From NCBI RefSeq assembly GCF_003815875.1, contig NZ_CP033924.1, positions 2,108,001 to 2,172,000 of the forward strand: a stretch of DNA of 64,000 bases, written 5' to 3'. A program made the position numbers and the translations under genes. Positions 1 through 64,000 of this stretch are shown here, piece after piece. Position 1 is the stretch's first letter. Each line of letters opens with the position of its first letter. Source of the stretch: Chryseobacterium lactis (GTDB lineage Bacteria; Bacteroidota; Bacteroidia; Flavobacteriales; Weeksellaceae). The notes under the pieces were generated by a model. It was not told the DNA's origin. It worked only from the letters and a program-made list of their open reading frames with translations, and ran no database searches.

Positions 1-2
1 AC

Positions 3-1778
3 TGGAAAGTAAAAAACTCAGCCACAGTAGATCAGGATGCGGCTAATGTAAAAATGTTCGGGGACGGTCAGACTTTTGCCTTTACAGCAAAGAACAATTT
101 ATTTGTTAATAAAAACGGTAAAACGATTGCGGTAACCAATGAGGCTAATGAAAATATCATCAGCGGACAAGCGGTTCACCGTAATGAATTCGGAATTGAT
201 ACCGGAATTTTTCCTGCTCCCAACTCAGAAAGTGTAGCTTTCTATAAAATGGATCAGAGTATGGTCGCAGATTACCCGATCATTGACTGGTCAGTAACTC
301 CGGCCGTTAGCCACAACATTAAATATCCGATGGCAGGTCAAACTTCTCATCAGGTAACTTTAGGGGTTTTCAATATTAAAAATCAAACAACCACTTTCTT
401 AAAAATTGAAGGTGAAAAAGATCAATATTTAACAGCCGTTACCTGGAGCCCGGATTCAAAATATATTTTTGTAGGCGTCTTAAACAGAGGTCAGAATCAT
501 ATGAAAATGAATCAATATGATGCTGTGACAGGAGAATTGGTGAAAACCTTATTCGAAGAAAAAGACAGTAAATATGTTGAACCACAGCATCCGCTTACTT
601 TCTTTCCAAATTCCAATACAGACTTCATCTGGCAAAGTCAGAGAACCGGTTATAACCATCTTTTCCACTACAGCCTGGAAAAAGGACTTGTAGCACAGAT
701 TACAAAAGGAGACTGGTTGGTAACGGATATCTTAGGTTTTAATGAAAAGAAAAAAGAAATTTTCTTTACGTCAACAAAAGAAACACCTTTAGAAAGACAT
801 TTATATAAGATCAATTGGGCTAATTTCAAAATGCAGAGACTGGATGATGCTCCGGGAATGCACATCGGAACATTGAGTAGTGACGGAAATTATTTGTTTG
901 ATGCATACAGCAATGCAAACTCGCCGAGAGTTGGTAATATTATCAATACAAACAATTTAAAATCTACCAATATTCTTACTTCTGAAAATCCATTAAAGAA
1001 TTATCAGAGACCGGAAATTAAAAATGTAGAGTTAAAAGCAGACGACGGTACACCTTTATATGGAAAGATCATTCTTCCAACGAATTTTGATCCTAATAAA
1101 AAATACCCGACAATCGTTTATTTGTACAACGGGCCACACCTACAATTGATAACCAACTCTTTCCCGGCTTCCGGAAACCTTTGGTATGAATACATGGCAC
1201 AAAACGGATATATTATTTTCACAATGGACGGAAGAGGATCTTCCAACCGTGGGATGAAGTTTGAGCAGGCTGTTTTCAGAAACCTGGGAACAACGGAAAT
1301 GAACGATCAGATGAAAGGTGTGGAATATTTAAAATCTCTTCCTTACGTAAATGCTGATAAAATGGGAATTCACGGATGGAGCTTCGGAGGATTTATGACT
1401 ACAAGTTTCATGCTTCGTAAGCCGGATGTCTTTAAAGTAGGCGTTGCAGGAGGGCCTGTTATCGAATGGAATATGTACGAAATCATGTATGGTGAAAGAT
1501 ATATGGATACGCCACAGGAAAATCCACAGGGATATGCAACAGCTAATCTTCTGGACAAAGTTCAGAACCTGAAAGGAAAGCTATTGATGATCCATGGAGC
1601 GCAGGATGACGTTGTAGTTTGGCAACATTCTATTAAGTTCATCAAAGCAGCCGTTGATAACGGAGTACAGCTTGATTATTTTGCTTACCCAGGACACCCG
1701 CACAATGTGATCGGAAAAGACAGAGTTCACCTGATGCAGAAAATCACAGATTATTTTGATCTGTATCTGAAGAAATAA
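3..1778 (+). CDS. S9 family peptidase, dipeptidyl-peptidase IV type (5' end outside window)
   Basis: Serine peptidase of the prolyl oligopeptidase/DPPIV family, which removes dipeptides from the N terminus of peptides, usually in the periplasm of Bacteroidetes. The frame is open from base 3, so the gene starts upstream of the window and the ATG at 54 is internal; 591 residues are visible of a family length near 700-750. The first two thirds fit the DPPIV beta-propeller. The last third is an alpha/beta-hydrolase with GWSFGG (nucleophile Ser codon 1380-1382), Asp in AQDDVV (1605-1607) and His in GHPHN (1695-1697). A terminator follows at once. The family is firm; substrate preference is inferred. 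Confidence 0.93.
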   Translation, partial: WKVKNSATVDQDAANVKMFGDGQTFAFTAKNNLFVNKNGKTIAVTNEANENIISGQAVHRNEFGIDTGIFPAPNSESVAFYKMDQSMVADYPIIDWSVTPAVSHNIKYPMAGQTSHQVTLGVFNIKNQTTTFLKIEGEKDQYLTAVTWSPDSKYIFVGVLNRGQNHMKMNQYDAVTGELVKTLFEEKDSKYVEPQHPLTFFPNSNTDFIWQSQRTGYNHLFHYSLEKGLVAQITKGDWLVTDILGFNEKKKEIFFTSTKETPLERHLYKINWANFKMQRLDDAPGMHIGTLSSDGNYLFDAYSNANSPRVGNIINTNNLKSTNILTSENPLKNYQRPEIKNVELKADDGTPLYGKIILPTNFDPNKKYPTIVYLYNGPHLQLITNSFPASGNLWYEYMAQNGYIIFTMDGRGSSNRGMKFEQAVFRNLGTTEMNDQMKGVEYLKSLPYVNADKMGIHGWSFGGFMTTSFMLRKPDVFKVGVAGGPVIEWNMYEIMYGERYMDTPQENPQGYATANLLDKVQNLKGKLLMIHGAQDDVVVWQHSIKFIKAAVDNGVQLDYFAYPGHPHNVIGKDRVHLMQKITDYFDLYLKK

Positions 1779-1782
1779 TGAG

Positions 1783-1812
1783 AAAATCCAGCCATTTTGG
1801 TTGGATTTTTTG
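1783..1812 (+). terminator. Rho-independent terminator of the peptidase gene
   Basis: AAAATCCA (1783-1790) pairs with TGGATTTT (1802-1809), followed by more T. It lies four bases after the peptidase stop codon. Confidence 0.8.
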
Positions 1813-1819
1813 TTGATTT

Positions 1820-2150
1820 TTGTTTGAAATCGCAAGGGCGCAAAGAAAGTTGATGTGATACTGTTGTAAGGCGCAAGGATTTTATCTGTAATAAAATTGT
1901 AAAAGGCTAAATAATTGTCATGAATTCACGAATGATTATTTTTATTTCCCGTAGATTACACGGATTTCGCAGATGATCGCTTAAAATGAACCTACCTGAT
2001 TTCCTATCTTCGCGAGAAAATATTAAAAATCTCTTGCTGAAAATCTTCGATTTTCTTGCGACTTAAAAACGGCATAATTTTTAATCCCCTTGCGCTTTCC
2101 AACAATATAAAAACCGAATTTATTAATGCTTAAAGTATACCCTTCGATCT
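1820..2150. repeat. Degenerate interspersed repeat filling a 434-base gene-free gap
   Basis: The gap 1779-2212 has no convincing gene. It holds GCGCAA-type motifs (CGCAAGGGCGCAAAG near 1830, AAGGCGCAAGG near 1869), a CCCGTAGATTACACGGATTT stretch near 1949, and TTGCG-rich sequence from 2030 to 2100. These resemble the short decayed repeats that litter flavobacterial intergenic DNA (from memory, not searched). At 2038-2054 a near-palindrome TGAAAATCTTCGATTTT sits between two CTTGC copies. A 62-codon minus-strand frame at 2023-2211 is probably chance. Confidence 0.5.
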
Positions 2151-2185
2151 TACCAAACATCAATGCATCTGACATTTTATAGCTG

Positions 2186-2193
2186 TAATTTTG
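2186..2193 (+). promoter_or_regulatory. -7 promoter element of the LLM oxidoreductase gene
   Basis: TAATTTTG fits the Bacteroidetes -7 consensus TAnnTTTG exactly and lies 19 bases before the ATG at 2213. No clear -33 TTG is present. Confidence 0.55.
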
Positions 2194-2212
2194 CATTACT
2201 AAAATCAACAAT

Positions 2213-3238
2213 ATGGAATTAGGAATAGGAATGTTCGGGGATTTGGCTTTAGACCAGTCAACCGGAAAATATAGAGATGCAGGAATAAAGATCCGTGAAA
2301 TATTGGATCAGATAAAATTAATGGACGAGGTAGGAATTGATGTTTTTGCCATGGGTGAACACCATCGTCCCGATTATGCGGTTTCATCTCCGGAAATGGT
2401 ATTGGCAGCAGCAGCCAGTATTACCAAAAATATAAAATTAGCAAGTGGAGTGACGGTTTTAAGTTCTTCGGAACCGGTAAAAGTATATGAGGACTTTTCA
2501 ACACTGGATTTGATTTCAGACGGAAGAGCAGAGATATTTGTAGGCCGTGGAAGCTTTATTGAGTCATTTCCGCTATATGGATATTCATTGAATGATTATG
2601 AAGAATTATTTGATGAAAAACTGGAATTACTGTTGAAAATTAATTCCGAAGAAAACGTAACATGGTCAGGAAAACTTCGCGCACCTATGCAGAACCAAAC
2701 CGTTTATCCCAGAGCAAAAAATGACGGGAAATTGTCTATCTGGAGAGCAGTTGGAGGTACACCACAATCTGTTTTAAGTGCTGCACAATTAGGAATGCCT
2801 CTAGTAGTAGCGATTATTGGTGGTATGCCGATTCAGTTTAAAAATCTGATTGAGTTTTATAAACAGGAATATCAAAAAGCAGGACATGATGTTGCCAACA
2901 TGCAGATTGCCGTTCACTCCCATACTTTTGTGAGTGATGATGAGAAAATAGTAGATGGATATTTCAACAATTATAAATCTCAGATGGATAGGATAGGAGC
3001 ATCCCGAGGTTGGGCACCGTACACAAAGATGCAGTATGATGGTGGAAGAAGTAAAGACGGCGCTCTGTTTATCGGAAGTCCGGCAGAAGTAGCAGACAAA
3101 ATTGCTTATATGAAAGAGCTTTTCGGAATTACAAGATTCATTGGCCATATGGACGTTGGAGATCCTGCTCATGACATTATGATGAAGTCTATTGAACTAT
3201 TCGGGAAAGAAGTAAAACCGTTGGTGCAAAACCTGTAA
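2213..3238 (+). CDS. LLM class flavin-dependent oxidoreductase (luciferase-like monooxygenase)
   Basis: A 341-residue member of the bacterial luciferase-like superfamily, TIM-barrel enzymes that use reduced FMN or F420. The N terminus (ELGIGMFGDLA), the GIDVFAMGEHH segment near residue 45, LASGVTVLSSSEPVKVYEDF near 80 and GRAEIFVGRGSF near 105 are typical. The final third has GSPAEVADKIAYMKELFG, the usual segment before the C-terminal helix. Length is normal. The start ATG follows a -7 element by 19 bases. The gene stands alone and faces sbcC tail to tail across a long inverted repeat. The substrate cannot be read from sequence; a monooxygenase is likelier than a dehydrogenase. Confidence 0.9.
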   Translation: MELGIGMFGDLALDQSTGKYRDAGIKIREILDQIKLMDEVGIDVFAMGEHHRPDYAVSSPEMVLAAAASITKNIKLASGVTVLSSSEPVKVYEDFSTLDLISDGRAEIFVGRGSFIESFPLYGYSLNDYEELFDEKLELLLKINSEENVTWSGKLRAPMQNQTVYPRAKNDGKLSIWRAVGGTPQSVLSAAQLGMPLVVAIIGGMPIQFKNLIEFYKQEYQKAGHDVANMQIAVHSHTFVSDDEKIVDGYFNNYKSQMDRIGASRGWAPYTKMQYDGGRSKDGALFIGSPAEVADKIAYMKELFGITRFIGHMDVGDPAHDIMMKSIELFGKEVKPLVQNL

Positions 3239-3253
3239 TTATTCATAGTATTT

Positions 3254-3440
3254 AACCATAAAAGTCACAAAAGTCTTTAAACACTTTAGTTCTTTTTAAG
3301 GGACAAGCTTTACGCATAGGAAGTACACTTAAGCCTTATGAAAATCTTTGATTTTCAACTTATGTGAACTTTTTGCAGTGTAATTTTCAACTTAAGTGAA
3401 CTAAAGTGTTTAAAAATAAAGTTTTGTGACTTTTATGGTT
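3254..3440. repeat. Long inverted repeat with about 105-base loop
   Basis: Left arm 3254-3292 and right arm 3398-3440 pair over two blocks: 19 bases (AACCATAAAAGTCACAAAA with TTTTGTGACTTTTATGGTT) and 17 bases (TTTAAACACTTTAGTTC with GAACTAAAGTGTTTAAA), separated by 3 and 7 unpaired bases. The loop holds two near-identical copies of TTTTCAACTTATGTGAACT (3352-3370 and 3384-3402, one mismatch). It lies between convergent genes and may end transcription from both sides, but its size suggests a mobile or REP-like intergenic element. Confidence 0.8.
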
Positions 3441-3454
3441 TAAAATAATATAAG

Positions 3455-6400
3455 TTAGACTATTTCAATCAAGCTTCCTCTTTCTTCATCCTTGATAATA
3501 GTAAGTGCAGTTGGAATCTTTTCTTTCAGTTCTTCCACGTGCGAGATAATTCCTACAATCCTGTTTTCTTTCATCAGATTAGTTAGAGTTTCAAAAACAA
3601 TATTAACTGATTCCGTGTCCTGAGTTCCAAAACCTTCATCAATAAAGAAAAAGTTTTTCTCTGCCTGTGCATTTGCCTGAACACTTTCTGCCAAAGCCAG
3701 TGCGAGACTTAGCGATACCTGAAAAGACTGTCCGCCCGACAGCGTTTTTACACTTCTGCTTCTGCCTTCGTTGAGGTAATCGATGATTTCAAAATCGTTG
3801 TTTTCATTAAGCTGCAGGCTGAGCTGATTTCTGGTCATTCGATGGAAACGTACATTGGCATGATCACAAAGCTGTCTTAAGTAAATAGATGAAACATACT
3901 GCACAAAACCAGCCCCTTTGAATAAGTTTATCATCAGTTTCAGATTTTCAGAGCGCTTCTGAAGCTTTGAAAACTCCTTTTGCAAATCTTCCTTTTTAAG
4001 AAACTCTTTTTCCAGCCTCTCAATCTCAGTCATCATTTTTACAACAGAATCGTTGATTCGCTGGACTTCATTTTTGACCTCCGTAAACTGTTGCTCAGCA
4101 AGAGAAAATTGTTCATCATTGAATGAAAGATCTTTGAGTTTCAGCTCCAGACCTTCAATGACCTTTTTTAAAGTTTCGAAATCAATTGTAAACTTTTGGA
4201 TGTAAGCTCTGGCCTGCTGAATATTGATTTCCTGAGCTAAAATACCTTCAACCTCTTTAAAATTACTGAATTTCTGTTCTGCCAAGGCATTGGAAATTAC
4301 CACCGCATTTTGAGAAACTTCTTTTTCAAGTTCACTAATTTGTTTTTCAGACTGACTTACAATGGCTTTTTGTTCTGCCAGCTGAGGTGCAAGAACCTTT
4401 TCCTGCTGGGTGGCAATCTGATAATTTTTTTCTGTTTCAGTATTAGACTGCACCAACTTTTGATACTTAGCTTCTACTTCTGCTATTGTTTTCTGCTCAT
4501 AAAGATTCCATTCCAGCGTTTTTACGTTGGAACGACTGATATTAATTTGCTCTTGCTTGGTAACCTCTTCCAGTTTAAAAGTTTCCAGAGCAGATTTATA
4601 TTTTTCTAAAATTTTATGTTCCTTTTCCAGAGTTTCACGTTCTGTAGAAAGGTTTTGCTCGGCCTCTCCAATTTTCTTTTCTACAGCAAAAGATTCTTCC
4701 CTTTTTTTCTCAAAATCATCCTCCCGATCTGGACTGAATTGTTTCCACGTAAAATGCTGAAGATGATTTTCAATCTCCGTTTGAAGCTGAGCTGATTTTT
4801 TTTGTTCAGCGACCAGTTGCTCTTCAAAGATTTTTTTTCTGTCAAGGATTTTTTCAATTTCAGTTTCCTGTTTTTGAAGACTTAGAATTTCCTTTTCAAT
4901 AGCTGTTATTTTTTCCTGAATCGCCAGGATTTCCGCATTGACATCGTGGAATTCTACAATATCCGGATGCTCTTTGGAACCGCACAACGGGCATGCTTCT
5001 CCATTATGAAGCTCGCTTGCAAACTGAGAAAGCTCTTTTTGAATTTTTAAATGATCCAGTTTTTGGGAAAACTCTTTCCTGTTTGTTTCAAGAAGCTCTT
5101 TTTTTGTATTGAAGACTTCTTTATAATTTTCCTGAAAGTTAAATGGTTTTAATTCATCAGAAACTGCTTCAAGTTGCTTTTGCTGTTTTTCAATTTTTTC
5201 AACCTGTTCCTGCTGTGATTTTTTAAAGTTCTTAAGTTGCAGAAACCAATTTCCAACACTTGAAACCAAGGCTGTATCAAGCTTTTTTTCTTTTAAAGCA
5301 ATAATATGCTGAGAAAGTTCATCAATCTTTTTCTGAATGCTGGTTTTATGAGTTTCAACTTCCGTTACTTTCTGAGAACCGTTTTGAGTCCTTTCATTGA
5401 GAATTTTAATCTCATCAGAAGACTTTAAAATCGTAATAATCAGACTCAGGTCATTTTCCTGTATTTTAGACTGATCCAATACCTGGAATTTGGGCTCCAG
5501 AATAGCAAGTTGCTCTTTTACGGTCTTAAAAGCGGCTGCAGTTTCCTGTAGTGTTTGAGTCTGCTTCTCCTTTTCAGCCTGTTTATCTGAAATTTCTTTT
5601 ACAAGCTTATTTTTTTCAACAAGTAAAGGATTGAAAATTCTGAAAACACGATCATATAATTCTGTCCGTATTTCCAGAGCATCCATTTGAGGCTTTTGTT
5701 CAGAGAGTTTTCCGAAATTTTCTTTATTCTGTTTTAAACTTTCAAAATCAGTTTTTAAATTTTTTAATTGTTGATAAGTGTTGGAAATCTTCTCCAACTT
5801 TTCATTGGAATCGGTAAGCTTTTTTTGCTCTTCCGTTAAAAATCCTTTCTGAAGTTGAATTTTTTCCTCATCAATTTCCTCAAAACCTTTTAATTGTCCC
5901 TCAAGTTGATCCAGTTCAGATCTGTTTTTTGTATTGAGCACGGAAACGTTATTCTGAAGATCAAATTTCTGAAGATTAAAGATCTCCTTCATCATATTCG
6001 TTCTTTCTGCAGCGCCTAATTCAAGGAATTCTTTAAACTGTCCCTGTGGGATAATGATCGTTCTTTTGAAGTTCGAATAGCTTAAACCAATAATTGTTTC
6101 TGCATTGGTATGATCCAAAGGAACCCATTTGCCATTACTATTCTCATAAAAAGCAACAGAATAGGGCTTTACATCTTCAAATTTTTTAGAATTACGCCTG
6201 AAATCCCTGGTTGCCCGGAATAGCTTATTCTCATAATTGATGAAATCAAATTCTATATAAGAAGAATTCGACTTTAGATTCATCATGTTATAAGCTCTTT
6301 TGTCACGCATATTCAGACGTTCTGTTTCACCGTATAAAGCAAATGAAATCGCTTCAAGAACCGACGATTTTCCGGAGCCCACAGCCCCGAAAATACCAAA

Positions 6401-6490
6401 CAATCCAGCTTCGGTAAGATTTCTGAAATCAATAATTTGACGTTCCTGGTAGGAATAAAGTCCTTCGATCGTTAATTGTACAGGAATCAT
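3455..6490 (-). CDS. sbcC: Exonuclease SbcC (Rad50-like ATPase)
   Basis: ATPase subunit of the SbcCD nuclease, which opens DNA hairpins and protein-blocked ends during repair and replication. 1011 residues, near the 1048 of the E. coli protein. The N-terminal half-ATPase has the Walker A GAVGSGKSSVLEAI near residue 36. Long coiled coils flank the zinc hook CPLC around residue 499. The C-terminal half has the ABC signature LSGGQ, Walker B FFFIDEGFGTQD and a following His switch (IISHVEEL). The start lies 3 bases after the sbcD stop, so the pair is co-transcribed and probably translationally coupled. Confidence 0.97.
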   Translation of the reverse strand: MIPVQLTIEGLYSYQERQIIDFRNLTEAGLFGIFGAVGSGKSSVLEAISFALYGETERLNMRDKRAYNMMNLKSNSSYIEFDFINYENKLFRATRDFRRNSKKFEDVKPYSVAFYENSNGKWVPLDHTNAETIIGLSYSNFKRTIIIPQGQFKEFLELGAAERTNMMKEIFNLQKFDLQNNVSVLNTKNRSELDQLEGQLKGFEEIDEEKIQLQKGFLTEEQKKLTDSNEKLEKISNTYQQLKNLKTDFESLKQNKENFGKLSEQKPQMDALEIRTELYDRVFRIFNPLLVEKNKLVKEISDKQAEKEKQTQTLQETAAAFKTVKEQLAILEPKFQVLDQSKIQENDLSLIITILKSSDEIKILNERTQNGSQKVTEVETHKTSIQKKIDELSQHIIALKEKKLDTALVSSVGNWFLQLKNFKKSQQEQVEKIEKQQKQLEAVSDELKPFNFQENYKEVFNTKKELLETNRKEFSQKLDHLKIQKELSQFASELHNGEACPLCGSKEHPDIVEFHDVNAEILAIQEKITAIEKEILSLQKQETEIEKILDRKKIFEEQLVAEQKKSAQLQTEIENHLQHFTWKQFSPDREDDFEKKREESFAVEKKIGEAEQNLSTERETLEKEHKILEKYKSALETFKLEEVTKQEQINISRSNVKTLEWNLYEQKTIAEVEAKYQKLVQSNTETEKNYQIATQQEKVLAPQLAEQKAIVSQSEKQISELEKEVSQNAVVISNALAEQKFSNFKEVEGILAQEINIQQARAYIQKFTIDFETLKKVIEGLELKLKDLSFNDEQFSLAEQQFTEVKNEVQRINDSVVKMMTEIERLEKEFLKKEDLQKEFSKLQKRSENLKLMINLFKGAGFVQYVSSIYLRQLCDHANVRFHRMTRNQLSLQLNENNDFEIIDYLNEGRSRSVKTLSGGQSFQVSLSLALALAESVQANAQAEKNFFFIDEGFGTQDTESVNIVFETLTNLMKENRIVGIISHVEELKEKIPTALTIIKDEERGSLIEIV

Positions 6491-6493
6491 GGC

Positions 6494-7699
6494 TTATGCA
6501 TTTAAAATTTCGTTAAACAAATTCATCAGTTCTTCATTGGCTTCCTGGCCCCCGTTTTTAGATTTAAAATAATCTCTGAATAATATATCAATATCCTGAC
6601 TCAGATTGATTTCGTGGTTTGCACCTTCCATAAGTTCCCGGTTTTTGACTTTGGGAATAAGATGAACGATACCATTGTGCGATTGATAGATTAATTTTCT
6701 TTCATCCACCGTTAAAAAAGTCTCACTCTCTAAAGTCAGTTCAATAAAGGTATTCGGATTTTCTTTAAGCCACTGAATAGTGTCTTCTACAGATGTGAAT
6801 GTTTTTCTAACCAGAGTTCTTCCGTTTTTCAGCTGCTTTTTTTCATATAATGCTGCCTTTCCCGGGTTCGCTTCAATAATAGAAATATATTTTTTCTGGC
6901 CTGCTTCACTAAAGCTGTAGCACAAAGGGGAAGAAGAGTATATCACCGGTTTTTCCGCAGTTCCGATGTTTTGAAAAGCATGAAGGTGCCCCAAAGCAGT
7001 ATACTGGATCTGATCCGGGATAATATCTGAATAAATAATATCTGCATTCCCTATTTTGATAGGTTTTTCTCCTTCCGGTTCTTCCAGAATCTCAGCACCC
7101 CTTTTGTTCATGTATAAATGAGCGGTCAGAAGATTGACTCCCGAATCATCACAAAACTCATCTGCAAGGTTTTTCCAGGTTTGTGCCAGCACTTTGTTAA
7201 TTTCTTCTTCTTTATTTTCTCCAAAATATTCTTTCAGACGAATTTCGTTGGCATAAGGTGTATGAAGGATTCTGACAGGGAAATCTGTATTTTCAATTTT
7301 CAGTTCTATAAATCCTGCTTTTGATTTTAGAATTTTAAAATATTCATTTTCAAAAGGCAGAATTTCAGCTTTGGGATGACCAATTAAAATAATTCCACAC
7401 TCCCTGGCCAAAGGATCCGGAGCATCGATGAGGTTGGGAGAATCATGATTCCCTGAAATGGCAATTACTGGACGTTTCCCATTTTGAGATAGACGCTTCA
7501 GTGTTTTATAGAACAATTCAACAGCTTCTACGCTGGGATTAAAGCTATCAAAAAGATCACCGGCAACAATAACGAGATCAACTTTTTCATCATCAGCAAT
7601 ACTTATAATCTCTTCCATGACCAAAACCTGTTCTTCCAGACGGGAAAAGCGATCCAGTCGTTTACCTAAGTGCCAGTCGGCAGTGTGTAGAATTTTCAT
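6494..7699 (-). CDS. sbcD: Exonuclease SbcD (Mre11-like nuclease subunit)
   Basis: Mn-dependent nuclease subunit that pairs with SbcC. 401 residues, the usual length. All metallophosphoesterase motifs are present in order: HTADWHLGK (residues 5-13), VAGDLFDS near 45, SGNHDSP near 82, TAHLY near 195 and ALGHLH near 237. The C-terminal part is the capping domain that binds SbcC. It is the first gene of a two-gene minus-strand operon, with a -7 element about 75 bases upstream at 7773-7780. Confidence 0.97.
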   Translation of the reverse strand: MKILHTADWHLGKRLDRFSRLEEQVLVMEEIISIADDEKVDLVIVAGDLFDSFNPSVEAVELFYKTLKRLSQNGKRPVIAISGNHDSPNLIDAPDPLARECGIILIGHPKAEILPFENEYFKILKSKAGFIELKIENTDFPVRILHTPYANEIRLKEYFGENKEEEINKVLAQTWKNLADEFCDDSGVNLLTAHLYMNKRGAEILEEPEGEKPIKIGNADIIYSDIIPDQIQYTALGHLHAFQNIGTAEKPVIYSSSPLCYSFSEAGQKKYISIIEANPGKAALYEKKQLKNGRTLVRKTFTSVEDTIQWLKENPNTFIELTLESETFLTVDERKLIYQSHNGIVHLIPKVKNRELMEGANHEINLSQDIDILFRDYFKSKNGGQEANEELMNLFNEILNA

Positions 7700-7772
7700 A
7701 AAAGTATATCATTGTTTAAAGGAAATATGAAAGGTAATGGTATATAATATTTTTTCCAATATTGTTCAATAC

Positions 7773-7780
7773 CAAAGATA
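7773..7780 (-). promoter_or_regulatory. -7 promoter element of sbcDC
   Basis: Read on the minus strand the bases are TATCTTTG, a perfect TAnnTTTG. It would give a leader of about 65-70 bases before the sbcD ATG at 7699. No -33 TTG at the expected distance. Confidence 0.5.
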
Positions 7781-7891
7781 AATGAAGTTGTATTGTAAAA
7801 AATACGGTTTACCTTAATTTATCAGGAGGTGTAATTTAACCAAAAAAACTGTTTGCAACAAAGCAATAGTTGGCTTAGGAATGAACGATTT

Positions 7892-8044
7892 TCATAGTTT
7901 ATTATCGGTTTCTTGGGTCTTGAAACCTTCCTGGATTTGTTTTAAACGAGCTTTCCTTTCTGCTTCTGCATTTTGTATTTTACGTTTTTTCTGATCAATT
8001 TTCTTTTTATTTTTTTTCCTGTTTGCTTCGTTGTTTTTGCTCAT
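7892..8044 (-). CDS. Small highly basic protein, 50 residues, unknown function
   Basis: A complete 50-codon frame, ATG at 8044 and TGA at 7892-7894, translating MSKNNEANRKKNKKK... to ...ETDNKL. About a third of residues are Lys or Arg, mostly in the first 35 positions, with no hydrophobic segment and no Cys. The pattern resembles small nucleic-acid-binding or ribosome-associated proteins, but I recognise no family. Support that it is real: a perfect -7 element TATTTTTG at 8091-8098 (minus) with TTG 20 bases upstream, giving a 40-50 base leader. It is divergent from the VF530-type gene. Confidence 0.6.
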   Translation of the reverse strand: MSKNNEANRKKNKKKIDQKKRKIQNAEAERKARLKQIQEGFKTQETDNKL

Positions 8045-8090
8045 ATAGGTTGGTGAAGAATAATTTTTAAGTGATAAGCAATAGCCTCTT

Positions 8091-8121
8091 CAAAAATACT
8101 AAAGATTAAGAGTTTAAACAA
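8091..8121 (-). promoter_or_regulatory. Promoter of the 50-residue basic protein
   Basis: On the minus strand TTG (8119-8121), 20 bases, TATTTTTG (8091-8098): both Bacteroidetes elements at standard spacing. Confidence 0.65.
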
Positions 8122-8165
8122 TTTTACTCGTTAAGTCTGGTAAAATGTTTTAATTTTACTGCGTT

Positions 8166-8417
8166 ATGGAAGAAAAACCAAAAGATCCTTTACACGGAAA
8201 AAGACTTGATGCTATCCTTGAAGAGCTGGTAGAATACTATGAAGGCTTTGAAAAACTAGGCGAGCAGATCAATATAAAATGTTTTACAGACAATCCGAGT
8301 ATCAGTTCTTCGCTGAAGTTTTTGAGAAAAACACCATGGGCCAGAACTAAAGTAGAAAGTTTGTATCTTTTTATGCTGAGACAGAAAAAACGAGACGAAA
8401 CCAGAAATAAAAAATAA
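8166..8417 (+). CDS. VF530 family DNA-binding protein (DUF2132)
   Basis: An 83-residue protein matching the small VF530/DUF2132 family along its length: DPLHGKRLDAILEELVEYY (residues 7-25), then INIKCFTDNPSISSSLKFLR and KTPWARTKVESLYL. The family is helical and described as DNA-binding; its biological role is not established. Length is typical, and the C-terminal RQKKRDETRNKK tail is basic. The ATG is the first in frame. It stands alone, divergent from the small basic protein. Confidence 0.88.
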   Translation: MEEKPKDPLHGKRLDAILEELVEYYEGFEKLGEQINIKCFTDNPSISSSLKFLRKTPWARTKVESLYLFMLRQKKRDETRNKK

Positions 8418-8586
8418 AGCCAGCAAGCCTGAAGGTGGATGCGACTATTGGTCTTATGACTGCTAATGGTTATTAATGGGGAAGCTTTTAAAACATAAAA
8501 TGCAGATGTAGTGGTTCTTTATGCCCTTCATAACTTCCTTCTTTAATCTCCCATCTTCCTACCAGATTAAATCATTTCAAAAATAG

Positions 8587-8594
8587 TATATTTG
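8587..8594 (+). promoter_or_regulatory. -7 promoter element of the FKBP gene; decides its start
   Basis: TATATTTG fits TAnnTTTG. Its last G is the first base of an in-frame GTG (8594), so that GTG cannot be in the mRNA start region and the ATG at 8636 must be used. Confidence 0.7.
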
Positions 8595-8635
8595 TGCCAT
8601 TAATCGTGAAGAAACTCACGACAAAAAAGAAAAAT

Positions 8636-9136
8636 ATGACAATTGAAAACAATCACGTTGTAGCGGTAAAATACATCCTTCACACAATCGAAGAAGATGG
8701 AAGTAAGATTCTTGTAGAAGAAACTACAGCAGAAAATCCACTTACATTTTTGTATGGTGCAGGAATGATGATTCCTAAGTTTGAACAAAATATCCTTGGC
8801 CTGAAAGCCGGAGATAAAGCAGCTTTTGTTATTCAGCCTGAAGAAGCTTACGGTGAAAGACAACCTGATGCTATTGCACAATTACCGGTTGAAATGTTTA
8901 ACGAATCCGGACTTCCTCCTGTTGGAGCGATTTTACCTTTGTCTGATAATCAAGGAAACAATTTCCAGGCTTTTGTGGTAGAAATCACTCCGGAAGTTGT
9001 AGTAGCAGACCTTAACCACCCAATGGCTGGTAAAGTTTTAGATTTCCAGGTGGAAATTTTAAATACTCGTCCTGCGACAGAAGAGGAATTGTCACACGGT
9101 CACGCTCATGGAATTGACGGAACTGACGCTCACTAA
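8636..9136 (+). CDS. FKBP-type peptidyl-prolyl cis-trans isomerase, SlyD-like
   Basis: Catalyses Xaa-Pro isomerisation and acts as a folding chaperone, probably cytoplasmic because no signal peptide is present. 166 residues from ATG 8636. Features: VKYILHTIEEDG at the N terminus, PLTFLYGAGMMIPKFEQNILGLKAGDKAAF (FKBP core; residues about 34-65), PEEAYGERQ, then an inserted flap of about 60 residues as in SlyD, and LNHPMAGKVLDFQVEI closing the fold. A His-rich tail HGHAHGIDGTDAH suggests metal binding. A longer frame from GTG 8594 is rejected because it overlaps the -7 element. Strong terminator after the stop. Confidence 0.93.
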   Translation: MTIENNHVVAVKYILHTIEEDGSKILVEETTAENPLTFLYGAGMMIPKFEQNILGLKAGDKAAFVIQPEEAYGERQPDAIAQLPVEMFNESGLPPVGAILPLSDNQGNNFQAFVVEITPEVVVADLNHPMAGKVLDFQVEILNTRPATEEELSHGHAHGIDGTDAH

Positions 9137-9141
9137 AAAAT

Positions 9142-9173
9142 AAAAATGTCCGATTTTTTCGGACATTTTTTCT
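9142..9173 (+). terminator. Rho-independent terminator of the FKBP gene
   Basis: AAAAATGTCCGA (9142-9153) pairs with TCGGACATTTTT (9159-9170) around a 5-base T loop, followed by T. Confidence 0.9.
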
Positions 9174-9194
9174 ATCGGCTTTAGCCAAAACATA

Positions 9195-9226
9195 AAAAAG
9201 ACGCATTTTTAAAAATGCGTCTTTTT
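9195..9226. terminator. Perfect 32-base palindrome, second (bidirectional) terminator
   Basis: AAAAAGACGCATTTTT followed directly by its reverse complement. A-rich on one side and T-rich on the other, so it can work on both strands. It lies 22 bases after the FKBP terminator, with no gene between. Confidence 0.75.
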
Positions 9227-9260
9227 ATTTTACCGAATAATAGTCATAATATGCTTGGCA

Positions 9261-9310
9261 TTCCCCTCCGCTGGAGGGGTGGGAAATCTTCGATTTGACG
9301 GGGTGGTTTA
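9261..9310. repeat. Interspersed intergenic repeat with CCCCTCC/GGAGGGG hairpin
   Basis: CCCCTCC (9263-9269) pairs with GGAGGGG (9273-9279) around GCT. GGGGTGG (9276-9282) is then repeated at 9300-9306, with GAAATCTTCGATTTGAC between. From memory, very similar sequence occurs in intergenic DNA of Chryseobacterium and Flavobacterium; copy number was not checked. Confidence 0.65.
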
Positions 9311-9354
9311 CCACGTTCTCTTACTCCATGATCATTACATAAAATTCTTCTTCA

Positions 9355-9732
9355 TCAATCTAAAAATTCACCCGAAACATAATACCAGCGTTCATGCATT
9401 TTCTGGAAAAAAGAAAATTCATGATGGATCTGTGGATGACCATCCTGATCCGTATAATAAGCTTTGAATTCTACCTGGTTTAATGCCGGGGTTTGGATAA
9501 TTTCCAGCTTTGTCCAGTCATTGATCTCTCCCCATTCCTGCAGATCCTGTTTGTTGTGGTATTTTCGCTTTCCCGGAAGCGTGGTTTCCATTAAGTATTC
9601 CCCATTGGGAATAGCAAAGGCAGAAAACCTTGAACGCATCAATGCTTCAGCACTGGGAGCATACTTTTCTCCCGTGTGATAAGGTTTACAGCATTCTTCG
9701 TAGGTTTTTCCTGAACAGCAGGGACAATCCAT
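9355..9732 (-). CDS. YchJ family metal-binding protein
   Basis: 125 residues of the YchJ family. The N terminus is a Cys-rich zinc-binding SEC-C-like motif, MDCPCCSGKTYEECCKPYH, with five Cys in 15 residues. Next come the family signature AEALMRSRFSAFA near residue 28 and an NTF2-like domain containing ATTLPGKRKYHN-like and TDQDGHPQIHHEFSFF segments, ending in W-YYVSG. Length is typical for the Bacteroidetes form, shorter than E. coli YchJ. Cytoplasmic; the molecular role is unknown. It stands alone with its own promoter elements. Confidence 0.9.
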   Translation of the reverse strand: MDCPCCSGKTYEECCKPYHTGEKYAPSAEALMRSRFSAFAIPNGEYLMETTLPGKRKYHNKQDLQEWGEINDWTKLEIIQTPALNQVEFKAYYTDQDGHPQIHHEFSFFQKMHERWYYVSGEFLD

Positions 9733-9755
9733 ATGTTGTATTTTACTTTAGGCCA

Positions 9756-9783
9756 CAAAAATAATAAATATCAATAGAAACAA
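9756..9783 (-). promoter_or_regulatory. Promoter of the YchJ-type gene
   Basis: Minus strand: TTG (9781-9783), 17 bases, TATTTTTG (9756-9763). The -7 element fits TAnnTTTG and lies 23 bases before the ATG at 9732. Confidence 0.55.
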
Positions 9784-9799
9784 GCTTAGCCTAAATATG

Positions 9800-9826
9800 A
9801 AAAAGCATCCTTTACAGAATGCTTTT
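9800..9826 (-). terminator. Terminator after the exported 140-residue protein gene
   Basis: AAAAGCAT (9801-9808) pairs with ATGCTTTT (9819-9826). On the minus strand the hairpin is followed by T and AT-rich sequence. Confidence 0.65.
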
Positions 9827-9833
9827 CGTTATT

Positions 9834-10256
9834 TTAATTTTTATCTTCTATTTTCGTGTCAATGAAAGTATATTCACTGCCAGCCATTTCCATAGTGAGA
9901 CTTTTCGACTTATATTTTACATGTGAGCTATCAAGTACTTGATATGTATAAACATCTGTTCCTCCAGAATCAAAATGAAGTTCATGAAACTCTCCGTTTT
10001 CGATCCACCATTGTCCTTTTTCCACGTGTTGATCTACCTCACAATTCTGAACAGTTGTAAAAATAAGCACAAAAGTCCCGTCTTCTTTTCTGTCCATGAT
10101 CCAAAGCTTTTCCATTCCGGCAATCTGCTGGTCTTTTTCGCTGCCTTTCCATAGACCGACCAGCTTTTTATCAATTTTATTGACCTTTGGAGCACTCTTT
10201 TGTGCACATGCTGTTCCAAAAGCAAGGATCAATGTGCTTAAAATGATTTTTTTCAT
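9834..10256 (-). CDS. Exported protein of unknown function, 140 residues
   Basis: Signal peptide MKKIILSTLILAFGTACAQ, with Cys17 in a weak lipobox (FGTAC), so it may be a lipoprotein or cut after ACA. The mature part starts with a charged linker, then LVGLWKGSEKDQQIAGMEKLWIMDRKEDGTF, the look of a small lipocalin-like or extracellular beta-barrel domain (a W-x-G motif near the start, alternating hydrophobic strands). I recognise no named family. It follows the next upstream gene by 2 bases on the same strand, so the two are probably co-transcribed; a terminator follows. Confidence 0.75.
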   Translation of the reverse strand: MKKIILSTLILAFGTACAQKSAPKVNKIDKKLVGLWKGSEKDQQIAGMEKLWIMDRKEDGTFVLIFTTVQNCEVDQHVEKGQWWIENGEFHELHFDSGGTDVYTYQVLDSSHVKYKSKSLTMEMAGSEYTFIDTKIEDKN

Positions 10257-10258
10257 AG

Positions 10259-11104
10259 TTATTTAAAATGTATTGTCATTCCCATCTCACTGTTTACAGG
10301 AATTCCCATGCTTTTTGCGGGAACCCATTTGGTATCCTGAACGAATTTCCTGAGTTTATTAATAAAATAAGATGAGTATTTATAGTTTTTTTTGTTTTTA
10401 AAGCTGATATTAATTTTTACATCCGAAATCTTTCCCGTTTTATACAAAATAAAGTCGGCAGACATGTAAGAATAAAGATCTTTGTCTTTTCTGAATTCAA
10501 AATCAGAAGGATATTTTACATCTCGCCAAAAATCTCTTTTGCCGGTTTTAGAAAAGTCGTTGTAATCTTTATCACCAGGATATCTTGAAGTGAAATCACA
10601 TTCTTCAAAGCGATAAATCCTGTTTGGATTTTTCTTTACGAACTGTATTTCAGCAACACGCCTCAATGAATCAGTAAATTTGTCCCCAAACCTTTTTTTG
10701 ATTTCCCTGTCCATTACTTGGCCGTAGCAATTCTGCAAATGTTCGGGAACAGTGCAATACGTAAGGGCAGAGTCTATCTCAATATTGTATTTTTTCAAAA
10801 GAGAATCCATTTCCGCATTGCTATTGTAGTGATCTACCATTCCAAAGTAATGAAAAAAAACAAGTTTGTTTTTCTTAATATCTGCTTCCGCTTTTGCTGT
10901 TTCCGAAGTGCAGGTAGAATCCCAGTATTTCCTTTCTTCTTTCAGAAAATCTGCCATTTCTTTTTGAGAAACAGAATCCGGAATAGTATCGGTTCTTTTT
11001 TGAAATAAAGATTCTGACCTGCTTTCAAATCTTTTGTTGTTAATTGAGAAGCAAGTCAGAATGATTAATGAAGACAATACCTTTATACTTGTATTGAATA
11101 GCAT
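10259..11104 (-). CDS. Exported protein with TonB-C-like terminal domain, unknown function
   Basis: 281 residues. The N terminus is hydrophobic (residues 5-21) and could be a signal peptide or anchor. Residues 45-200 are charged, with several Cys (CTSE, YCTVPEHLQNCYG, FEECDF), and match nothing I know. The last 70 residues (SADFILYKTGKISDVKIN ... KWVPAKSMGIPVNSEM) have the strand pattern and W-PA-x-x-G-PV motif of TonB C-terminal domains. TonB itself would have a Pro-rich linker, absent here. Two bases separate it from the 140-residue exported protein gene; the M3 peptidase gene lies 3 bases upstream, so all three may be one operon. Confidence 0.7.
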   Translation of the reverse strand: MLFNTSIKVLSSLIILTCFSINNKRFESRSESLFQKRTDTIPDSVSQKEMADFLKEERKYWDSTCTSETAKAEADIKKNKLVFFHYFGMVDHYNSNAEMDSLLKKYNIEIDSALTYCTVPEHLQNCYGQVMDREIKKRFGDKFTDSLRRVAEIQFVKKNPNRIYRFEECDFTSRYPGDKDYNDFSKTGKRDFWRDVKYPSDFEFRKDKDLYSYMSADFILYKTGKISDVKINISFKNKKNYKYSSYFINKLRKFVQDTKWVPAKSMGIPVNSEMGMTIHFK

Positions 11105-11107
11105 ATA

Positions 11108-13249
11108 TTATTTAATAAAACCTCTGTTTCTTAATAAAGGTTTAATATCCGGATCATGTCCTGTGAAATCTCTGAATGCCTGGTTAAGATCTACAGAATT
11201 TCCCACCGAAAGAATATATTTTCTAAAGCGGTCACCGTTTTCTCTTGTTAACCCACCATTGCTTTTGATCCATTCCCATGCATCATTATCTAGCGTTTCA
11301 GACCAAAGATAAGCGTAGTATCCTGCAGAATATCCACCTCCCCAAATGTGAGCAAAATAAGGAGTATGATATCTTGGTGGAACTGTTGCTAAAGTGAATC
11401 CATGGTTCGTTAGTGATTGTTTTTCAAAATCTAAAACAGGAATAAACTGTTTCTCATCACTTACCGTATGCCAGTCCATATCCAGTTCAGCAGCAGAGAC
11501 CAATTCAGTCGTCATATATCCCTGATTGAAAGTAGATGCTTTCTTAATTTTTTCTACCAAAGTCTGTGGAATCGGTTGCTTGGTTTCATAATGAACCGCA
11601 TAGTTATTCAATACAATCGGATCCAAAGCCCAATGTTCATTGATCTGCGAAGGAAACTCCACAAAATCTCTCGGTACATTAGTTCCGGAAAGAGATGGAT
11701 ATTTCTGACTTGCAAACATCCCATGGATGGAGTGCCCAAATTCATGGAAAATTGTTGAAACATCATCATAGCTGATTAATGAAGGTTTCCCGGGAGCCGG
11801 CTTCTGATAGTTGTAGCAGTTTACAATCACAGGTTTTGTTCCTAACAAATAAGATTGCTCAACGAAATTGCTCATCCATGCCCCTCCATTTTTAGAATCT
11901 CTGGTATAGAAATCCAGATAATAGATCGCAATAGATTTCCCATCATGATCAAAAACTTCATATGTCACTACATCAGGGTGATAAACCGGAAGATCAGTTC
12001 TTTTCTTGAAAGTTAATCCGTAGAATTTTTCAGCAGCAAAGAAAACTCCTTTTTCCAGAACTGTTGTAATTTCAAAATAAGGTTTTATTTCGCTTTCATC
12101 AAGATCAAATTTTGCTTTTCTTACCTGCTCTGCATAGAAGTTCCAGTCCCAAGGCTCTACCTTGAAACCACCTTTCTGCTGATCGATCAGATCCTGAATA
12201 TCTTTTGCCTCACGTCTCGCTGTTTCTACTGCCGGAGTAGCCACCTGATTCATCAGTTTGGTAGCAGCTTCTGGAGTTTTTGCCATCTGATCCTGAAGTT
12301 TCCATGCAGCAAAATTCTTTTTGCCCAGAATCTGAGCTTTCTTAAGTCTCAGTTTAGCCAGTTTCTCAATTGTTTCTCTCGTATCATTAGCATCCCCTTT
12401 CTCAGCTCGTGACCAGGAAGCTTTGAATAGTTTTTCTCTGGTCGCTCTGTTTTTTAAATTTTGTAAAAGAGGTTGTTGCGTTGTATTTTGTAAAGCCAGA
12501 AGATACTTTCCGGGTTGTCCTGCTGTTTTAGCATCAGCCGCAGCTGCAGCAATTTCATCAGCAGAAAGTCCGTCAAGTTCTTTTGCATCAGCAAAGAATA
12601 CACCACCTTGTTTTCTTGCTTCCAATAGCTTGTTGGCATATTGAGTCGAAAGTGAGGCCAGATCCTGGTTGATCTGCTTTAATTTTTCTTTCTCAGCTGT
12701 AGAAAGATTAGCCCCTGCAATTTCAAAGTTTTGTTTATAATATTGTACCAGTCTTTTGCTTTCAGAATCCAGTCCGTCTTCTTTGATAGACTTGATTCTT
12801 TTGTAAAGATTCTCATTCAGGTACATTTTATCATAATGAGCAGCAAAAATAGGTGCATATTGCTCATCTAAAGCCTGTAGAGTAGGATTGGTATTCGCAC
12901 TCGTAAGGTTGGAAAATACAATTTGAGTTCTTCTCAAAACTTCACCACTTTTTTCCAGGGCAACTATTGTATTTTCAAAAGTTGGAGCTTCAGGATTATT
13001 CGCAATTTTTACGATTTCAGCTTCATGCTGTTTTAAACCAAAATCAAAAGCAGGTTTGAAATGTTCGTTTTTGATTTTGTCAAATTCCGGAGCTTCGTAC
13101 TGAAGCTTGCTTTTCTTCATAAAAGGATTAGAAGATAAAGAGGGATCAGGAGCAGGAAGTTCCTGTTGAGTATCGGTTGGTTTCATTGTAGTACAAGATT
13201 GATTGAACGCCAAAGCAGAAATTAATAATACCGATGAAATATTCTTCAT
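11108..13249 (-). CDS. dcp: M3 family metallopeptidase, peptidyl-dipeptidase Dcp type
   Basis: Zinc peptidase that removes C-terminal dipeptides or cuts short oligopeptides. 713 residues; the family is about 680. Signal peptide with Cys19 (FNQSCTTMK), so possibly a periplasmic lipoprotein, unlike cytoplasmic E. coli Dcp. Key motif TIFHEFGHSIHGMF (HExxH) in the last third, with downstream zinc ligand Glu in the FVEFPSQINEHW segment, and the substrate-binding Tyr-rich loop YHTPYFAHIWGGGYSAGYYAY. The C terminus RDFTGHDPDIKPLLRNRG is typical. First gene of a likely three-gene minus-strand unit (3- and 2-base gaps). Confidence 0.93.
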   Translation of the reverse strand: MKNISSVLLISALAFNQSCTTMKPTDTQQELPAPDPSLSSNPFMKKSKLQYEAPEFDKIKNEHFKPAFDFGLKQHEAEIVKIANNPEAPTFENTIVALEKSGEVLRRTQIVFSNLTSANTNPTLQALDEQYAPIFAAHYDKMYLNENLYKRIKSIKEDGLDSESKRLVQYYKQNFEIAGANLSTAEKEKLKQINQDLASLSTQYANKLLEARKQGGVFFADAKELDGLSADEIAAAAADAKTAGQPGKYLLALQNTTQQPLLQNLKNRATREKLFKASWSRAEKGDANDTRETIEKLAKLRLKKAQILGKKNFAAWKLQDQMAKTPEAATKLMNQVATPAVETARREAKDIQDLIDQQKGGFKVEPWDWNFYAEQVRKAKFDLDESEIKPYFEITTVLEKGVFFAAEKFYGLTFKKRTDLPVYHPDVVTYEVFDHDGKSIAIYYLDFYTRDSKNGGAWMSNFVEQSYLLGTKPVIVNCYNYQKPAPGKPSLISYDDVSTIFHEFGHSIHGMFASQKYPSLSGTNVPRDFVEFPSQINEHWALDPIVLNNYAVHYETKQPIPQTLVEKIKKASTFNQGYMTTELVSAAELDMDWHTVSDEKQFIPVLDFEKQSLTNHGFTLATVPPRYHTPYFAHIWGGGYSAGYYAYLWSETLDNDAWEWIKSNGGLTRENGDRFRKYILSVGNSVDLNQAFRDFTGHDPDIKPLLRNRGFIK

Positions 13250-13490
13250 AAATATAGTTGTTATTAAAAGCTAAAGATATTAAAAACTTGCTTCATAGAA
13301 AGTATTTGGATGGATGTATTTAATGAAATGGTAAAATAGACAAAGAAAGAAGAGGGTGGTAGAGTCAAGCTTTATTGAAAATTTTAAATAACAGACAAGC
13401 AGGGTATTTTTAATGGTAATGTAATATTTTTCATACATTAGTTGTTATTAAATAAAGTATCAACAAAAATAATATATAAAAGAAATAAAC

Positions 13491-14306
13491 ATGAAAACAA
13501 GGACTCTTTTTATTTTTTCAGCCTTAGTGGTTTTAGCCTCGTGTAACGAAAGACATGAGAAAAAAAACAGAGAAAACAACGGGTGGGTAGAAAAAGTAAT
13601 CAATAAAGAAAGTGGGCCGATCCAGCAGAAAGAATTTACTGGAGATTTTGATGAGATTCAGGTTTCACAGGCGATCGATGCTGAGGTGATCAAATCCGAA
13701 ACAGAGAAAGTTGTCATTTCAGCTCCTCAAAGTATCATCAATGAAATTCTTGTCGATAATGAAGGTGGAAAACTCCATATTCATTATAAACGTGGCATCA
13801 GAGTGATGAATATCAATAATGTGACCGCAAAAATTTATACCAAAGACTTTACGAAGCTTGGTGTAGATTCTGCAGCAAAAATTACAATAAAAGATAAGTT
13901 TACCCAGGAAAAAACAGACGTTGAGTTATCAAGTGCCGGAAGCATTTCCGGAGATCTTGAAGCCAACGACTTTAATATCAATGCAAGCAGCAGCAGTAAT
14001 TTCAGTGGAAAGATCTGGGCTGTAAATCTTGATATTGAAGCTTCTTCAGGTTCCAGTATTGATGTTTCAGGAAAAACAAAACATGCTGATGTTACTGCTT
14101 CTTCAGGCAGTAGTATTTCTGCACAGCAGGTAATTGCAGACAGTGTAGAAGCTGATGCATCCAGTGGTGGAAGTGTTCAGATGAGTGCCGTAACTTCCGT
14201 TAAAGCTTCAGCATCTTCCGGTGGAAGTGTAGACATTTCTAAAAAAGGTGAGCTGAAAAATGTGAGCAAAGAAGAAAGCAGCGGTGGAAGCGTAAACATC
14301 CAATAA
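13491..14306 (+). CDS. GIN domain-containing lipoprotein (DUF2807, head domain)
   Basis: 271 residues with a clear lipobox VVLASC (Cys18), so an outer- or inner-membrane lipoprotein. Residues 50-260 fit the DUF2807/GIN domain, a right-handed parallel beta-helix common in Bacteroidetes: GDFDEIQVSQAIDAEVIKS near residue 55, KIYTKDFTKLGVDSAAKITI near 115, then repeated short Ser/Gly turns (ASSGSSID, ASSGGSVQ, ASSGGSVD). The repeats continue to the last residues, ESSGGSVNIQ. Function is unknown; adhesion or surface roles have been suggested. It ends one base from the convergent kefC gene. Confidence 0.88.
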   Translation: MKTRTLFIFSALVVLASCNERHEKKNRENNGWVEKVINKESGPIQQKEFTGDFDEIQVSQAIDAEVIKSETEKVVISAPQSIINEILVDNEGGKLHIHYKRGIRVMNINNVTAKIYTKDFTKLGVDSAAKITIKDKFTQEKTDVELSSAGSISGDLEANDFNINASSSSNFSGKIWAVNLDIEASSGSSIDVSGKTKHADVTASSGSSISAQQVIADSVEADASSGGSVQMSAVTSVKASASSGGSVDISKKGELKNVSKEESSGGSVNIQ

Positions 14307-14307
14307 A

Positions 14308-16191
14308 TTAATCCTGGGACTCTTCCTCATCATCTTCGGTTGAGGAGGAGCCTTCCCAGTTTTTATTATCAAAATTAAGATTATCAAAAGCTAATAATTC
14401 CTCCTCACGCTGGAGGATTTCTTTTGTGGTAAATAATGCAATATCATCTTCTTCTTTCGATTTTGCCAGTTTTCTGATAGACGCCTTATCAATAGCCATA
14501 AACCTTTGTCCCAGACGTCTTGCAGCATATTTTCTCATTCCTGTCTCATGAAGAACGTCGATAGCCATATCAACAGCAGTTCCTAATGTTTCCCGATAAA
14601 TATGATTAATACCATTGTTAAGATATTCATAAGCGTCAATTCTGTTTTTGGCTCTTACATAAATTTTAACTTTCGGATAATGTTCACGAACAAGCTCTGC
14701 GATAAACATATTGTCATCAGGATCATCCAGGCATAAAACTAAAATTTCAGCGTCTTCAATGCCCGCTGCTCTTAAAATAGGAATTCTTGTTGCATCTCCA
14801 TAATATACCTTAAAGCCATAGCTTCTGAGTAATTTTACCCTGTCTGAATCTCTATCCAGAACAGTAGCTGATATTTTATTTGCTTTTAAAAGACGTCCTA
14901 CCGTACTTCCAAAATGCCCAAACCCAACAATAATAATTTTCTTTTGACTGATATCATTGTCGAGAATATTAAAATCATTTTCTTCTTCAGGGATTTCCTT
15001 GATAAATTTTGGAGTGATGAATTTATCATTAAGAATAAGCAGAATGGGTGTTATACACATTGTAATAGCCGTTACGGCCATCAATTGAGCATTGAGTTCC
15101 GGACCTAAAAGATAAAGATCTGAAGCATAATTGATCAGTACAAAGGCAAATTCACCCACCTGCGAAAGTGCAAATGCATAAAATAAGCTTTGAGGATTAT
15201 CCATTCTGAAAAACCTTCCGATAGTATATAATACAATAAACTTTACAAACAATACCGCAAAAACAGTAGTGAAAATAAATAAAGGATCTTTTTGAATAAT
15301 ATTAAAATTAATCGTGGAACCGACACTTACAAAGAACACAGCTAATAAAAGCCCTTTAAACGGATCGATCTGTGCTTCAAGTTCATGACGAAACTCGCTG
15401 TTGGCAAGCATTACTCCGGCAAGAAATGCTCCCAATGCAGGAGAAAGCCCGATCACCACCATCAGCTCAGAAACTCCGATCACCAGAAATAGAGAAGAAG
15501 CAGTCAGTAGTTCTGTCATTCCCGATTTTGAAACATATCGTAAAAAAGGGACAAATACATATCTGCCCAGCAAAATAAGTAAGGCAACACCAAAGATTAC
15601 AGTTCCTGCCTGAAGCCATTCCGGAAGTTTCTGAATCAGGATTTGAATTTCATTTTCATGATGTTTTGCTTTATAGTTTGCAATGATCGGAAGTATAGCC
15701 AGAATAGGAATTACTGAAATGTCCTGAAACAGCAAAGTAGAGAATGAAGCTTCTCCAGCCATAGTCTTCAGGTTGTTCTTTTCCTGTAAGGTTTGGAGAA
15801 CAATAGCAGTAGAGGAGAGCGCAAAACACATCGCAACCGCAATGGCTTTATCTATTCTCCAGCCTACACAGATGAAGACAAGGAATAGCAAAGAAATTGT
15901 GAGAAACATTTGCGTGAGGCCCAATCCCATTATTTTTTTTCGCATTTCCCAGAACTTTCGGGGCTCAAGCTCAAGACCTACCAGAAATAAGAGCATAATA
16001 ACCCCGAACTCACTGGCATGCATGATATCATTAACATTGTGTCCCGTAAGTTTCAATGCATAAGGACCAATAATAATTCCTCCCAAAATATAACCGATTA
16101 CAGAACTCAACCCCAATTTTCTGGCCAGTGGAACCATAATAATAGCTACACCTAAGAAAATTAATGTGTTCATTGCTAAGCTGGATTCCAT
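14308..16191 (-). CDS. kefC: Monovalent cation:proton antiporter (CPA2), KefB/KefC type
   Basis: K+/H+ exchange protein of the inner membrane. 627 residues, near the 620 of E. coli KefC. Residues 5-390 form about 12 membrane segments (first MNTLIFLGVAIIMVPLARKLG; GYILGGIIIGP motif near 35). Residues about 410-540 are a Rossmann RCK/TrkA-N domain, IIIVGFGHFGSTVGRLLK, which in Kef proteins binds glutathione adducts and NAD(H). The C-terminal 90 residues are charged. It starts 3 bases after the flavodoxin-like kefF-type gene, the same order as E. coli kefF-kefC, which supports a glutathione-gated Kef system. Thiol gating is inferred. Confidence 0.9.
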   Translation of the reverse strand: MESSLAMNTLIFLGVAIIMVPLARKLGLSSVIGYILGGIIIGPYALKLTGHNVNDIMHASEFGVIMLLFLVGLELEPRKFWEMRKKIMGLGLTQMFLTISLLFLVFICVGWRIDKAIAVAMCFALSSTAIVLQTLQEKNNLKTMAGEASFSTLLFQDISVIPILAILPIIANYKAKHHENEIQILIQKLPEWLQAGTVIFGVALLILLGRYVFVPFLRYVSKSGMTELLTASSLFLVIGVSELMVVIGLSPALGAFLAGVMLANSEFRHELEAQIDPFKGLLLAVFFVSVGSTINFNIIQKDPLFIFTTVFAVLFVKFIVLYTIGRFFRMDNPQSLFYAFALSQVGEFAFVLINYASDLYLLGPELNAQLMAVTAITMCITPILLILNDKFITPKFIKEIPEEENDFNILDNDISQKKIIIVGFGHFGSTVGRLLKANKISATVLDRDSDRVKLLRSYGFKVYYGDATRIPILRAAGIEDAEILVLCLDDPDDNMFIAELVREHYPKVKIYVRAKNRIDAYEYLNNGINHIYRETLGTAVDMAIDVLHETGMRKYAARRLGQRFMAIDKASIRKLAKSKEEDDIALFTTKEILQREEELLAFDNLNFDNKNWEGSSSTEDDEEESQD

Positions 16192-16194
16192 AGG

Positions 16195-16716
16195 CTATTG
16201 ATTGAGTAATTCTGTAAACTCTTTTTTATGTAAAATGATTTCTTTTTTAGACAGCTTGTTAGCTTCGTAAACGATTTTGATATGCTTAATATCTGCTTTG
16301 AAAACCTTTAAGGAAACAATCAGTCCGCTGATCAGTTCATCAATGGTATACTGGTAGGTTCCTGTTTTGCTGAAAGAACGTTCTTTTCCGCCGGTGGTTA
16401 CCAGGATGTACACTTCTTTACCTTCCAAAGGATTTTCTTTTTCCGGAAGAAGCCAGTCGCGGTCAAAAACTTCATCAATCCATAATCTTAGCAAAGGAGG
16501 CATTCCGAACCAGATTAAAGGAAACTGAAAGATAAAACGATCATAATTGGCTAAACGTTTTCTTTCTCTGAAAGCAGCAATGTGAAAATCAGGATATTCT
16601 TCATAAAGATCACGTAGGGTATAATGCTGGTGTCGAACGTAGAAATTGATGAGCTCTACATTCGAATTGGAGTGCTCCAGATAAGGGTGTGCAAATACGG
16701 TTAATGTCTTCTTCAT
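16195..16716 (-). CDS. kefF: NAD(P)H-dependent oxidoreductase, KefF/MdaB flavodoxin-like
   Basis: 173 residues, length of KefF (176). Flavodoxin-like fold: TVFAHPYLEHSNSNVELI at the N terminus binds FMN phosphate, FQFPLIWFGMPPLLRLWIDEVF near residues 90-112 is the family signature, and LVTTGGKERSF follows near 130. Such proteins reduce quinones with NAD(P)H, and KefF also activates KefC. Lying immediately upstream of the antiporter (3-base gap) on the same strand is the main reason to prefer KefF over a generic quinone reductase. Confidence 0.85.
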   Translation of the reverse strand: MKKTLTVFAHPYLEHSNSNVELINFYVRHQHYTLRDLYEEYPDFHIAAFRERKRLANYDRFIFQFPLIWFGMPPLLRLWIDEVFDRDWLLPEKENPLEGKEVYILVTTGGKERSFSKTGTYQYTIDELISGLIVSLKVFKADIKHIKIVYEANKLSKKEIILHKKEFTELLNQ

Positions 16717-16855
16717 AATCCTGTTTTCAGTAAATATAGTAAAAAAATATTGAATTAAAGGCAGTATTTAGGTTGATTTGTTAATTTTTTAATATGTAAA
16801 AGTCAATTTAATATTAATAAAAATCAAAGAAATGCAGTTATTTTAGTTTTTTAAA

Positions 16856-16883
16856 TAAAAAAATCAGGTCATTGAGACCTGAT
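16856..16883 (-). terminator. Terminator of the lemA-TPM operon
   Basis: ATCAGGTC (16863-16870) pairs with GACCTGAT (16876-16883) around ATTGA. On the minus strand it is followed by an unbroken T run (16856-16862). Confidence 0.9.
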
Positions 16884-16913
16884 CTGTTTTTTATAGTTGT
16901 ATTTTTTATAAGA

Positions 16914-17726
16914 TTACCATCCACCGGATGCGCCTCCGCCTCCAAAGCTTCCACCGCCTCCGAAGCCACCAAATCCTCCGCCACCGCCGGAACTGCCACT
17001 ACCAAAGCCTCCTCCTCCGAATCCACCAGGGAACGGGAAGAAGCCACCGGGATAATTTCTTCGTCCACGGCGTGTAATAATTACATCATCGTCATCATTA
17101 TTTCCCCCACCGGGGCCGCCACCTCTGTTGCCAAAGAGAATGGCAATAATGATAAAAATTATAAAAGCAATGACCAGAACTTTAAATGCACTTCCGTTGC
17201 CGGAAGGTGCGGTAGTTGCTACAGGTTTAAATTTCCCCTGAACAGCATCCATAATAGCTGAGGTACCCCCGTTTATCCCTTCATACCAAAGCCCTTTCTT
17301 AAAATTAGGGGTGACGATATAATCAAGGATCTGTCCTGCTACCGATGCCGTAAGATACTGTTCAACAGCCCTTCCTTGCTGGATAGACATGGTTCTGTCT
17401 TCAGTTGCAATCAGGAAAACAACCCCATTATCCACTCCTTTTTTGCCGATTTTCCATTTCTGACCAAACATGGTCGCCAAAAAGTTGACATCCTCACCTT
17501 TGGTAGATTTGATGATAACCACTTCAATTTCTGTTGAGGTAGTATCTGCAAATTTGATCAGTTTATTATTAAGCTCGTCTTTTTCCTGTTGAGAAAGAAG
17601 ATTGGCTTCATCGAAAACCGGATATAAAACCGCTGGTTTTTCGGGAATGGTGTATTGTGCTGATACAATCGTGTAAAAGCAGATCAATAAAAATGAAAAT
17701 ACTATTTTAAGAGAACGTAATTTCAT
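16914..17726 (-). CDS. TPM domain-containing membrane protein (YgcG family)
   Basis: 270 residues: signal peptide (1-23, ending VSAQ), TPM domain about 35-165 (VFDEANLLSQQEKDELNNKL, TEIEVVIIKSTKG, GVDNGVVFLIATEDRTMSIQ), one membrane segment about 182-198 (FKVLVIAFIIFIIIAILFG), then a basic stretch and a Gly-rich tail of about 55 residues. TPM domains have been linked to photosystem repair in plants and to envelope processes in bacteria; the function here is unknown. It overlaps the upstream TPM gene by 20 bases and ends the lemA operon. Confidence 0.92.
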   Translation of the reverse strand: MKLRSLKIVFSFLLICFYTIVSAQYTIPEKPAVLYPVFDEANLLSQQEKDELNNKLIKFADTTSTEIEVVIIKSTKGEDVNFLATMFGQKWKIGKKGVDNGVVFLIATEDRTMSIQQGRAVEQYLTASVAGQILDYIVTPNFKKGLWYEGINGGTSAIMDAVQGKFKPVATTAPSGNGSAFKVLVIAFIIFIIIAILFGNRGGGPGGGNNDDDDVIITRRGRRNYPGGFFPFPGGFGGGGFGSGSSGGGGGFGGFGGGGSFGGGGASGGW

Positions 17727-18135
17727 TCGGAAGTTGGTTTGGGTTTTCTCCTTCTACAGGAAAGTATTTTTTGAGTTCAAGACCTGTTTCAAGGACGGCA
17801 CTTTTGAGTGCTTTGTAATAATTTCCTTTTGCAAATTCAGCCGTAATATAGTCATGCAGATGATCCCAAAAAGATTGTTGTACCTTTTCATGTATTCCGA
17901 TATCACCAATAATGGTTAAATATTTTTTTTCAAAATTGACATGAAAAAGCACAGCATTCCGGTCGGTCGTTTTATCCATACGAAGCTCTTTGAAAACCTC
18001 AAATGCTGTTTTAGCATGATGATCGTCTGTATGAGAATCGATGTGTACTCTGATCTCGCCTGTAGAATGGTCTTCTGCTGACTGAATCGCTTCCACAAGG
18101 GAAGCGATCTGCTGATTGGTAAGGAAATTACTCAT
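17707..18135 (-). CDS. TPM domain-containing protein, soluble
   Basis: 142 residues, no signal peptide or membrane segment, so it should be cytoplasmic, unlike its neighbour. It consists almost only of a TPM domain: FLTNQQIASLVEAIQSAEDH, STGEIRVHIDSHT, DRNAVLFHVNFEKKYLTIIGD and KGNYYKALKSAVLETGLELK. The start overlaps the lemA stop by one base and its end overlaps the next TPM gene by 20 bases, so the three are translationally coupled. Confidence 0.9.
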   Translation of the reverse strand: MSNFLTNQQIASLVEAIQSAEDHSTGEIRVHIDSHTDDHHAKTAFEVFKELRMDKTTDRNAVLFHVNFEKKYLTIIGDIGIHEKVQQSFWDHLHDYITAEFAKGNYYKALKSAVLETGLELKKYFPVEGENPNQLPNEITFS

Positions 18136-18740
18136 TATTTGAATACTTCAGGGGCTTTTTGAGCGCCTGCTTCAGCCTTGAAATAAGGTTTTTCTTTAAA
18201 ATTGGTGAAATTCGCCAAAATATTATTTGGGAAAGTCTTGATGGATGTATTATAATCCTGCGCAGCTTCGTTGTAGTAAACAGTTTCAGTTCTGATGCTG
18301 TTTTCAATGGCTGTATACTCTCTTTGGAAGTTAATATACTGCTGATCTGCTTTTAAATTAGGATAAGACTCCACCACAGCCATTAATCGGCTTAGCGCTC
18401 CTGATAATTCTCCCTGTGCAGCCTGGAATTTTGCAATATCGGCATCCGTCATATTGGTAGGATCGATATTGATTGACGTCGCTTTAGAACGTGCTTCAAC
18501 GACTTGAGTTAACGTTTCCTGTTCAAATTTTGAATACGATTTTACCGTTCTTTCCAGATTAGGGATAAGATTTGCTCTTTTCTGATACACAGTCTCTATA
18601 TTAGACCATTTTGTGTTGACATTTTGTTCTTTGGTAACAAAGCTGTTGTATCCGCTTTTTCCCCAGAAGAATAGAACTGCAACAATAATAAGGAGGGCAA
18701 TACCAATTGTTCCGGCGCCCAGACATCCTTTATTTTTCAT
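18135..18740 (-). CDS. lemA: LemA family protein
   Basis: 201 residues, typical. One N-terminal membrane segment (residues 8-26, GTIGIALLIIVAVLFFWG) then a helical periplasmic domain with the family signatures YNSFVTKEQNVNTKWSNIE, VYQKRANLIPNLE and ALSRLMAVVESYPNLKAD, ending YNTSIKTFPNNILANFTNF-KPYF. LemA proteins are widespread envelope proteins of unknown activity. It leads the lemA-TPM-TPM operon; a -7 element lies about 31 bases upstream. Confidence 0.95.
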   Translation of the reverse strand: MKNKGCLGAGTIGIALLIIVAVLFFWGKSGYNSFVTKEQNVNTKWSNIETVYQKRANLIPNLERTVKSYSKFEQETLTQVVEARSKATSINIDPTNMTDADIAKFQAAQGELSGALSRLMAVVESYPNLKADQQYINFQREYTAIENSIRTETVYYNEAAQDYNTSIKTFPNNILANFTNFKEKPYFKAEAGAQKAPEVFK

Positions 18741-18770
18741 AGTTTATTTTTTTTAATTTTTTGTGCTAAT

Positions 18771-18778
18771 CAAATATA
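18771..18778 (-). promoter_or_regulatory. -7 promoter element of the lemA operon
   Basis: Minus strand TATATTTG, a perfect TAnnTTTG, 30 bases before the lemA ATG. It is divergent from and close to the folA -7 element. Confidence 0.6.
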
Positions 18779-18790
18779 CAAATTATGTGC

Positions 18791-18798
18791 TAATTTTG
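18791..18798 (+). promoter_or_regulatory. -7 promoter element of folA
   Basis: TAATTTTG fits TAnnTTTG and leaves a leader of only about 12 bases before the ATG at 18816. A second match, TATATTTG at 18807-18814, is too close to the ATG to serve. Confidence 0.5.
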
Positions 18799-18815
18799 TA
18801 AAAAATTATATTTGA

Positions 18816-19313
18816 ATGACAACAATAGTGGTGGCAATGGGAGAGAAGAATGAGATTGGTTTTGAAAACCAGTTGCTTTGGCATCTTCCCAAGGATTTAA
18901 AGCATTTTAAAGATATAACTTCGGGACATCCGATAATTATGGGGAGAAAAACCTACGAAAGTATCGGAAAACCTCTTCCGAACCGTACCAATATTGTTAT
19001 TTCAAGAAAAAAAGATTGGTTTGAGGAAGGTATTCTTATCGTAGGAAGCATTAAAGAGGCTGTGAAATTTGCTAAGAAAATTGATGAAGAAGTTTTCATC
19101 ATCGGTGGTGGCAATATTTATGAGCAGACAATTGATATGGTAGATAAACTTGAAGTTACGATGGTGAAAGCTGATCTTGAAGCCGATACATTCTTCCCTA
19201 AAATAGATGCTAAGATCTGGAAAAAAACAAGTGAAATCTGTCATGAAAAGGATGAGAAAAACGCATATGATTTCTGTTTCCAGACTTTTGAAAAAATAAA
19301 AAGAGAAGCTTAG
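18816..19313 (+). CDS. folA: Dihydrofolate reductase
   Basis: Reduces dihydrofolate to tetrahydrofolate with NADPH, needed for thymidylate, purine and one-carbon metabolism. 165 residues, normal. Motifs: VAMGEKNEIGFENQLLWHLPKDLKHFK (active-site Asp/Trp region, residues 6-32), IMGRKTYESIGKPLPNRTNIV (residues 41-61) and VFIIGGGNIYEQTI near 91. The C terminus FCFQTFEK is the usual last strand. It is a single-gene unit, divergent from lemA. Confidence 0.97.
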   Translation: MTTIVVAMGEKNEIGFENQLLWHLPKDLKHFKDITSGHPIIMGRKTYESIGKPLPNRTNIVISRKKDWFEEGILIVGSIKEAVKFAKKIDEEVFIIGGGNIYEQTIDMVDKLEVTMVKADLEADTFFPKIDAKIWKKTSEICHEKDEKNAYDFCFQTFEKIKREA

Positions 19314-19413
19314 CAGTTTATTGTCATTTTTTGCTTAAGAAAGTGAACAGTGAATCGCTGCCCGATATGAAAAATTGATAAACACAGTGAATTGACCATT
19401 CACCATTGACTTT

Positions 19414-19445
19414 TTGAACTTTAAGCCTTAAATTTATTATCTTTG
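19414..19445 (+). promoter_or_regulatory. Promoter of the membrane TPR-like gene
   Basis: TTG (19414-19416), 21 bases, TATCTTTG (19438-19445). Both elements match the flavobacterial consensus; leader about 14 bases. Confidence 0.7.
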
Positions 19446-19463
19446 CACTTCTAAAATTTAAAA

Positions 19464-20030
19464 ATGAATAAATACATAAAAATTGTAATAGCAGCGCTCC
19501 TTATCATTACAGGACTTTTGATGATGATTTTCACAAGAAATCTTGGATGGGGTATTGTTATTTTTCTGCTGGCAGCATTTCCAATTTTGCTTTTCTTTAA
19601 AAACGAATATATCCTTTTGGCATTCTGGCAATTGAGAAAACAAAATATGGAGAAAGCAGCAGAATGGTTGACAAAAATTACAAATTACCAGTCACAGCTT
19701 CACAAATCTCAATATGGATATTTCCATTATTTATTAGGATTAACGCAAGCTCAGGAACATCCTACGAAAGTAGAACCGTTGATGAAAAAGGCGCTGGAAT
19801 ATGGTTTGAATATGAAGCATGATAGAGCAATGGCCACTTTAAATCTTGCAGCTGCAGCTATTTCTAAAGGAAGAAAGCAGGAAGGACAGAAGCTGTTGGA
19901 AGAAGCAAAAAGATTAGACAGTGCAGGAATGATGACTGATCAGATCAAAATGATGAAGGATCAGCTTAAAATGCCTACAATGCAAAAGCATATGCATAAC
20001 CCGAATATGAGACAAAGAGGGAAATTCTAA
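19464..20030 (+). CDS. Membrane protein with TPR-like soluble region, unknown function
   Basis: 188 residues. Two hydrophobic segments at the N terminus (about 6-26 and 28-46) anchor it in the inner membrane. Residues 50-165 are helical with TPR spacing: ILLAFWQLRKQNMEKAAEWL, FHYLLGLTQAQEHPTKVEPLMKKAL and ATLNLAAAAISKGRKQEGQKLLEEA. The tail is Met-rich and basic. It looks like a conserved flavobacterial protein, but I cannot name a function. A strong promoter precedes it and a strong terminator follows, so it is monocistronic. Confidence 0.82.
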   Translation: MNKYIKIVIAALLIITGLLMMIFTRNLGWGIVIFLLAAFPILLFFKNEYILLAFWQLRKQNMEKAAEWLTKITNYQSQLHKSQYGYFHYLLGLTQAQEHPTKVEPLMKKALEYGLNMKHDRAMATLNLAAAAISKGRKQEGQKLLEEAKRLDSAGMMTDQIKMMKDQLKMPTMQKHMHNPNMRQRGKF

Positions 20031-20064
20031 CAGAATTTGAATCAACACTTAAGATATTGTAAAG

Positions 20065-20105
20065 AAAACAGCCGTTTCACAAAAGTGAAACGGCTGTTTT
20101 TAATT
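20065..20105. terminator. Bidirectional terminator between convergent genes
   Basis: AAAACAGCCGTTTCAC (20065-20080) pairs perfectly over 16 bases with 20085-20100 around AAAA, with T run on the plus side and A run on the other. Confidence 0.92.
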
Positions 20106-20942
20106 TTATTCTTTGATGATTTTTATATTTTGTAGAGAATTATTCTTGTCTTTGACTTTTATGATATATTCTCCTGGCTGAAGTTTTGACAAATCCCAGG
20201 CGGTTTCCGTAGTATTAGGTTGAGCAGATATTATTTTTTGACCGGTTACATTATATAATTCAAGTGAAGTTATATTTTGACTGTTAGAAATGTTGAGTTT
20301 ATTTTTAACAGGATTCGGGTAATATTTTAAAGTTGTATTTTTTGTTATATCTACTGTACTTAAAGTGTTTTCAAAATATAATTTGATATTGGATCTACTT
20401 CCCGTTTGATTCATGTATGTTGTTTCTTTCCAAGGAAGATTTGGATTAGTTTGTAAATAATTAGTTTGTTTGCGATAGCTAGTACCTCCACTAAAACGTG
20501 GAGATGAACTATATGTATTATCAGAAGCTGTAGATGTGATAAGAAAAAGTAAATTTTTCGTCGAATCATTGTATGCAAATGGAGTAGTAAGCAGTATGTT
20601 TTGCCAACCTATTGTACTACAATTAACAATTCCTGAATAGACTAGTGTGTAATCATTTAAACTTGTAGGAGAGCCAAGTTCACTTTGAGTACTCATCTTC
20701 ATGTAAATAGAAGCATTTATTTGACCATTAAAAGGTTGTGATTTTATATCCCAGCCAATTCTTGTAATTGTTCCGGTCATTCCAATTTCAGATCCATTGT
20801 AAAGTATTTCTGATGCAGCCTGAGCTGCTCTTTGAAATTGACGTGAAGAGCCGGTTGTTCCTGATCCGACAACGACTTCCTGTTGTGCTTGAATGGTACT
20901 CATTCCCAGCACCAATAAAAAAGTAGAAATAATGTTTTTCAT
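20106..20942 (-). CDS. Secreted protein with T9SS type A sorting domain
   Basis: 278 residues. Signal peptide MKNIISTFLLVLGMSTIQA. Residues about 20-195 are an uncharacterised beta-rich cargo domain, with SRQFQRAAQAASEILYNGSEIG and ITRIGWDIKSQPFNGQINASIYMK. This resembles domains found in other secreted flavobacterial proteins, but I cannot name it. The last 75 residues are a classic type A sorting domain: LKYYPNPVKNKLNI, LYNVTGQKI, LSKLQPGEYIIKVKD. It should therefore cross the outer membrane by T9SS and be attached at the surface or released. It stands alone. Confidence 0.9.
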   Translation of the reverse strand: MKNIISTFLLVLGMSTIQAQQEVVVGSGTTGSSRQFQRAAQAASEILYNGSEIGMTGTITRIGWDIKSQPFNGQINASIYMKMSTQSELGSPTSLNDYTLVYSGIVNCSTIGWQNILLTTPFAYNDSTKNLLFLITSTASDNTYSSSPRFSGGTSYRKQTNYLQTNPNLPWKETTYMNQTGSRSNIKLYFENTLSTVDITKNTTLKYYPNPVKNKLNISNSQNITSLELYNVTGQKIISAQPNTTETAWDLSKLQPGEYIIKVKDKNNSLQNIKIIKE

Positions 20943-21189
20943 TTTGTAAATTTTTTAACAAGATAAAAATAGTACAAAAACATATTTCTACATAATGGGA
21001 TTTGAATATAATCAGTTGTTGTTCAGTTGATTGTGTTTTATTGTTGATAAATATAATTTTGTTGATAACAATCCTTTAAAATATTCTTTGTAAGTTATTT
21101 TTAATAGGATTTTGTAATGAATGCATAGGATGAATAAGTGTATTTATCTCAAAAAAAGAGGATCATATTCAATCAAATTTTTCTCATAA
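20943..21189. other. Gene-free AT-rich gap, nothing recognised
   Basis: 247 very AT-rich bases between the T9SS cargo gene and the TRIC-type gene. I see no open frame, hairpin terminator or clear -7 element. Confidence 0.5.
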
Positions 21190-21822
21190 TTACATTTCAG
21201 AATTGTGATCATAGCCATAAAATTTAGGCATTTGCCAATGGTATTTCACGGCAAAAGTTCTGATGGCAACGATTAGTAAAATCGTGAAGATTTGTATAAA
21301 AGTATAGGATAAAGTAGTATACTTGGTCATTAACAGAAATGCTGCACCCCCGACAATACATGCTGTCGCATAGATCTCTTTTCTGAAGATTAAAGGAATT
21401 CTGTTGAGCAAAATATCCCGGATAATTCCTCCAAAGCAGCCAGTGATGGTCCCCAGTCCGATACAGATTAAAGGATGGATTCCTACATTTAATCCTTTTT
21501 GAATTCCAATAATGGTAAATAATCCAAGGCCGAAACTATCAAAAATAAATAAAGTCACTTTGAAATTTTTTTCCAATGACTTAAACAGCATGGTAAATAT
21601 ACTGGTAACCAATATCAGAATACACATCAAAAGATCATGCATCCAAAATACAGGAATATCCAGCAGAAGATCCCTCACGGTTCCTCCTCCTACAGAGGTT
21701 ACAAAGGCAATAATAAGTACACCAAACGGATCAAGCCGCTTCTGCATTGCTGCAAAACTTCCTGACATGGAAAAGGCAATGGTTCCCAATACCTCTATGG
21801 CAAAATTGAACTGTTCGTGCAT
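21190..21822 (-). CDS. Trimeric intracellular cation channel (TRIC/UPF0126) family protein
   Basis: 210 residues, seven membrane segments. Two repeated halves each contain the family's Gly-rich motif: SVGGGTVRDLLLDIPVFWM in the first (about 43-61) and GCFGGIIRDILLNRIPLIFR in the second (about 128-147). Bacterial members conduct K+ or act as small-molecule transporters. No signal peptide. It is last in a minus-strand run ddl-coaD-4HB-TRIC, although the small four-helix-bundle gene separates it from coaD. Confidence 0.9.
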   Translation of the reverse strand: MHEQFNFAIEVLGTIAFSMSGSFAAMQKRLDPFGVLIIAFVTSVGGGTVRDLLLDIPVFWMHDLLMCILILVTSIFTMLFKSLEKNFKVTLFIFDSFGLGLFTIIGIQKGLNVGIHPLICIGLGTITGCFGGIIRDILLNRIPLIFRKEIYATACIVGGAAFLLMTKYTTLSYTFIQIFTILLIVAIRTFAVKYHWQMPKFYGYDHNSEM

Positions 21823-21830
21823 AAATTATG

Positions 21831-22266
21831 AGTAATGAATAATGAGCAATCAGTAATAAAAATTATGCCATTTAAATCTGAGATAATTTAAACTTATAGG
21901 TAGTCATAACTTTTACAAGTTCTTCACATTCTGTTTTTAAAAGTAAAATTTTTTCCGGATTTATATATTCTAAATCTTCAATAATTTCAAGCCAAAGCTG
22001 TGTTTCGTCAATTTCTTCGACTACTATGCACATTTTAGCAAATTTTTCTTTATCAGATCTTGCCCTGGACACTGCCCTGTAATTGGCTGCAACAGAAGTT
22101 GAAGATCGAATAATTTGTTTTCTGATTATTGAAATATCATCAGAATAGGGTAATGATGAAAATGTTCTAATGATAGCAATAGAAAAATTTTTGGTTCTTT
22201 CCCGAAAAATCTGATTAAAATCCATACTATCAGAATTATTCATTACTAATTGCTCATTACTAATAG
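21831..22266. repeat. Imperfect inverted repeats bracketing the four-helix-bundle gene
   Basis: Left TAATGAGCAATCAGTAAT (21840-21857) and, inverted, right ATTACTAATTGCTCATTA (22242-22259): 17 of 18 positions pair. The right copy overlaps the annotated start codon of the gene. Confidence 0.6.
21872..22243 (-). CDS. Four helix bundle protein (S23/TIGR02436 family)
   Basis: 123 residues, all helical. The family pattern is FNQIFRERTKNFSIAIIRTFSSL, IRKQIIRSSTSVAANYRAVSRARSDKEKFAKM, EEIDETQLWLEII and LKTECEELVKVM. Such proteins are also encoded by intervening sequences in some 23S rRNA genes and occur as solitary genes across Bacteroidetes; biochemical function is unknown. The first ATG (22243) lies inside an inverted repeat; an in-frame ATG at 22225 would give MDFNQIF and fits the family start better. 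It lies between coaD and the TRIC gene, bracketed by inverted repeats, which suggests insertion. Confidence 0.87.
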   Translation of the reverse strand: MNNSDSMDFNQIFRERTKNFSIAIIRTFSSLPYSDDISIIRKQIIRSSTSVAANYRAVSRARSDKEKFAKMCIVVEEIDETQLWLEIIEDLEYINPEKILLLKTECEELVKVMTTYKFKLSQI

Positions 22267-22268
22267 AT

Positions 22269-22733
22269 TTACTTCTCCACTCTTACCGAGTCCGGAACTA
22301 AAAGTTCATACTCACCTCCGTGATTAATAATCTCTCTTACAATGCTGCTGCTGATGAAAGATTTGCCGGATGACGTGAGTAGAAATACAGTTTCTAATTT
22401 TTTATGAGCTAATGTTCTGTTGGTATGGGCAATTGCCTTTTCAAATTCAAAATCAGCCGGATTTCTCAATCCTCTGATAATGTACTGAGCGTTTTTTTCA
22501 AAGCAATAATCAACAGTCAGTCCCTCGAAATAATCTACTTCTACATTGGGGAATTCTGCTACAGAATTTTGAATGAATTCCATTCTCTTTTCCAACGGGA
22601 ACATATATTTCTTCTGGGAGTTTTGTCCGATGGCAATAATTAATTTATCAAATAGCGGTGCCGCTCTCTCTATAATATCGTAATGTCCTAGTGTAATCGG
22701 GTCAAATGACCCAGGAAAAACAGCAATTTTCAT
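22269..22733 (-). CDS. coaD: Phosphopantetheine adenylyltransferase
   Basis: Transfers AMP to 4'-phosphopantetheine, the penultimate step of coenzyme A synthesis. 154 residues, typical. Nucleotidyltransferase motifs: FPGSFDPITLGHYDII (residues 5-20, with the HxGH-type motif as LGHY), RGLRNPADFEFE near 88 and SGKSFISSSIVREI near 120. It lies 89 bases downstream of ddl on the same strand. Assignment is firm. Confidence 0.97.
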   Translation of the reverse strand: MKIAVFPGSFDPITLGHYDIIERAAPLFDKLIIAIGQNSQKKYMFPLEKRMEFIQNSVAEFPNVEVDYFEGLTVDYCFEKNAQYIIRGLRNPADFEFEKAIAHTNRTLAHKKLETVFLLTSSGKSFISSSIVREIINHGGEYELLVPDSVRVEK

Positions 22734-22822
22734 GTTGTACGAGTTATGATTTTACGTTAAGAATTATGAGCCATAAAGATATCCCATCTATAGCTTCTCA
22801 TCTTCAATTTTTAACTTCTAAA

Positions 22823-23812
22823 TTATTTATTAAGTGCTTTTTCAACTTCATTTCCACAAAGATCCATAATGGAAATTCCATAATGTTTTGCTTGTTGAGG
22901 AAGAATACTTGCTGGGGAGAACCCCGGGTTGGTATTCATTTCCAGCATATAAGGAATGCCGTCCATCAGAATATATTCGCTTCGTGAAAAACCACTCATA
23001 CCAAGAGAATTGTAAGCTCTTTTTGCAATTTCTTCCACTCTTTTTGTGGTTTCTTCATCAATTCTGGCAGGTGTAATTTCTTCAGAAGCTCCCTCGTATT
23101 TGGCTTCATAATCGAAAAACTCATTGGTAGGAACGATTTCTGTAATTCCCAGAACGATAGTTTCTCCCTTAAAGTCGATCACTCCCACAGATACTTCCAT
23201 TCCGTTCAGGAAACTTTCGATCAGGATTTCATTATCTTCTTTGAAAGCTATTTCTGTTGCTGCAATTAATTCTGATTTTTCTTTTACTTTGGAAATTCCC
23301 AGAGATGATCCGGATTGATTCGGCTTTACAAAAAGAGGAAGGTTTAATTCGGAAACGATTTCATCAACATTGATGTCTTCTCCTTTTCTTAAATAAATGC
23401 TTTTTGCGGAAGGAATTCCATATTTGGATAATACAGCGAGTGTATCTTTTTTATTGAAGGTAAGGGCACTTTGATAAAAATCACAACCTGTGTATTTTTG
23501 ACCTATTGCATCCCAATACGCCTGTAATATTCCATTTTCACCTGGTGTTCCATGGATAATATTGAAGCAGGCATCAAATTTTAATTTTTCACCGTTATTT
23601 AGTGTGACAGAAAAATCTCCTCTGTTGACCTCATATTTTTTATCATTTTCTCCTAAAAAATACCATTCATCTTTAAGGACTACGACCTTATATACATCAT
23701 AAAGATTTCTGTCTAAGGAATCATAGATCAACTGCCCGCTTTTTAAAGAAACTACATATTCATCAGAATAGCCTCCCATTACTACGGCAACACGTTTTTT
23801 GTTCATAACCAT
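22823..23812 (-). CDS. ddl: D-alanine--D-alanine ligase
   Basis: Makes the D-Ala-D-Ala dipeptide for peptidoglycan. 329 residues from the first ATG (MVMNKKRVAV); the second ATG, two codons on, is equally likely. ATP-grasp motifs: VVMGGYSDEYVVSLKSG (residues 10-26), IHGTPGENGILQAYWD near 88, LFVKPNQSGSSLGISKV near 155 and MLEMNTNPGFSPASILPQQA near 290. The usual metal-binding Asp in the R-x-D segment is Glu here (GFSRSEYI), a conservative change. A promoter lies just upstream. Confidence 0.95.
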   Translation of the reverse strand: MVMNKKRVAVVMGGYSDEYVVSLKSGQLIYDSLDRNLYDVYKVVVLKDEWYFLGENDKKYEVNRGDFSVTLNNGEKLKFDACFNIIHGTPGENGILQAYWDAIGQKYTGCDFYQSALTFNKKDTLAVLSKYGIPSAKSIYLRKGEDINVDEIVSELNLPLFVKPNQSGSSLGISKVKEKSELIAATEIAFKEDNEILIESFLNGMEVSVGVIDFKGETIVLGITEIVPTNEFFDYEAKYEGASEEITPARIDEETTKRVEEIAKRAYNSLGMSGFSRSEYILMDGIPYMLEMNTNPGFSPASILPQQAKHYGISIMDLCGNEVEKALNK

Positions 23813-23828
23813 ATAGTATCAATTAAGG

Positions 23829-23855
23829 CAAATTTAATGATTTTATATAATGCAA
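23829..23855 (-). promoter_or_regulatory. Promoter of ddl
   Basis: Minus strand TTG (23853-23855), 16 bases, TAAATTTG (23829-23836), with a leader of about 10-16 bases. Confidence 0.5.
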
Positions 23856-23928
23856 TACGGGAAATAAGGAAATTTTAAGATCAAAAATGAATTGTGTTAA
23901 ATAAAAAGCCCATTCTAAAATTATTAGC

Positions 23929-23936
23929 TATATTTG
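23929..23936 (+). promoter_or_regulatory. -7 promoter element of the PASTA gene; decides its start
   Basis: TATATTTG fits TAnnTTTG. It lies inside the longer frame that begins at GTG 23894, so translation should start at the ATG at 23963. Confidence 0.65.
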
Positions 23937-23962
23937 CGGTTGTAATTAAAGTAATTTTAAGT

Positions 23963-25048
23963 ATGCTTAAATCACTTTTCAATTGGAAAGTTTTACTGAA
24001 TTTAGTAATAGCCATCGGCGTTTTCGTAGGTCTCGTGTGGCTTACATTTCGTTGGTTGGAATACCATACGAACCATGGTCAGGAAATTCCTGTTCCCAAT
24101 GTAGTCAATAAATCTGTACATGATGCAGTAAAAATATTAGATGATACCGGACTGGAATATGAGGTTGACAGTACCAATTATGATCCTAAGTACAGGCCTT
24201 TTCAGGTGCTACAGATTTATCCGGCACCGGGTTCCCGTGTGAAGGATGGAAGAACAGTGCGTTTAAAGGTTAATCCAAGAACATGGGCTCAGATTGCGGT
24301 ACCTGATGTTATTAATAAATATTCAGGGCTGGCATTCCAGAGATTGGATCAGGTAGGTCTTAAAATCGGAGATACCATCTATGAACCAAGTATTCAGAAA
24401 GATGCTCTTTTGAGAATTTTATATAAAGGAAATGCCGTAAATCCGGGTGCCCGTTTACCTCGATTCTCTGTTATTGATGTAGTTGTAGGATCAGGTCCTA
24501 TGAGAAATATTTCAATTCCTAATGTTGTAGGTCTCTCAGTAAAAGAAGCAAGAGCGGTCATTACAAAGAGTATGTTTGAAGTGGGATTGGTAGAACACGA
24601 AGAGGGTAGTAAGGATGAATCTGATATTATTTATTATCAGGATCCGGCTTCTGGAGATGTTCGTGACCAGGGAATGCAGATTGACCTTTGGGCAAGTAAG
24701 AAAACTCCGGCCGAGTTAAGAGCCAAGGTTGAGCAATTGAACTCTATCTACCGTATGAAAGTAGATACTTCTCTGCCACCGGTACAATATGAAGAAGTTC
24801 ACTCTGAACCAACTTATGTACCACCTGTTGCTCCTGTACCAAAAAGAGAGGTTCCTAAACCGGAGCCTGTAAAAACTGAGGCACCAAAGACTCAGAATAC
24901 TCCAAAACCGGCAGCATCAGCTACTGATAAGCCTAAAACTTCTAGCGGAAACAATAACCAGGCTTCAGGAAATACCCATAAACCTGCTGCATCAGGGACT
25001 AAAGAACCGGCGGAAAAACCAAAAGCTAAAAAGGTAGTCGTAGAATAA
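23963..25048 (+). CDS. PASTA domain-containing membrane protein
   Basis: 361 residues from ATG 23963. One membrane segment at residues 10-26 (LLNLVIAIGVFVGLVWLTF), then three PASTA repeats in the periplasm: EIPVPNVVNKSVHDAVKILDD, IAVPDVINKYSGLAFQRLDQ and ISIPNVVGLSVKEARAVITK. The last 100 residues are a Pro/Lys/Ala-rich low-complexity tail. PASTA domains bind peptidoglycan or lipid II fragments in kinases and PBPs; here there is no kinase or transpeptidase domain. A frame from GTG 23894 adds 23 residues but starts upstream of the -7 element. A terminator follows; rluD comes next. Confidence 0.9.
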   Translation: MLKSLFNWKVLLNLVIAIGVFVGLVWLTFRWLEYHTNHGQEIPVPNVVNKSVHDAVKILDDTGLEYEVDSTNYDPKYRPFQVLQIYPAPGSRVKDGRTVRLKVNPRTWAQIAVPDVINKYSGLAFQRLDQVGLKIGDTIYEPSIQKDALLRILYKGNAVNPGARLPRFSVIDVVVGSGPMRNISIPNVVGLSVKEARAVITKSMFEVGLVEHEEGSKDESDIIYYQDPASGDVRDQGMQIDLWASKKTPAELRAKVEQLNSIYRMKVDTSLPPVQYEEVHSEPTYVPPVAPVPKREVPKPEPVKTEAPKTQNTPKPAASATDKPKTSSGNNNQASGNTHKPAASGTKEPAEKPKAKKVVVE

Positions 25049-25073
25049 TACGAAACTATTATAAATAAAATAT

Positions 25074-25106
25074 AGGCTTCAACTGAAAAATGTTGAAGCC
25101 TTTTGT
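25074..25106 (+). terminator. Terminator between the PASTA gene and rluD
   Basis: AGGCTTCAAC (25074-25083) pairs with GTTGAAGCCT (25092-25101), followed by TTTTG. Confidence 0.8.
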
Positions 25107-25122
25107 ATAAAAATCAAAAACA

Positions 25123-26196
25123 ATGTCAGAAGATAACGAAGATTTTTTAGACGAAGAGTTATTAGACTCCAACAGTATTGAAAACATCGATATAGACGAA
25201 GAAAATAAGGGGTTGTATGAGCACCTTAATATCACTGTTGATCCCAAGCAGGAACCTTTGAGAATTGATAAGTTTCTATTGATATACAGGCAAAATTCTT
25301 CAAGGAATAAAATTTCACAAACCTGCAGAGCGGGAAATGTTATAGTCAACGGTACCGCTGTAAAGCAAAATTACCGTGTAAAGCCGGGAGACCAGGTTTC
25401 AGTGCTTCTCACGCACCCTCCGAGAGAGAATGTGATCGTTCCACAGGATATTCCGGTTAATATTATCTATGAAGATGATGATCTGGTTGTCGTGGATAAA
25501 GAGCCGGGAATGGTAGTCCATCCGGGACACGGAAATTGGGACGGGACATTGGTGAATGCATTGGCTTATCATTTTGAAAAGAACGGGCAAAAATCTGACC
25601 TGGACAGAGTAGGTCTTGTTCACAGGATTGATAAGGATACTTCCGGACTTCTGGTCATTGCTAAAAATGAATATGCATTAAGCTTTCTGGCCAAGCAGTT
25701 CTTCAACAGAACTACAAAAAGGCTGTATTGGGCTTTTGTGTGGGGAAATCTTAAAGATGAAGAAGGAACCATAAGAGGACATATCGGAAGACATCCTAAA
25801 AACAGAATGCAAATGTCTGTCTATGAAGATGGAAGTCACGGGAAACATGCGGTTACCCATTTTAAAGTATTGGAAAGATTCAAGTATATGACCTGGGTAG
25901 AGTGTAAGCTTGAGACAGGAAGAACTCACCAGATCAGGGCACACTTCAAGCATATCGGGCATACTTTGTTTAATGATGAAAGATATGAAGGGCATACACC
26001 GTTGAGAGGAGTAAATCTTCCAAAATACAAACAATTTATCAAGAATGTCTTTGAAATTTTACCAAGACATGCTTTGCATGCGCATACCCTAGGATTTATA
26101 CATCCTACTACAAAAAAGGAATTATATTTTGAAAGCCCAATGCCCAAAGATATGGCGGATGCCGTAAAAAAATGGAGAAATTATTTAGAAAACTAA
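25123..26196 (+). CDS. rluD: 23S rRNA pseudouridine synthase, RluD type
   Basis: Converts uridines of 23S rRNA (positions 1911/1915/1917 in E. coli) to pseudouridine. 357 residues. An acidic N-terminal extension (residues 1-30) precedes an S4 RNA-binding domain (about 45-110: LRIDKFLLIY, GNVIVNGTAVKQNYRVKPGD). The catalytic core has VNIIYEDDDLVVVDKEPGMVVHPGHGN, the active-site loop RVGLVHRIDKDTSGLLVIAK (catalytic Asp in HRIDKDTSG), LETGRTHQIRAHF and the HALHAHTLGFIHP ending. RluA/RluC-type specificity cannot be fully excluded. Confidence 0.93.
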   Translation: MSEDNEDFLDEELLDSNSIENIDIDEENKGLYEHLNITVDPKQEPLRIDKFLLIYRQNSSRNKISQTCRAGNVIVNGTAVKQNYRVKPGDQVSVLLTHPPRENVIVPQDIPVNIIYEDDDLVVVDKEPGMVVHPGHGNWDGTLVNALAYHFEKNGQKSDLDRVGLVHRIDKDTSGLLVIAKNEYALSFLAKQFFNRTTKRLYWAFVWGNLKDEEGTIRGHIGRHPKNRMQMSVYEDGSHGKHAVTHFKVLERFKYMTWVECKLETGRTHQIRAHFKHIGHTLFNDERYEGHTPLRGVNLPKYKQFIKNVFEILPRHALHAHTLGFIHPTTKKELYFESPMPKDMADAVKKWRNYLEN

Positions 26197-26216
26197 AAAT
26201 ATATTGAGATTTTTTT

Positions 26217-26224
26217 TATATTTG
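26217..26224 (+). promoter_or_regulatory. -7 promoter element of the PorP/SprF gene
   Basis: TATATTTG fits TAnnTTTG; 23 bases before the ATG at 26248. Confidence 0.6.
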
Positions 26225-26247
26225 TTGAATTGAAATCAAGATTTGTT

Positions 26248-27198
26248 ATGAGAAAACTATATGCTATCGTATGTTTAGCTCTTTTGTCAAATGCATACAA
26301 AGCACAAGAATCACTACCATATTATCAACAGTATCTTTTGGATGGTGACTTCCTGTTCAACCCAGCTCAATACGGAAAAACAGATTACGTACAGCTGAAT
26401 GCCATTTATCAAAAGCAATTTTCAAAATTCAGCGAATCCCCAAACGTACAATCAGTGGGAATCAATGCAAACATTTTCGATAGAGTCGGTGCCGGTTTAA
26501 CCGTTTTCAGAGACAGCAACGGAGCTGAATCTGCAGGTGGTGTTACAGCGGGTGCTTCATATTTTATTCCTCTAAGTAGTGACGGAGAAAGAAAAGATCA
26601 GTTCTCTTTCGGTACTAGTGTAAGTTTGTATAATAGAAATTTTGACTATTCTAAAATTAACGTTGAAGAACAGGGAGATCCATTAGTAAGAGGAGATCAA
26701 AGTAATATCTTCATGGCGTATGCTAACTTCGGTTTGGCTGCTACGTATAAAAACCTTTTTGGAGGGGTATCTGTAAATGATATTGCATTAGGTAACGATA
26801 GACCTATCGTTAATGGTTATGAACCTTCACCGATTAAGTTCTTCTTAAATTTGGGATATAACTGGCATATTGCTGACAATATCATGATCACGCCGGCAGC
26901 TATGATTAACCTGAATACTAACTCTACAAGAGTAATGGATTACAATTTAATGGCTACGTTCTCTAATGATATCAATGCATTTTCATTTGGGGTAAGCTAC
27001 AGAGCTGCTCAAAACAGATTCGATAGCCAGCAGTTGGAAATCGCTCCGGTTGTTAAAGTAAGATTTAATAAATTTATGATTGGTGCTACTTACAACCTTG
27101 GATTGTCTGATATCCAGACGTATGGTGGAAACAGTTTCATGATCGGTCTCGGGTACAACTTCGATAACTTTATTAATGTTAGAGGATATAGATACTAA
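26248..27198 (+). CDS. PorP/SprF family type IX secretion membrane protein
   Basis: 316 residues from ATG 26248: MRKLYAIVCLALLSNAYKAQ is a signal peptide. The body is an outer-membrane beta barrel of the PorP/SprF family: LPYYQQYLLDGDFLFNPAQYG at the start, ANIFDRVGAGLTVFRDSNG near 80, KFFLNLGYNWHIADNIMITPA near 205 and GNSFMIGLGYNFDNF at the end. Family members assist T9SS secretion and gliding-adhesin export; no partner adhesin is next to it. A longer frame from TTG 26230 would break the signal peptide pattern. A terminator lies just after the stop. Confidence 0.9.
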   Translation: MRKLYAIVCLALLSNAYKAQESLPYYQQYLLDGDFLFNPAQYGKTDYVQLNAIYQKQFSKFSESPNVQSVGINANIFDRVGAGLTVFRDSNGAESAGGVTAGASYFIPLSSDGERKDQFSFGTSVSLYNRNFDYSKINVEEQGDPLVRGDQSNIFMAYANFGLAATYKNLFGGVSVNDIALGNDRPIVNGYEPSPIKFFLNLGYNWHIADNIMITPAAMINLNTNSTRVMDYNLMATFSNDINAFSFGVSYRAAQNRFDSQQLEIAPVVKVRFNKFMIGATYNLGLSDIQTYGGNSFMIGLGYNFDNFINVRGYRY

Positions 27199-27214
27199 AT
27201 CAATTTAATTTAAA

Positions 27215-27222
27215 TAAATTTG
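27215..27222 (+). promoter_or_regulatory. -7 promoter element of hemW, upstream of the sprF-type terminator
   Basis: TAAATTTG fits TAnnTTTG. Its TTG is a false in-frame start codon; the real ATG is at 27250. Transcription would begin inside the upstream gene's terminator hairpin. Confidence 0.55.
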
Positions 27223-27249
27223 AGCTCTGAATTTTTCAGAGCTTTTTTT
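27223..27249 (+). terminator. Terminator of the PorP/SprF gene, abutting the hemW start
   Basis: AGCTCTGAA (27223-27231) pairs with TTCAGAGCT (27235-27243) around TTT, followed by T6-7. The T run ends at the base before the hemW ATG. Confidence 0.85.
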
Positions 27250-28374
27250 ATGATATATATTCACATTCCCTTCTGTAAACAAAAGTGCAGCTATTGCAAT
27301 TTTCATTTTTCAACATCCCTTAATTTTAAGGATGAAATGCTTCGAGCAATGAAAACCGAGCTCTTGCTTAGAAAGGATGAGTTACAGAACAAAAGTTTAA
27401 AATCGCTTTATTTCGGAGGTGGAACTCCTTCTATTCTTTCCGTGGACGAGATCAACTCTTTGATTGATGAAGTTTTGCGTTATTTTAGCTTTGAAAAAGA
27501 TATAGAAATCACATTGGAAGCTAATCCCGATGATCTGGATAAAAACTTTTTAAAACAATTATCCCGAACTCCGGTTAACCGTCTGTCCATTGGTACCCAA
27601 AGTTTTTTTGAAGAAGATTTAAAATTGATGAATCGTGCTCACACGGCTTCTGAAGCTGAAGGATCTATCAAACGTGCCCAGGATTTCGGCTTTGAAAACC
27701 TCAGTATTGATCTGATTTATGGTTCCCCGACTTCCAATCTGGAAATCTGGAAAGAAAACCTGCGTAAAACAATAGCGCTGGAAGTTCCTCACATTTCTTC
27801 ATATGCTTTAACGGTTGAGCCTAAAACAGCTTTGGAAAACTGGATTTCAAAAGGGAAAGTAAAAAGCCCAAAGGAAGAGGAGCAAAACAAAGAATTCTAT
27901 TATCTGTCAGACTTTTTAAAAGATAATGGATTTGAACATTATGAAGTTTCCAACTTTGCCAAACCCGGATTTTATTCCAGACATAATTCTGCGTACTGGA
28001 AATATCAGGAATACCTGGGAATAGGCCCTTCCGCACATTCTTATAACGGATTTGATGTCAGAAGCTGGAATGTTGCCAATAATCAGCAGTATATCAAAAA
28101 GCTTAACGAAAAAGTTTTAGCAAAAGAAGAAGAAATTCTTTCACAGGAAGATCAGTTTAATGAAATGATTATGATTGGGCTGCGAACAATTTGGGGCGTT
28201 GATCTTTCAAGCTTAAAGAATAAATTTCCCGATAGAGTAATGGAATATTTTCAAAAAGAGATACAACCGAAAATAGCAGAAGGTATTTTAATTATCGAAA
28301 ATGACCACTTAAAAATTCCCGAAAAACATTGGTTTATGGCAGATGGGATTGCATCGGATTTATTTCTGGTATAA
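27250..28374 (+). CDS. hemW: Radical SAM heme chaperone HemW
   Basis: 374 residues from ATG 27250 (MIYIHIPFCKQKCSYCNFHF). The CxxxCxxC iron-sulfur motif is CKQKCSYC at residues 9-16. SLYFGGGTPSILS near 55, EANPDDL near 93, RLSIGTQSF near 110 and SIDLIYGSP near 150 complete the HemN/HemW radical SAM core. The C-terminal domain has GIGPSAHSYNG and MIGLRTIWGVDL. HemN-specific N-terminal residues are absent and the length matches HemW, so heme insertion rather than coproporphyrinogen oxidation is likely. The extra ten codons from TTG 27220 overlap a -7 element and a terminator and are rejected. Confidence 0.92.
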   Translation: MIYIHIPFCKQKCSYCNFHFSTSLNFKDEMLRAMKTELLLRKDELQNKSLKSLYFGGGTPSILSVDEINSLIDEVLRYFSFEKDIEITLEANPDDLDKNFLKQLSRTPVNRLSIGTQSFFEEDLKLMNRAHTASEAEGSIKRAQDFGFENLSIDLIYGSPTSNLEIWKENLRKTIALEVPHISSYALTVEPKTALENWISKGKVKSPKEEEQNKEFYYLSDFLKDNGFEHYEVSNFAKPGFYSRHNSAYWKYQEYLGIGPSAHSYNGFDVRSWNVANNQQYIKKLNEKVLAKEEEILSQEDQFNEMIMIGLRTIWGVDLSSLKNKFPDRVMEYFQKEIQPKIAEGILIIENDHLKIPEKHWFMADGIASDLFLV

Positions 28375-28386
28375 CGTTATTTAATG

Positions 28387-28394
28387 TATATTTG
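28387..28394 (+). promoter_or_regulatory. -7 promoter element of the DUF4139 gene
   Basis: TATATTTG fits TAnnTTTG; 29 bases before the ATG at 28424. Confidence 0.55.
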
Positions 28395-28423
28395 AAGTTC
28401 AACTTTAAATAAAAACTATAACG

Positions 28424-30019
28424 ATGAAAGGAAATTTATTGCTACTCTTTCTTTTTTCAGGTACTCTGTACTTTTCTCAAAAACCAATTTTTACAAAAGC
28501 AAAAGTTACCGCAGTGAACGTATATCGAAGCTCTGCCGAGTTGCAAAATTCTGTCAATGTTTCACTTCCTGCCGGAACATCTGAGGTTGTAGTGACTAAT
28601 ATTTCTGATGAAATTGTTGAAAAATCGGTACAGATTAACACCAATAACAAGAATATTTCAATTCTTTCTGCACAATATAGAGATGACTACAATTCAACCT
28701 ATTTTGAAACTCATAATCCTAATGGAAAGAGGATTAAAGATAGTATAGCCATTTTAGAAAACCTTTCAACGAAAATCGGTATCGAGCGTCAAACCAATGA
28801 AAAGACGTTGGAGCTATTAGACAAAAATCAAGCTCTTTTAGTGGGTAGCAATACTTCCACAGTGGCTCAGCTAATGCAGTTAACAGAATATTACAAGACT
28901 AAAAGAAATGAGATCAGTATTGCTCAGCTTGATATCAATAAAAAATATACAGAGACTACATCAAAGCTGGAGAAGTTAAAAAATCGGCTGAAGGCCAATA
29001 CGGAAGCTGAAGAAACCATCTCTGATGGCGTTCTTGTTTTGAAAATTGCGAATAATGTTGCCGGAAATGCAAAAATGGATTTGGGGTATCTGGTGGAAAA
29101 TGTATCCTGGGAACCGTTTTATGAGGTCAAAGGAAATAAACTGACAGAACCTCTGGATGTGACCTTTAAAGCAAAGCTTAGACAAGATACCGGACTTGAC
29201 TGGAAAGGTGTAAAGCTTTCTTTGATCAATGCAAGATCCTCAAGAAATAATAATGCTCCGGTCTTGAATCCTTGGTTTTTAAATTCCTATAAAAATGAAG
29301 ATAGGCCAAGCTACTCCTCGTCCAGTAGAAAAGATACAGTGAGAACGAAGGAGATTGAAGAGGTTGTAGTGATTGGTTATTCAAGCGATTTTAAGATCAA
29401 TGAGAATCAATTGAACATAAGTTTTGATGTTGATATACCGTATGATGTTTTGTCAAATAATGAGGATCATTTTATTAATTTAAAGCAAATAAAAATCCCG
29501 GCTGATTATAAATATTACACGGTACCGAAATACAATGCAACTGCTTATCTGATAGCTGATATCAAAGATTTTAATAAATATGATCTGATCGCCGGTTCTG
29601 CCAATGTGATCTTTGAAAACATGTATGTTGGAGAAACGAGGATCAATCCTAATCAGACAGATGATAAAATGAGCATTACGCTCGGTGATGATAAAAAAAT
29701 TAGTATACGTAAGGAGGTTGTGAATGATAAGGCAAGTGAGAAATTCTTTTCTTCTTATCAGGAAAAAACATTTACCTACGATCTTATTGTTCGTAACAAT
29801 AAAAAAGAGGTGATCAATATTGATATAAAAGATCAGATACCTTTGAGTAAAGATGAGTCGGTAAAGATTGAACTTCTTCAAAGTGACAATGCCGATGTTG
29901 ATAAAGAAAAGGGATTCTTAACGTGGAATGTTAAAATTTCACCTTCGGAAACCAGGAAGTTTAGAGTAAGTTATAAGGTGAGATATCCAAAAGATTTTTC
30001 GATCAGTAATCTTAAGTAA
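28424..30019 (+). CDS. Mucoidy inhibitor MuiA family protein (DUF4140/DUF4139)
   Basis: 531 residues. Signal peptide MKGNLLLLFLFSGTLYFSQ. DUF4140 follows (VTAVNVYRSSAELQNSVNVSLPAGTSEVVVTNIS), then a coiled coil about 105-200, then DUF4139 to the end (GYLVENVSWEPFYEVKG, LRQDTGLDWKGVKLSL, DLIVRNNKKEVINIDIKDQIPLS, WNVKISPSETRKFRVSYKVRYP). Function is unknown; the name comes from a gene that affects mucoid colonies. In the middle (about 308-318) sits IEEVVVIGYSS, a motif usually found where TonB-dependent receptor plugs begin. Confidence 0.9.
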   Translation: MKGNLLLLFLFSGTLYFSQKPIFTKAKVTAVNVYRSSAELQNSVNVSLPAGTSEVVVTNISDEIVEKSVQINTNNKNISILSAQYRDDYNSTYFETHNPNGKRIKDSIAILENLSTKIGIERQTNEKTLELLDKNQALLVGSNTSTVAQLMQLTEYYKTKRNEISIAQLDINKKYTETTSKLEKLKNRLKANTEAEETISDGVLVLKIANNVAGNAKMDLGYLVENVSWEPFYEVKGNKLTEPLDVTFKAKLRQDTGLDWKGVKLSLINARSSRNNNAPVLNPWFLNSYKNEDRPSYSSSSRKDTVRTKEIEEVVVIGYSSDFKINENQLNISFDVDIPYDVLSNNEDHFINLKQIKIPADYKYYTVPKYNATAYLIADIKDFNKYDLIAGSANVIFENMYVGETRINPNQTDDKMSITLGDDKKISIRKEVVNDKASEKFFSSYQEKTFTYDLIVRNNKKEVINIDIKDQIPLSKDESVKIELLQSDNADVDKEKGFLTWNVKISPSETRKFRVSYKVRYPKDFSISNLK

Positions 30020-30036
30020 GATACCGGATTATTCAC

Positions 30037-30044
30037 TATTTTTG
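30037..30044 (+). promoter_or_regulatory. -7 promoter element of murI; decides its start
   Basis: TATTTTTG fits TAnnTTTG. The in-frame TTG at 30042 is part of it, so translation should begin at the next in-frame start, TTG 30063. Confidence 0.65.
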
Positions 30045-30062
30045 TATAAAATTTCAGTTCAT

Positions 30063-30893
30063 TTGAAAACTAAAAAACAAGACTATTCGCATCTTTCACC
30101 CAGCCAGCCTATCGGTATTTTTGATAGTGGAGTGGGAGGTCTTACCGTAGCTAAAGAAATCAAGAGACTTCTTCCTCACGAAGATCTGATCTACTTTGGA
30201 GATACCAAGCACCTTCCGTACGGAGAAAAGTCGAAGGAAGCGATTATAGAATATTCTACCAAAATCACCAACTTTTTGCTCGAGCAAAACTGCAAAGCTA
30301 TTGTAATTGCCTGTAATACGGCTACTGCCAATGCGTTGAATGAAGTGATGCAGTCTGTGGCAGGCAAAGTTCCTGTAATAGACGTTATCAATCCCGTCGC
30401 TGAAAAAGTTTCCTACGAAATTCATAATAATGTCGGCGTTATTGCTACCAAAGCAACGGTAAATTCAGGATTATACAAAAAGAGTATCCGGAAACATAAT
30501 AAATGGATCAAGGTAGATGAGCTGGCAACTCCATTGCTGGTACCTGCTATTGAAGAAGGTTTTAAAAACCATCCGATCACGCATGCAATTATTTACAATT
30601 ATCTAAGTAATAGTAAATTAAAGAATATTGAGACGTTAATTTTAGGATGTACGCATTATCCCCTTTTAATTGATGAAATAAAACAGTATTATGGAAATAG
30701 GGTGCGTGTCATTGATTCTCCCAATATTGTAGCCAATCACCTGAAGATTATTCTGGATAAATATAACCTCTTGAATGATCATAATCCAAAACCAAATTAT
30801 CATTTCTATCTTTCAGATCTTACCAAGAACTTTGAAAAGATCTCCAAAAAATTCTTTGGAAAAAGCATTGATTTAGAATTTAAGGTTTTATAA
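30063..30893 (+). CDS. murI: Glutamate racemase
   Basis: Makes D-glutamate for peptidoglycan. 276 residues from TTG 30063, reading (M)KTKKQDYSHLSPSQPIGIFDSGVGG. No ATG precedes the conserved PIGIFDSGVGGLTVAKEI, and an earlier TTG (30042) lies in the -7 element. Motifs: YFGDTKHLPYGEKS near residue 48, CKAIVIACNTATANAL near 80 (first catalytic Cys) and IETLILGCTHYPLL near 190 (second catalytic Cys). The C terminus is normal. Monocistronic. Confidence 0.94.
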   Translation: MKTKKQDYSHLSPSQPIGIFDSGVGGLTVAKEIKRLLPHEDLIYFGDTKHLPYGEKSKEAIIEYSTKITNFLLEQNCKAIVIACNTATANALNEVMQSVAGKVPVIDVINPVAEKVSYEIHNNVGVIATKATVNSGLYKKSIRKHNKWIKVDELATPLLVPAIEEGFKNHPITHAIIYNYLSNSKLKNIETLILGCTHYPLLIDEIKQYYGNRVRVIDSPNIVANHLKIILDKYNLLNDHNPKPNYHFYLSDLTKNFEKISKKFFGKSIDLEFKVL

Positions 30894-30937
30894 TGCCTGG
30901 ATTTGAGTATTATTCAAGACAATTATAAAAAATAAAG

Positions 30938-30970
30938 AGACTGCCGGTACATGTAAATTATCGGCAGTCT
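30938..30970 (-). terminator. Terminator of the inositol operon
   Basis: AGACTGCCG (30938-30946) pairs with CGGCAGTCT (30962-30970). On the minus strand it is followed by CTTTATTTTTTATAA; on the plus strand there is no T run, so it chiefly serves the operon. Confidence 0.75.
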
Positions 30971-31022
30971 GCATTCTAAAAATATATTAAATGGTATGAA
31001 AACTCGTCTGAAAAAAAGGCTA

Positions 31023-32627
31023 TTATTTAGGAATAATTCCTACAGGGCTTAAAAGAATGAAAACTACAATGGTAAGAATAGCGATGAAGATGCATGCTGG
31101 CTTTACATATTTCCAGTTTTCCACATTTACGGCTCCGGTATCCTGAATCACAAAATTGTTTTTCCTTGGATAGTATCTGCTTGCGATAATCAATGTAAGA
31201 ATCGTAACAATAAATGCCACCGCCAAACGATGCAGGAAATGTATATGAACACCCATCGCTTCCATTCCAAATTTGGAAAACAGATAAAGCGATGTACCGG
31301 TTATTAATCCGATTTTTGCTGCCTTTGCTGAAACCTTTGGGAGTAATAATCCTGAAATGATAATGGCAAAAATCGGCATGTTGAAGATGGAGCTAAACTC
31401 CTGAAGAATAATATAAAGCCCCTTGCCTGCCATACTGATAAAAGGAGCAAGAACAATGGCTACAATCGCCATAATGGTTCCACTGATTCTGCCTATTTTC
31501 ACAATTTGTGTTTCGGTGGCATTTTGGTTCATATAACCTTTATAAATATCGATTGAAAATAAGGTAGATGCACTATTTAAAGCTCCGTTAAATGTGCTTA
31601 AAATAGCTCCTACTACAATCGCAGCAAAAATTCCGATAAGGCTTACCGGTAATACAGCTTTTACCAATTCCGGGTATGCATAATCCGGATCATTTAAGCT
31701 ATTTTTAAAATAATAATAAGCAATAATACCCGGCACGACTACAACAAAAGGAATGAATATTTTAAAAAAAGCAGTTAGAAGAACTCCTTTTTGTCCCTCT
31801 GCCAGATTTTTGGCTGCAAAGGCACGCTGAATAATTGATTGATTCATCGTCCAGTAAAATATTTGTGGAATAAACATTCCCGTAAAAAGTACTGAAAAAG
31901 GCACATCGGAAGTAGATTCTCCAATGGCATTGAAACGATCCGGAACAGCTTCAAAAACGGTATGTACACCTGTTAAAAAGTGTCCGTCACCTATTTTACA
32001 AAATGCAAGTATCGGAATCAGTGATCCGCCAATAATTAAACCAATACCATTAATTAAATCAGAGATAGCTACTGCTTTTAATCCTCCCAGAATAGCATAT
32101 AAGGAACCAAGAACTCCAATGCCCACTACCATAATTACAACAGCTGTTAATTTATCAATATTCAGATTTTTTGAAACATCGAAAATACTTTCCATGCTGA
32201 TTGCTCCCGTATAGAGTACAATCGGAAGAAGAGTCGTAATGTAAAGCAATAGAAATAATCCGGAACAGATTACCCGGGTTTGTTTATCATAACGAAGCTC
32301 CAGGAATTCTGTAATGGTTACCAGGCCCATTTTTAGATATCTGGGAAGAAAATAGACGGCCATCAGTACGAGGGCTAATGCAGCCATTGTTTCCCAGGCC
32401 ATCACCTCCATTCCAAAAGCATAAGCACTTCCGTTAAGCCCCACTAAATGTTCTGTAGACAGGTTGGTAAGCAATAGAGATGCTGTAATTAAAATAGCAG
32501 TCAGGTTACGTCCTCCGAGAAAGTATCCTACGGAAGAATGTGCCATTTTTGTCTTTCTGGTAAACCACCAGGAAGCAACAGCTACTCCGGCAGTAAATAG
32601 GAAAAATGTAATTAATGTAATAAGCAT
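31023..32627 (-). CDS. Sodium:solute symporter (SSS family), likely inositol uptake
   Basis: 534 residues with about 14 membrane segments. SSS signatures: SVGYFLGGRNLTAILITASLLLTNLSTEHLVG at residues 32-63, FLELRYDKQTRV near 110, GGLKAVAISDLINGIGLIIGG near 182 and FKIFIPFVVVVPGIIAYYYF near 285. It resembles the SGLT group that carries sugars and inositol. It is the last gene of the inositol operon, 42 bases after iolG, and a terminator follows. Substrate myo-inositol is inferred from context only. Confidence 0.9.
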   Translation of the reverse strand: MLITLITFFLFTAGVAVASWWFTRKTKMAHSSVGYFLGGRNLTAILITASLLLTNLSTEHLVGLNGSAYAFGMEVMAWETMAALALVLMAVYFLPRYLKMGLVTITEFLELRYDKQTRVICSGLFLLLYITTLLPIVLYTGAISMESIFDVSKNLNIDKLTAVVIMVVGIGVLGSLYAILGGLKAVAISDLINGIGLIIGGSLIPILAFCKIGDGHFLTGVHTVFEAVPDRFNAIGESTSDVPFSVLFTGMFIPQIFYWTMNQSIIQRAFAAKNLAEGQKGVLLTAFFKIFIPFVVVVPGIIAYYYFKNSLNDPDYAYPELVKAVLPVSLIGIFAAIVVGAILSTFNGALNSASTLFSIDIYKGYMNQNATETQIVKIGRISGTIMAIVAIVLAPFISMAGKGLYIILQEFSSIFNMPIFAIIISGLLLPKVSAKAAKIGLITGTSLYLFSKFGMEAMGVHIHFLHRLAVAFIVTILTLIIASRYYPRKNNFVIQDTGAVNVENWKYVKPACIFIAILTIVVFILLSPVGIIPK

Positions 32628-32669
32628 AAGATTATGTGTTTTTTTAGTTGAAATTTTAGAACATTATTT

Positions 32670-33647
32670 TTATAGAAAAATTATTTTTTTTTGTTCTAAT
32701 GACTTTTCACAGGCATCAGCCAATATTGAAGCTTTAAGAGCGTCTTCCCCTGTGGAAGGAAACTCTTTTTTCTCCTGTATAGAAGTGATAAATGCTTTTA
32801 TTTCTTCTATATATGAATCCTTATATCTTTCCAGAAAAAAAGGTTCAAGTACACTGCTTTCTAAAGAATTTTCTGAATAAAAAGTGAGATGGTTGATCTT
32901 TTTATTTTCTACAGAGATCATTCCTTTGTCTCCCAATATTTCCAGGCGTTGATCATAGCCATAGGAAGCCTTTCTACTGTTATCAATATTACAGATGATT
33001 CCATTTTTAAACTTTATGGTAATCAGTGTTGTATCTGTATCATCTGTATAATTTTTAGAACCTACGGCAATTACCTGCTCAGCTTCACTTTCACTGATAA
33101 AGCGAGCCATATCAAGATCATGGATGCTCATATCATTGTAAATTCCTCCTGAGGCCCTGGTGTATTCTGCCGTTGGAGGGAAGGGATCTCTACTGGTAAT
33201 TTTAATAATAGTTGGTTTTCCTATTTTTTTTAAACTTGCTTTAACGGCAGCAAAGTCAGGATCAAAACGTCGATTAAAACCTACCATGAGCCGATGGTTG
33301 AGGTCGGGATAAATATCGATTAAAGATTGAATATTATTGCTGTCTTTGTCCAGAGGTTTTTCACAGAAAATATATTTGTTACTGTCCAATGCTTCCTTTA
33401 CCTGTGCAAGATGATAGCTTGTAGGAGAGCATATCCATACTGCATCAATATCTTTTTGTTGAAAGATGTCTTGGTAATTGGTGTAAAAATGAGGGATTTG
33501 GTATTCTGCAGCTGTCCATTTTGCAAGTTCCGGAGAAATGTCAGATACAGCAGTAATCTTGATATTTTTAAATGTTTTTAATGCTGCCAGATGTATTTGC
33601 CCAATTCGCCCAAGTCCTATAACTGCTATTTTTAATATAGTATCCAC
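32670..33647 (-). CDS. iolG: Inositol 2-dehydrogenase (Gfo/Idh/MocA family)
   Basis: Oxidises myo-inositol to scyllo-inosose with NAD+, the first step of catabolism. 325 residues from GTG 33647 (VDTILKIAVIGLGRIG). The frame extends to an ATG at 33731, but that adds 28 residues inside iolA before the Rossmann GLGRIG, so GTG is preferred. Motifs: IFCEKPLD near residue 92, GFNRRFDPDFA near 120 and SGGIYNDMSIHDLDMARF near 160 (catalytic Asp/His), then NSRKASYGYDQRLEILG. This matches the canonical IolG type better than the second dehydrogenase of the operon does. Eighth of nine genes. Confidence 0.88.
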   Translation of the reverse strand: MDTILKIAVIGLGRIGQIHLAALKTFKNIKITAVSDISPELAKWTAAEYQIPHFYTNYQDIFQQKDIDAVWICSPTSYHLAQVKEALDSNKYIFCEKPLDKDSNNIQSLIDIYPDLNHRLMVGFNRRFDPDFAAVKASLKKIGKPTIIKITSRDPFPPTAEYTRASGGIYNDMSIHDLDMARFISESEAEQVIAVGSKNYTDDTDTTLITIKFKNGIICNIDNSRKASYGYDQRLEILGDKGMISVENKKINHLTFYSENSLESSVLEPFFLERYKDSYIEEIKAFITSIQEKKEFPSTGEDALKASILADACEKSLEQKKIIFL

Positions 33648-33693
33648 TGTGTGTATCGTTTTATTGGTGTCTTTTTTATGAAGCGGGAAAAAT

Positions 33694-35172
33694 CTAAAAT
33701 GTTCTTGACCAGGTTTTAGGCCAGCGTTCAATCACTACTTTTGTTTGGGTATAAAATTCAATTCCATGGCGTCCCTGTGCGTGAAGATCGCCAAAGAAAG
33801 ATTCTTTCCATCCCGAAAAAGGAAATTGAGCTACCGGAGCGGCCACACCTACATTAATTCCTATATTACCTGCCATTGCTTCACTTCGGAATTTCCTGGC
33901 TGAAAGACCGTCTTGAGTGAAAATACAAGCCATATTGCCATAACGTCCACTGTTAATAAACCGAATGGAATCATCCATAGATTTGAAATTGAGCAGACTC
34001 ATTACCGGTCCAAAGATCTCCGTAGAAATAATCTCTTTATCTAATGGAACATTTTCTAAAATAGTAGGGTAGAGGAAGTTGCCTTTATCAAACCCGGAAA
34101 CCCCTTTCTGGGTTCCATCTACCAGAAGATTAGCGCCTTCATTAACTCCTTTTTTAATAAGTCCTTCAATTCTTGTTTTACTTTCCTGAGAAATTACGGG
34201 CCCCATTTCTATTCCATCTTCCAATCCATAGCCTACTTTTCTGGATTTTGCTGCTTCAATCAAAGCTTCTTTGATATTTTTGTTGTCTCCGATTGTAATG
34301 ATAAGAGAGGCGGCAAGACAACGTTGCCCGGCGCAGCCAAATACTGAATCTGTAATGATTTTAGTCGTCATATCAATATCAGCATCAGGCATAATAACGA
34401 CGGGGTTTTTTGCTCCACCCTGCGCTTGTACGCGTTTTCCATATTTTGCACCCTCAGAGTAGATGTATTTGGCTATTGGAGTTGAGCCTACGAAACTAAT
34501 GGCTTTCACATCCGGATGTTGCAGTAAAGCATCCACAGATTCTTTTCCACCGTGTACCAGACTTAGAAGACCTTTAGGCAAATCTATATGTTGGTGAATA
34601 AGATCAAATACATATTGCATGGTGGTAGGTACTTTTTCTGAAGATTTTAAAATAAAAGCATTCCCCGTAGCAATAGCATAGGGAAGAAACCAGAAAGGGA
34701 TCATTCCCGGAAAATTAAATGGCGTAATACAAGCACATACCCCTAATGGCTGCCTGATCATGAACTCATCTATTCCCGGAGCTATGTTTTCTGAAAACTC
34801 AGATTGATTAAGAACATAGGTGGCACATGCAACCTCAATATTTTCAATTGCACGTTGTATTTCACCTAAAGATTCCGTAAAGGTTTTTCCGCACTCATTG
34901 GTAATAAGCTTTGCAATCTCCTCCTGATGGTTTTCTAATAATGTTTTCATTTTAAAAAGCGGCTGTACTCTCTTCATTGCAGGAACATCTTTCCATTCAA
35001 GATAAGCTTGATGAGCATATTGTACAGCTTTATTAACATCCTTTATGGTATCCGGACCATTAGGAACTTGTGCGATAATTTCCTGAGTGGCAGGATTGTG
35101 TACTGAAGTATATTGTGTGGAAATACTGCTTTCCCATGCTCCGTTGATGTAATTTTCTATTTTTTTCATCAT
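33694..35172 (-). CDS. iolA: CoA-acylating methylmalonate-semialdehyde dehydrogenase
   Basis: Converts malonic semialdehyde to acetyl-CoA and CO2, the last step of inositol degradation; the family (MmsA) also handles methylmalonate semialdehyde in valine catabolism. 492 residues. Aldehyde dehydrogenase motifs: ITPFNFPGMIPFWFLPYAIATGNAFILKS near 150, ISFVGSTPIAKYIY near 225 and FGCAGQRCLA near 285 (catalytic Cys), with no charge-relay Glu at the usual hydrolytic site (QAQGGAKNP), as expected for CoA-acylating forms. Nine bases after iolD. Confidence 0.93.
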   Translation of the reverse strand: MMKKIENYINGAWESSISTQYTSVHNPATQEIIAQVPNGPDTIKDVNKAVQYAHQAYLEWKDVPAMKRVQPLFKMKTLLENHQEEIAKLITNECGKTFTESLGEIQRAIENIEVACATYVLNQSEFSENIAPGIDEFMIRQPLGVCACITPFNFPGMIPFWFLPYAIATGNAFILKSSEKVPTTMQYVFDLIHQHIDLPKGLLSLVHGGKESVDALLQHPDVKAISFVGSTPIAKYIYSEGAKYGKRVQAQGGAKNPVVIMPDADIDMTTKIITDSVFGCAGQRCLAASLIITIGDNKNIKEALIEAAKSRKVGYGLEDGIEMGPVISQESKTRIEGLIKKGVNEGANLLVDGTQKGVSGFDKGNFLYPTILENVPLDKEIISTEIFGPVMSLLNFKSMDDSIRFINSGRYGNMACIFTQDGLSARKFRSEAMAGNIGINVGVAAPVAQFPFSGWKESFFGDLHAQGRHGIEFYTQTKVVIERWPKTWSRTF

Positions 35173-35181
35173 TTGTATTAA

Positions 35182-37062
35182 TTAGTATTGGTTAGGCTTT
35201 ATATACTGCTGTTGCTGTTTTTTATTTAATTCATACTGTTTTCTGGCTTCAATGACTTCCGGAAAAACTGATATTTCAGGGATGGGCACTTCCCACCACG
35301 AGTAAGCGTAGCCCTGAAGTTTTCTATCCCGGATGGTCTCTACATAAATAACAGTTGTCTCCGTATTGTTTTTGGCTTTCACAAGACTGTCTTTAAACTC
35401 ATCCATATTTTGTGGTCGGAAAACTGTTGCTCCCAGGCTTTCTGCATTTTTTGCCAGATCTGTCATTAGTGGCGGCCCGTCAAGTTGTCCTGTCTCTTTA
35501 TTTCTATATTTAAAATAAGTTCCGAATCCTTCTTCACCCACAGATTGAGAAAGACCTCCAATAGAAGCATAGCCACTATTGTTGATGAGTATGATTGTGA
35601 TTTTGTATCCTTCCTGCAAAGTGGTGATCAGGTCAGAAGGCATCATGAGATAAGTAGCATCACCACACATAACATATATTTCCCGATCAGGAGAGGCCAT
35701 TTTAGCGCCAAGTCCACCTGGAATTTCATATCCCATACAAGAATTTCCGTATTCAAGATGAAAGCTTTTTGAACTTTTAGTCCTCCATAGTTTATGAAGA
35801 TCTCCCGGCAGAGAACCGGCTGCACATAAAACAACATCCTGATCATCTATAAAATCATTGAGAGCTCCAATATATTCTGCCTGAACTGGGGCATCAGGAT
35901 TTTCACATGAATATGCCTTTGCTACAATCTTGTCCCATTCACTGTGGTATGCATGAATTTTTTCCACATATTTTTTTTCTGTATGGTAATTACCTAATGC
36001 TTTCCTTACTACTTTCAGGATTTCTCTTGCATCCCCCTGTAAAGGAACAGCGCTATGCTTAAAAACATCGATTTCTGTAATGTTGATATTAATAAAAGTA
36101 ACCTCCGGATTTTTCCAGGCTGATTTTGATGCTGACATAAAATCTCCGTAACGGGTGCCTATTCCAATGACTAGATCTGCTTCTTCTGCAATTTTATTGG
36201 CTCCCTTAGTCCCTGTACCTCCTATTGCTCCAAGATTAAATGGATGTTCATAATGAAGTGATCCTTTTCCTGCATACGTTTCAACAACCGGAATTCCAAA
36301 TTGCTCTGAAAAAGATTTTAATTCTTCTTCTGCTTCAGAATAGATGACTCCTCCTCCAGCGACAATCATTGGCTTTTTTGATTTTCTGATAAGGCTGATG
36401 GCATGCTTTAATAATTGAAAATCCGGTAGAGGTCTTGGGATATACCAGATTCTTTTCTGAAAAAGGTGCATAGGAAAATCATAAGCTTCCGTTTGTACAT
36501 CATGTGGAAAAGCTAGGGTAACAGCACCGGTCTCTGCCGGCGAGGTAAGAACTCTCATCGCTTCCAGTAAAGACGAAGTAAGCTGCTCCGGACGTTGAAT
36601 GCGATCCCAGTATTTTGAAATCGGTTTAAAGCAATCGTTCACTGAAATATCCTGAGTATGACCCGATTCTAATTGTTGCAGTAATGGAGAAGCTGAGCGG
36701 GTTGCAAAAAAGTCCCCCGGAAGCAATAAGACGGGAAGTCGGTTAATAGTGGCTCCTGCAGCTGCAGTAATCATATTGAGAGCTCCAGGGCCAATGGAAG
36801 TTGTGCAGGCAAATGTTTGTAACCTGTTCTTCATCTTTGCATAGGCTGCAGCCGTATGAACCATCGCCTGTTCATGGCGGGTCTGATAATATGTGAAATC
36901 GGGATTCTGCTTCAAAGCTTCTCCAAATCCAGCCACATTTCCATGTCCAAAAATTCCGAAACATCCTGCAAAAAATGGCTGCTCTTTTCCATCTCTTTTT
37001 GTATACTGTTTTTTTAAAAACTCAATCGTAGCCTGTGCTACAGTTAATCTTTTTGTGTCCAT
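35182..37062 (-). CDS. iolD: 3D-(3,5/4)-trihydroxycyclohexane-1,2-dione hydrolase
   Basis: Thiamine-diphosphate enzyme that opens the inositol-derived ring to 5-deoxy-glucuronate. 626 residues, family about 640. The N-terminal domain has FAGCFGIFGHGNVAGFGEAL and YYQTRHEQAMVHTAAAYAK (the Glu that activates ThDP), the central domain has MIVAGGGVIYSEAEEEL, and the C-terminal ThDP-binding motif runs from YVMCGDATYLMMPSDL to LINNSGYASIG. IolD is told from acetolactate synthase by its N-terminal FGIFGHGN and by its neighbours iolC and iolA. Confidence 0.95.
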   Translation of the reverse strand: MDTKRLTVAQATIEFLKKQYTKRDGKEQPFFAGCFGIFGHGNVAGFGEALKQNPDFTYYQTRHEQAMVHTAAAYAKMKNRLQTFACTTSIGPGALNMITAAAGATINRLPVLLLPGDFFATRSASPLLQQLESGHTQDISVNDCFKPISKYWDRIQRPEQLTSSLLEAMRVLTSPAETGAVTLAFPHDVQTEAYDFPMHLFQKRIWYIPRPLPDFQLLKHAISLIRKSKKPMIVAGGGVIYSEAEEELKSFSEQFGIPVVETYAGKGSLHYEHPFNLGAIGGTGTKGANKIAEEADLVIGIGTRYGDFMSASKSAWKNPEVTFININITEIDVFKHSAVPLQGDAREILKVVRKALGNYHTEKKYVEKIHAYHSEWDKIVAKAYSCENPDAPVQAEYIGALNDFIDDQDVVLCAAGSLPGDLHKLWRTKSSKSFHLEYGNSCMGYEIPGGLGAKMASPDREIYVMCGDATYLMMPSDLITTLQEGYKITIILINNSGYASIGGLSQSVGEEGFGTYFKYRNKETGQLDGPPLMTDLAKNAESLGATVFRPQNMDEFKDSLVKAKNNTETTVIYVETIRDRKLQGYAYSWWEVPIPEISVFPEVIEARKQYELNKKQQQQYIKPNQY

Positions 37063-37080
37063 AATTCAACATTGAAGTAG

Positions 37081-38085
37081 TTAAAAGCCTCCTTTATCTT
37101 TAATAAATTGGATAATTTCTTCATAGGTAGGAGCGTAGTTACTACATCCCTGCCTGGTCACTATCCAGGCGCCACAAGCGTTAGCAAGCCGGCAAGATTG
37201 ATAAGTATCCCAATTTTGAAGATATCCATAAATAAATCCGGAAGCAAATGCATCTCCTGCGCCCAATACATTTACGACTTCTACAGGAAACCCGGGTATG
37301 TTTTCTATTCTGCCATCGGGGTAATAGGCAGACACTCCTTTGGCTCCCGTTTTTACCAACAAAAGTTTGACTCCGGAAGATAATACCTGTTTAATCACGG
37401 CATTGATATCTCCTTCTATAGTAGGTGAAGAAATGGCATTGTCTTTAATTTTTACCTGATCAGACTCTGTGAGTCCCATTGCCAGAAGTTCTTCTTCTGT
37501 ACCCATAATAATATCACAAAGAGGCAGGTATTGGCGAAGGGTAACTCCGAATGCACGTACATCATGCCATAAATTAGCTCTAAAATCTATGTCTAAAAAA
37601 ATGGTTGCTCCCTGAGCTCTGGCTTTTTCGGTAGCATAAATAGCTGCACTCCGGGTAGGCTCAACAGATAGTGCAGTACCAGTCATCAAAAAGGACCTGT
37701 AATGGGTGAAATCTATCGTATTTACCATGTCAATACTAAGGTAATTGTCAGGAGCTTTATCCCGATAAAATACCAGCGGGAACTTGTCAGGGGGAACAAT
37801 GCCGCAGACTACGGCAGTACTTGTAGTGCCTTCTATTGTATTGACATGCGAAACATCTACTTTTTCCTGTTGTAAAGCATTGATAATGAAACTACCTATA
37901 GGATCATTTCCAACGCCTGTTACGATACTGGTTTTAAGTCCCAATCTCTGTGCTCCTACAGATATATTGACTGGTGAGCCGCCAATTGCGGTGCTGAGTA
38001 GTTTAATATCATTAAACTCCGCCCCAATATTTTTAGAATATAAATCGATACTGGCCCGTCCAAATGTTAATAGATCAAATTTCAT
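37081..38085 (-). CDS. iolC: 5-dehydro-2-deoxygluconokinase
   Basis: PfkB-family kinase that phosphorylates 2-deoxy-5-keto-gluconate. 334 residues, as in B. subtilis IolC. N-terminal substrate motif IGGSPVNISVGAQRLGLKTSIVTGVGNDPIG (residues 33-64), IFLDIDFRANLW near 160, TEEELLAMG near 198 and the C-terminal PfkB signature NVLGAGDAFASGFIYGYLQ with catalytic Asp near 275. Assigned by family match and position between iolB and iolD. Confidence 0.93.
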   Translation of the reverse strand: MKFDLLTFGRASIDLYSKNIGAEFNDIKLLSTAIGGSPVNISVGAQRLGLKTSIVTGVGNDPIGSFIINALQQEKVDVSHVNTIEGTTSTAVVCGIVPPDKFPLVFYRDKAPDNYLSIDMVNTIDFTHYRSFLMTGTALSVEPTRSAAIYATEKARAQGATIFLDIDFRANLWHDVRAFGVTLRQYLPLCDIIMGTEEELLAMGLTESDQVKIKDNAISSPTIEGDINAVIKQVLSSGVKLLLVKTGAKGVSAYYPDGRIENIPGFPVEVVNVLGAGDAFASGFIYGYLQNWDTYQSCRLANACGAWIVTRQGCSNYAPTYEEIIQFIKDKGGF

Positions 38086-38105
38086 TTTTACTTTTTATTA
38101 ATTGT

Positions 38106-38972
38106 TTACTGATTATTCATGGCAGGAGTGACTAAAGGAAGGCGGGGATCTTTTTGTTTCCATGAATCAAAAATCCATTCATAGTCGCTGTCCGTAGTAT
38201 TGGCTAAAGACTGATCTGAGCCTGCCAGAAAATTTAAATAATAACAATGGTAGCCATGGGCAGCTGCTACCGGATGATAACCTTTTGGAACCAATACGGC
38301 ATCATTATGTCTTGCCCGTAAGATCTCATCTAACGGATTTTTATCGTCTTTGGTATAGATCTGTTGAATCGCATATCCTTCCGGTTCCTGAAATTTATAA
38401 AAGTAAATTTCTTCCAGTTGGGCTTCCTGTAATTGGCCTCTGTCGTTTACAATTCTTTCGTCATGTTTATGAGCGGGAAATGAACTCCAGTTTCCGGATG
38501 GGGTATATACTTCTCTGCATACGATTCGGGAGCAGGCAAATCCGGGAGGGATGAGGTCATTAAACTGCCTTGTAGCATTGTCTCCACCAAAAATTACTGA
38601 AGGAGTTTTTTCGGGAGTGATCAGATGAGGTTCAAAATCGTGATCAGCTTTACACCAACAGTAGGCTATATCCAAAGTATCAGAGGTTGATGTAAGGGTA
38701 AATTGTGTTTTTCTGGGAAGATAAAGGGTATGGGCTACCCCTTGAAATACATTTTTTCTTCCATTGCCGGTTTCCCAGTTTCCCCGGTTGCTTTCTACTT
38801 TGTAATTGCCGGATAATAGGACAATAACCATTTCATGTTCTCCCGTATCATAGGTCCAGGTTTCAAGTGGACCCATAAGGCGGGTTTCAAAATTTAACCA
38901 TGTCCAACCTGCACTTTCAGCAGAGATACTTTGGTAAATTTTTTGTTTTTGAGGTTGTATTAAAAGACTCAT
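38106..38972 (-). CDS. iolB: 5-deoxy-glucuronate isomerase
   Basis: Isomerises 5-deoxy-D-glucuronate to 2-deoxy-5-keto-D-gluconate. 288 residues, two cupin repeats. WTYDTGEHEMVIVLLSGNYKVE in the first half; GNWSSFPAHKHDER in the second holds the metal-binding His residues, followed by EEIYFYKFQEPEGYAIQQIY and VLVPKGYHPVAAAHGYHCYYLNFLAG. Typical IolB length and motifs. Between iolC (20-base gap) and the iolX-type gene (24-base gap). Confidence 0.94.
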   Translation of the reverse strand: MSLLIQPQKQKIYQSISAESAGWTWLNFETRLMGPLETWTYDTGEHEMVIVLLSGNYKVESNRGNWETGNGRKNVFQGVAHTLYLPRKTQFTLTSTSDTLDIAYCWCKADHDFEPHLITPEKTPSVIFGGDNATRQFNDLIPPGFACSRIVCREVYTPSGNWSSFPAHKHDERIVNDRGQLQEAQLEEIYFYKFQEPEGYAIQQIYTKDDKNPLDEILRARHNDAVLVPKGYHPVAAAHGYHCYYLNFLAGSDQSLANTTDSDYEWIFDSWKQKDPRLPLVTPAMNNQ

Positions 38973-38996
38973 TTGTGTTGCTGTTAAGGGTTTTAT

Positions 38997-40028
38997 CTAA
39001 GAGATCAGATCAGCAATAGTAATTGGTTTTTTCTCTTTGAAAGATTTTGTTAGAGCTGTAGCTACCAGAGTTGCATTGGTTGCATTATTCATGGTAAGTT
39101 CAGGCTGCCTTTTTTCTAAAACATGATCTACAAAAGATTGGATTTGTGTTAAAAATGCAGCTTGAAATCTATCAAAAAATGTTTCCATCCCTTCTCTTCG
39201 GATACCATATTTATCTGAAATCTGAAGCATGTTTTTTACTGGAGGATCACCTATTTTCAAATTCCCTTCTGTGGCAAAAATTTCCGTACAGGTATTGTGA
39301 CCGAAAGAGGAAATTCTGGATGCCAATACTATGGCCATCGTTCCGTTTTGCAGTTCACACATAGCCGCTGTATTGTCTGCATCTCCGGCCAAACCGAACT
39401 CCGGGAATCTATAAGCCCCTCCCAGGGCCCATACTTTTTCAATCCTTGAGCCTAGATACCAATGAGCAAGGTCAATGTCATGCACGTTATAATCATGAAA
39501 TATACCGCCGCCAGTGGTGCAAAATTCAATTTGAAACGGAGCAAAAGTATCTTTATCTACGGTTTGAGAACGCAATAAATAAGGGGTTCCTACTAGTCCC
39601 TGGTTGATCTTAGTTTTAGCATCAGCATAACTGGCATCAAATCTTCTTACGAATCCTAACATAGTAATCCGGTCAGCATGTTTTGCAACTATTTTTTCAA
39701 CACGGATACAATCTTCTATATTAAGGGCAAGAGGTTTTTCACAAAAAACATGGTAACCGGCTTCAACAGCTTTAATGATCTGATCAGCATGTTGATCTGT
39801 TGAAGTAACGATCACTACAGCTTCCATATCTTTTTGCTGATCGAGCATTTGTTCATATGAAGAATACAGATTGGGAACATTATAGGTATCTTTTACATAC
39901 TCCAGTTCTTCTTTTTTGATGCTGCATGCTGCAATCATGTGGGCATTGGGAACCAGATAAGTCAGATTTTTTACATATTCTTTGCCAAGTCTTCCCAGTC
40001 CGACAATTCCGATATTCAGTTTTTTCAT
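38997..40028 (-). CDS. iolX: Gfo/Idh/MocA dehydrogenase, likely scyllo-inositol 2-dehydrogenase
   Basis: 343 residues. Rossmann IGIVGLGRLGKEYVKNL at the N terminus, VIVTSTDQHADQIIKAVEAGYHVFCEKPL near 75-105, MLGFVRRFDASYADAKTKI near 122 and GGGIFHDYNVHDIDLAHWYLG near 174 (catalytic region). The IVTSTDQHAD and RRFDASYADAK segments and the C-terminal ASRISSFGHNTCTEIFATEG look more like IolX (scyllo-inositol dehydrogenase) than IolG. Having both lets the cell use myo- and scyllo-inositol through the same inosose. Third gene of the operon. The exact stereochemistry is inferred. Confidence 0.78.
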   Translation of the reverse strand: MKKLNIGIVGLGRLGKEYVKNLTYLVPNAHMIAACSIKKEELEYVKDTYNVPNLYSSYEQMLDQQKDMEAVVIVTSTDQHADQIIKAVEAGYHVFCEKPLALNIEDCIRVEKIVAKHADRITMLGFVRRFDASYADAKTKINQGLVGTPYLLRSQTVDKDTFAPFQIEFCTTGGGIFHDYNVHDIDLAHWYLGSRIEKVWALGGAYRFPEFGLAGDADNTAAMCELQNGTMAIVLASRISSFGHNTCTEIFATEGNLKIGDPPVKNMLQISDKYGIRREGMETFFDRFQAAFLTQIQSFVDHVLEKRQPELTMNNATNATLVATALTKSFKEKKPITIADLIS

Positions 40029-40045
40029 AGATGTGTTTTTCTTTT

Positions 40046-40927
40046 TTAGAATTTTAAAATGTCTTTCATGAATTGATATCCTTTTTGGGCATATTCAAAA
40101 GGATTGGCTTTAGCTGGGTCCTGTTCGGCTTCCACCACAATCCAGCCTTTGTATTGGTTCTCATGAATAATTTTAGCTAGAGCCTGCATATCAAGATTCC
40201 CATCACCGGGCACGGTATATATTCCCAGTTTTACGGCCTGCAAAAAACTTAAGTTCTCCTTATATACCTGCTCTTTGATATTTTTTCTTACATCTTTAAA
40301 ATGAATATGTGCCGTACGGCTTATGAATTTCTGCAATGCTTCTACCGGATCTTCATTGGCAAAATCGAAGTGCCCACAATCATAATTAAGTTGTACATAT
40401 TTTTCTTTTGTTTCGTTCAATAGACGCTCGGTTTCATCGATAGTTTGTACCATTGTACCCATATGATGATGGTATGAGAGATGCATTCCGAAATCGTTCA
40501 GGGCGATTTTTCCAAGTTCGTTCAATCCGTTGGTGAGCTTCTTCCAGTCTTCATCTGAAGCTTTTTTTCGTTGCGTGATAGCCGTGTTGTATTCTCCATG
40601 AATGGTATTTCCACACTCTGCACCGCCTACTATTTTTGAATTGAAATGTTTTAAAAAATTCAGTTGCTTGATAAAACCCTGTTTTACCTGTTCATAAGAT
40701 TGAGTTGTCAGTTGGTAACTGAACCATTGGTTACAAATAGTAAGTCCTCTTATGTCGAGATGTTTTTTTAAAACAGAGGGATCTTCAGGATATTTGTTTC
40801 CTACTTCACAGCCTGTATAGCCTGCCAGAGCCATTTCGCTGATACACTGTTCGAAAGTAATGTCTTTCCCCAGTTCAGGCATGTCATCATTAGTCCAGCC
40901 GATGGGAGCAATTCCTAATTGTATCAT
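40046..40927 (-). CDS. iolE: Myo-inosose-2 dehydratase
   Basis: Dehydrates scyllo-inosose to the trihydroxycyclohexane-dione. 293 residues, AP-endonuclease-2-type TIM barrel. Start IQLGIAPIGWTNDDMPELGKDITFEQCISEMALAGYTGCEVG is the IolE hallmark; YHHHMGTMVQT near 150, LNYDCGHFDFANEDPVEAL near 178 and HIHFKDVR near 205 hold metal ligands; VPGDGNLDMQAL and VVEAEQDPAKANPFEYA end the barrel. Its start overlaps the upstream aldolase stop by 4 bases. Confidence 0.95.
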   Translation of the reverse strand: MIQLGIAPIGWTNDDMPELGKDITFEQCISEMALAGYTGCEVGNKYPEDPSVLKKHLDIRGLTICNQWFSYQLTTQSYEQVKQGFIKQLNFLKHFNSKIVGGAECGNTIHGEYNTAITQRKKASDEDWKKLTNGLNELGKIALNDFGMHLSYHHHMGTMVQTIDETERLLNETKEKYVQLNYDCGHFDFANEDPVEALQKFISRTAHIHFKDVRKNIKEQVYKENLSFLQAVKLGIYTVPGDGNLDMQALAKIIHENQYKGWIVVEAEQDPAKANPFEYAQKGYQFMKDILKF

Positions 40928-41874
40928 AAGTGTTTTTTATAAAGTTGTGTTTTATTGCTGTTGCCGAGTATCTCAAATTTTTTTTCGAACAGTTTTTTTA
41001 ATTCTTCTATATATTGAATGCCTGGTTTTAATGGATCCAATTGATCAGGATGGTTCTGGAAATATTCTCTGAATACTCTTATCCATAATATTCTGAGATC
41101 GGTAGCGATATTCAGTTTGCATATCCCATAGGGGATAGCTTTTCTTATTTCTTCCTCAGTTATTCCTTTCGCATCTTCTTTGATCTTTCCTCCGGTAGCA
41201 TTAATTCGTTTTACCTCGTCGATATCTATGGAAGAAGCACCATGCAAAACAATCGGGAATCCGGGCACTCTTCTCTGAATATCTTTTAAAAGATCAAAAC
41301 GAAGACCTTTGCCTCCAGAGAATTTATAGGCACCATGGCTTGTACCTACCGCAACGGCGAGACTGTCACATCCTGCTTCTTTTACAAAATATTCCACGTC
41401 AGCAGGATTGGTGTATAGGGCATTCTCTTCTTCTATATTCAAATGATCTTCTACACCGCTCAGCACTCCAAGTTCTGCTTCTACAGAAATATTTTTAAGA
41501 TGAGCCCTGGTAGAGACCAGCTTTGTCCGCTCAATATTTTTTTCCAAAGGATCATGAGAGGCATCAATCATTACAGAGGTGTATTCACCCGACTCAATAG
41601 CATGATAGATATGAGATTCATCACCATGATCCAGATGTAGAGCAAAAAGAACATCGGGATATATTTTTGCAGCTGCCTTTACATAATTAAGAAGCATTAC
41701 GGGGTGCATATATTCTCTTGCAGCAGGAGTTGTTTGAATAATAAATGGCGCATTCATTTTATGTGCCGTACTAAATAAAGTATACACCTGCTCGGGCATG
41801 GAAACGTTAATTGCAGGGATACAAAACTTCCCGTAAGCTTCTTTTAAAAGGGTAAGTGAATTAATTTTCATCAT
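40924..41874 (-). CDS. iolJ: Class II aldolase, IolJ-like (6-phospho-5-dehydro-2-deoxy-gluconate aldolase)
   Basis: Splits 2-deoxy-5-keto-gluconate-6-phosphate into dihydroxyacetone phosphate and malonic semialdehyde. 316 residues, class II aldolase fold: FALHLDHGDESHIYHAIESGEYTSVMIDASHDPLEKNI (zinc-binding HLDHGD, residues 78-115), VEAELGVLSGVEDHL near 133, AVAVGTSHGAYKF near 175, IVLHGASSID near 210 and CKLNIATDLR near 255. These motifs are shared with fructose-bisphosphate and tagatose aldolases, so the IolJ role rests on its place as first gene of the operon. Start ATG 41874, or the next codon ATG. Confidence 0.85.
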   Translation of the reverse strand: MMKINSLTLLKEAYGKFCIPAINVSMPEQVYTLFSTAHKMNAPFIIQTTPAAREYMHPVMLLNYVKAAAKIYPDVLFALHLDHGDESHIYHAIESGEYTSVMIDASHDPLEKNIERTKLVSTRAHLKNISVEAELGVLSGVEDHLNIEEENALYTNPADVEYFVKEAGCDSLAVAVGTSHGAYKFSGGKGLRFDLLKDIQRRVPGFPIVLHGASSIDIDEVKRINATGGKIKEDAKGITEEEIRKAIPYGICKLNIATDLRILWIRVFREYFQNHPDQLDPLKPGIQYIEELKKLFEKKFEILGNSNKTQLYKKHL

Positions 41875-41946
41875 TTGCTAATTAAAGTCTGTTGTTAATT
41901 ATATTATATGTAATAAATTAACCATTTTATTTAATATTTTTACATT

Positions 41947-41958
41947 GTGTTCGAACAC
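41947..41958. promoter_or_regulatory. Candidate operator of the LacI-type regulator
   Basis: GTGTTCGAACAC, a perfect 12-base palindrome, alone in the AT-rich divergent gap between the inositol operon and the regulator. LacI-family operators are typically palindromes with a central CG, as here. On the minus strand a near-match to the -7 consensus (TATTTTG, one base short, 41985-41991) lies about 30 bases upstream. Confidence 0.6.
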
Positions 41959-42076
41959 GAATTTATATATTAATTTGTAATTAGCAAAATATTTATTAAA
42001 AATTTATTTTAATTATTGTTTATTTGTAGGATTAAAGGGAATTTGAGAAGGGTGAGAAAAACGAGAAAAATGTTTT

Positions 42077-42084
42077 TATATTTG
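42077..42084 (+). promoter_or_regulatory. -7 promoter element of the LacI-type regulator
   Basis: TATATTTG fits TAnnTTTG. It leaves a leader of about 15-18 bases before the TTG start at 42107 and supports that start. Confidence 0.6.
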
Positions 42085-42106
42085 TTATTATACTAAATTA
42101 TATATT

Positions 42107-43156
42107 TTGACAATCAAGGAAATCGCCCGATTAGCTAACGTTTCCCCCGGAACAGTTGATCGTATACTGCATAATAGAGGAGGAGTATCAGAAAGTACTG
42201 AAAAAAGAGTAACGGAAATCATTGAACAGGCGGGAGGGTTCAAACCTAATGTTATTGCGCGAAATCTTGCTCTGAATAAAATATATCAGGTGGCCGTTTT
42301 GATGCCCTTGTTTAATGCTGCCAGTCCATTTTGGGAATATCCTAAAAGAGGAGTTCTTAAAGCTATTGAGGAGGTTTCCAGTTATGGAATGAAAGTTTCC
42401 GTGTCCTATTTTGATGAATTTAATGTAGATTCTTACAGCAAAGAATTAGACAAAATTCTGAAGAATAAAAATCTGGATGGGATTATCATTGCTTCACATT
42501 TTGTTAAAGAAACGCAGGAAAGAAGTGATATACTGAATGCTCTTAATATTCCTTACCTATTTTTAAACGTTCCTTTGAAAGGATTTAATAATGTCTCTTT
42601 TGTAGGACAGGATTCATTCGGAAGCGGGCGTCTAGCAGCCCAACTTTTTCATATTGCAAGAAATACGGAGAAGCCAAGAGTTTTAATCATGGAGGTCCTG
42701 GAAGATTTTGAAAATTATTATGGACTGGATCAACGTGTAAAGGGGTTTATGAGCTTTTTCGCAGATTACGAGTCTCATGTGAAAGTTGAAAAAATAAGAG
42801 TTCCGAACAAGAATACTAAGCAATTTTATAAATTACTTGGAGATAGTCTGGATATCTATAAAGATGCCGGCGGGATATTCTTTCCATCCAATGCGGTAAC
42901 TAAAGCAGGACGATATTTTGAAACACACGGGATAAAATTAGATATGATCGTCGGGTATGATGTGACTGAAGAAAATAGAAAGTTTCTGAATAAAGATATC
43001 ATCACTTTTCTAATTGGTCAGGAACCCTTTCAACAAGGTTATAAAAGTGTTAAACTTATGTTCGAGCATCTTGTACACGGTGAAAACCTGAACAAGGTTT
43101 ATATGTCTCCCATTCATATTATAACCAAAGAAAACCTGGAATATTACATGCATTGA
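42107..43156 (+). CDS. LacI family transcriptional regulator of the inositol operon
   Basis: 349 residues from TTG 42107: (M)TIKEIARLANVSPGTVDRILHNRGGVSEST, a LacI-type helix-turn-helix and hinge (residues 1-60). The remaining part is a periplasmic-binding-protein fold: YQVAVLMPLFNAASPFWEYPKRGVLKAIEEV, DGIIIASHFVKETQER, NVSFVGQDSFGSGRLAAQL, GGIFFPSNAVTKAG and QEPFQQGYKSVKLMFEHL. No ATG precedes the HTH and the nearest upstream in-frame stop is at 42053, so TTG is the likely start. It is divergent from the operon, the usual arrangement for a repressor that responds to inositol or a breakdown product. The ligand is inferred. Confidence 0.88.
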   Translation: MTIKEIARLANVSPGTVDRILHNRGGVSESTEKRVTEIIEQAGGFKPNVIARNLALNKIYQVAVLMPLFNAASPFWEYPKRGVLKAIEEVSSYGMKVSVSYFDEFNVDSYSKELDKILKNKNLDGIIIASHFVKETQERSDILNALNIPYLFLNVPLKGFNNVSFVGQDSFGSGRLAAQLFHIARNTEKPRVLIMEVLEDFENYYGLDQRVKGFMSFFADYESHVKVEKIRVPNKNTKQFYKLLGDSLDIYKDAGGIFFPSNAVTKAGRYFETHGIKLDMIVGYDVTEENRKFLNKDIITFLIGQEPFQQGYKSVKLMFEHLVHGENLNKVYMSPIHIITKENLEYYMH

Positions 43157-43178
43157 TCGATGAAATATTCCAGGTTTT
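43131..43178. terminator. Terminator overlapping the end of the LacI-type gene
   Basis: AAAACCTGGAATATT (43131-43145) and AATATTCCAGGTTTT (43164-43178) pair over 15 bases. The left arm lies in the last codons of the gene. It can serve both this gene and the convergent nitroreductase gene. Confidence 0.75.
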
Positions 43179-43192
43179 ATGTAGAAAGATAA

Positions 43193-43795
43193 TTATGCTT
43201 CCACAATTACTTTTTCAGTTTTCAGCCTCGTCTTTGGATTGAATTTCGGCTGATTGGCGTCTGTTTCATCTCTTTTACCAATAGCAACTGCAAAAAGAGT
43301 CTCGTATTTTTCATTGTTCAGAATTTGATCATATTTATCAGGTTCAATACCTTCCATGGGAGTAGAATCTATTTCCATATCAGCGCAGGCAGAAAGAAAT
43401 ACTCCTAATGATAAATAAACCTGGTGTTTTAGCCAAGACTTGATTCCTGTTTCTCCTTTTGGCTTTACAAAGTTGTTGTAATAATTTACAGATCCTTCAG
43501 GTAGAACCCCTTCAATTTGTTTTTCAAAATCTTCCGGATTTTTAAGTGCTTGGAAAATAATTAAATGGCTGCTTTCCAATACTTTTTCTTTGTTCCAGTA
43601 AGAGGCCTCCGCCAATTGATCTTTTACTTTAGAATCATTATTTACGAAAATAAAATTCCATGGCTGGCTATTGATCGAAGAAGGACTCAATTGCAGAATT
43701 TCTTTAAGCTGCTGGATTTTCTCTTCACTTACTGTTTCTTGTGGATTATACTTTTTTACAGTATATCTCGATTTCATTTTGTTTAAAAAATTCAT
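43193..43795 (-). CDS. Nitroreductase family protein, NfsB-like
   Basis: 200-residue FMN enzyme that reduces nitroaromatics or quinones with NAD(P)H. MKSRYTVKKYNPQETVSEEKIQQLKEILQLSPSSINSQPWNFIFV (residues 7-51) holds the FMN-phosphate RYTVKKY motif and the SSINSQPW loop. KHQVYLSLGVFLSACADMEIDSTPMEGIEPDKYDQIL near 123-160 is the NfsB/NfsA signature, and AVAIGKRDETD near 172 follows. Divergent from an HxlR regulator with shared operator-like repeats, a common pairing in which HxlR controls the reductase in response to quinones or aldehydes. Confidence 0.92.
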   Translation of the reverse strand: MNFLNKMKSRYTVKKYNPQETVSEEKIQQLKEILQLSPSSINSQPWNFIFVNNDSKVKDQLAEASYWNKEKVLESSHLIIFQALKNPEDFEKQIEGVLPEGSVNYYNNFVKPKGETGIKSWLKHQVYLSLGVFLSACADMEIDSTPMEGIEPDKYDQILNNEKYETLFAVAIGKRDETDANQPKFNPKTRLKTEKVIVEA

Positions 43796-43822
43796 AATTT
43801 TATACTATCATTTTTATAGTTA

Positions 43823-43853
43823 CAAAATTAATTTAAGTTTACTAACTTTGCAA
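43823..43853 (-). promoter_or_regulatory. Promoter of the nitroreductase gene
   Basis: Minus strand TTG (43851-43853), 20 bases, TAATTTTG (43823-43830). Both elements match. Confidence 0.65.
43843..43850 (+). promoter_or_regulatory. -7 promoter element of the hxlR-type gene
   Basis: TAACTTTG fits TAnnTTTG and lies 29 bases before the ATG at 43880. It sits within the -33/-7 spacer of the divergent promoter. Confidence 0.6.
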
Positions 43854-43879
43854 TAACGGTAAAAAATGATAGTATAAAA

Positions 43880-44227
43880 ATGTATACAATTGATAATAAA
43901 GAATACCCTTGTTGTACCAGTGTTACCATGAAGTTTATCGGGGGGAAATGGAAAGCGGTTATTTTACATCATTTAATTGATGGTGCTAAAAGATACAGTG
44001 AAGTAAGAAAATCTATTCCTACGATTACGGAGAGGACATTAAGCTTGCAGCTTAAGCAGCTGGAGGAAGATGGTATTGTAAACAGAACCGTTTTTACAGA
44101 AAAACCTCCCTTAGTGGTTGAATATGAATTGACAGAATTTGGAAAAACCTTATTGCCTGTTTTAGAGGCGATCACAAAATGGGGAATAGAAGCTCCGGTG
44201 ATATCAAAAAAAATAATCAGGAATTAA
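43880..44227 (+). CDS. HxlR family transcriptional regulator
   Basis: 115-residue winged-helix regulator. PCCTSVTMKFIGGKWKAVILHHLIDGAKRYSEVRKSIPTITERTLSLQLKQLEEDGIVNRTVF is the full HxlR DNA-binding domain, with paired Cys12-Cys13 near the N terminus; in some family members such Cys sense quinones or reactive carbonyls. VEYELTEFGKTLLPVLEAITKWG is the dimer helix. Divergent from the nitroreductase, and its stop overlaps the convergent rsmD stop by 4 bases. Target control of the reductase is inferred. Confidence 0.93.
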   Translation: MYTIDNKEYPCCTSVTMKFIGGKWKAVILHHLIDGAKRYSEVRKSIPTITERTLSLQLKQLEEDGIVNRTVFTEKPPLVVEYELTEFGKTLLPVLEAITKWGIEAPVISKKIIRN

Positions 44228-44796
44228 AGTTCCTGATTATCTTGTTTATTCGGTTCAAAAAAACTGAAAGTGATATTTCCGTATTTTCTGGTATCAATCA
44301 GATTAGGATGATCCAGCTTCATACGACTTTGATGTTCCACGATAAGAATTCCATTTTCTTTCAGGTATTTATTGTGCAAAACTAAAGAAATCAGTTCGTG
44401 ATATTTTTTTTCTTCCATCTCGAAAGGTGCATCAGAGAAGACAATCTCAAACGATTTTTTGTTTCTGAATTTCTTCAGCCAATCGAAAACGTCTCCTCGC
44501 TGTACATTGATCTGAACAGACATGTCAAGATCAGAAGCCGTAGAGTTGATAAATGCGGTATGTTTCGGATTCATTTCTACAGAAGTAACATCCTGACATC
44601 CTCTCGAAGCCAATTCCAGAGAAATAGAACCAATTCCTGCAAAAAGGTCAAGCACAGAGATCGACTGCATATCGTATTTATTTTCAAGGATGCTGAAAAG
44701 TGCCTCCTTTGCGAAATCAGTCGTAGGTCTTACGTCAAAGTTTTTAGGTGCAGCAATTTTTTTTGCCTTCCATTTGCCTGATATTATTCTGAACAT
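44224..44796 (-). CDS. rsmD: 16S rRNA (guanine(966)-N(2))-methyltransferase RsmD
   Basis: 190 residues. N-terminal IISGKWKAKKIAAPKNFDVRPTTDFAKEALFSIL is the RsmD RNA-binding/RPT region, then SAM-binding VLDLFAGIGSISLELASRG near 49 and VTSVEMNPKH near 72. Motif IV, usually DPPF or DPPY, reads FSDAPFEM here (about residue 125). Everything else and the length fit RsmD. It is last of a minus-strand run after DUF3822; its stop overlaps the hxlR stop. Confidence 0.9.
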   Translation of the reverse strand: MFRIISGKWKAKKIAAPKNFDVRPTTDFAKEALFSILENKYDMQSISVLDLFAGIGSISLELASRGCQDVTSVEMNPKHTAFINSTASDLDMSVQINVQRGDVFDWLKKFRNKKSFEIVFSDAPFEMEEKKYHELISLVLHNKYLKENGILIVEHQSRMKLDHPNLIDTRKYGNITFSFFEPNKQDNQEL

Positions 44797-44856
44797 ATTT
44801 TTTAGGGTTTAGGTAAAAGCTTCAGGAAGTTAAAGTAATTCCTGATTCTTTGTTCC

Positions 44857-45573
44857 TTAATTAAGTATAAAATTTTTATTGGGAACGTTGTCAAAAACAA
44901 TCTTCAGGTTTTTAACGAATTTCTGAAGCTCAGAAATAAATGTTTCGTTCTCCGTTGTCTCACCATAAGCAAAGAAATTGGTTTCATTAATTCCGAAACC
45001 TATTTTACTCAAGGTAAACATAATGAAGTAAAGAAAATCAACTTCCGAGTTCACATCCAGGTTGTTGTAAAGGATGATCTTTTTAGAATCAATAGCAAAA
45101 AATTCACATTGATTATGATAAAGATTGATGTGAATTTCCTTATTGTTTTTATTGTTGATTGAGTTCAAAAACTTTTCTCCCGAGAAATTAAAGTGTACCG
45201 GAATAGCCAGCTCCTTTATTTTTTTATAATAGTTTTTCGGAAAAGTATAATAAAACTGAATATTGAATTTTTTATTGATAGAAAGCATCAGTTCTTCTTT
45301 GTCCTTGTCTGCCGGAGCATTATAGGAAATAAGGTCAAATCCGGCATCATGCTCAGAAAAACCTTCGGGCATCAATGTAAAATGATTCCATGCGGAAACC
45401 ACCTGAATCTCATCGAAACGTTGTTTGATAAGAACTTCATCCAGTTTTTCATCAATAAGGCTGGCCGGGGTTTCTTCGGTAACGAAATAAGACTTTTCTT
45501 CCAGAATGTTTTTATTTTTCACAATCTGATAGATCAATCCGTCTTTGGTAAAAAGTAAATTAAGTACGTTCAT
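44857..45573 (-). CDS. DUF3822 family protein
   Basis: 238 residues of a Bacteroidetes-specific family with an actin-like/FtsA-like look. VLNLLFTKDGLIYQIVKNKNILEEKSYF at the start, VVSAWNHFTLMPEGF near residue 58, FNFSGEKFLNSI near 130 and VDFLYFIMFTLSKIGF near 182. In many Bacteroidetes this gene neighbours rsmD or coaD, as here (60-base gap to rsmD). Molecular function is unknown. Confidence 0.85.
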   Translation of the reverse strand: MNVLNLLFTKDGLIYQIVKNKNILEEKSYFVTEETPASLIDEKLDEVLIKQRFDEIQVVSAWNHFTLMPEGFSEHDAGFDLISYNAPADKDKEELMLSINKKFNIQFYYTFPKNYYKKIKELAIPVHFNFSGEKFLNSINNKNNKEIHINLYHNQCEFFAIDSKKIILYNNLDVNSEVDFLYFIMFTLSKIGFGINETNFFAYGETTENETFISELQKFVKNLKIVFDNVPNKNFILN

Positions 45574-45591
45574 AATTCAATTGGTGCAAAT

Positions 45592-46086
45592 TTAGTGAAA
45601 TTCTACCATTACCGCACCTGATTGATGGTGAAGTATTTCCTTATTATAAAAATCAAGTTTAACCTGGCTTTCCAAAACGTCATGAACCATTCTTTGCAGG
45701 GTTCCGTCACCAATACCGTGTACGATCTCGAGTCTCTTTAAATTATTTTTCCGGCAGAATTCCAATACTTCAATTAATTTTTCCTTTTGAATAAACAATC
45801 TTTCAAAGCTGTCATAGTCATTAGGATTCTTTACCAAATTATGAAAATGAAGGTCTAAAACCAAATGATTTTTCTGATGTTTTTTAGAAATGACTTTTTT
45901 AGGTTCTGCTTTTCTTACTACTCTGACGTTTTCATAAAGATCCGAATCCTTCGGAACCAGTTTTTCTTTGGGATATTGATGCGTAAAACCATATTCATCT
46001 TTAAAAACCACAATATTCCCTTTCACGGAAGTTACAACTCCGCTTAAATCTTCATCTACTACAGAAACTGTATCTCCGATTTTCAT
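45592..46086 (-). CDS. Smr/MutS2 C-terminal domain protein
   Basis: 164 residues. Residues 1-60 resemble the KOW-like region before Smr domains (MKIGDTVSVVDEDLSGVVTSVKGNIVVFKDEYG). The rest is an Smr domain: LVLDLHFHNLVKNPND (LDLH motif, near 75), KLIEVLEFCRKNNLKRLEIVHGIGDGTLQ (HGIGDG motif near 121) and SGAVMVEFH. Smr domains bind or nick branched DNA or RNA; there is no MutS ATPase. Eighteen bases from DUF3822. Confidence 0.88.
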   Translation of the reverse strand: MKIGDTVSVVDEDLSGVVTSVKGNIVVFKDEYGFTHQYPKEKLVPKDSDLYENVRVVRKAEPKKVISKKHQKNHLVLDLHFHNLVKNPNDYDSFERLFIQKEKLIEVLEFCRKNNLKRLEIVHGIGDGTLQRMVHDVLESQVKLDFYNKEILHHQSGAVMVEFH

Positions 46087-46115
46087 CTTTTTTTCCTACT
46101 TTGAATTACCAACGC

Positions 46116-46140
46116 AACCTTGACAGGTTTCTAAAACCCT
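46116..46140. repeat. Degenerate hairpin repeat (AACCT-CAGGTTT family)
   Basis: AACCTTGACAGGTTTCTAAAACCCT looks like a decayed copy of the hairpin repeat intact at 53077-53109. It lies between the Smr gene and the phosphoesterase gene. Confidence 0.45.
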
Positions 46141-46146
46141 ACTACT

Positions 46147-46644
46147 CTAAACTCTTGATCCTAGCTCAATTACCTCCAGATCTTTTATTTCCTCACCATC
46201 CACTACAAAGCGCATCATGGTTCTTACCTTATGCCAGCCCTGTTTTCCACAAGCTCCGGGATTCAGATGTAGAAGTTTATTTTTCTCATCATACATTGCC
46301 TTCAGAATATGAGAATGTCCTGAAATAAATAGCTTGGGAGCTTTTTCTGTAATTTCTTTTCTTGTTAGTGGAGTATACTTTCCGGGATAGCCGCCAATAT
46401 GAATCATCAGGACTTCCAGATCCTCACAGAAAAAACGATTGACTTCCGGAAATTCTGCACGTATTTTGGCATCGTCTATATTTCCGTAAACCCCTTTCAG
46501 AGGTTTTATTTTTTCAAGCTGCTCAATAACGTTCATGCTTCCAAAGTCGCCGCAATGCCAGATTTCGTCGGCTTGTGCAGCATATTCCAGAATTCTGTCA
46601 TCTATGTAGGAATGGGAGTCGGAGAGGAGAAGAATCTTTGTCAT
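46147..46644 (-). CDS. Metallophosphoesterase, YfcE/MJ0936 type
   Basis: 165-residue phosphodiesterase. Motifs in order: LLSDSHSYID (residues 5-14), WHCGDFGSM (29-37), VYGNIDD (52-58), IHIGGYPG (near 81) and FISGHSHIL (near 108), giving the two-metal site. Likely cytoplasmic. It overlaps the upstream exported-protein gene by one base, so the two are coupled. Natural substrate unknown. Confidence 0.93.
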   Translation of the reverse strand: MTKILLLSDSHSYIDDRILEYAAQADEIWHCGDFGSMNVIEQLEKIKPLKGVYGNIDDAKIRAEFPEVNRFFCEDLEVLMIHIGGYPGKYTPLTRKEITEKAPKLFISGHSHILKAMYDEKNKLLHLNPGACGKQGWHKVRTMMRFVVDGEEIKDLEVIELGSRV

Positions 46645-47093
46645 TATCTTAGTGTTCTGGCAGTAATATTTTCGTCGTATTTTTCTTTGAATACAGAAAG
46701 TCGGTCAGGATTTAGCTCTCCATCCTGATTCAATACCCTTTCCTTTAGTAGCCATTTTATGATTTTCTCCATTCCTTTTTTCGAGTTCATAAAGTTGGAA
46801 ACCTTTCCTAGATCTGTAGACTCTATTTTCACTTTTTCAGTCAGAAAATTCAGAATAAAATAATCATCGCTTACATAGCTTGGCGTTTCATTATCCATGT
46901 ATTTATACAGTAAAACTTCATCATCATTCTTCATGGAAAAAAAAGAATATTGGGCAAGATTGATTTTTTCTGCTTTTAAGATCTGTTTTCCATCCAGCAA
47001 AACTTTATCATCTTTGATGGTTACGTTCTGTGAGAAATATAAATTACAGCTTATCATCAATATGAAGAAAGCCAATAATCGTTTTATTGTCAT
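46644..47093 (-). CDS. Exported protein of unknown function, 149 residues
   Basis: Signal peptide MTIKRLLAFFILMISCNLYFS; Cys16 lies before the cleavage site (SCNLYFSQ), so it is probably not a lipoprotein. The mature part is mixed: NVTIKDDKVLLDGKQILKAEKI, SFFSMKNDDEVLLYKYMDNETP, then a helical tail GMEKIIKWLLKERVLNQDGELN. I recognise no family. The stop overlaps the phosphoesterase start by one base. Confidence 0.72.
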   Translation of the reverse strand: MTIKRLLAFFILMISCNLYFSQNVTIKDDKVLLDGKQILKAEKINLAQYSFFSMKNDDEVLLYKYMDNETPSYVSDDYFILNFLTEKVKIESTDLGKVSNFMNSKKGMEKIIKWLLKERVLNQDGELNPDRLSVFKEKYDENITARTLR

Positions 47094-47183
47094 TTTTTAA
47101 TGCTTTTTATTCTGCAAATATAAAGAAGCTTGAATAAAATTATTTTGATTGAGATGATAATTCCCTGAAGAAGGTTTCAGAAA

Positions 47184-47648
47184 TTAATCGAGAATGTTTT
47201 TTTCCCTGCGGATAGAATCCATTTTCTTTTCTGTTTTTGCGTCGAAGAGTCTTTTTAATTTTAAATCACCACTGGTAAGTCTTGAAATAATAAAATTGCC
47301 ATTCATGCTGGAATTCGAAGAGAATATGACAGTGAGTGTACTGTCGGAGGTTTTTTTCCATTCTCCTGTATAACGTTCAAATTTTAATTTTTTATTACTA
47401 AAATCTTCCATGAAGCCACTTCTGTCTCCTGCCTGAGGTAAGTTGGCCTGCATTTTCCCATTCTCTTTAAATCTGATTCCAAAGCTTTTGTTGTCAAAAA
47501 CATCTTTTCTTTCAAACGTATAAATATAGGTGTCCAGTTTTTTCAGCTTCCATGTCTGTAGTAGCAAAGGGTTGGAAACTCTGTCCTGGCTTTTAACAAA
47601 AGTGATTGTAAAGAAAGACAACAGTATAATACAAATAGATTTTTTCAT
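47184..47648 (-). CDS. Exported protein of unknown function, 154 residues
   Basis: From ATG 47648: MKKSICIILLSFFTITFVKSQ is a signal peptide. Then LLLQTWKLKKLDTYIYTFERKD and KSFGIRFKENGKMQANLPQAGDRS, which resemble small lipocalin-like exported proteins of Bacteroidetes, and YTGEWKKTSDSTLTVIF. The same frame stays open to 48131, but that part overlaps the divergent serine hydrolase gene and precedes the signal peptide, so it is not coding. A -7 element lies about 48 bases before the ATG. Confidence 0.75.
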   Translation of the reverse strand: MKKSICIILLSFFTITFVKSQDRVSNPLLLQTWKLKKLDTYIYTFERKDVFDNKSFGIRFKENGKMQANLPQAGDRSGFMEDFSNKKLKFERYTGEWKKTSDSTLTVIFSSNSSMNGNFIISRLTSGDLKLKRLFDAKTEKKMDSIRREKNILD

Positions 47649-47695
47649 CGGTAATAAAAACATATTGAATGTGATATAAGTGAATTTTAATGCAG

Positions 47696-47703
47696 CAAAG
47701 TTA
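47696..47703 (-). promoter_or_regulatory. -7 promoter element of the 154-residue exported protein
   Basis: Minus strand TAACTTTG fits TAnnTTTG; leader about 40 bases. Confidence 0.5.
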
Positions 47704-47716
47704 GCATCATATTTAC

Positions 47717-47724
47717 TAAATTTG
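47717..47724 (+). promoter_or_regulatory. -7 promoter element of the serine hydrolase gene
   Basis: TAAATTTG fits TAnnTTTG; 17 bases before the ATG at 47742. Confidence 0.55.
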
Positions 47725-47741
47725 GGAAAATTAAAAAAATA

Positions 47742-49286
47742 ATGAAACAGAAACTTTCTTTTTTCATTTTTCTTTTGACCGTAGGATTGGCCAATGCACA
47801 GGTTGAAGAAAAAAAACTGGATGAGTTGATCCAAAATACCCTGAAGACCTTTGATGTGCCGGGAATGTCGGTAGGAATTGTAAAAGATGGTAAAATTACC
47901 TACTCCAAAGGCTTTGGTGTGCGCTCTCTTACTACGAAACAACCCATGGATGACAATACTTTGGTGGGAATTGCTTCTAATTCTAAAGGCTTTACCTGTG
48001 TCGCACTGGCGATTCTTGCAGATGAAGGAAAGTTGAACTGGGACGACAAAGTTTCTAAATATATCCCTGAATTTCAGATGTATGATCCCTATGTTTCTCA
48101 AAATGTAACCATTAAAGATCTGATTACTCACAGAGCCGGATTAGGACTTGGACAGGGAGATTTAATGTTTTTTCCGGAGGGAGGTAGCTTAACCGTGAAT
48201 GATATTGTTCACAATGTAAGATATTTAAAACCCGAAAATCCTTTCAGAACGAAACTGGACTATAATAACATCATGTTTATCGTGGCCGGAGAAGTGATTC
48301 ACAGAATTTCAGGACTAAGCTGGGCAGAATTTATCGAACAGAGAATTATGAAACCGGTAGGAATGACTGCGAGTTTTGGAAGTTACAACAGAGCCAAAGC
48401 TGCAACCAATAAGATTGATGCCCACGCCCCGGTAGACGGAAAAGCAATAGCCGTTCCTCACGACTGGAATGAAACGGGTAACGCCGCCGGAGGAATCATG
48501 AGCAATATTAAGGACATGACAAGCTGGGCAGAATTTTTAATGAATAACTTTACAACCAAAGATGGCAAAAAGCTGGTGTCGGATAAAAATGCTCAACAGT
48601 TATGGAGCCTGCAGATTCCTGACAGGGTTGCTGCAAAAAATCCATATGATACAAGTTTCTACGGATATGGTTTAGGATGGTTTTTAAGTGATGTGAAAGG
48701 TCACAAACAAGTACAGCATACCGGAGGATTAATCGGAACAGTGACACAGTTTACTTTAATTCCTGATCTTAAATTGGGAATTGTGGTATTGACTAATCAA
48801 CAGTCCGGGGCTGCTTTCAATACCATCACAAATACGGTAAAAGACTCATATCTTGGAGTAGCAGACAGAAACTGGCTGAAAACATACGGAGACAGAATGT
48901 CTAAAATAAATGCAGATTATGACAAACAAAAGAAGGAAGCATTTGCAAAATCCGAAGCATTTAAAAAAGAAAAAGCACTTCAGCCAAAAGCAGAACAGTT
49001 TATCGGAACATATAACGATATTTGGTTTGGGGATGTAGACATTGCTCAGCAAGGAAATGCATATAGAGTTTCGTGTAAAAACTCACCAAGATTAAAAGGT
49101 GAGCTGCTTCCGTTTTCCAACAATTCTTTCATTATAAAATGGGATGACAGAAGCTACGATGCCGATACCTATATCATTTTTGAGTATGATGAGAACGGAA
49201 AAGCACAATCTGCAAAGTTGAAGCCTATTTCTGATGTGACGGATTTCAGTTTTGATTTTGATGATCTGGATTTGAAAAGGAAATAG
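47742..49286 (+). CDS. Serine hydrolase, class C beta-lactamase-like, with DUF3471
   Basis: 514 residues. Signal peptide ending ANAQ. The beta-lactamase/transpeptidase-like domain (about 25-385) has the SxxK motif as SNSKGFTC near residue 85, the Tyr motif LDYNNIMF near 173 and HTGGLIGT near 327 in place of KTG. The C-terminal part (about 420-510) fits DUF3471, common in Bacteroidetes homologues. These are usually D-amino-acid peptidases or esterases, not true lactamases. Monocistronic; divergent from a small exported protein. Confidence 0.9.
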   Translation: MKQKLSFFIFLLTVGLANAQVEEKKLDELIQNTLKTFDVPGMSVGIVKDGKITYSKGFGVRSLTTKQPMDDNTLVGIASNSKGFTCVALAILADEGKLNWDDKVSKYIPEFQMYDPYVSQNVTIKDLITHRAGLGLGQGDLMFFPEGGSLTVNDIVHNVRYLKPENPFRTKLDYNNIMFIVAGEVIHRISGLSWAEFIEQRIMKPVGMTASFGSYNRAKAATNKIDAHAPVDGKAIAVPHDWNETGNAAGGIMSNIKDMTSWAEFLMNNFTTKDGKKLVSDKNAQQLWSLQIPDRVAAKNPYDTSFYGYGLGWFLSDVKGHKQVQHTGGLIGTVTQFTLIPDLKLGIVVLTNQQSGAAFNTITNTVKDSYLGVADRNWLKTYGDRMSKINADYDKQKKEAFAKSEAFKKEKALQPKAEQFIGTYNDIWFGDVDIAQQGNAYRVSCKNSPRLKGELLPFSNNSFIIKWDDRSYDADTYIIFEYDENGKAQSAKLKPISDVTDFSFDFDDLDLKRK

Positions 49287-49313
49287 TCAAGTTTTTGCCA
49301 CAAAAAATAAAAG

Positions 49314-49358
49314 AATCCATATTTATTTATATCTTTAAAATGTAAATAAATATGGATT
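49314..49358. repeat. 16-bp inverted repeat, AT-rich
   Basis: AATCCATATTTATTTA (49314-49329) pairs with TAAATAAATATGGATT (49343-49358) around 13 bases. It lies 28 bases after the serine hydrolase stop, so it may be that gene's terminator, although the T run after it is broken. Confidence 0.6.
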
Positions 49359-49421
49359 TACTCTTTGTAAATGAGTGCGTTGTGTGTTCGTGGAGTAAAT
49401 GGGAAACAAGTCAGTAATACC

Positions 49422-50624
49422 ATGATAAACAAACTTTTTTTTGCACTTATTTTTTTATCTCTTTTCCTTTCATCCGGATGGGTAGAAGTGGTATCAGCAC
49501 AAAAACATATTCCTGTCATTAAAGCTACCAGTGATCATTCTGTAATTTACGACGGAACTGATGTTAAAATAGACTGGAAACTTGATCCAAAACTGCGACC
49601 TGATATTTACTACGTAAACATACCTTACAAGAAAAGTAAAGTGGAGCTTGTTACTGATCAGCAGAGGATAAGTTTCAATACCCAATATGGAGAAAGTCAT
49701 AATCTGATTGTTTTGTTAAATGGAAAAGACAGTTGTTTTGTTCGTATCATGGCCAAAGAAGATCCTTCTTTTAATTCATTGAAACCAGCCGGGCCTTATC
49801 CTTTGGAAATCCCTTTCACTATTATTGGCTCACGGATTTATTGTAAAGGACTTTTGAATGAAAAAGAAGAAGTCAACATACAATTTGATCTTGGGGCAGG
49901 AACATCATGCGTTAATAAGCTATCTTCAGAAAAACTGAAGCTTACGTTTACAGGTAAATCAACAATAAGCAATACACAAGGTACCAATGAAGCACGTACC
50001 AGCTCCGGAAATACATTGAAAATAGGTAATGCTGTTTGGAATGATATTCCTTTAACAGAAGTAGGCAATATGAAAGCTGAAGAAGATCTTATTGTAGGAA
50101 ACAGCTTTTTTAGAGATAAGATTATTGAAATTGATTATGACCGGAAAATAATGATGGTATATACCGAATTACCGGCCAAAGCAAAGGAATTTAAGAAACA
50201 AAGAGTCTTCTATGAACAAAATCGTCCGAAATTTAATGTGAGTTTTGTTCAGAATGATAAGAAATACTCTTTTTGGTTTCTGTTTGATACGGGAAGAGAC
50301 GGAACCATGCTGATTGGAGATGATTTCACAAGCCAGGGCAAAAACTGGGAAAATTTAAAAGAGCTTCAAATGGTGAATGAAAGAAAGCTTGTCCGGTTAA
50401 ATGCTTTTATCGGTGGGAGAGAATTTAAGGATATTGTAACCAATGCTGCAGATCCTTTAAAACCTACCGGAAGGCCAACATTGTTTGGAAATCAAATCCT
50501 GAGTCAGTTTAATGTAATTCTGGATAATACAAAAGGAATGCTTTACTTAAAGCCGAACGGTCGCGAAAAGGAACCTTACATGAATTATGAAAGATATTTG
50601 AAAGAGGTCGTTAATAAAAAGTAA
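49422..50624 (+). CDS. Exported retropepsin-like aspartic protease
   Basis: 400 residues from ATG 49422, whose first 27 residues form a signal peptide ending VSAQ. Two aspartic-protease motifs: FDLGAGTSCVN (about residue 155) and FLFDTGRDGTML (about 290), each at the start of a half-domain, as in two-lobed pepsin-like or duplicated retropepsin-like enzymes. The first motif has Leu where Thr/Ser is usual (DLGA for DTGA), so activity needs testing. The C terminus has TLFGNQILSQFNVILDNTKGMLYL, the usual closing strand. An upstream ATG at 49371 would add a non-signal extension and is not preferred. Confidence 0.8.
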   Translation: MINKLFFALIFLSLFLSSGWVEVVSAQKHIPVIKATSDHSVIYDGTDVKIDWKLDPKLRPDIYYVNIPYKKSKVELVTDQQRISFNTQYGESHNLIVLLNGKDSCFVRIMAKEDPSFNSLKPAGPYPLEIPFTIIGSRIYCKGLLNEKEEVNIQFDLGAGTSCVNKLSSEKLKLTFTGKSTISNTQGTNEARTSSGNTLKIGNAVWNDIPLTEVGNMKAEEDLIVGNSFFRDKIIEIDYDRKIMMVYTELPAKAKEFKKQRVFYEQNRPKFNVSFVQNDKKYSFWFLFDTGRDGTMLIGDDFTSQGKNWENLKELQMVNERKLVRLNAFIGGREFKDIVTNAADPLKPTGRPTLFGNQILSQFNVILDNTKGMLYLKPNGREKEPYMNYERYLKEVVNKK

Positions 50625-50799
50625 TTTGAAAATCTGAAAATTGTTGAAACGCTTCATCATGATTATATGATCAGCTTCCCGGTTTGTAATAAGAAAGCTT
50701 TATATCATTTAAAGAAATTATGTCAACATACACCTCCCGCCTTTTCTGACAGGAAAAGAAGATGAAAGATATTCAAACATGAAGAAATGTAGAAAGAAT

Positions 50800-51276
50800 T
50801 TATATTTTCCCGGGCTCATAGAAGAAAAGGAGTTTCTTTTTGGCACCGTCAAATTCTGACCATGAATTGCAGTCTACTTCAAAACCGGCCACTCCACAGG
50901 TTGGGAAATGGAAGATGTCTTCAGAAATAGAATTGGCAAAATTGGAAATTCCATTGTTGTGGGAGAAAAATGCTACAGAACTCAGCTGGTCATCCAGGTC
51001 ATAGATTACAGATTCAAAACTTCTTTCAGAGGGATTGTACAACTTTTCGTCGGTAGAACATTTCAGCTGATACGTTTGGTTAAAGATTTTGCACGTGTTC
51101 AACGCCCGTACTGCCGGGCTGGATACGAAATGATCAATCGAAATCTGATTGTTTTTTAAAAATCTGGACATGTTCATAGCATCCTCCAAACCTTTATCTG
51201 CCAAAGGTCTGTCAAAGTCCTCCGTTTCTTCCGGCCAGTCGCTTTTTGCATGTCTTACGAGGATGAGTCTCTTCAT
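50800..51276 (-). CDS. sixA: Histidine phosphatase family protein, SixA-like
   Basis: 158 residues. LILVRHAKSDW at residues 4-14 is the RHG-type catalytic motif (nucleophile His9); ADKGLEDAMNMSRFL near 30, VSSPAVRALNTC near 52 and SVAFFSHNNGISNFANSI near 103 complete the fold. Short length and RHAKS fit SixA, a phospho-His phosphatase of the phosphorelay type. No sensor kinase neighbours it. Divergent from ruvX. Confidence 0.9.
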   Translation of the reverse strand: MKRLILVRHAKSDWPEETEDFDRPLADKGLEDAMNMSRFLKNNQISIDHFVSSPAVRALNTCKIFNQTYQLKCSTDEKLYNPSERSFESVIYDLDDQLSSVAFFSHNNGISNFANSISEDIFHFPTCGVAGFEVDCNSWSEFDGAKKKLLFFYEPGKI

Positions 51277-51376
51277 ATATTTGTTTTTTGGAAGATTAAA
51301 ATTATAAAAAAAATAATGGAATAAAACATGATTTATATAAAAAAACTGCGTTATGAATAAAATCAGTAAATTTTAC

Positions 51377-51384
51377 TAAATTTG
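51377..51384 (+). promoter_or_regulatory. -7 promoter element of the ruvX operon, very close to the ATG
   Basis: TAAATTTG fits TAnnTTTG and ends only 7 bases before the ATG at 51392, so the mRNA would be nearly leaderless. Confidence 0.55.
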
Positions 51385-51391
51385 CAGACTT

Positions 51392-51808
51392 ATGGGACAA
51401 ATCCTTGCAATAGACTACGGAAAGGCTCGTTGTGGCATCGCTGCAACGGATGATATGCAGATTATAGCCAGCGGACTGGATACGGTTGAGACCCGATTTT
51501 TGTTGGAGTTTTTAAAAAAATATTTCAATGAAAATAAGGTAGATGAAGTAGTAGTTGGGCTTCCCATAGATTTGAAAGGAAATGTTTCAGAAGTGGAAAC
51601 TGATATTTTAAAATTCATTGAAGAATTTAAGAAAGAATTTTCGGATATTGCAGTCCATCGTTTTGATGAAAGATTTACTTCCAAAATGGCGTCTTTTTTT
51701 ATATCCCAAAGTGGAAAAAATAAAAAAAAGAGACAAGAGAAAGGACTAATAGATAAAGTAAGTGCAACCATCATATTGCAGAATTTTTTAGAACAAAGAG
51801 TAAGATGA
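51392..51808 (+). CDS. ruvX: Holliday junction resolvase RuvX (YqgF)
   Basis: 138-residue RNase H-fold nuclease linked to pre-16S rRNA end processing and Holliday junctions. ILAIDYGKARCGIAATDD (residues 4-21; catalytic Asp in DYGKARCG), VVGLPIDLKGNVSEVE near 58, VHRFDERFTSKMA near 89 and KGLIDKVSATIILQNFL near 116 (last catalytic Asp in IDKVSA). Overlaps def by 4 bases. Confidence 0.96.
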   Translation: MGQILAIDYGKARCGIAATDDMQIIASGLDTVETRFLLEFLKKYFNENKVDEVVVGLPIDLKGNVSEVETDILKFIEEFKKEFSDIAVHRFDERFTSKMASFFISQSGKNKKKRQEKGLIDKVSATIILQNFLEQRVR

Positions 51809-52377
51809 TATTACCGATAAGAGCTTTTGGGGATCCTGTTTTGAGAAAAGTAGGAAAAGATATAGACAAAGATTATCCCGAATTACAGGAATTGATAGAT
51901 AACATGTTCGAAACGATGTACAGCGCAAATGGCATAGGTCTTGCTGCGCCTCAGATCGGTTTGGATGTTCGTCTGTTTGTAATCGATGTGACGCCGCTTG
52001 CGGAAGATGAAGATTATGAGGATATCAAAGATGAATTGGCAGAGTTCAGAAAAGTATTCATTAATGCCAGAATCCTTGAAGAATCAGGTGAAGAATGGAA
52101 GTTTAACGAAGGTTGCCTGTCTATTCCCGACGTAAGAGAAGACGTGAAAAGAAAAGGAACAATCGTTATAGAGTATTATGACGAAAATTTTGTAAAACAT
52201 ACAGAAACTTTTTCCGATATTAGAGCCCGCGTAATTCAACATGAATACGATCATATTGAAGGGGTCTTATTTACCGATCATCTGAGTTCATTGAAGAAGA
52301 AACTGGTAAAAGGAAAATTGGCAAAGATTTCTCAAGGTGATGTAAGCATCGGTTACAAAATGAGATTTCCAAAATAA
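51805..52377 (+). CDS. def: Peptide deformylase
   Basis: Removes the formyl group from new N termini. 190 residues. All three motifs: GIGLAAPQIG (residues 46-55, G-G-GLAA), EGCLSIP near 108 (zinc-binding Cys) and QHEYDHIEGVLF near 150 (HExxH as HEYDH). Second gene after ruvX with a 4-base ATGA overlap, so coupled. Confidence 0.97.
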   Translation: MILPIRAFGDPVLRKVGKDIDKDYPELQELIDNMFETMYSANGIGLAAPQIGLDVRLFVIDVTPLAEDEDYEDIKDELAEFRKVFINARILEESGEEWKFNEGCLSIPDVREDVKRKGTIVIEYYDENFVKHTETFSDIRARVIQHEYDHIEGVLFTDHLSSLKKKLVKGKLAKISQGDVSIGYKMRFPK

Positions 52378-52453
52378 TTTAAACAAGGATATAAAGAAAT
52401 AATAAAAAGCAAAAAGCTTAGAGCTGATTGCAGAATTTACAAAAAATAAAATT

Positions 52454-53011
52454 ATGCTGTTAGAAAAAATAATTTCAATTTCTGGAAAACCAGGACTTTA
52501 CAAATTAGTTTCTCAATTAAGAAACGGGTTCATTATTGAAGATGTTACCAACAAGAAAAAAGTAAGCATTGGAAACTCAAGCCAGGTAAGCTTATTAGAT
52601 AATATCGCAATGTTTACATTTGAAAAAGAAGTTCCTTTGTTCGAAGTTTTTGAAAATATTGCTAAAAACAATGAATACAAGGAGACTATTTCTCACAAAT
52701 CTTCAGATGGAGATTTGAAAGATTTTATGTTGTCTTCACTTCCTAATTACGATACTGAAAGAGTATATGCTTCTGATATCAAGAAATTGGCTCAGTGGTA
52801 TAATATTCTTCACAAAGCTGGATATATTACTCCAGACAGCTTCGTAAAAGCTGAACCTGAAACATTGGACGGTGAACCTGCTGAAGAAGTGAGCATTGAA
52901 AAAGAAGCTAAGAAAGCGGCTCCAAAAGCAGAGAAACCTGCTGTACCAAAAGTGAAAGCTACTTCAGCTGCAAAATCAGCTCCGAAGAGTACACACTCTA
53001 AAAAAGGATAA
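52454..53011 (+). CDS. DUF5606 family protein
   Basis: 185 residues. The first 135 are the conserved part: MLLEKIISISGKPGLYKLVSQLRNGFIIEDV, KKKVSIGNSSQVSLLDNIAMF and LPNYDTERVYASDIKKLAQWYNILHKAGYI. The last 50 are a Lys/Ala/Glu-rich low-complexity tail ending AKSAPKSTHSKKG. Function unknown; the family is Bacteroidetes-specific. Third in the ruvX-def run (76-base gap); a terminator follows. Confidence 0.87.
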   Translation: MLLEKIISISGKPGLYKLVSQLRNGFIIEDVTNKKKVSIGNSSQVSLLDNIAMFTFEKEVPLFEVFENIAKNNEYKETISHKSSDGDLKDFMLSSLPNYDTERVYASDIKKLAQWYNILHKAGYITPDSFVKAEPETLDGEPAEEVSIEKEAKKAAPKAEKPAVPKVKATSAAKSAPKSTHSKKG

Positions 53012-53035
53012 TTCATTTTTGAATTAATAATACAG

Positions 53036-53068
53036 ACCTTGTTAAGATTTTCTTGACAAGGTTTTTTT
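53036..53068 (+). terminator. Terminator after the DUF5606 gene
   Basis: ACCTTGTTAAG pairs with CTTGACAAGGT (one G-T pair) and T7 follows. Confidence 0.88.
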
Positions 53069-53076
53069 ATTGCCCA

Positions 53077-53109
53077 AAACCTAACTGGTTTCTGAAACCA
53101 GTTAGGTTT
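53077..53109. repeat. Perfect 15-bp hairpin repeat with 3-base loop
   Basis: AAACCTAACTGGTTT (53077-53091), CTG, then the exact complement (53095-53109). It is not followed by a T run and sits right after a good terminator, so it is probably an interspersed hairpin repeat rather than a second terminator. A decayed relative is at 46116-46140. Confidence 0.65.
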
Positions 53110-53197
53110 AATTAGTAAGTAGAAAGGAATCTGACAACATTTTATTAATAGATTCTTTATTTCCCTTTGCCGGATTCAGAATAACAGAAACAATCCT

Positions 53198-53205
53198 TAA
53201 ATTTG
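53198..53205 (+). promoter_or_regulatory. -7 promoter element of mazG
   Basis: TAAATTTG fits TAnnTTTG; 21 bases before the ATG at 53227. A TTG at 53212 is a possible earlier start but would give a leader of only a few bases. Confidence 0.55.
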
Positions 53206-53226
53206 TAAGACTTGAATTCTCAAATT

Positions 53227-53994
53227 ATGAACACAAAACAGGAAAAGCTGGATGCTTTCGGAAGATTACTGGATATCATGGACGATCTTCGTGAGAAATG
53301 CCCGTGGGATCAGAAACAAACATTGGAATCACTTCGCCACCTGACGCTGGAAGAGACGTATGAACTTTCAGATGCCATTTTGCAGGGTGATTTACAGGAA
53401 ATAAAAAAGGAGTTGGGTGATGTTTTGCTTCATTTGGTTTTCTATGCTAAAATTGGCTCTGAAAAAGAGAGTTTTGATATTGCAGATGTGATCAACTCAC
53501 TCAATGAAAAGTTGATTTTCCGTCATCCGCATATTTATGGGGATACAATTGTGAAGGATGAAGAAGAAGTGAAGCAGAATTGGGAAAAACTGAAGTTAAA
53601 AGAAGGCAATAAATCTATTCTGGGAGGCGTACCAAAGAGTCTGCCGAGTTTGGTAAAAGCCTACAGAATACAGGATAAAGTAAAAGGTATCGGCTTTGAG
53701 TTCCATGATGCTGAAGATGCCTGGAAGAAAGTAGATGAAGAAATTCAGGAGTTTCATGAAGAGACTGATCCGGTGAAAAAAGAGCAGGAATTGGGAGATG
53801 TATTTTTCTCATTGATCAACTATGCCCGCATTTCAGGAATCAACCCGGATTCTGCTTTAGAAAGAACAAATCTGAAATTTATTTCAAGATTCCAGAAAAT
53901 GGAAGGACTGGCGGACGAACAGGATTTAAAACTGGCAGATATGTCCCTTGAAGAAATGGATGTTCTCTGGGAAAAAGCAAAACGACTGTCATAA
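53227..53994 (+). CDS. mazG: Nucleoside triphosphate pyrophosphohydrolase MazG
   Basis: Cuts NTPs to NMP and PPi, cleaning the nucleotide pool. 255 residues from ATG 53227, near the 263 of E. coli MazG. Two MazG domains: LREKCPWDQKQTLESLRHLTLEETYELSDAI with EIKKELGDVLLHLVFYAKI (metal-binding EExxE and ExxD), and FHDAEDAWKKVDEEIQEFHEE with KEQELGDVFFSLINYARI. The linker has IYGDTIVKDEEEVKQNWEKLK. Assignment is firm. Confidence 0.95.
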   Translation: MNTKQEKLDAFGRLLDIMDDLREKCPWDQKQTLESLRHLTLEETYELSDAILQGDLQEIKKELGDVLLHLVFYAKIGSEKESFDIADVINSLNEKLIFRHPHIYGDTIVKDEEEVKQNWEKLKLKEGNKSILGGVPKSLPSLVKAYRIQDKVKGIGFEFHDAEDAWKKVDEEIQEFHEETDPVKKEQELGDVFFSLINYARISGINPDSALERTNLKFISRFQKMEGLADEQDLKLADMSLEEMDVLWEKAKRLS

Positions 53995-54053
53995 CATTCT
54001 GATTGGAATGATTAATGCTTCTTACTTTTAGTTTAATTTAAAAAAAAGAAAAC

Positions 54054-54926
54054 ATGCTGCGATTTCTTATTGTACCTTTTTTATTTCTGCTGAGCTGTAA
54101 TCCCAAAGCTCAAAATTCTCCTACAACCAGCGAGGAATTGCAGACCCTTTTTTCAATGCCTAAAAAATTGAAGGAAGTATCCGGAATGACTTTGTCAAAA
54201 GATCAAAAGACAATTTGGTTAATAGAAGACAGAGGCAATAAAAATGCAGTATACGGGATTAATGATAAAGGCGATATGATAGCAAAAGTTCCTGTCGAAA
54301 ATGCTGATAATACGGATTGGGAAGATATTATATCAGATTCACAAGGAAATATATATATCGGTGATTTTGGTAATAATGATAATGAAAGGCAGGATCTGGC
54401 GATTTTAAAAACGGATTTGAAAAGCAGTAATCAGACGACAACAAAAGTGGTTCAGACAACCAAATTTCGTTATCAGGGGCAAACAGAATTTCCACCTAAG
54501 AAATCAAATTTATTGTATGATTGTGAAGCTTTTGTAGAGATGGATGGTAACTTTTACCTGTTTACTAAAAACAGGAGTAAAGGTTTCGATGGAACATTTC
54601 TGGTATTCAAAGTTCCTAATAAAGAAGGGAATTTCGAGGCAAAGTTAATCGGTAGATTAAAACTTCAGGGAGGATATAACGATGCAGCAATCACATCGGC
54701 AACAATCAATACGACAAAGGATAAAATTGTATTGTTGACCCATAAAAATATTCATGTTCTTACCGGGTTTACAGCAGATGATTTCAGTGCGGCTAAAATT
54801 CAGAAAATTCCTTTAAACCATAATTCTCAAAAAGAAGCGATTGTTTTTAAAAATGATAAAGAATTATTAATTGCCGATGAAAAAGCAAAAAATGAGGGCG
54901 GAAATGTCTATCACTTTTCTTTTTAG
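54054..54926 (+). CDS. Lipoprotein with beta-propeller-like repeats (SdiA-regulated/YjiK-like)
   Basis: 290 residues; lipobox LFLLSC (Cys15). Blade-like repeats follow: LKEVSGMTLSKDQKTIWLIED, NTDWEDIISDSQGNIYIGDFGNN, LLYDCEAFVEMDGNFYLFTKN, AAITSATINTTKDKIVLLTHK and QKEAIVFKNDKELLIADEK. The EVSGM, DWEDI and DFGNN segments are the pattern of the SdiA-regulated/YjiK and esterase-like-activity beta-propellers. I do not know the substrate. Monocistronic, with its own terminator. Confidence 0.78.
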   Translation: MLRFLIVPFLFLLSCNPKAQNSPTTSEELQTLFSMPKKLKEVSGMTLSKDQKTIWLIEDRGNKNAVYGINDKGDMIAKVPVENADNTDWEDIISDSQGNIYIGDFGNNDNERQDLAILKTDLKSSNQTTTKVVQTTKFRYQGQTEFPPKKSNLLYDCEAFVEMDGNFYLFTKNRSKGFDGTFLVFKVPNKEGNFEAKLIGRLKLQGGYNDAAITSATINTTKDKIVLLTHKNIHVLTGFTADDFSAAKIQKIPLNHNSQKEAIVFKNDKELLIADEKAKNEGGNVYHFSF

Positions 54927-54947
54927 AGTAACATTCCATACCATATC

Positions 54948-54979
54948 AAAATCCACAGAAAATAGCTGTGGATTTTTTT
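54948..54979 (+). terminator. Terminator after the beta-propeller lipoprotein gene
   Basis: AAATCCACAG (54948-54957) pairs with CTGTGGATTT (54965-54974) and the T run continues. Confidence 0.88.
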
Positions 54980-55010
54980 GATTAGTATAGTTGAAGTGAT
55001 TAAAGTTTAG

Positions 55011-55733
55011 TTAAGGAGTAAGGTAAGAGATGTGAATATTTCCACTTGATAATCTAAAGCTTTGCGTATAAACACATCGGATTCTGAACGTTTCTCCCAC
55101 ATTGAAATAGTTAATAGAAGACATATTGTGATAAACCCCTAAAGTACGTTCTCCGTGCCCCGTTGAGGTTGAGGTAAGAGTCGTTTTGGTGGGTGATACC
55201 TTTTCAATGGTTGATTTTGCTGTTCCTGCAGTTTGCCCGTTTCCGTTTAAGTTGAGATCGTAAGTTACATAAGGTACAATATTATAAAAGCCGGCTTTTA
55301 CCACTTTAAATAATCCGGAATTTATATCATAGGTAAGATAAGCATTGTCAATTTTATTGCTCACATTATAAACATACGTTTGTACATAATTTTCGTGGGT
55401 ACTGACAGGTGTGCTTCCTGTTCCGGTATAGCTTCCTGAGCTGGGACTGATATTTGTTTTGTTGCCTACAAAAACGACTTTCAGAAAGTTTTCAGACTCG
55501 ATGCTTCTCCAGACAGGAGCATTTCCGGCACCGGTTGACATCAGAAACTCGCCTCTGTTTCCCGAATTTCCTTTGGTATTTGCATTCCCGCCGACATTAA
55601 TGTCTTTTACAACCTGAAGAGAACCGTTGACATGTAGTGAATGTTGTGGAGTAGGAGTTAGTATCCCAACTTGTGCATTTGCACTTATGGACATAGCAAA
55701 TAATGCCATGTATAATAGCTTTTTTTTCATCAT
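55011..55733 (-). CDS. Secreted protein with C1q/jelly-roll-like C-terminal domain
   Basis: 240 residues from ATG 55733; the next codon is also ATG. Signal peptide MMKKKLLYMALFAMSISANAQ. Residues 22-70 (VGILTPTPQHSLHVNGSLQVVKDINVGGNANTKGNSG) have the look of the head region of flavobacterial tail-fibre-like or collar proteins. The C terminus is beta-rich (VFVGNKTNISPSSGSYTG, YVYNVSNKIDNAYLTYDINSGLFKVVKAGFYNIVPYVTYD, INYFNVGETFRIRCVYTQSF), as in C1q/TNF-like trimers. No T9SS sorting domain. Function unknown. A frame from TTG 55766 overlaps the -7 element and is rejected. Confidence 0.75.
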   Translation of the reverse strand: MMKKKLLYMALFAMSISANAQVGILTPTPQHSLHVNGSLQVVKDINVGGNANTKGNSGNRGEFLMSTGAGNAPVWRSIESENFLKVVFVGNKTNISPSSGSYTGTGSTPVSTHENYVQTYVYNVSNKIDNAYLTYDINSGLFKVVKAGFYNIVPYVTYDLNLNGNGQTAGTAKSTIEKVSPTKTTLTSTSTGHGERTLGVYHNMSSINYFNVGETFRIRCVYTQSFRLSSGNIHISYLTP

Positions 55734-56062
55734 CTGGTTTGTTTTGGTTGAAATAATTTTAAACAAATATATATTCTTTTTAAAATATCCGTTTTTTTAT
55801 AAATCAATAAACATATTAACCTATGTATGTGTTTTGTCTATAATGCTGAAAATATGGCTCTTATATAAAAACCATATTTTAGTTATCGGTGAAAGATGTT
55901 AATTAAAAAGTAGAATTATTAAATTTTATTTAAATTTATCTTTTTGTGAAATAAATTCTTTAGCAGTATATAATGTGCTGATTATTAATGTTAAAAAGGT
56001 TTACGGGTAGTGTTTTTCTAGTCAAGAAAATTAGAGTTAATTTGCTTTTTATTAAACAATTT
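55734..56062. other. Gene-free gap, mostly AT-rich
   Basis: 329 bases between the C1q-like protein start and the end of the phosphoesterase-barrel gene. Apart from a promoter element at 55764-55771 I see no frame, hairpin or repeat. Confidence 0.5.
55764..55771 (-). promoter_or_regulatory. -7 promoter element of the C1q-like protein gene; decides its start
   Basis: Minus strand TATATTTG fits TAnnTTTG. Its TTG (55764-55766) is the false in-frame start of a longer frame. Confidence 0.65.
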
Positions 56063-59000
56063 TTAAAATTTCATCCCTATTCCGGCAGAAATTCTTCCTC
56101 CGTCTGAACCATAAAAATAATTCAGTCTTGCCGACATCATTTCCACGATGCTGAGCCAAAGTCCCGCACCTACGGACTCGTGCCATTTTCTGGAATTTTC
56201 CGCATCATTCCATACCCGGCCGATGTCATATCCAATCAGGATTCCCAGATTGGCAGGAGCAATATTGTTTCTTATTCTTCCAAAATCCCATCGTATTTCA
56301 GAATTGTTGATAAAATAGGATCTACCGGAGAATCTTTCATTTCTGAAAGCTCTCATCCCGTTGTTACCACCGATAGCTGCCGCCTGATAGAATTCAAAAT
56401 TATTATTGTTGATCCACATGACGTTACTTGAGTTCGCAAATACGAAAACTCCTTTTTTATCAATCCGGTGGTCAATCGCCAGTTTTCCTTTCAGCGTAAG
56501 AAAGTTTTTGTTGAAATCTGACAACGTTGATTTCCAGTCGGCATTAAGCATAAACTCTAATCCCAGGGTAGGAAAGGCTACATTATCAGCATTTTTATAG
56601 CCAAAAGTATAGTTGGCTCCCACAAATTGCTGACTGTTGAAAACCTCAGGTCTTACATCCGGAGAGATGTTGATAAAACGATCATCCTTTCGCTGAACCT
56701 TATTATCCTCAAAAGTAAGCTGAATCTGATGGCTGAGATTCATCCAGCTTTTCTTAGAAATAGATGGCGCAAAATTGAATTTTGAAATTCTTGCTCTGTT
56801 GTACTCCCTTTCAGTATCTTCCTTGTCATAAGGGCTGTCGTTGGATAATCCAAAGAAATTCTGAGAAAATCTCGGGGTTGTATAGGCCGCATCCAGATTG
56901 AAATCCCAACCGTAAATTGCCTTTTTGAAAATTCCTTTATACACAAGACTGAAACCTGCAGTAGCCGTATAAAAATTGGCTTTTAAGCTGTGTTTTTGAG
57001 TATAAGGATCTCTGATGAAGTTATTCACGGTATAATTCGCCAAAACACCAATGATTACTCCATCATCGGGGTTATAATCTGCATTGGGATAACCGGCTAC
57101 CGAGTTGTATTTCGGATGCTTATAATTATAAGAATTGATATCATAATCGTCAGAGATATTTTTGGTGGCACTGCCTGCATTATAGGTGTTTTTTTGAGAT
57201 TTGAAATCGTAAATTTTCACCTTTCTTCCGTCTTCTACATTATATACATCATGGTTGTAGCCTCCGATCAGTCTGATCGTCATTTTAGGATTTCCTTTCC
57301 CTACTACATCATAAATGTCATCATCTTCAAGACCATAAATCCAAAGTTCTTTTGTTTTTGAATCATGGTATGTTTTTTCAAAAACAAGTTCATTTTTATC
57401 TTTGTTTTTGCCCAGTTTATACTGTTGTACGAGTACAGAGTGTCCATTTTTTGTAATAACGAATTTATCAGGATTAACGGTACCGGCCAATGGTACTTTT
57501 TTCTGAAGTACATCATAATATTGCGAGGCGTAATTCTGAAGTTTCGTTTTTCGTATTTTCAATTTTCGTTGAATTTCAGCGATCGTGTCATCCTGAACTT
57601 CTTTTGGAAGATTACGGAAAGCTTCATCAATATCAGCATCCGTCAAATGTTCCTGGATGTACTTTGCCTGTGCTTCCCAGTCTTCCTGAGTAGCACCTTT
57701 TAAGAAAACTAAATCCATCGGGTAAGGTTCCATAGCGAGCCATTTTACACTGCTGATGTCTTCCGTGAATGTCTTCATATGTCGTATGGCCGGAACATTC
57801 ATAATCACTTTAAATGCGGCACCGTCATATTTACTGAAAGCCTGATCTCTGTCTTTCGGAATAGGTTTATAAACAATTTTATCACCTAATTCATATTCTG
57901 CCCATTTCCATTGATCCGAATGTCTGTCCCAGTCACCAATCAACATATCAAAAATTCTTGCTCTGATGTAAGATTCTTTGTCAACGGAATATTTGGTGTT
58001 TTTGTTGAGATTCTTTAATACATCATCACTGGAAACAATATCTTTTGCATTGTCCAGAGAGGCTAATGTTTTCGGATCCGAAGAAAATCGTTCTTCGATC
58101 ATATACATTTCATCCCCATAATTTTCATTGTATTTTCCTAAAGCCTTTTGTCTTGGTATATAATACAACTTAGGATCACTATGGAAAATGTTCAGCTTTT
58201 CAGACATATTTCCAATGGAAAACGGAGTGAAAGGATGGTTGGTAGTATAAAAATCCAGTAGGAATTTCTCAGGGAAAGTATCTGCCAGTTCTTCACCTAG
58301 CGTACTTTTCTGGAAAGCCATATTATTAAGAAAGCGGATGGCGCTTTTCTTTACTCCACGCATGACAAATTCCTGCCCGTCTGATGATTTTAACCGTAAA
58401 CTATTGGACTGGTTTCCTCCTCCTTCTCTGAACGGGATGAATCCGCCGTTTAATTCTGAAAGATTGGCGGTAGGTGCCTCAATAGGAATTCCGTAATACT
58501 TTCTGTAATGATCTCCCCAAAGCCATCGGTAAAATTTACGTTTTTGAGTAAGCTGAACCGGGTATATAGTAGAGGAGAACGTTGAAGGAAATGAATTGGG
58601 AAAATTATTGACAAATACATCAGGTTTGGAAGTCACCGAAATATGGGTAAGCTTTTTTAACTCCGCGTCTTTAGTCGAGAAATACTCAATGTCAGTACTC
58701 TTGTCATTTCTGATATTTAAAATAGCAAAACCACTGCCTCCATATGAAAAGTCTGTAGGTTCTACGATGGTAGCCGGATCAATTTTAGAACCTGCTCCAC
58801 TGATGACCTGTCTGATATTTCCATCCTCATGATATTGAAGATTATGGTCATGGCCGGATACGAAAATGATATTTTCTTTATCCTGAACAATACTTTTCAG
58901 TCTGTTGGCCAGATCTGCATAATGCTGATTGTTGAGATCCGCCGGACTGGCACCGGAAGAACTTCTTAATGTATTGATGATGCTTCCTATAACAGGAACC

Positions 59001-59779
59001 GGGAATTTACTTTTAAAGGGATAAAGATGAGATTTTGCAGAATTAAAACCTGCATGTGTTCCGCTGCTTATGATAGGGTGGTGGAGTGCAACAATAATTC
59101 TTTTGCCCTGGTTTTTAATAATAAGATCTTTGAATTCTGTATAAAAATCTTCACGGGTTTTGATATTGCAGTTCTTGTTGATACCGGGATGGTTGTCCCA
59201 GTTGGTAATGACCCATTCCGTATCAATAACTATAAGTTTAATATCTTTCGAAATATTGATGTCATCAATAGGACAGCCATTTTTAGGGAGGAATGCTTTT
59301 TTATCGTCAAAATATTTTTTAACGAATTTTTCCTGAGCATTTAATCCGTCCACACCATTGTACCAATCATGATTTCCAGGAATAACCAATGTTTTTCCCT
59401 TGAAATTTTTGGTAATGGTCAGCTGGTCTTCCAACTTTTGTTTTGCTAAAGCATAGCCTTCATCCTTTTCTTTAGGCATTCCGTTGGGATAAATATTGTC
59501 TCCAAGGAAGATGAGCATAGAATTGTTGTTGGCAGAATCAAGTTTGCCTTTCAGTAGATTCAGAGTCTTTTGAGCCTGTGTTTCATCTGCATTTCCGGCG
59601 TCCCCGATCAGGAACAATTTAAAATCATTATCAGATTTTACGTCGGAATCTTTTACTTCGAATAAGTTTTTGCCCTTTTGTACGTTATATGTTGCGCAGG
59701 AGTACAGTACTCCGGCAGACATTACGGTTCTCAGAACAATAGAAGTATTTTTTAGATGAGTTTTAAAGGATAAATTCAT
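56063..59779 (-). CDS. Metallophosphoesterase fused to outer-membrane beta barrel
   Basis: 1238 residues. N terminus: signal-like segment with VLYSC (Cys28), a likely lipoprotein site. Residues 50-370 are a calcineurin-type phosphoesterase: FLIGDAGNAD (50s), LGDNIYPNG near 90, IPGNHDWYNG near 133, ALHHPIIS near 231 and SGHDHNLQYH near 309. A middle region (about 440-890) has RGVKKSAIRFLNNMAFQK and GDWDRHSDQWKWAE. The last 350 residues are a BamA/ShlB-like (surface antigen D15) barrel ending GGRISAGIGMKF, with the C-terminal Phe. Probably surface- or periplasm-facing; substrate unknown. Divergent from the HD-PycTM gene, 26 bases apart. Confidence 0.85.
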   Translation of the reverse strand: MNLSFKTHLKNTSIVLRTVMSAGVLYSCATYNVQKGKNLFEVKDSDVKSDNDFKLFLIGDAGNADETQAQKTLNLLKGKLDSANNNSMLIFLGDNIYPNGMPKEKDEGYALAKQKLEDQLTITKNFKGKTLVIPGNHDWYNGVDGLNAQEKFVKKYFDDKKAFLPKNGCPIDDINISKDIKLIVIDTEWVITNWDNHPGINKNCNIKTREDFYTEFKDLIIKNQGKRIIVALHHPIISSGTHAGFNSAKSHLYPFKSKFPVPVIGSIINTLRSSSGASPADLNNQHYADLANRLKSIVQDKENIIFVSGHDHNLQYHEDGNIRQVISGAGSKIDPATIVEPTDFSYGGSGFAILNIRNDKSTDIEYFSTKDAELKKLTHISVTSKPDVFVNNFPNSFPSTFSSTIYPVQLTQKRKFYRWLWGDHYRKYYGIPIEAPTANLSELNGGFIPFREGGGNQSNSLRLKSSDGQEFVMRGVKKSAIRFLNNMAFQKSTLGEELADTFPEKFLLDFYTTNHPFTPFSIGNMSEKLNIFHSDPKLYYIPRQKALGKYNENYGDEMYMIEERFSSDPKTLASLDNAKDIVSSDDVLKNLNKNTKYSVDKESYIRARIFDMLIGDWDRHSDQWKWAEYELGDKIVYKPIPKDRDQAFSKYDGAAFKVIMNVPAIRHMKTFTEDISSVKWLAMEPYPMDLVFLKGATQEDWEAQAKYIQEHLTDADIDEAFRNLPKEVQDDTIAEIQRKLKIRKTKLQNYASQYYDVLQKKVPLAGTVNPDKFVITKNGHSVLVQQYKLGKNKDKNELVFEKTYHDSKTKELWIYGLEDDDIYDVVGKGNPKMTIRLIGGYNHDVYNVEDGRKVKIYDFKSQKNTYNAGSATKNISDDYDINSYNYKHPKYNSVAGYPNADYNPDDGVIIGVLANYTVNNFIRDPYTQKHSLKANFYTATAGFSLVYKGIFKKAIYGWDFNLDAAYTTPRFSQNFFGLSNDSPYDKEDTEREYNRARISKFNFAPSISKKSWMNLSHQIQLTFEDNKVQRKDDRFINISPDVRPEVFNSQQFVGANYTFGYKNADNVAFPTLGLEFMLNADWKSTLSDFNKNFLTLKGKLAIDHRIDKKGVFVFANSSNVMWINNNNFEFYQAAAIGGNNGMRAFRNERFSGRSYFINNSEIRWDFGRIRNNIAPANLGILIGYDIGRVWNDAENSRKWHESVGAGLWLSIVEMMSARLNYFYGSDGGRISAGIGMKF

Positions 59780-59805
59780 AAATTTACATTAACAAAAATT
59801 CAGGG

Positions 59806-60981
59806 ATGAGCATTCTACACAAAGCTAAAAATTATGTTGAAATCTTATTCAAAGATAAGTTATCTTCGGTATATTTTTATCATAATTTTATACATACTGC
59901 CTATACAGTCAACAAGGCTGAGGAAATCATGAAAAACACACCTGTTTCAGAAGAGGATCAGGAAAAAGTACTTGTGGCACTATGGTTTCATGATACAGGA
60001 TATATTGAATGTGCGAAAAATCATGAAGAAAGAGGAGTGGAGATCATGAAAGATTTTCTTCATCAGGAAAATTATCCACAGACTTATATTGATGATGTTG
60101 AAAAGCTGATTCTTGCTACAAAAATCACTCATGAACCCGACGGATTGCTGGAGAAAATAGTGAAAGATGCAGATTTCAGCCATTTTGCAGGACATGATTA
60201 TGGTGATATTTCTGATGCCTTAAGAAAAGAGTGGGAGCTTACCAACGTAAGATGTTTTTCCAATGAAGAATGGAATGCCGGTAATCTGGATATGCTTAAA
60301 AACAAGCACACCTTTTACACCGATTATGCGAAAGAAAACTGGGAGCCTTTAAAGAAGAAAAATATCAAAAAAATTGAAAAGAAGCTGGAAAAGGAAGAGG
60401 TGAAGAAGGAAGATAAGAAAGACAATTCAGAAGGAAAAAAAGATAAAGAAAAATCTGACAGAAGTGTTGATACTTTGTTCAGGGTTACTCTGAATAATCA
60501 CACCAGGTTAAGTGATATTGCAGATAGTAAAGCGAATATACTTCTTTCGGTTAATGCAATTATTATTTCAGTTTGTCTTTCAGTGCTGGTTCCGAAGCTG
60601 GATGCTCCGAAGAATGCCCATCTCATTTTGCCAAGTTTTATATTGCTTACCTCAAGCGTACTTACCATTATATTTGCGATTCTTTCCACCAAACCGAATG
60701 TCACGAAAACGACTTTTACATCTGAGGATATTACCAACAGGAAAGTTAATTTGCTGTTCTTCGGAAACTTTCAGCAGATGCTTTTTGATGACTATCACAA
60801 TGCGATGAGGGATCTGATTAAAGACAGAGATTATATTTATGATTCTATGGTGAAAGATTTATATTACTTAGGCAAGGTTCTCGACAGGAAGTATAAGCTT
60901 TTATCAATAACCTATAAGATTTTCATGGCGGGAATTATTATTTCTGTCTTATCCTTTGGAGTGGCTTTTCTTAGTCTTTAA
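59806..60981 (+). CDS. HD domain protein fused to a PycTM-type membrane effector domain
   Basis: 391 residues. Residues 1-180 are an HD phosphohydrolase: YFYHNFIHTAYTV (H26, H30), ALWFHDTGYIE (HD at 62-63) and KDADFSHFAGHDYGDI (last ligand near 121-123). A Lys/Glu-rich linker (184-220) follows. Residues 221-391 match the PycTM/DUF5706 domain of Pycsar anti-phage effectors: LFRVTLNNHTRLSDIADSKANILLSVNAIIIS, then membrane segments at about 245-262, 273-293 and 372-390. Pycsar effectors respond to cyclic CMP or UMP made by a neighbouring cyclase; no cyclase gene is in this window. Whether this is a defence protein or a housekeeping relative is open. Confidence 0.88.
   Translation: MSILHKAKNYVEILFKDKLSSVYFYHNFIHTAYTVNKAEEIMKNTPVSEEDQEKVLVALWFHDTGYIECAKNHEERGVEIMKDFLHQENYPQTYIDDVEKLILATKITHEPDGLLEKIVKDADFSHFAGHDYGDISDALRKEWELTNVRCFSNEEWNAGNLDMLKNKHTFYTDYAKENWEPLKKKNIKKIEKKLEKEEVKKEDKKDNSEGKKDKEKSDRSVDTLFRVTLNNHTRLSDIADSKANILLSVNAIIISVCLSVLVPKLDAPKNAHLILPSFILLTSSVLTIIFAILSTKPNVTKTTFTSEDITNRKVNLLFFGNFQQMLFDDYHNAMRDLIKDRDYIYDSMVKDLYYLGKVLDRKYKLLSITYKIFMAGIIISVLSFGVAFLSL
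59820..59852 (-). promoter_or_regulatory. Promoter of the phosphoesterase-barrel gene, inside the HD-PycTM gene
   Basis: Minus strand TTG (59850-59852), 22 bases, TAGCTTTG (59820-59827). Both elements match and lie in the first codons of the divergent gene. Confidence 0.6.
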
Positions 60982-61047
60982 TTTCGACTTTGAACAAGGA
61001 AAAACTCCACAATTAGAAATGAAAAAATCTTATACGTATTTTGTGGA

Positions 61048-63357
61048 TTAATCATTTGAGCTTAAAGAAACCCTCAAAGCAAGCAGTCCGGTAATTCCCT
61101 GAAGATCTTCTACTTTAAGGAACTCAATGTCATGCTGAAGGACACCTTTTTTCTGAAGTTTGGAAATATATTCCAGATATTCTTTCTGATTTTCCATGCC
61201 GAAGTAGACAATAGTTATTTTTCCGGGACTGGTTATCCTTTCCGCAGAATCTTTTACATGAGCTTTATCCAGACGTTTCTTGATAATTTCATAATAAGAA
61301 TTGTAGGCACCGTCCACATCGAAGCGCTTTTCATCCATTCTGAAACGAATGTCTATCTTTTCGTTATAGACAAAGATTAATGAGGCAATATCCAACTGAA
61401 TAGGAAGGTCTTTTTTAAAAGATTGAAAATCCAGTTCCATTTTACAGATGGTTTTCAGTTGCCAGTATCTTAGTTTATGAACAACTTTTGACGTATAGTG
61501 AAGATCAGGAGCAATTGTAGAGCCAATGTAGAGATTATGCTCTACGCCGTCAGATTTAAATCTTTCATAATAATGCGGAAAGATCTGCTGAGCCTTGATT
61601 TGGCTTTCATCCAGCATATCCGCCAGTTTTCTATTGACAAGCGTAATAGAATCATCCAGATTTTTTCTGTGATTGTAGAATAAATCTGTCTGAGCCAATA
61701 TCTGAAGGAAATAATCCTGAATTTTTGCTTTTATTTCTTTGGAAGTTCTTACCTCCAGCTTGCCCTGTAAAAACGGATGAATTTCCTCACGCAGCAGCCT
61801 TTGGAAACGTTGTTCCGTATCCGCTTTGATTTCATGATTCAATTCACTTTCAAAAATATCAAGAGCTAATGTAAATTTTTCCGAATCTGAATTGGTAAGT
61901 GTAAAAATATCTTTCAGCCATTCAATTTGCTGATTGAGATCTTCTAGCATCAGATTAAAACGCTTTTCCGAAGACGAACGGATATCAGAAACTCCAAATA
62001 ATGGAGTCAGATTTTTAAAGGAAATCTGTTTCAGGGAATACATTTTCTTTCCCATCGAAGCGGTAAAATACTTCTCCGCTTCATTCCTGAATTTCCAGAC
62101 CACACTGTCATGAATCGTAGTATATTCACGTTGAATAATGGCTTCTATCTGATAATTTTTTTCAAAATAAAACCTGCTCAAAGAGAAAAGAACCATATCG
62201 GTGAAAAACTCCATTTTTTTGAGTTTTAAACCATTAAAACTGCCAACAACAGTAGAGGTAAATTCCATGATCGCAAGAAGTTCTCCGTCTTTAATGATGG
62301 GAATCACCATGAAACTATTGATGTTGTTATTTTTTAAAATACTGAAGGAAGGAAGTTACTTCACGTTTTCATCCAAATTATTAACATTGGAAATAACAAT
62401 TGGTTTTGAATTGTTACTTAAATTGTTAAACGTGTTTTTCCGGGTTTCTTCATCAAAAGTATTGATCCAGAAGTCAAGAATATGATTGGTTAAAAGACTT
62501 TCATAGATCGGAAGCTTATCCAGCTTTTGTTCTTTTTTGTTGAACGTCATGATTCCGAAATTAAGCTCGGAAACGTCAAAATAAGATTTGAAAATTTCGG
62601 TCAGATTTTCATTCGGATTCAGATTTTCAGGATCGATCTCAATCATGCTTGATTTAAGATCAGATAAAGCAACTTCAGACGTACAATCAACCAATGATAT
62701 GATGGTGAATCCTTTCAGTATCCAGGATTGGGACGGAAAATATTTTTTCCACAAGTTAAAATCATCCAGATTTTCCAAAAGCATATCCAGAATATCCTCT
62801 GATGGGATTTTAGCACTTTCTGTAGGGATAATTTCAGTAAAGTCTGAGTTTACCGTAATTTTATAATGTTTCATGATTCCCTGTTTATTAGGAATATCAT
62901 AATAAAACGGAATCATTCCTTTAATGTCTTTTTTAAAATAGGCCTGAAGAATCAGGCAGCAACAAAATACATAAAATTCGTTGTCAGAAATATTTCTGAG
63001 TTCTATTTCAAAATCTTTCCCTGCATCCTTAAGAATTCCTTTAAATCTTTCGGTATAATTAAATGTGATATTGGAAAGAGGAATACTTGCTGCCTTGATT
63101 TCATTATGAGTAAGGCCGGTAGGGAAAAGATCAGCCAGCAGCAATCTGATGAGGTCTTCATTTTTTTCCAGAAGACGGATGTCCTGAAATCCATCTTTAA
63201 GCTCTTTGACATTCTTTGTCCTGTCAATAAGGGATTCGGCATAGTTAACCCTATACTCCAGGCGGTCATTATAGCGGATATGTTCCAACACATCCAAATA
63301 CTTTTTGAATGAAATATAAACCTGAAAGGGAGAGTCTTTGTTGTAAAGATTAGCCAA
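61048..63357 (-). pseudogene. GAF domain-containing protein interrupted by in-frame TAA
   Basis: Two frames, 62356-63357 (333 residues) and 61048-62310 (420 residues), are in the same phase and separated only by a TAA stop (62356-62358) and 15 sense codons. Read through, they give one protein of about 769 residues. The join lies in a GAF domain: KPIVISNVNNLDENVK, stop, LPSFSILKNNNINSF, then MVIPIIKDGELLAIMEFTS, which is the typical GAF core. The C-terminal part has no known enzyme domain. The start is TTG 63357 (ANLYNKDSPFQVYISFKK) after an in-frame stop. A single base change (for example GAA to TAA) would explain it; a sequencing error is possible. Confidence 0.82.
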
Positions 63358-63549
63358 AAGCTGAAATTTAAAGTAAAGTTATGAAAAAAACACTAGTTAC
63401 AAATGTGTTTAGGATTGGTAAAAATGATCTTTTGCTGTTGTTTTATTTTGTTTTTCTGAAAGAACTGTAGAAAAGGATATTACATTAAATGATTCTTCTT
63501 TTTCTTTTTGAAGATTTTCTATCTGCTTTGCTTTTAATGATATTTCGAA
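63358..63549. other. Gene-free AT-rich gap, nothing recognised
   Basis: About 190 bases before the TonB receptor terminator. TAACTTTA near 63377 on the minus strand is a near match to the -7 consensus and may serve the GAF gene. Confidence 0.4.
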
Positions 63550-63582
63550 CAAAAAATTGCCTCCGAAGAACTGAGGCAATTT
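63550..63582 (-). terminator. Terminator of the TonB-dependent receptor gene
   Basis: AAAATTGCCTC (63552-63562) pairs with GAGGCAATTTT (63572-63582). On the minus strand a T run follows (63550-63555). Confidence 0.88.
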
Positions 63583-63606
63583 TCATTATCTAAAAATCTA
63601 TGAAGA

Positions 63607-64000
63607 CTAAAATTTGATATTATATCCCAATATAAACTGTGTTCCGAAAATACTGAAATGTTGAGCATCATAGCTGGATTGCTGATATCGTCCATTGAAA
63701 GTAACAGTATTGTAAACTTCATCGTACGTCTTATCCGAAGGCAGATTTCGTAATTCCCATTTTGGTAAAATATTAAAAATGTTCAATACTCCGACATTAA
63801 TCGTGTTTTTACTATTGATGTTGTAATTGATGGTAAGATCTGTCGTAATTCTGGGCTTAAATCTCAAATAAGATTGTGAACCTGCAGCAGGATCATTCCA
63901 GGCAAGGTTAGCTCCCGGCATGCCACTGTTGGCGTAAGTTGCCTTACCAAATAGTGTATTATTAAGCGATAGATTCCATTTTTTAATGGTGTAATCTATT
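63607..64000 (-). CDS. TonB-dependent receptor, C-terminal part (5' end outside window)
   Basis: 131 residues; the frame is open to the window edge, so the gene continues beyond 64000. The visible part is the last strands of an outer-membrane receptor barrel: WNLSLNNTLFGKATYAN, LRFKPRITTDLTINYNINSKNTINVGVLNIFNILP (the classic LNIFN strand near the C terminus), then YNTVTFNGRYQQSSYDAQHFSIFGTQFILGYNIKF with terminal Phe. Such receptors take up siderophores, vitamins or sugars; the ligand cannot be told. Confidence 0.9.
   Translation of the reverse strand, partial: IDYTIKKWNLSLNNTLFGKATYANSGMPGANLAWNDPAAGSQSYLRFKPRITTDLTINYNINSKNTINVGVLNIFNILPKWELRNLPSDKTYDEVYNTVTFNGRYQQSSYDAQHFSIFGTQFILGYNIKF

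Follow-up and report, generated by a model that had tools for sequence, protein, structure and literature searches.

The window analysed here, 64,000 nt of contig NZ_CP033924.1 of Chryseobacterium lactis, contains near its end two minus-strand open frames that follow each other in the same phase with a single stop codon between them. The question raised by this locus is whether the two frames are separate genes, the halves of one gene that has been lost, the product of a wrong base in the assembly, or one gene whose stop codon is tolerated by the cell.

One reading frame with an internal TAA

The minus strand from position 63357 to 61048 forms a single frame of 769 residues in which the only stop is one TAA at residue position 334. 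The first-pass annotation had described this region as two frames (62356-63357 and 61048-62310) in one phase, separated only by a TAA and 15 sense codons, which without the stop would encode a protein of about 769 residues; each of these points was confirmed, and the 15 codons look coding (Table 1). No ATG, GTG or TTG lies in frame among them. Of the 100 distinct orthologues in the alignment, 80 have K just before the stop, and the seven residues following it are L, P, S, F, S, I and L in 91, 94, 98, 100, 61, 100 and 100 of the 100, respectively. Since the flanks of the stop are thus conserved as coding sequence, the adjacency of the two frames is not due to chance. The start codon was counted in 125 orthologue loci, leaving out six further loci with no usable full frame at this place. 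A TTG start is unusual for a gene this widespread, and the 12 loci compared also resemble one another in the bases upstream of the TTG.

Table 1. Features of the split gene, its neighbours and the second copy of the gene set (positions in the window unless another frame of reference is given)
Feature	Position	Strand	Remarks
TTG start codon of the split gene	63355..63357	-	TTG in 119, ATG in 4 and GTG in 1 of 125 orthologue loci; cut by the contig end in 1
Part before the stop, 333 residues, with the N-terminal domain and roughly the first two thirds of GAF	62359..63357	-	
GAF domain, residues 225-401	62155..62685	-	interrupted by the stop
In-frame TAA	62356..62358	-	sense codon in this column in 100/100 distinct aligned orthologues
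15 sense codons between the stop and the next ATG	62311..62355	-	mostly conserved
Downstream ATG frame, 420 residues: last GAF strands, linker helix, cyclase-like domain	61048..62310	-	
Class III nucleotidyl-cyclase fold with helical insertion, whole, 3' of the stop	61051..62028	-	predicted fold
HD-PycTM protein, 391 aa	59806..60981	+	PF18967 PycTM 3.2e-33; PF01966 HD 5.5e-8; PADLOC PycTM 1e-16
Metallophosphoesterase with Omp85-like C-terminal part, 1238 aa	56063..59779	-	PF00149 3.3e-9; PF03865 2.5e-4
Second trio	5665-12933 of L172 (G000:C1:4544000-4560000)		

A collection of species genomes was scanned with the downstream half, and 80 loci, titled Chryseobacterium or Weeksellaceae, were kept of the 115 confirmed. 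The results showed one open frame across the break in all 80 loci, with lengths from 749 to 798 codons, the shortest being ended by its contig. The stop therefore interrupts a gene that is a single frame elsewhere, as had been proposed; the relatives do not carry two separate genes, and an ancestral two-gene layout is rejected on these loci. Within the genus, the upstream part and the downstream part were each found in 173 of 173 Chryseobacterium genomes, the window genome included. Frame state was listed for 160 of them; of these, 155 are open, 4 are frameshifted downstream, and the window genome, whose frame is cut to 340 codons, alone carries the present stop. The four exceptions (G147, G158, G163 and G179; loci L125-L128) have frames of 563 to 635 codons which break further downstream and differently from the TAA; their frameshifts represent either sequencing error or repeated loss.

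The column in which the stop stands holds 11 different residues among the 100 distinct aligned orthologues, and most of the later columns are near-fixed. Because a variable sense column is here embedded in conserved surroundings, we regard the stop as a lesion of the window genome at a variable position in a conserved stretch. The best 120 of 1057 full-length relatives reach an identity of 91% at most and include no intact copy from the same species. Intact orthologues elsewhere and a lesion in this genome alone would fit a pseudogene formed by nonsense mutation, provided that the base is right.

Domains of the split protein and the downstream ATG

The first reading had labelled the interrupted domain as GAF and had it continuing across the break, which is right. 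By sequence the domain is weak (PF01590, E 0.039 in the downstream half; PF13185, 0.0094, and PF01590, 0.011, in an intact orthologue; all under the curated cut-offs), but in the predicted structure the GAF fold is clear and residues 225-401 match the GAF-type sensor kinase 6oaq. In this model the stop falls in a loop of the domain, with a short helix at residues 330-333 before it and strands at 348-368 after it. To describe the locus as a GAF-domain gene was, however, incomplete, as the largest domain, a cyclase-like one 3' of the GAF domain, had been overlooked.

A cyclase-homology fold is present in the predicted structure. When the whole modelled protein was searched with Foldseek, the best match was 6fht (E 4.6e-6), and for the model of the downstream part all 50 matches listed in VIA are by title adenylyl, guanylyl or uridylate cyclases, which we take to be of class III. 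The predicted order of sensor, helix and cyclase fold is the same as in the GAF or PAS-GAF class III cyclases (phytochrome-linked 6fht; Cya2, 2w01). The window family differs from them in giving no PF00211 match, in a long helical insertion after the first strand, and in that inspection of its sequence by eye does not reveal the canonical positions of the second metal and the Arg. PF00211 did not match in the four relatives scanned nor in the window genome (G000), whereas it matched in 5 of 14 control genomes, and a profile comparison (hhalign) with 25 Bacteroidota PF00211 domains gave no match (probability 0.1%; in the PF00211 profile, A3, 5 of 30 loci were omitted as having no segment by the motif rule). 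A PDB sequence search returned weak ZapA matches only, and none of the Pfam, NCBIfam and PADLOC models tried recognised the protein as a cyclase. With regard to the two metal-binding aspartates of class III cyclases, the alignment shows D458 (79/79) in the first-strand motif and D603 (79/79) in the next hairpin. With regard to the transition-state Asn and Arg, 76 of the 78 rows aligned at position 686 have N, and four residues on stands E690 (78/78), not Arg, with K693, K694 and R695 thereafter. Cyclic-nucleotide production would be a candidate activity.

Whether the 3' half could be translated by itself depends on the ATG at 62310. The 24 bases 5' of this codon score 3.52 in a matrix built from 50 conserved ATG starts of the window genome; 82% of those 50 starts score at or below this value (their mean is 1.75 with sd 2.80, each start being left out in turn), and among 348 internal in-frame ATGs 1% score as high or higher. 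All 101 aligned sequences, the one from the window among them, carry Met here. The mean score of the start context over the 101 sequences is 0.55, as against 0.38 expected from synonymous codons, and this closeness indicates that the context stems from the amino acids and not from a selected start site. A conserved start codon for the 3' half was therefore found only as a conserved Met: selection for a start site is not seen in the codons preceding it, and a conserved internal start at this ATG is rejected. An A at -3 is reported as a positive signal in Flavobacterium (PMC6847099); here it is missing and a T stands instead. Local RNA folding at the ATG is unremarkable (z -0.13). Re-initiation at this ATG is possible.

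These data bear on a functional split, in which the upstream part and a re-initiated cyclase-like protein of 420 residues would both be made and the cyclase-like domain would be uncoupled from its sensor. The start-like context in the window agrees with such a split, as do the predicted location of the whole cyclase-like fold 3' of the stop and a downstream part without signs of decay. The context across the aligned sequences and the T at -3 speak against it, and so do the unpaired GAF strands which the downstream piece would carry and the fact that the window downstream product is not among the best 120 of 634 database matches. We consider it improbable that both halves are working products.

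A three-gene module and its second copy

The split gene is convergent (tail to tail) with the gene of an HD-PycTM protein, which in turn is divergent (head to head) from a metallophosphoesterase gene; the frames of both neighbours are open. The phosphoesterase also matches Omp85_fam (5.4e-17), yet under the cut-off of that model. Only 26 bases lie between the start codons of the two neighbours (window 59779-59806), which is too short for two ordinary promoters, and the start-to-start distance measured by tblastn is 26-27 in 76 of 80 loci.

The arrangement of the trio seen in the window occurs in 80 of 86 loci (L001-L080 and L166-L171); 4 loci end before the third gene, and the HD gene is absent from the locus in 2, namely L077, on a contig of 3.1 kb, and L169, from G195. 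The gap between the GAF-cyclase and HD-PycTM genes ranges from 18 to 4713 bp over the 84 loci holding both. In a sample of 60 genomes of the order, the GAF-cyclase gene was found in 13 and had HD-PycTM beside it in 12 of these. HD-PycTM at E under 1e-30, a cut-off set after the results had been seen, was present in 13 of 13 genomes with the GAF-cyclase gene and in 4 of 47 without it (Fisher 4.6e-10, kinship ignored); G218, whose GAF-cyclase match is weak (A1, E 1.8e-4), was counted as without the gene. The weak A1 matches obtained in genomes beyond the order (E 1e-3 to 1e-7, over at most about 165 columns) were not taken as family members. Of three genomes from other orders, G304 has the HD, phosphoesterase and GAF-cyclase genes all in the same direction, and G333 has the three within about 13 kb. 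In the third, G283, as well as in G195, the HD-phosphoesterase pair is on a different contig from the GAF-cyclase gene. Among the papers listed in searches of the open-licence literature, none treats this gene trio. As a working scheme, the cyclase-like domain would be under the control of the N-terminal and GAF parts, which would take up a signal; HD-PycTM would be a membrane reader with a hydrolase domain, and the phosphoesterase would act at the outer membrane.

The window genome has a second trio at 4.55 Mb, arranged in tandem, in which the GAF-cyclase (774 aa), HD-PycTM (390 aa) and phosphoesterase (1235 aa) frames are all open. Next to it are two short stretches, presumably a polyphosphate-kinase-like fragment and an efflux-pump-like frame. 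Copies of the GAF-cyclase and phosphoesterase genes, 75-81% identical to this second set and spaced so as to leave room for an HD gene, occur in G108, G117, G164 and G173; one stop was counted inside the match in the GAF-cyclase rows of G108 and G117, and the first copies of all four genomes are open. Of the 7 genomes that have a second GAF-cyclase match, 1 has a broken first copy, as against 0 of the 162 that lack such a match (Fisher 0.041, with the 4 frameshifted genomes left out and 13 unlisted ones taken as open), and the second copy is of the trio type in only five of the seven. This is a weak link between the second copy and the broken first one.

The partner gene invites comparison with Pycsar, which consists of a pyrimidine cyclase, PycC, and a PycTM effector (PMC11224242). 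The effector is a membrane protein familiar from phage defence. As in Pycsar, the partner bears a PycTM effector domain, and the cyclase-like and effector genes are adjacent (in the loci and order-sample genomes counted above; not in G195 and G283). Unlike in Pycsar, the effector domain shares its protein with an HD domain, the set has a third gene, metallophosphoesterase/Omp85-like, and the family is present in every genus genome searched and not sporadically like a defence gene; such a core distribution speaks for a housekeeping role. PycC was not found by PADLOC, up to E 1, in P0002, in the window downstream part (only Cas12f, 0.49) or in the second copy. Since the cyclase side fails both the sequence and the defence-model tests, we did not assign the trio to Pycsar; it looks like a resident relative of Pycsar signalling. 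Another cyclase-like family is DUF2652, formerly a domain of unknown function, whose members average 250 residues, are mostly single-domain and occur in Bacteroidetes and others (PMC4886424). The window family has no DUF2652 match.

Origin of the stop and its meaning

Compared with its 15 closest orthologues, the gene has a dN/dS of 0.020-0.036 as a whole. The values are similar on the two sides of the stop, at 0.024-0.044 before it and 0.016-0.034 after it, the last being computable in 12 of the 15 pairs, with downstream dS saturated in 3. Because dS is 1.4-2.5 and thus saturated, these ratios reflect the long history before the stop and do not date it. Among the 101 sequences the window has no private change at an otherwise invariant column. 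It departs from columns at least 97% uniform at 3 upstream and 1 downstream positions, 4 departures as against a median of 2, and ranks 78th of 101 counted from the least deviant. When neutral decay was simulated with an indel share of 10%, the frame after the stop was still open with P 0.096 at 20 events and 0.007 at 40; with substitutions only, P was 0.430 and 0.195, respectively. This low survival of an open downstream frame suggests that the loss is probably young. Unless it is an error or the downstream part is still in use, the stop is probably young.

The strong constraint on both sides of the TAA would also be expected if the codon were read through or recoded and the full-length protein made, and a survey reports in-frame stops with dN/dS below 1 to be widespread in bacterial genes (PMC7918605). 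The same survey states that such stops tend to be short-lived, and it focused on in-frame stops shared by two or more species; the window stop resembles them in lying within a gene constrained on both sides and differs in occurring in one genome only. As the column is never a stop in the aligned orthologues, a conserved recoding site is absent, conserved stop-codon recoding is rejected, and we regard production of the full-length protein through the TAA as very improbable.

A one-base sequence or assembly error is agreeable with the stop being a singleton and with the frameshifts elsewhere along the same gene in the four genus genomes named above; error is likely in some of those copies, since all four are on contigs of at least 4.6 Mb and one of the genomes is only 75% complete. 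The stop is, however, of the substitution type and keeps the frame, and the exact 333-aa upstream protein (P0122) is the head of a cluster in the protein database that comprises 9 members from 3 contigs, although these could be duplicates from a single assembly or other fragments. Nor does the surrounding sequence look poor. The window genome is one contig, 100% complete with 0.17% contamination. When about 90 kb was compared with the syntenic stretches of G143 (67 frames, 60 matched, 59 at 70% identity or more) and G010 (62 frames, 55 matched, 54 at 70% or more), the split gene had the only true internal stop, and widespread decay or poor assembly of the region was not seen. Two flags for a second stop were rejected: at 54027 the frame taken from G143 is too long, and the flag at 17052 falls in a low-complexity end. 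The flags at 66412-69433 are presumably tandem paralogues. The same comparison places about 12.3 kb of the window (30890-43196) between genes that are adjacent in G143 and G010, likely a strain-specific island. On balance, an error in the base is unlikely, though less so than a functional split.

The first-pass annotation had offered three options, namely recent loss, error, and a stop that is read through or leaves the halves working separately. The first two stand as possible, conserved read-through is contradicted, and separate halves could arise via re-initiation only. We favour, with moderate confidence, the reading that the gene encodes a sensor-cyclase-like member of a conserved three-gene module and that its nonsense codon is probably recent and a trait of the strain or species, not of the family. 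Translation would then end at residue 333 and yield the N-terminal domain with an unfinished GAF domain, by which the cyclase-like domain would lose its signal input. Ribosomes may also re-initiate at the ATG 15 codons further along and make small amounts of a second product of 420 residues, and because that ATG has a start-like context the loss of the gene may be incomplete. For the window strain, in which the first sensor-cyclase copy is cut within GAF, the likeliest outcome would be that the regulated protein is lost, perhaps with a little free cyclase-like domain being made; the other module, at 4.55 Mb, may partly make up for this loss.

The stop is an ordinary and probably recent strain-level event, or an error. 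A nonsense codon in a single genome is ordinary; the gene that it affects is not, and the family and its partners merit follow-up. Since the window genome has no PF00211 cyclase, the split-gene protein and its paralogue are candidates for the source of a cyclic nucleotide. We tentatively propose that the module is a chromosomal housekeeping relative of Pycsar in Bacteroidota, in which a GAF-regulated cyclase, unrecognised by sequence, would be combined with an HD-PycTM protein that both degrades and reads the messenger and with an outer-membrane metallophosphoesterase; the window strain would then be a natural uncoupling mutant with the cyclase cut from its sensor. If a cyclic nucleotide is made or bound by these proteins, the trio would represent a cyclic-nucleotide pathway resident in these bacteria and not confined to defence, from which Pycsar-type effectors might derive.
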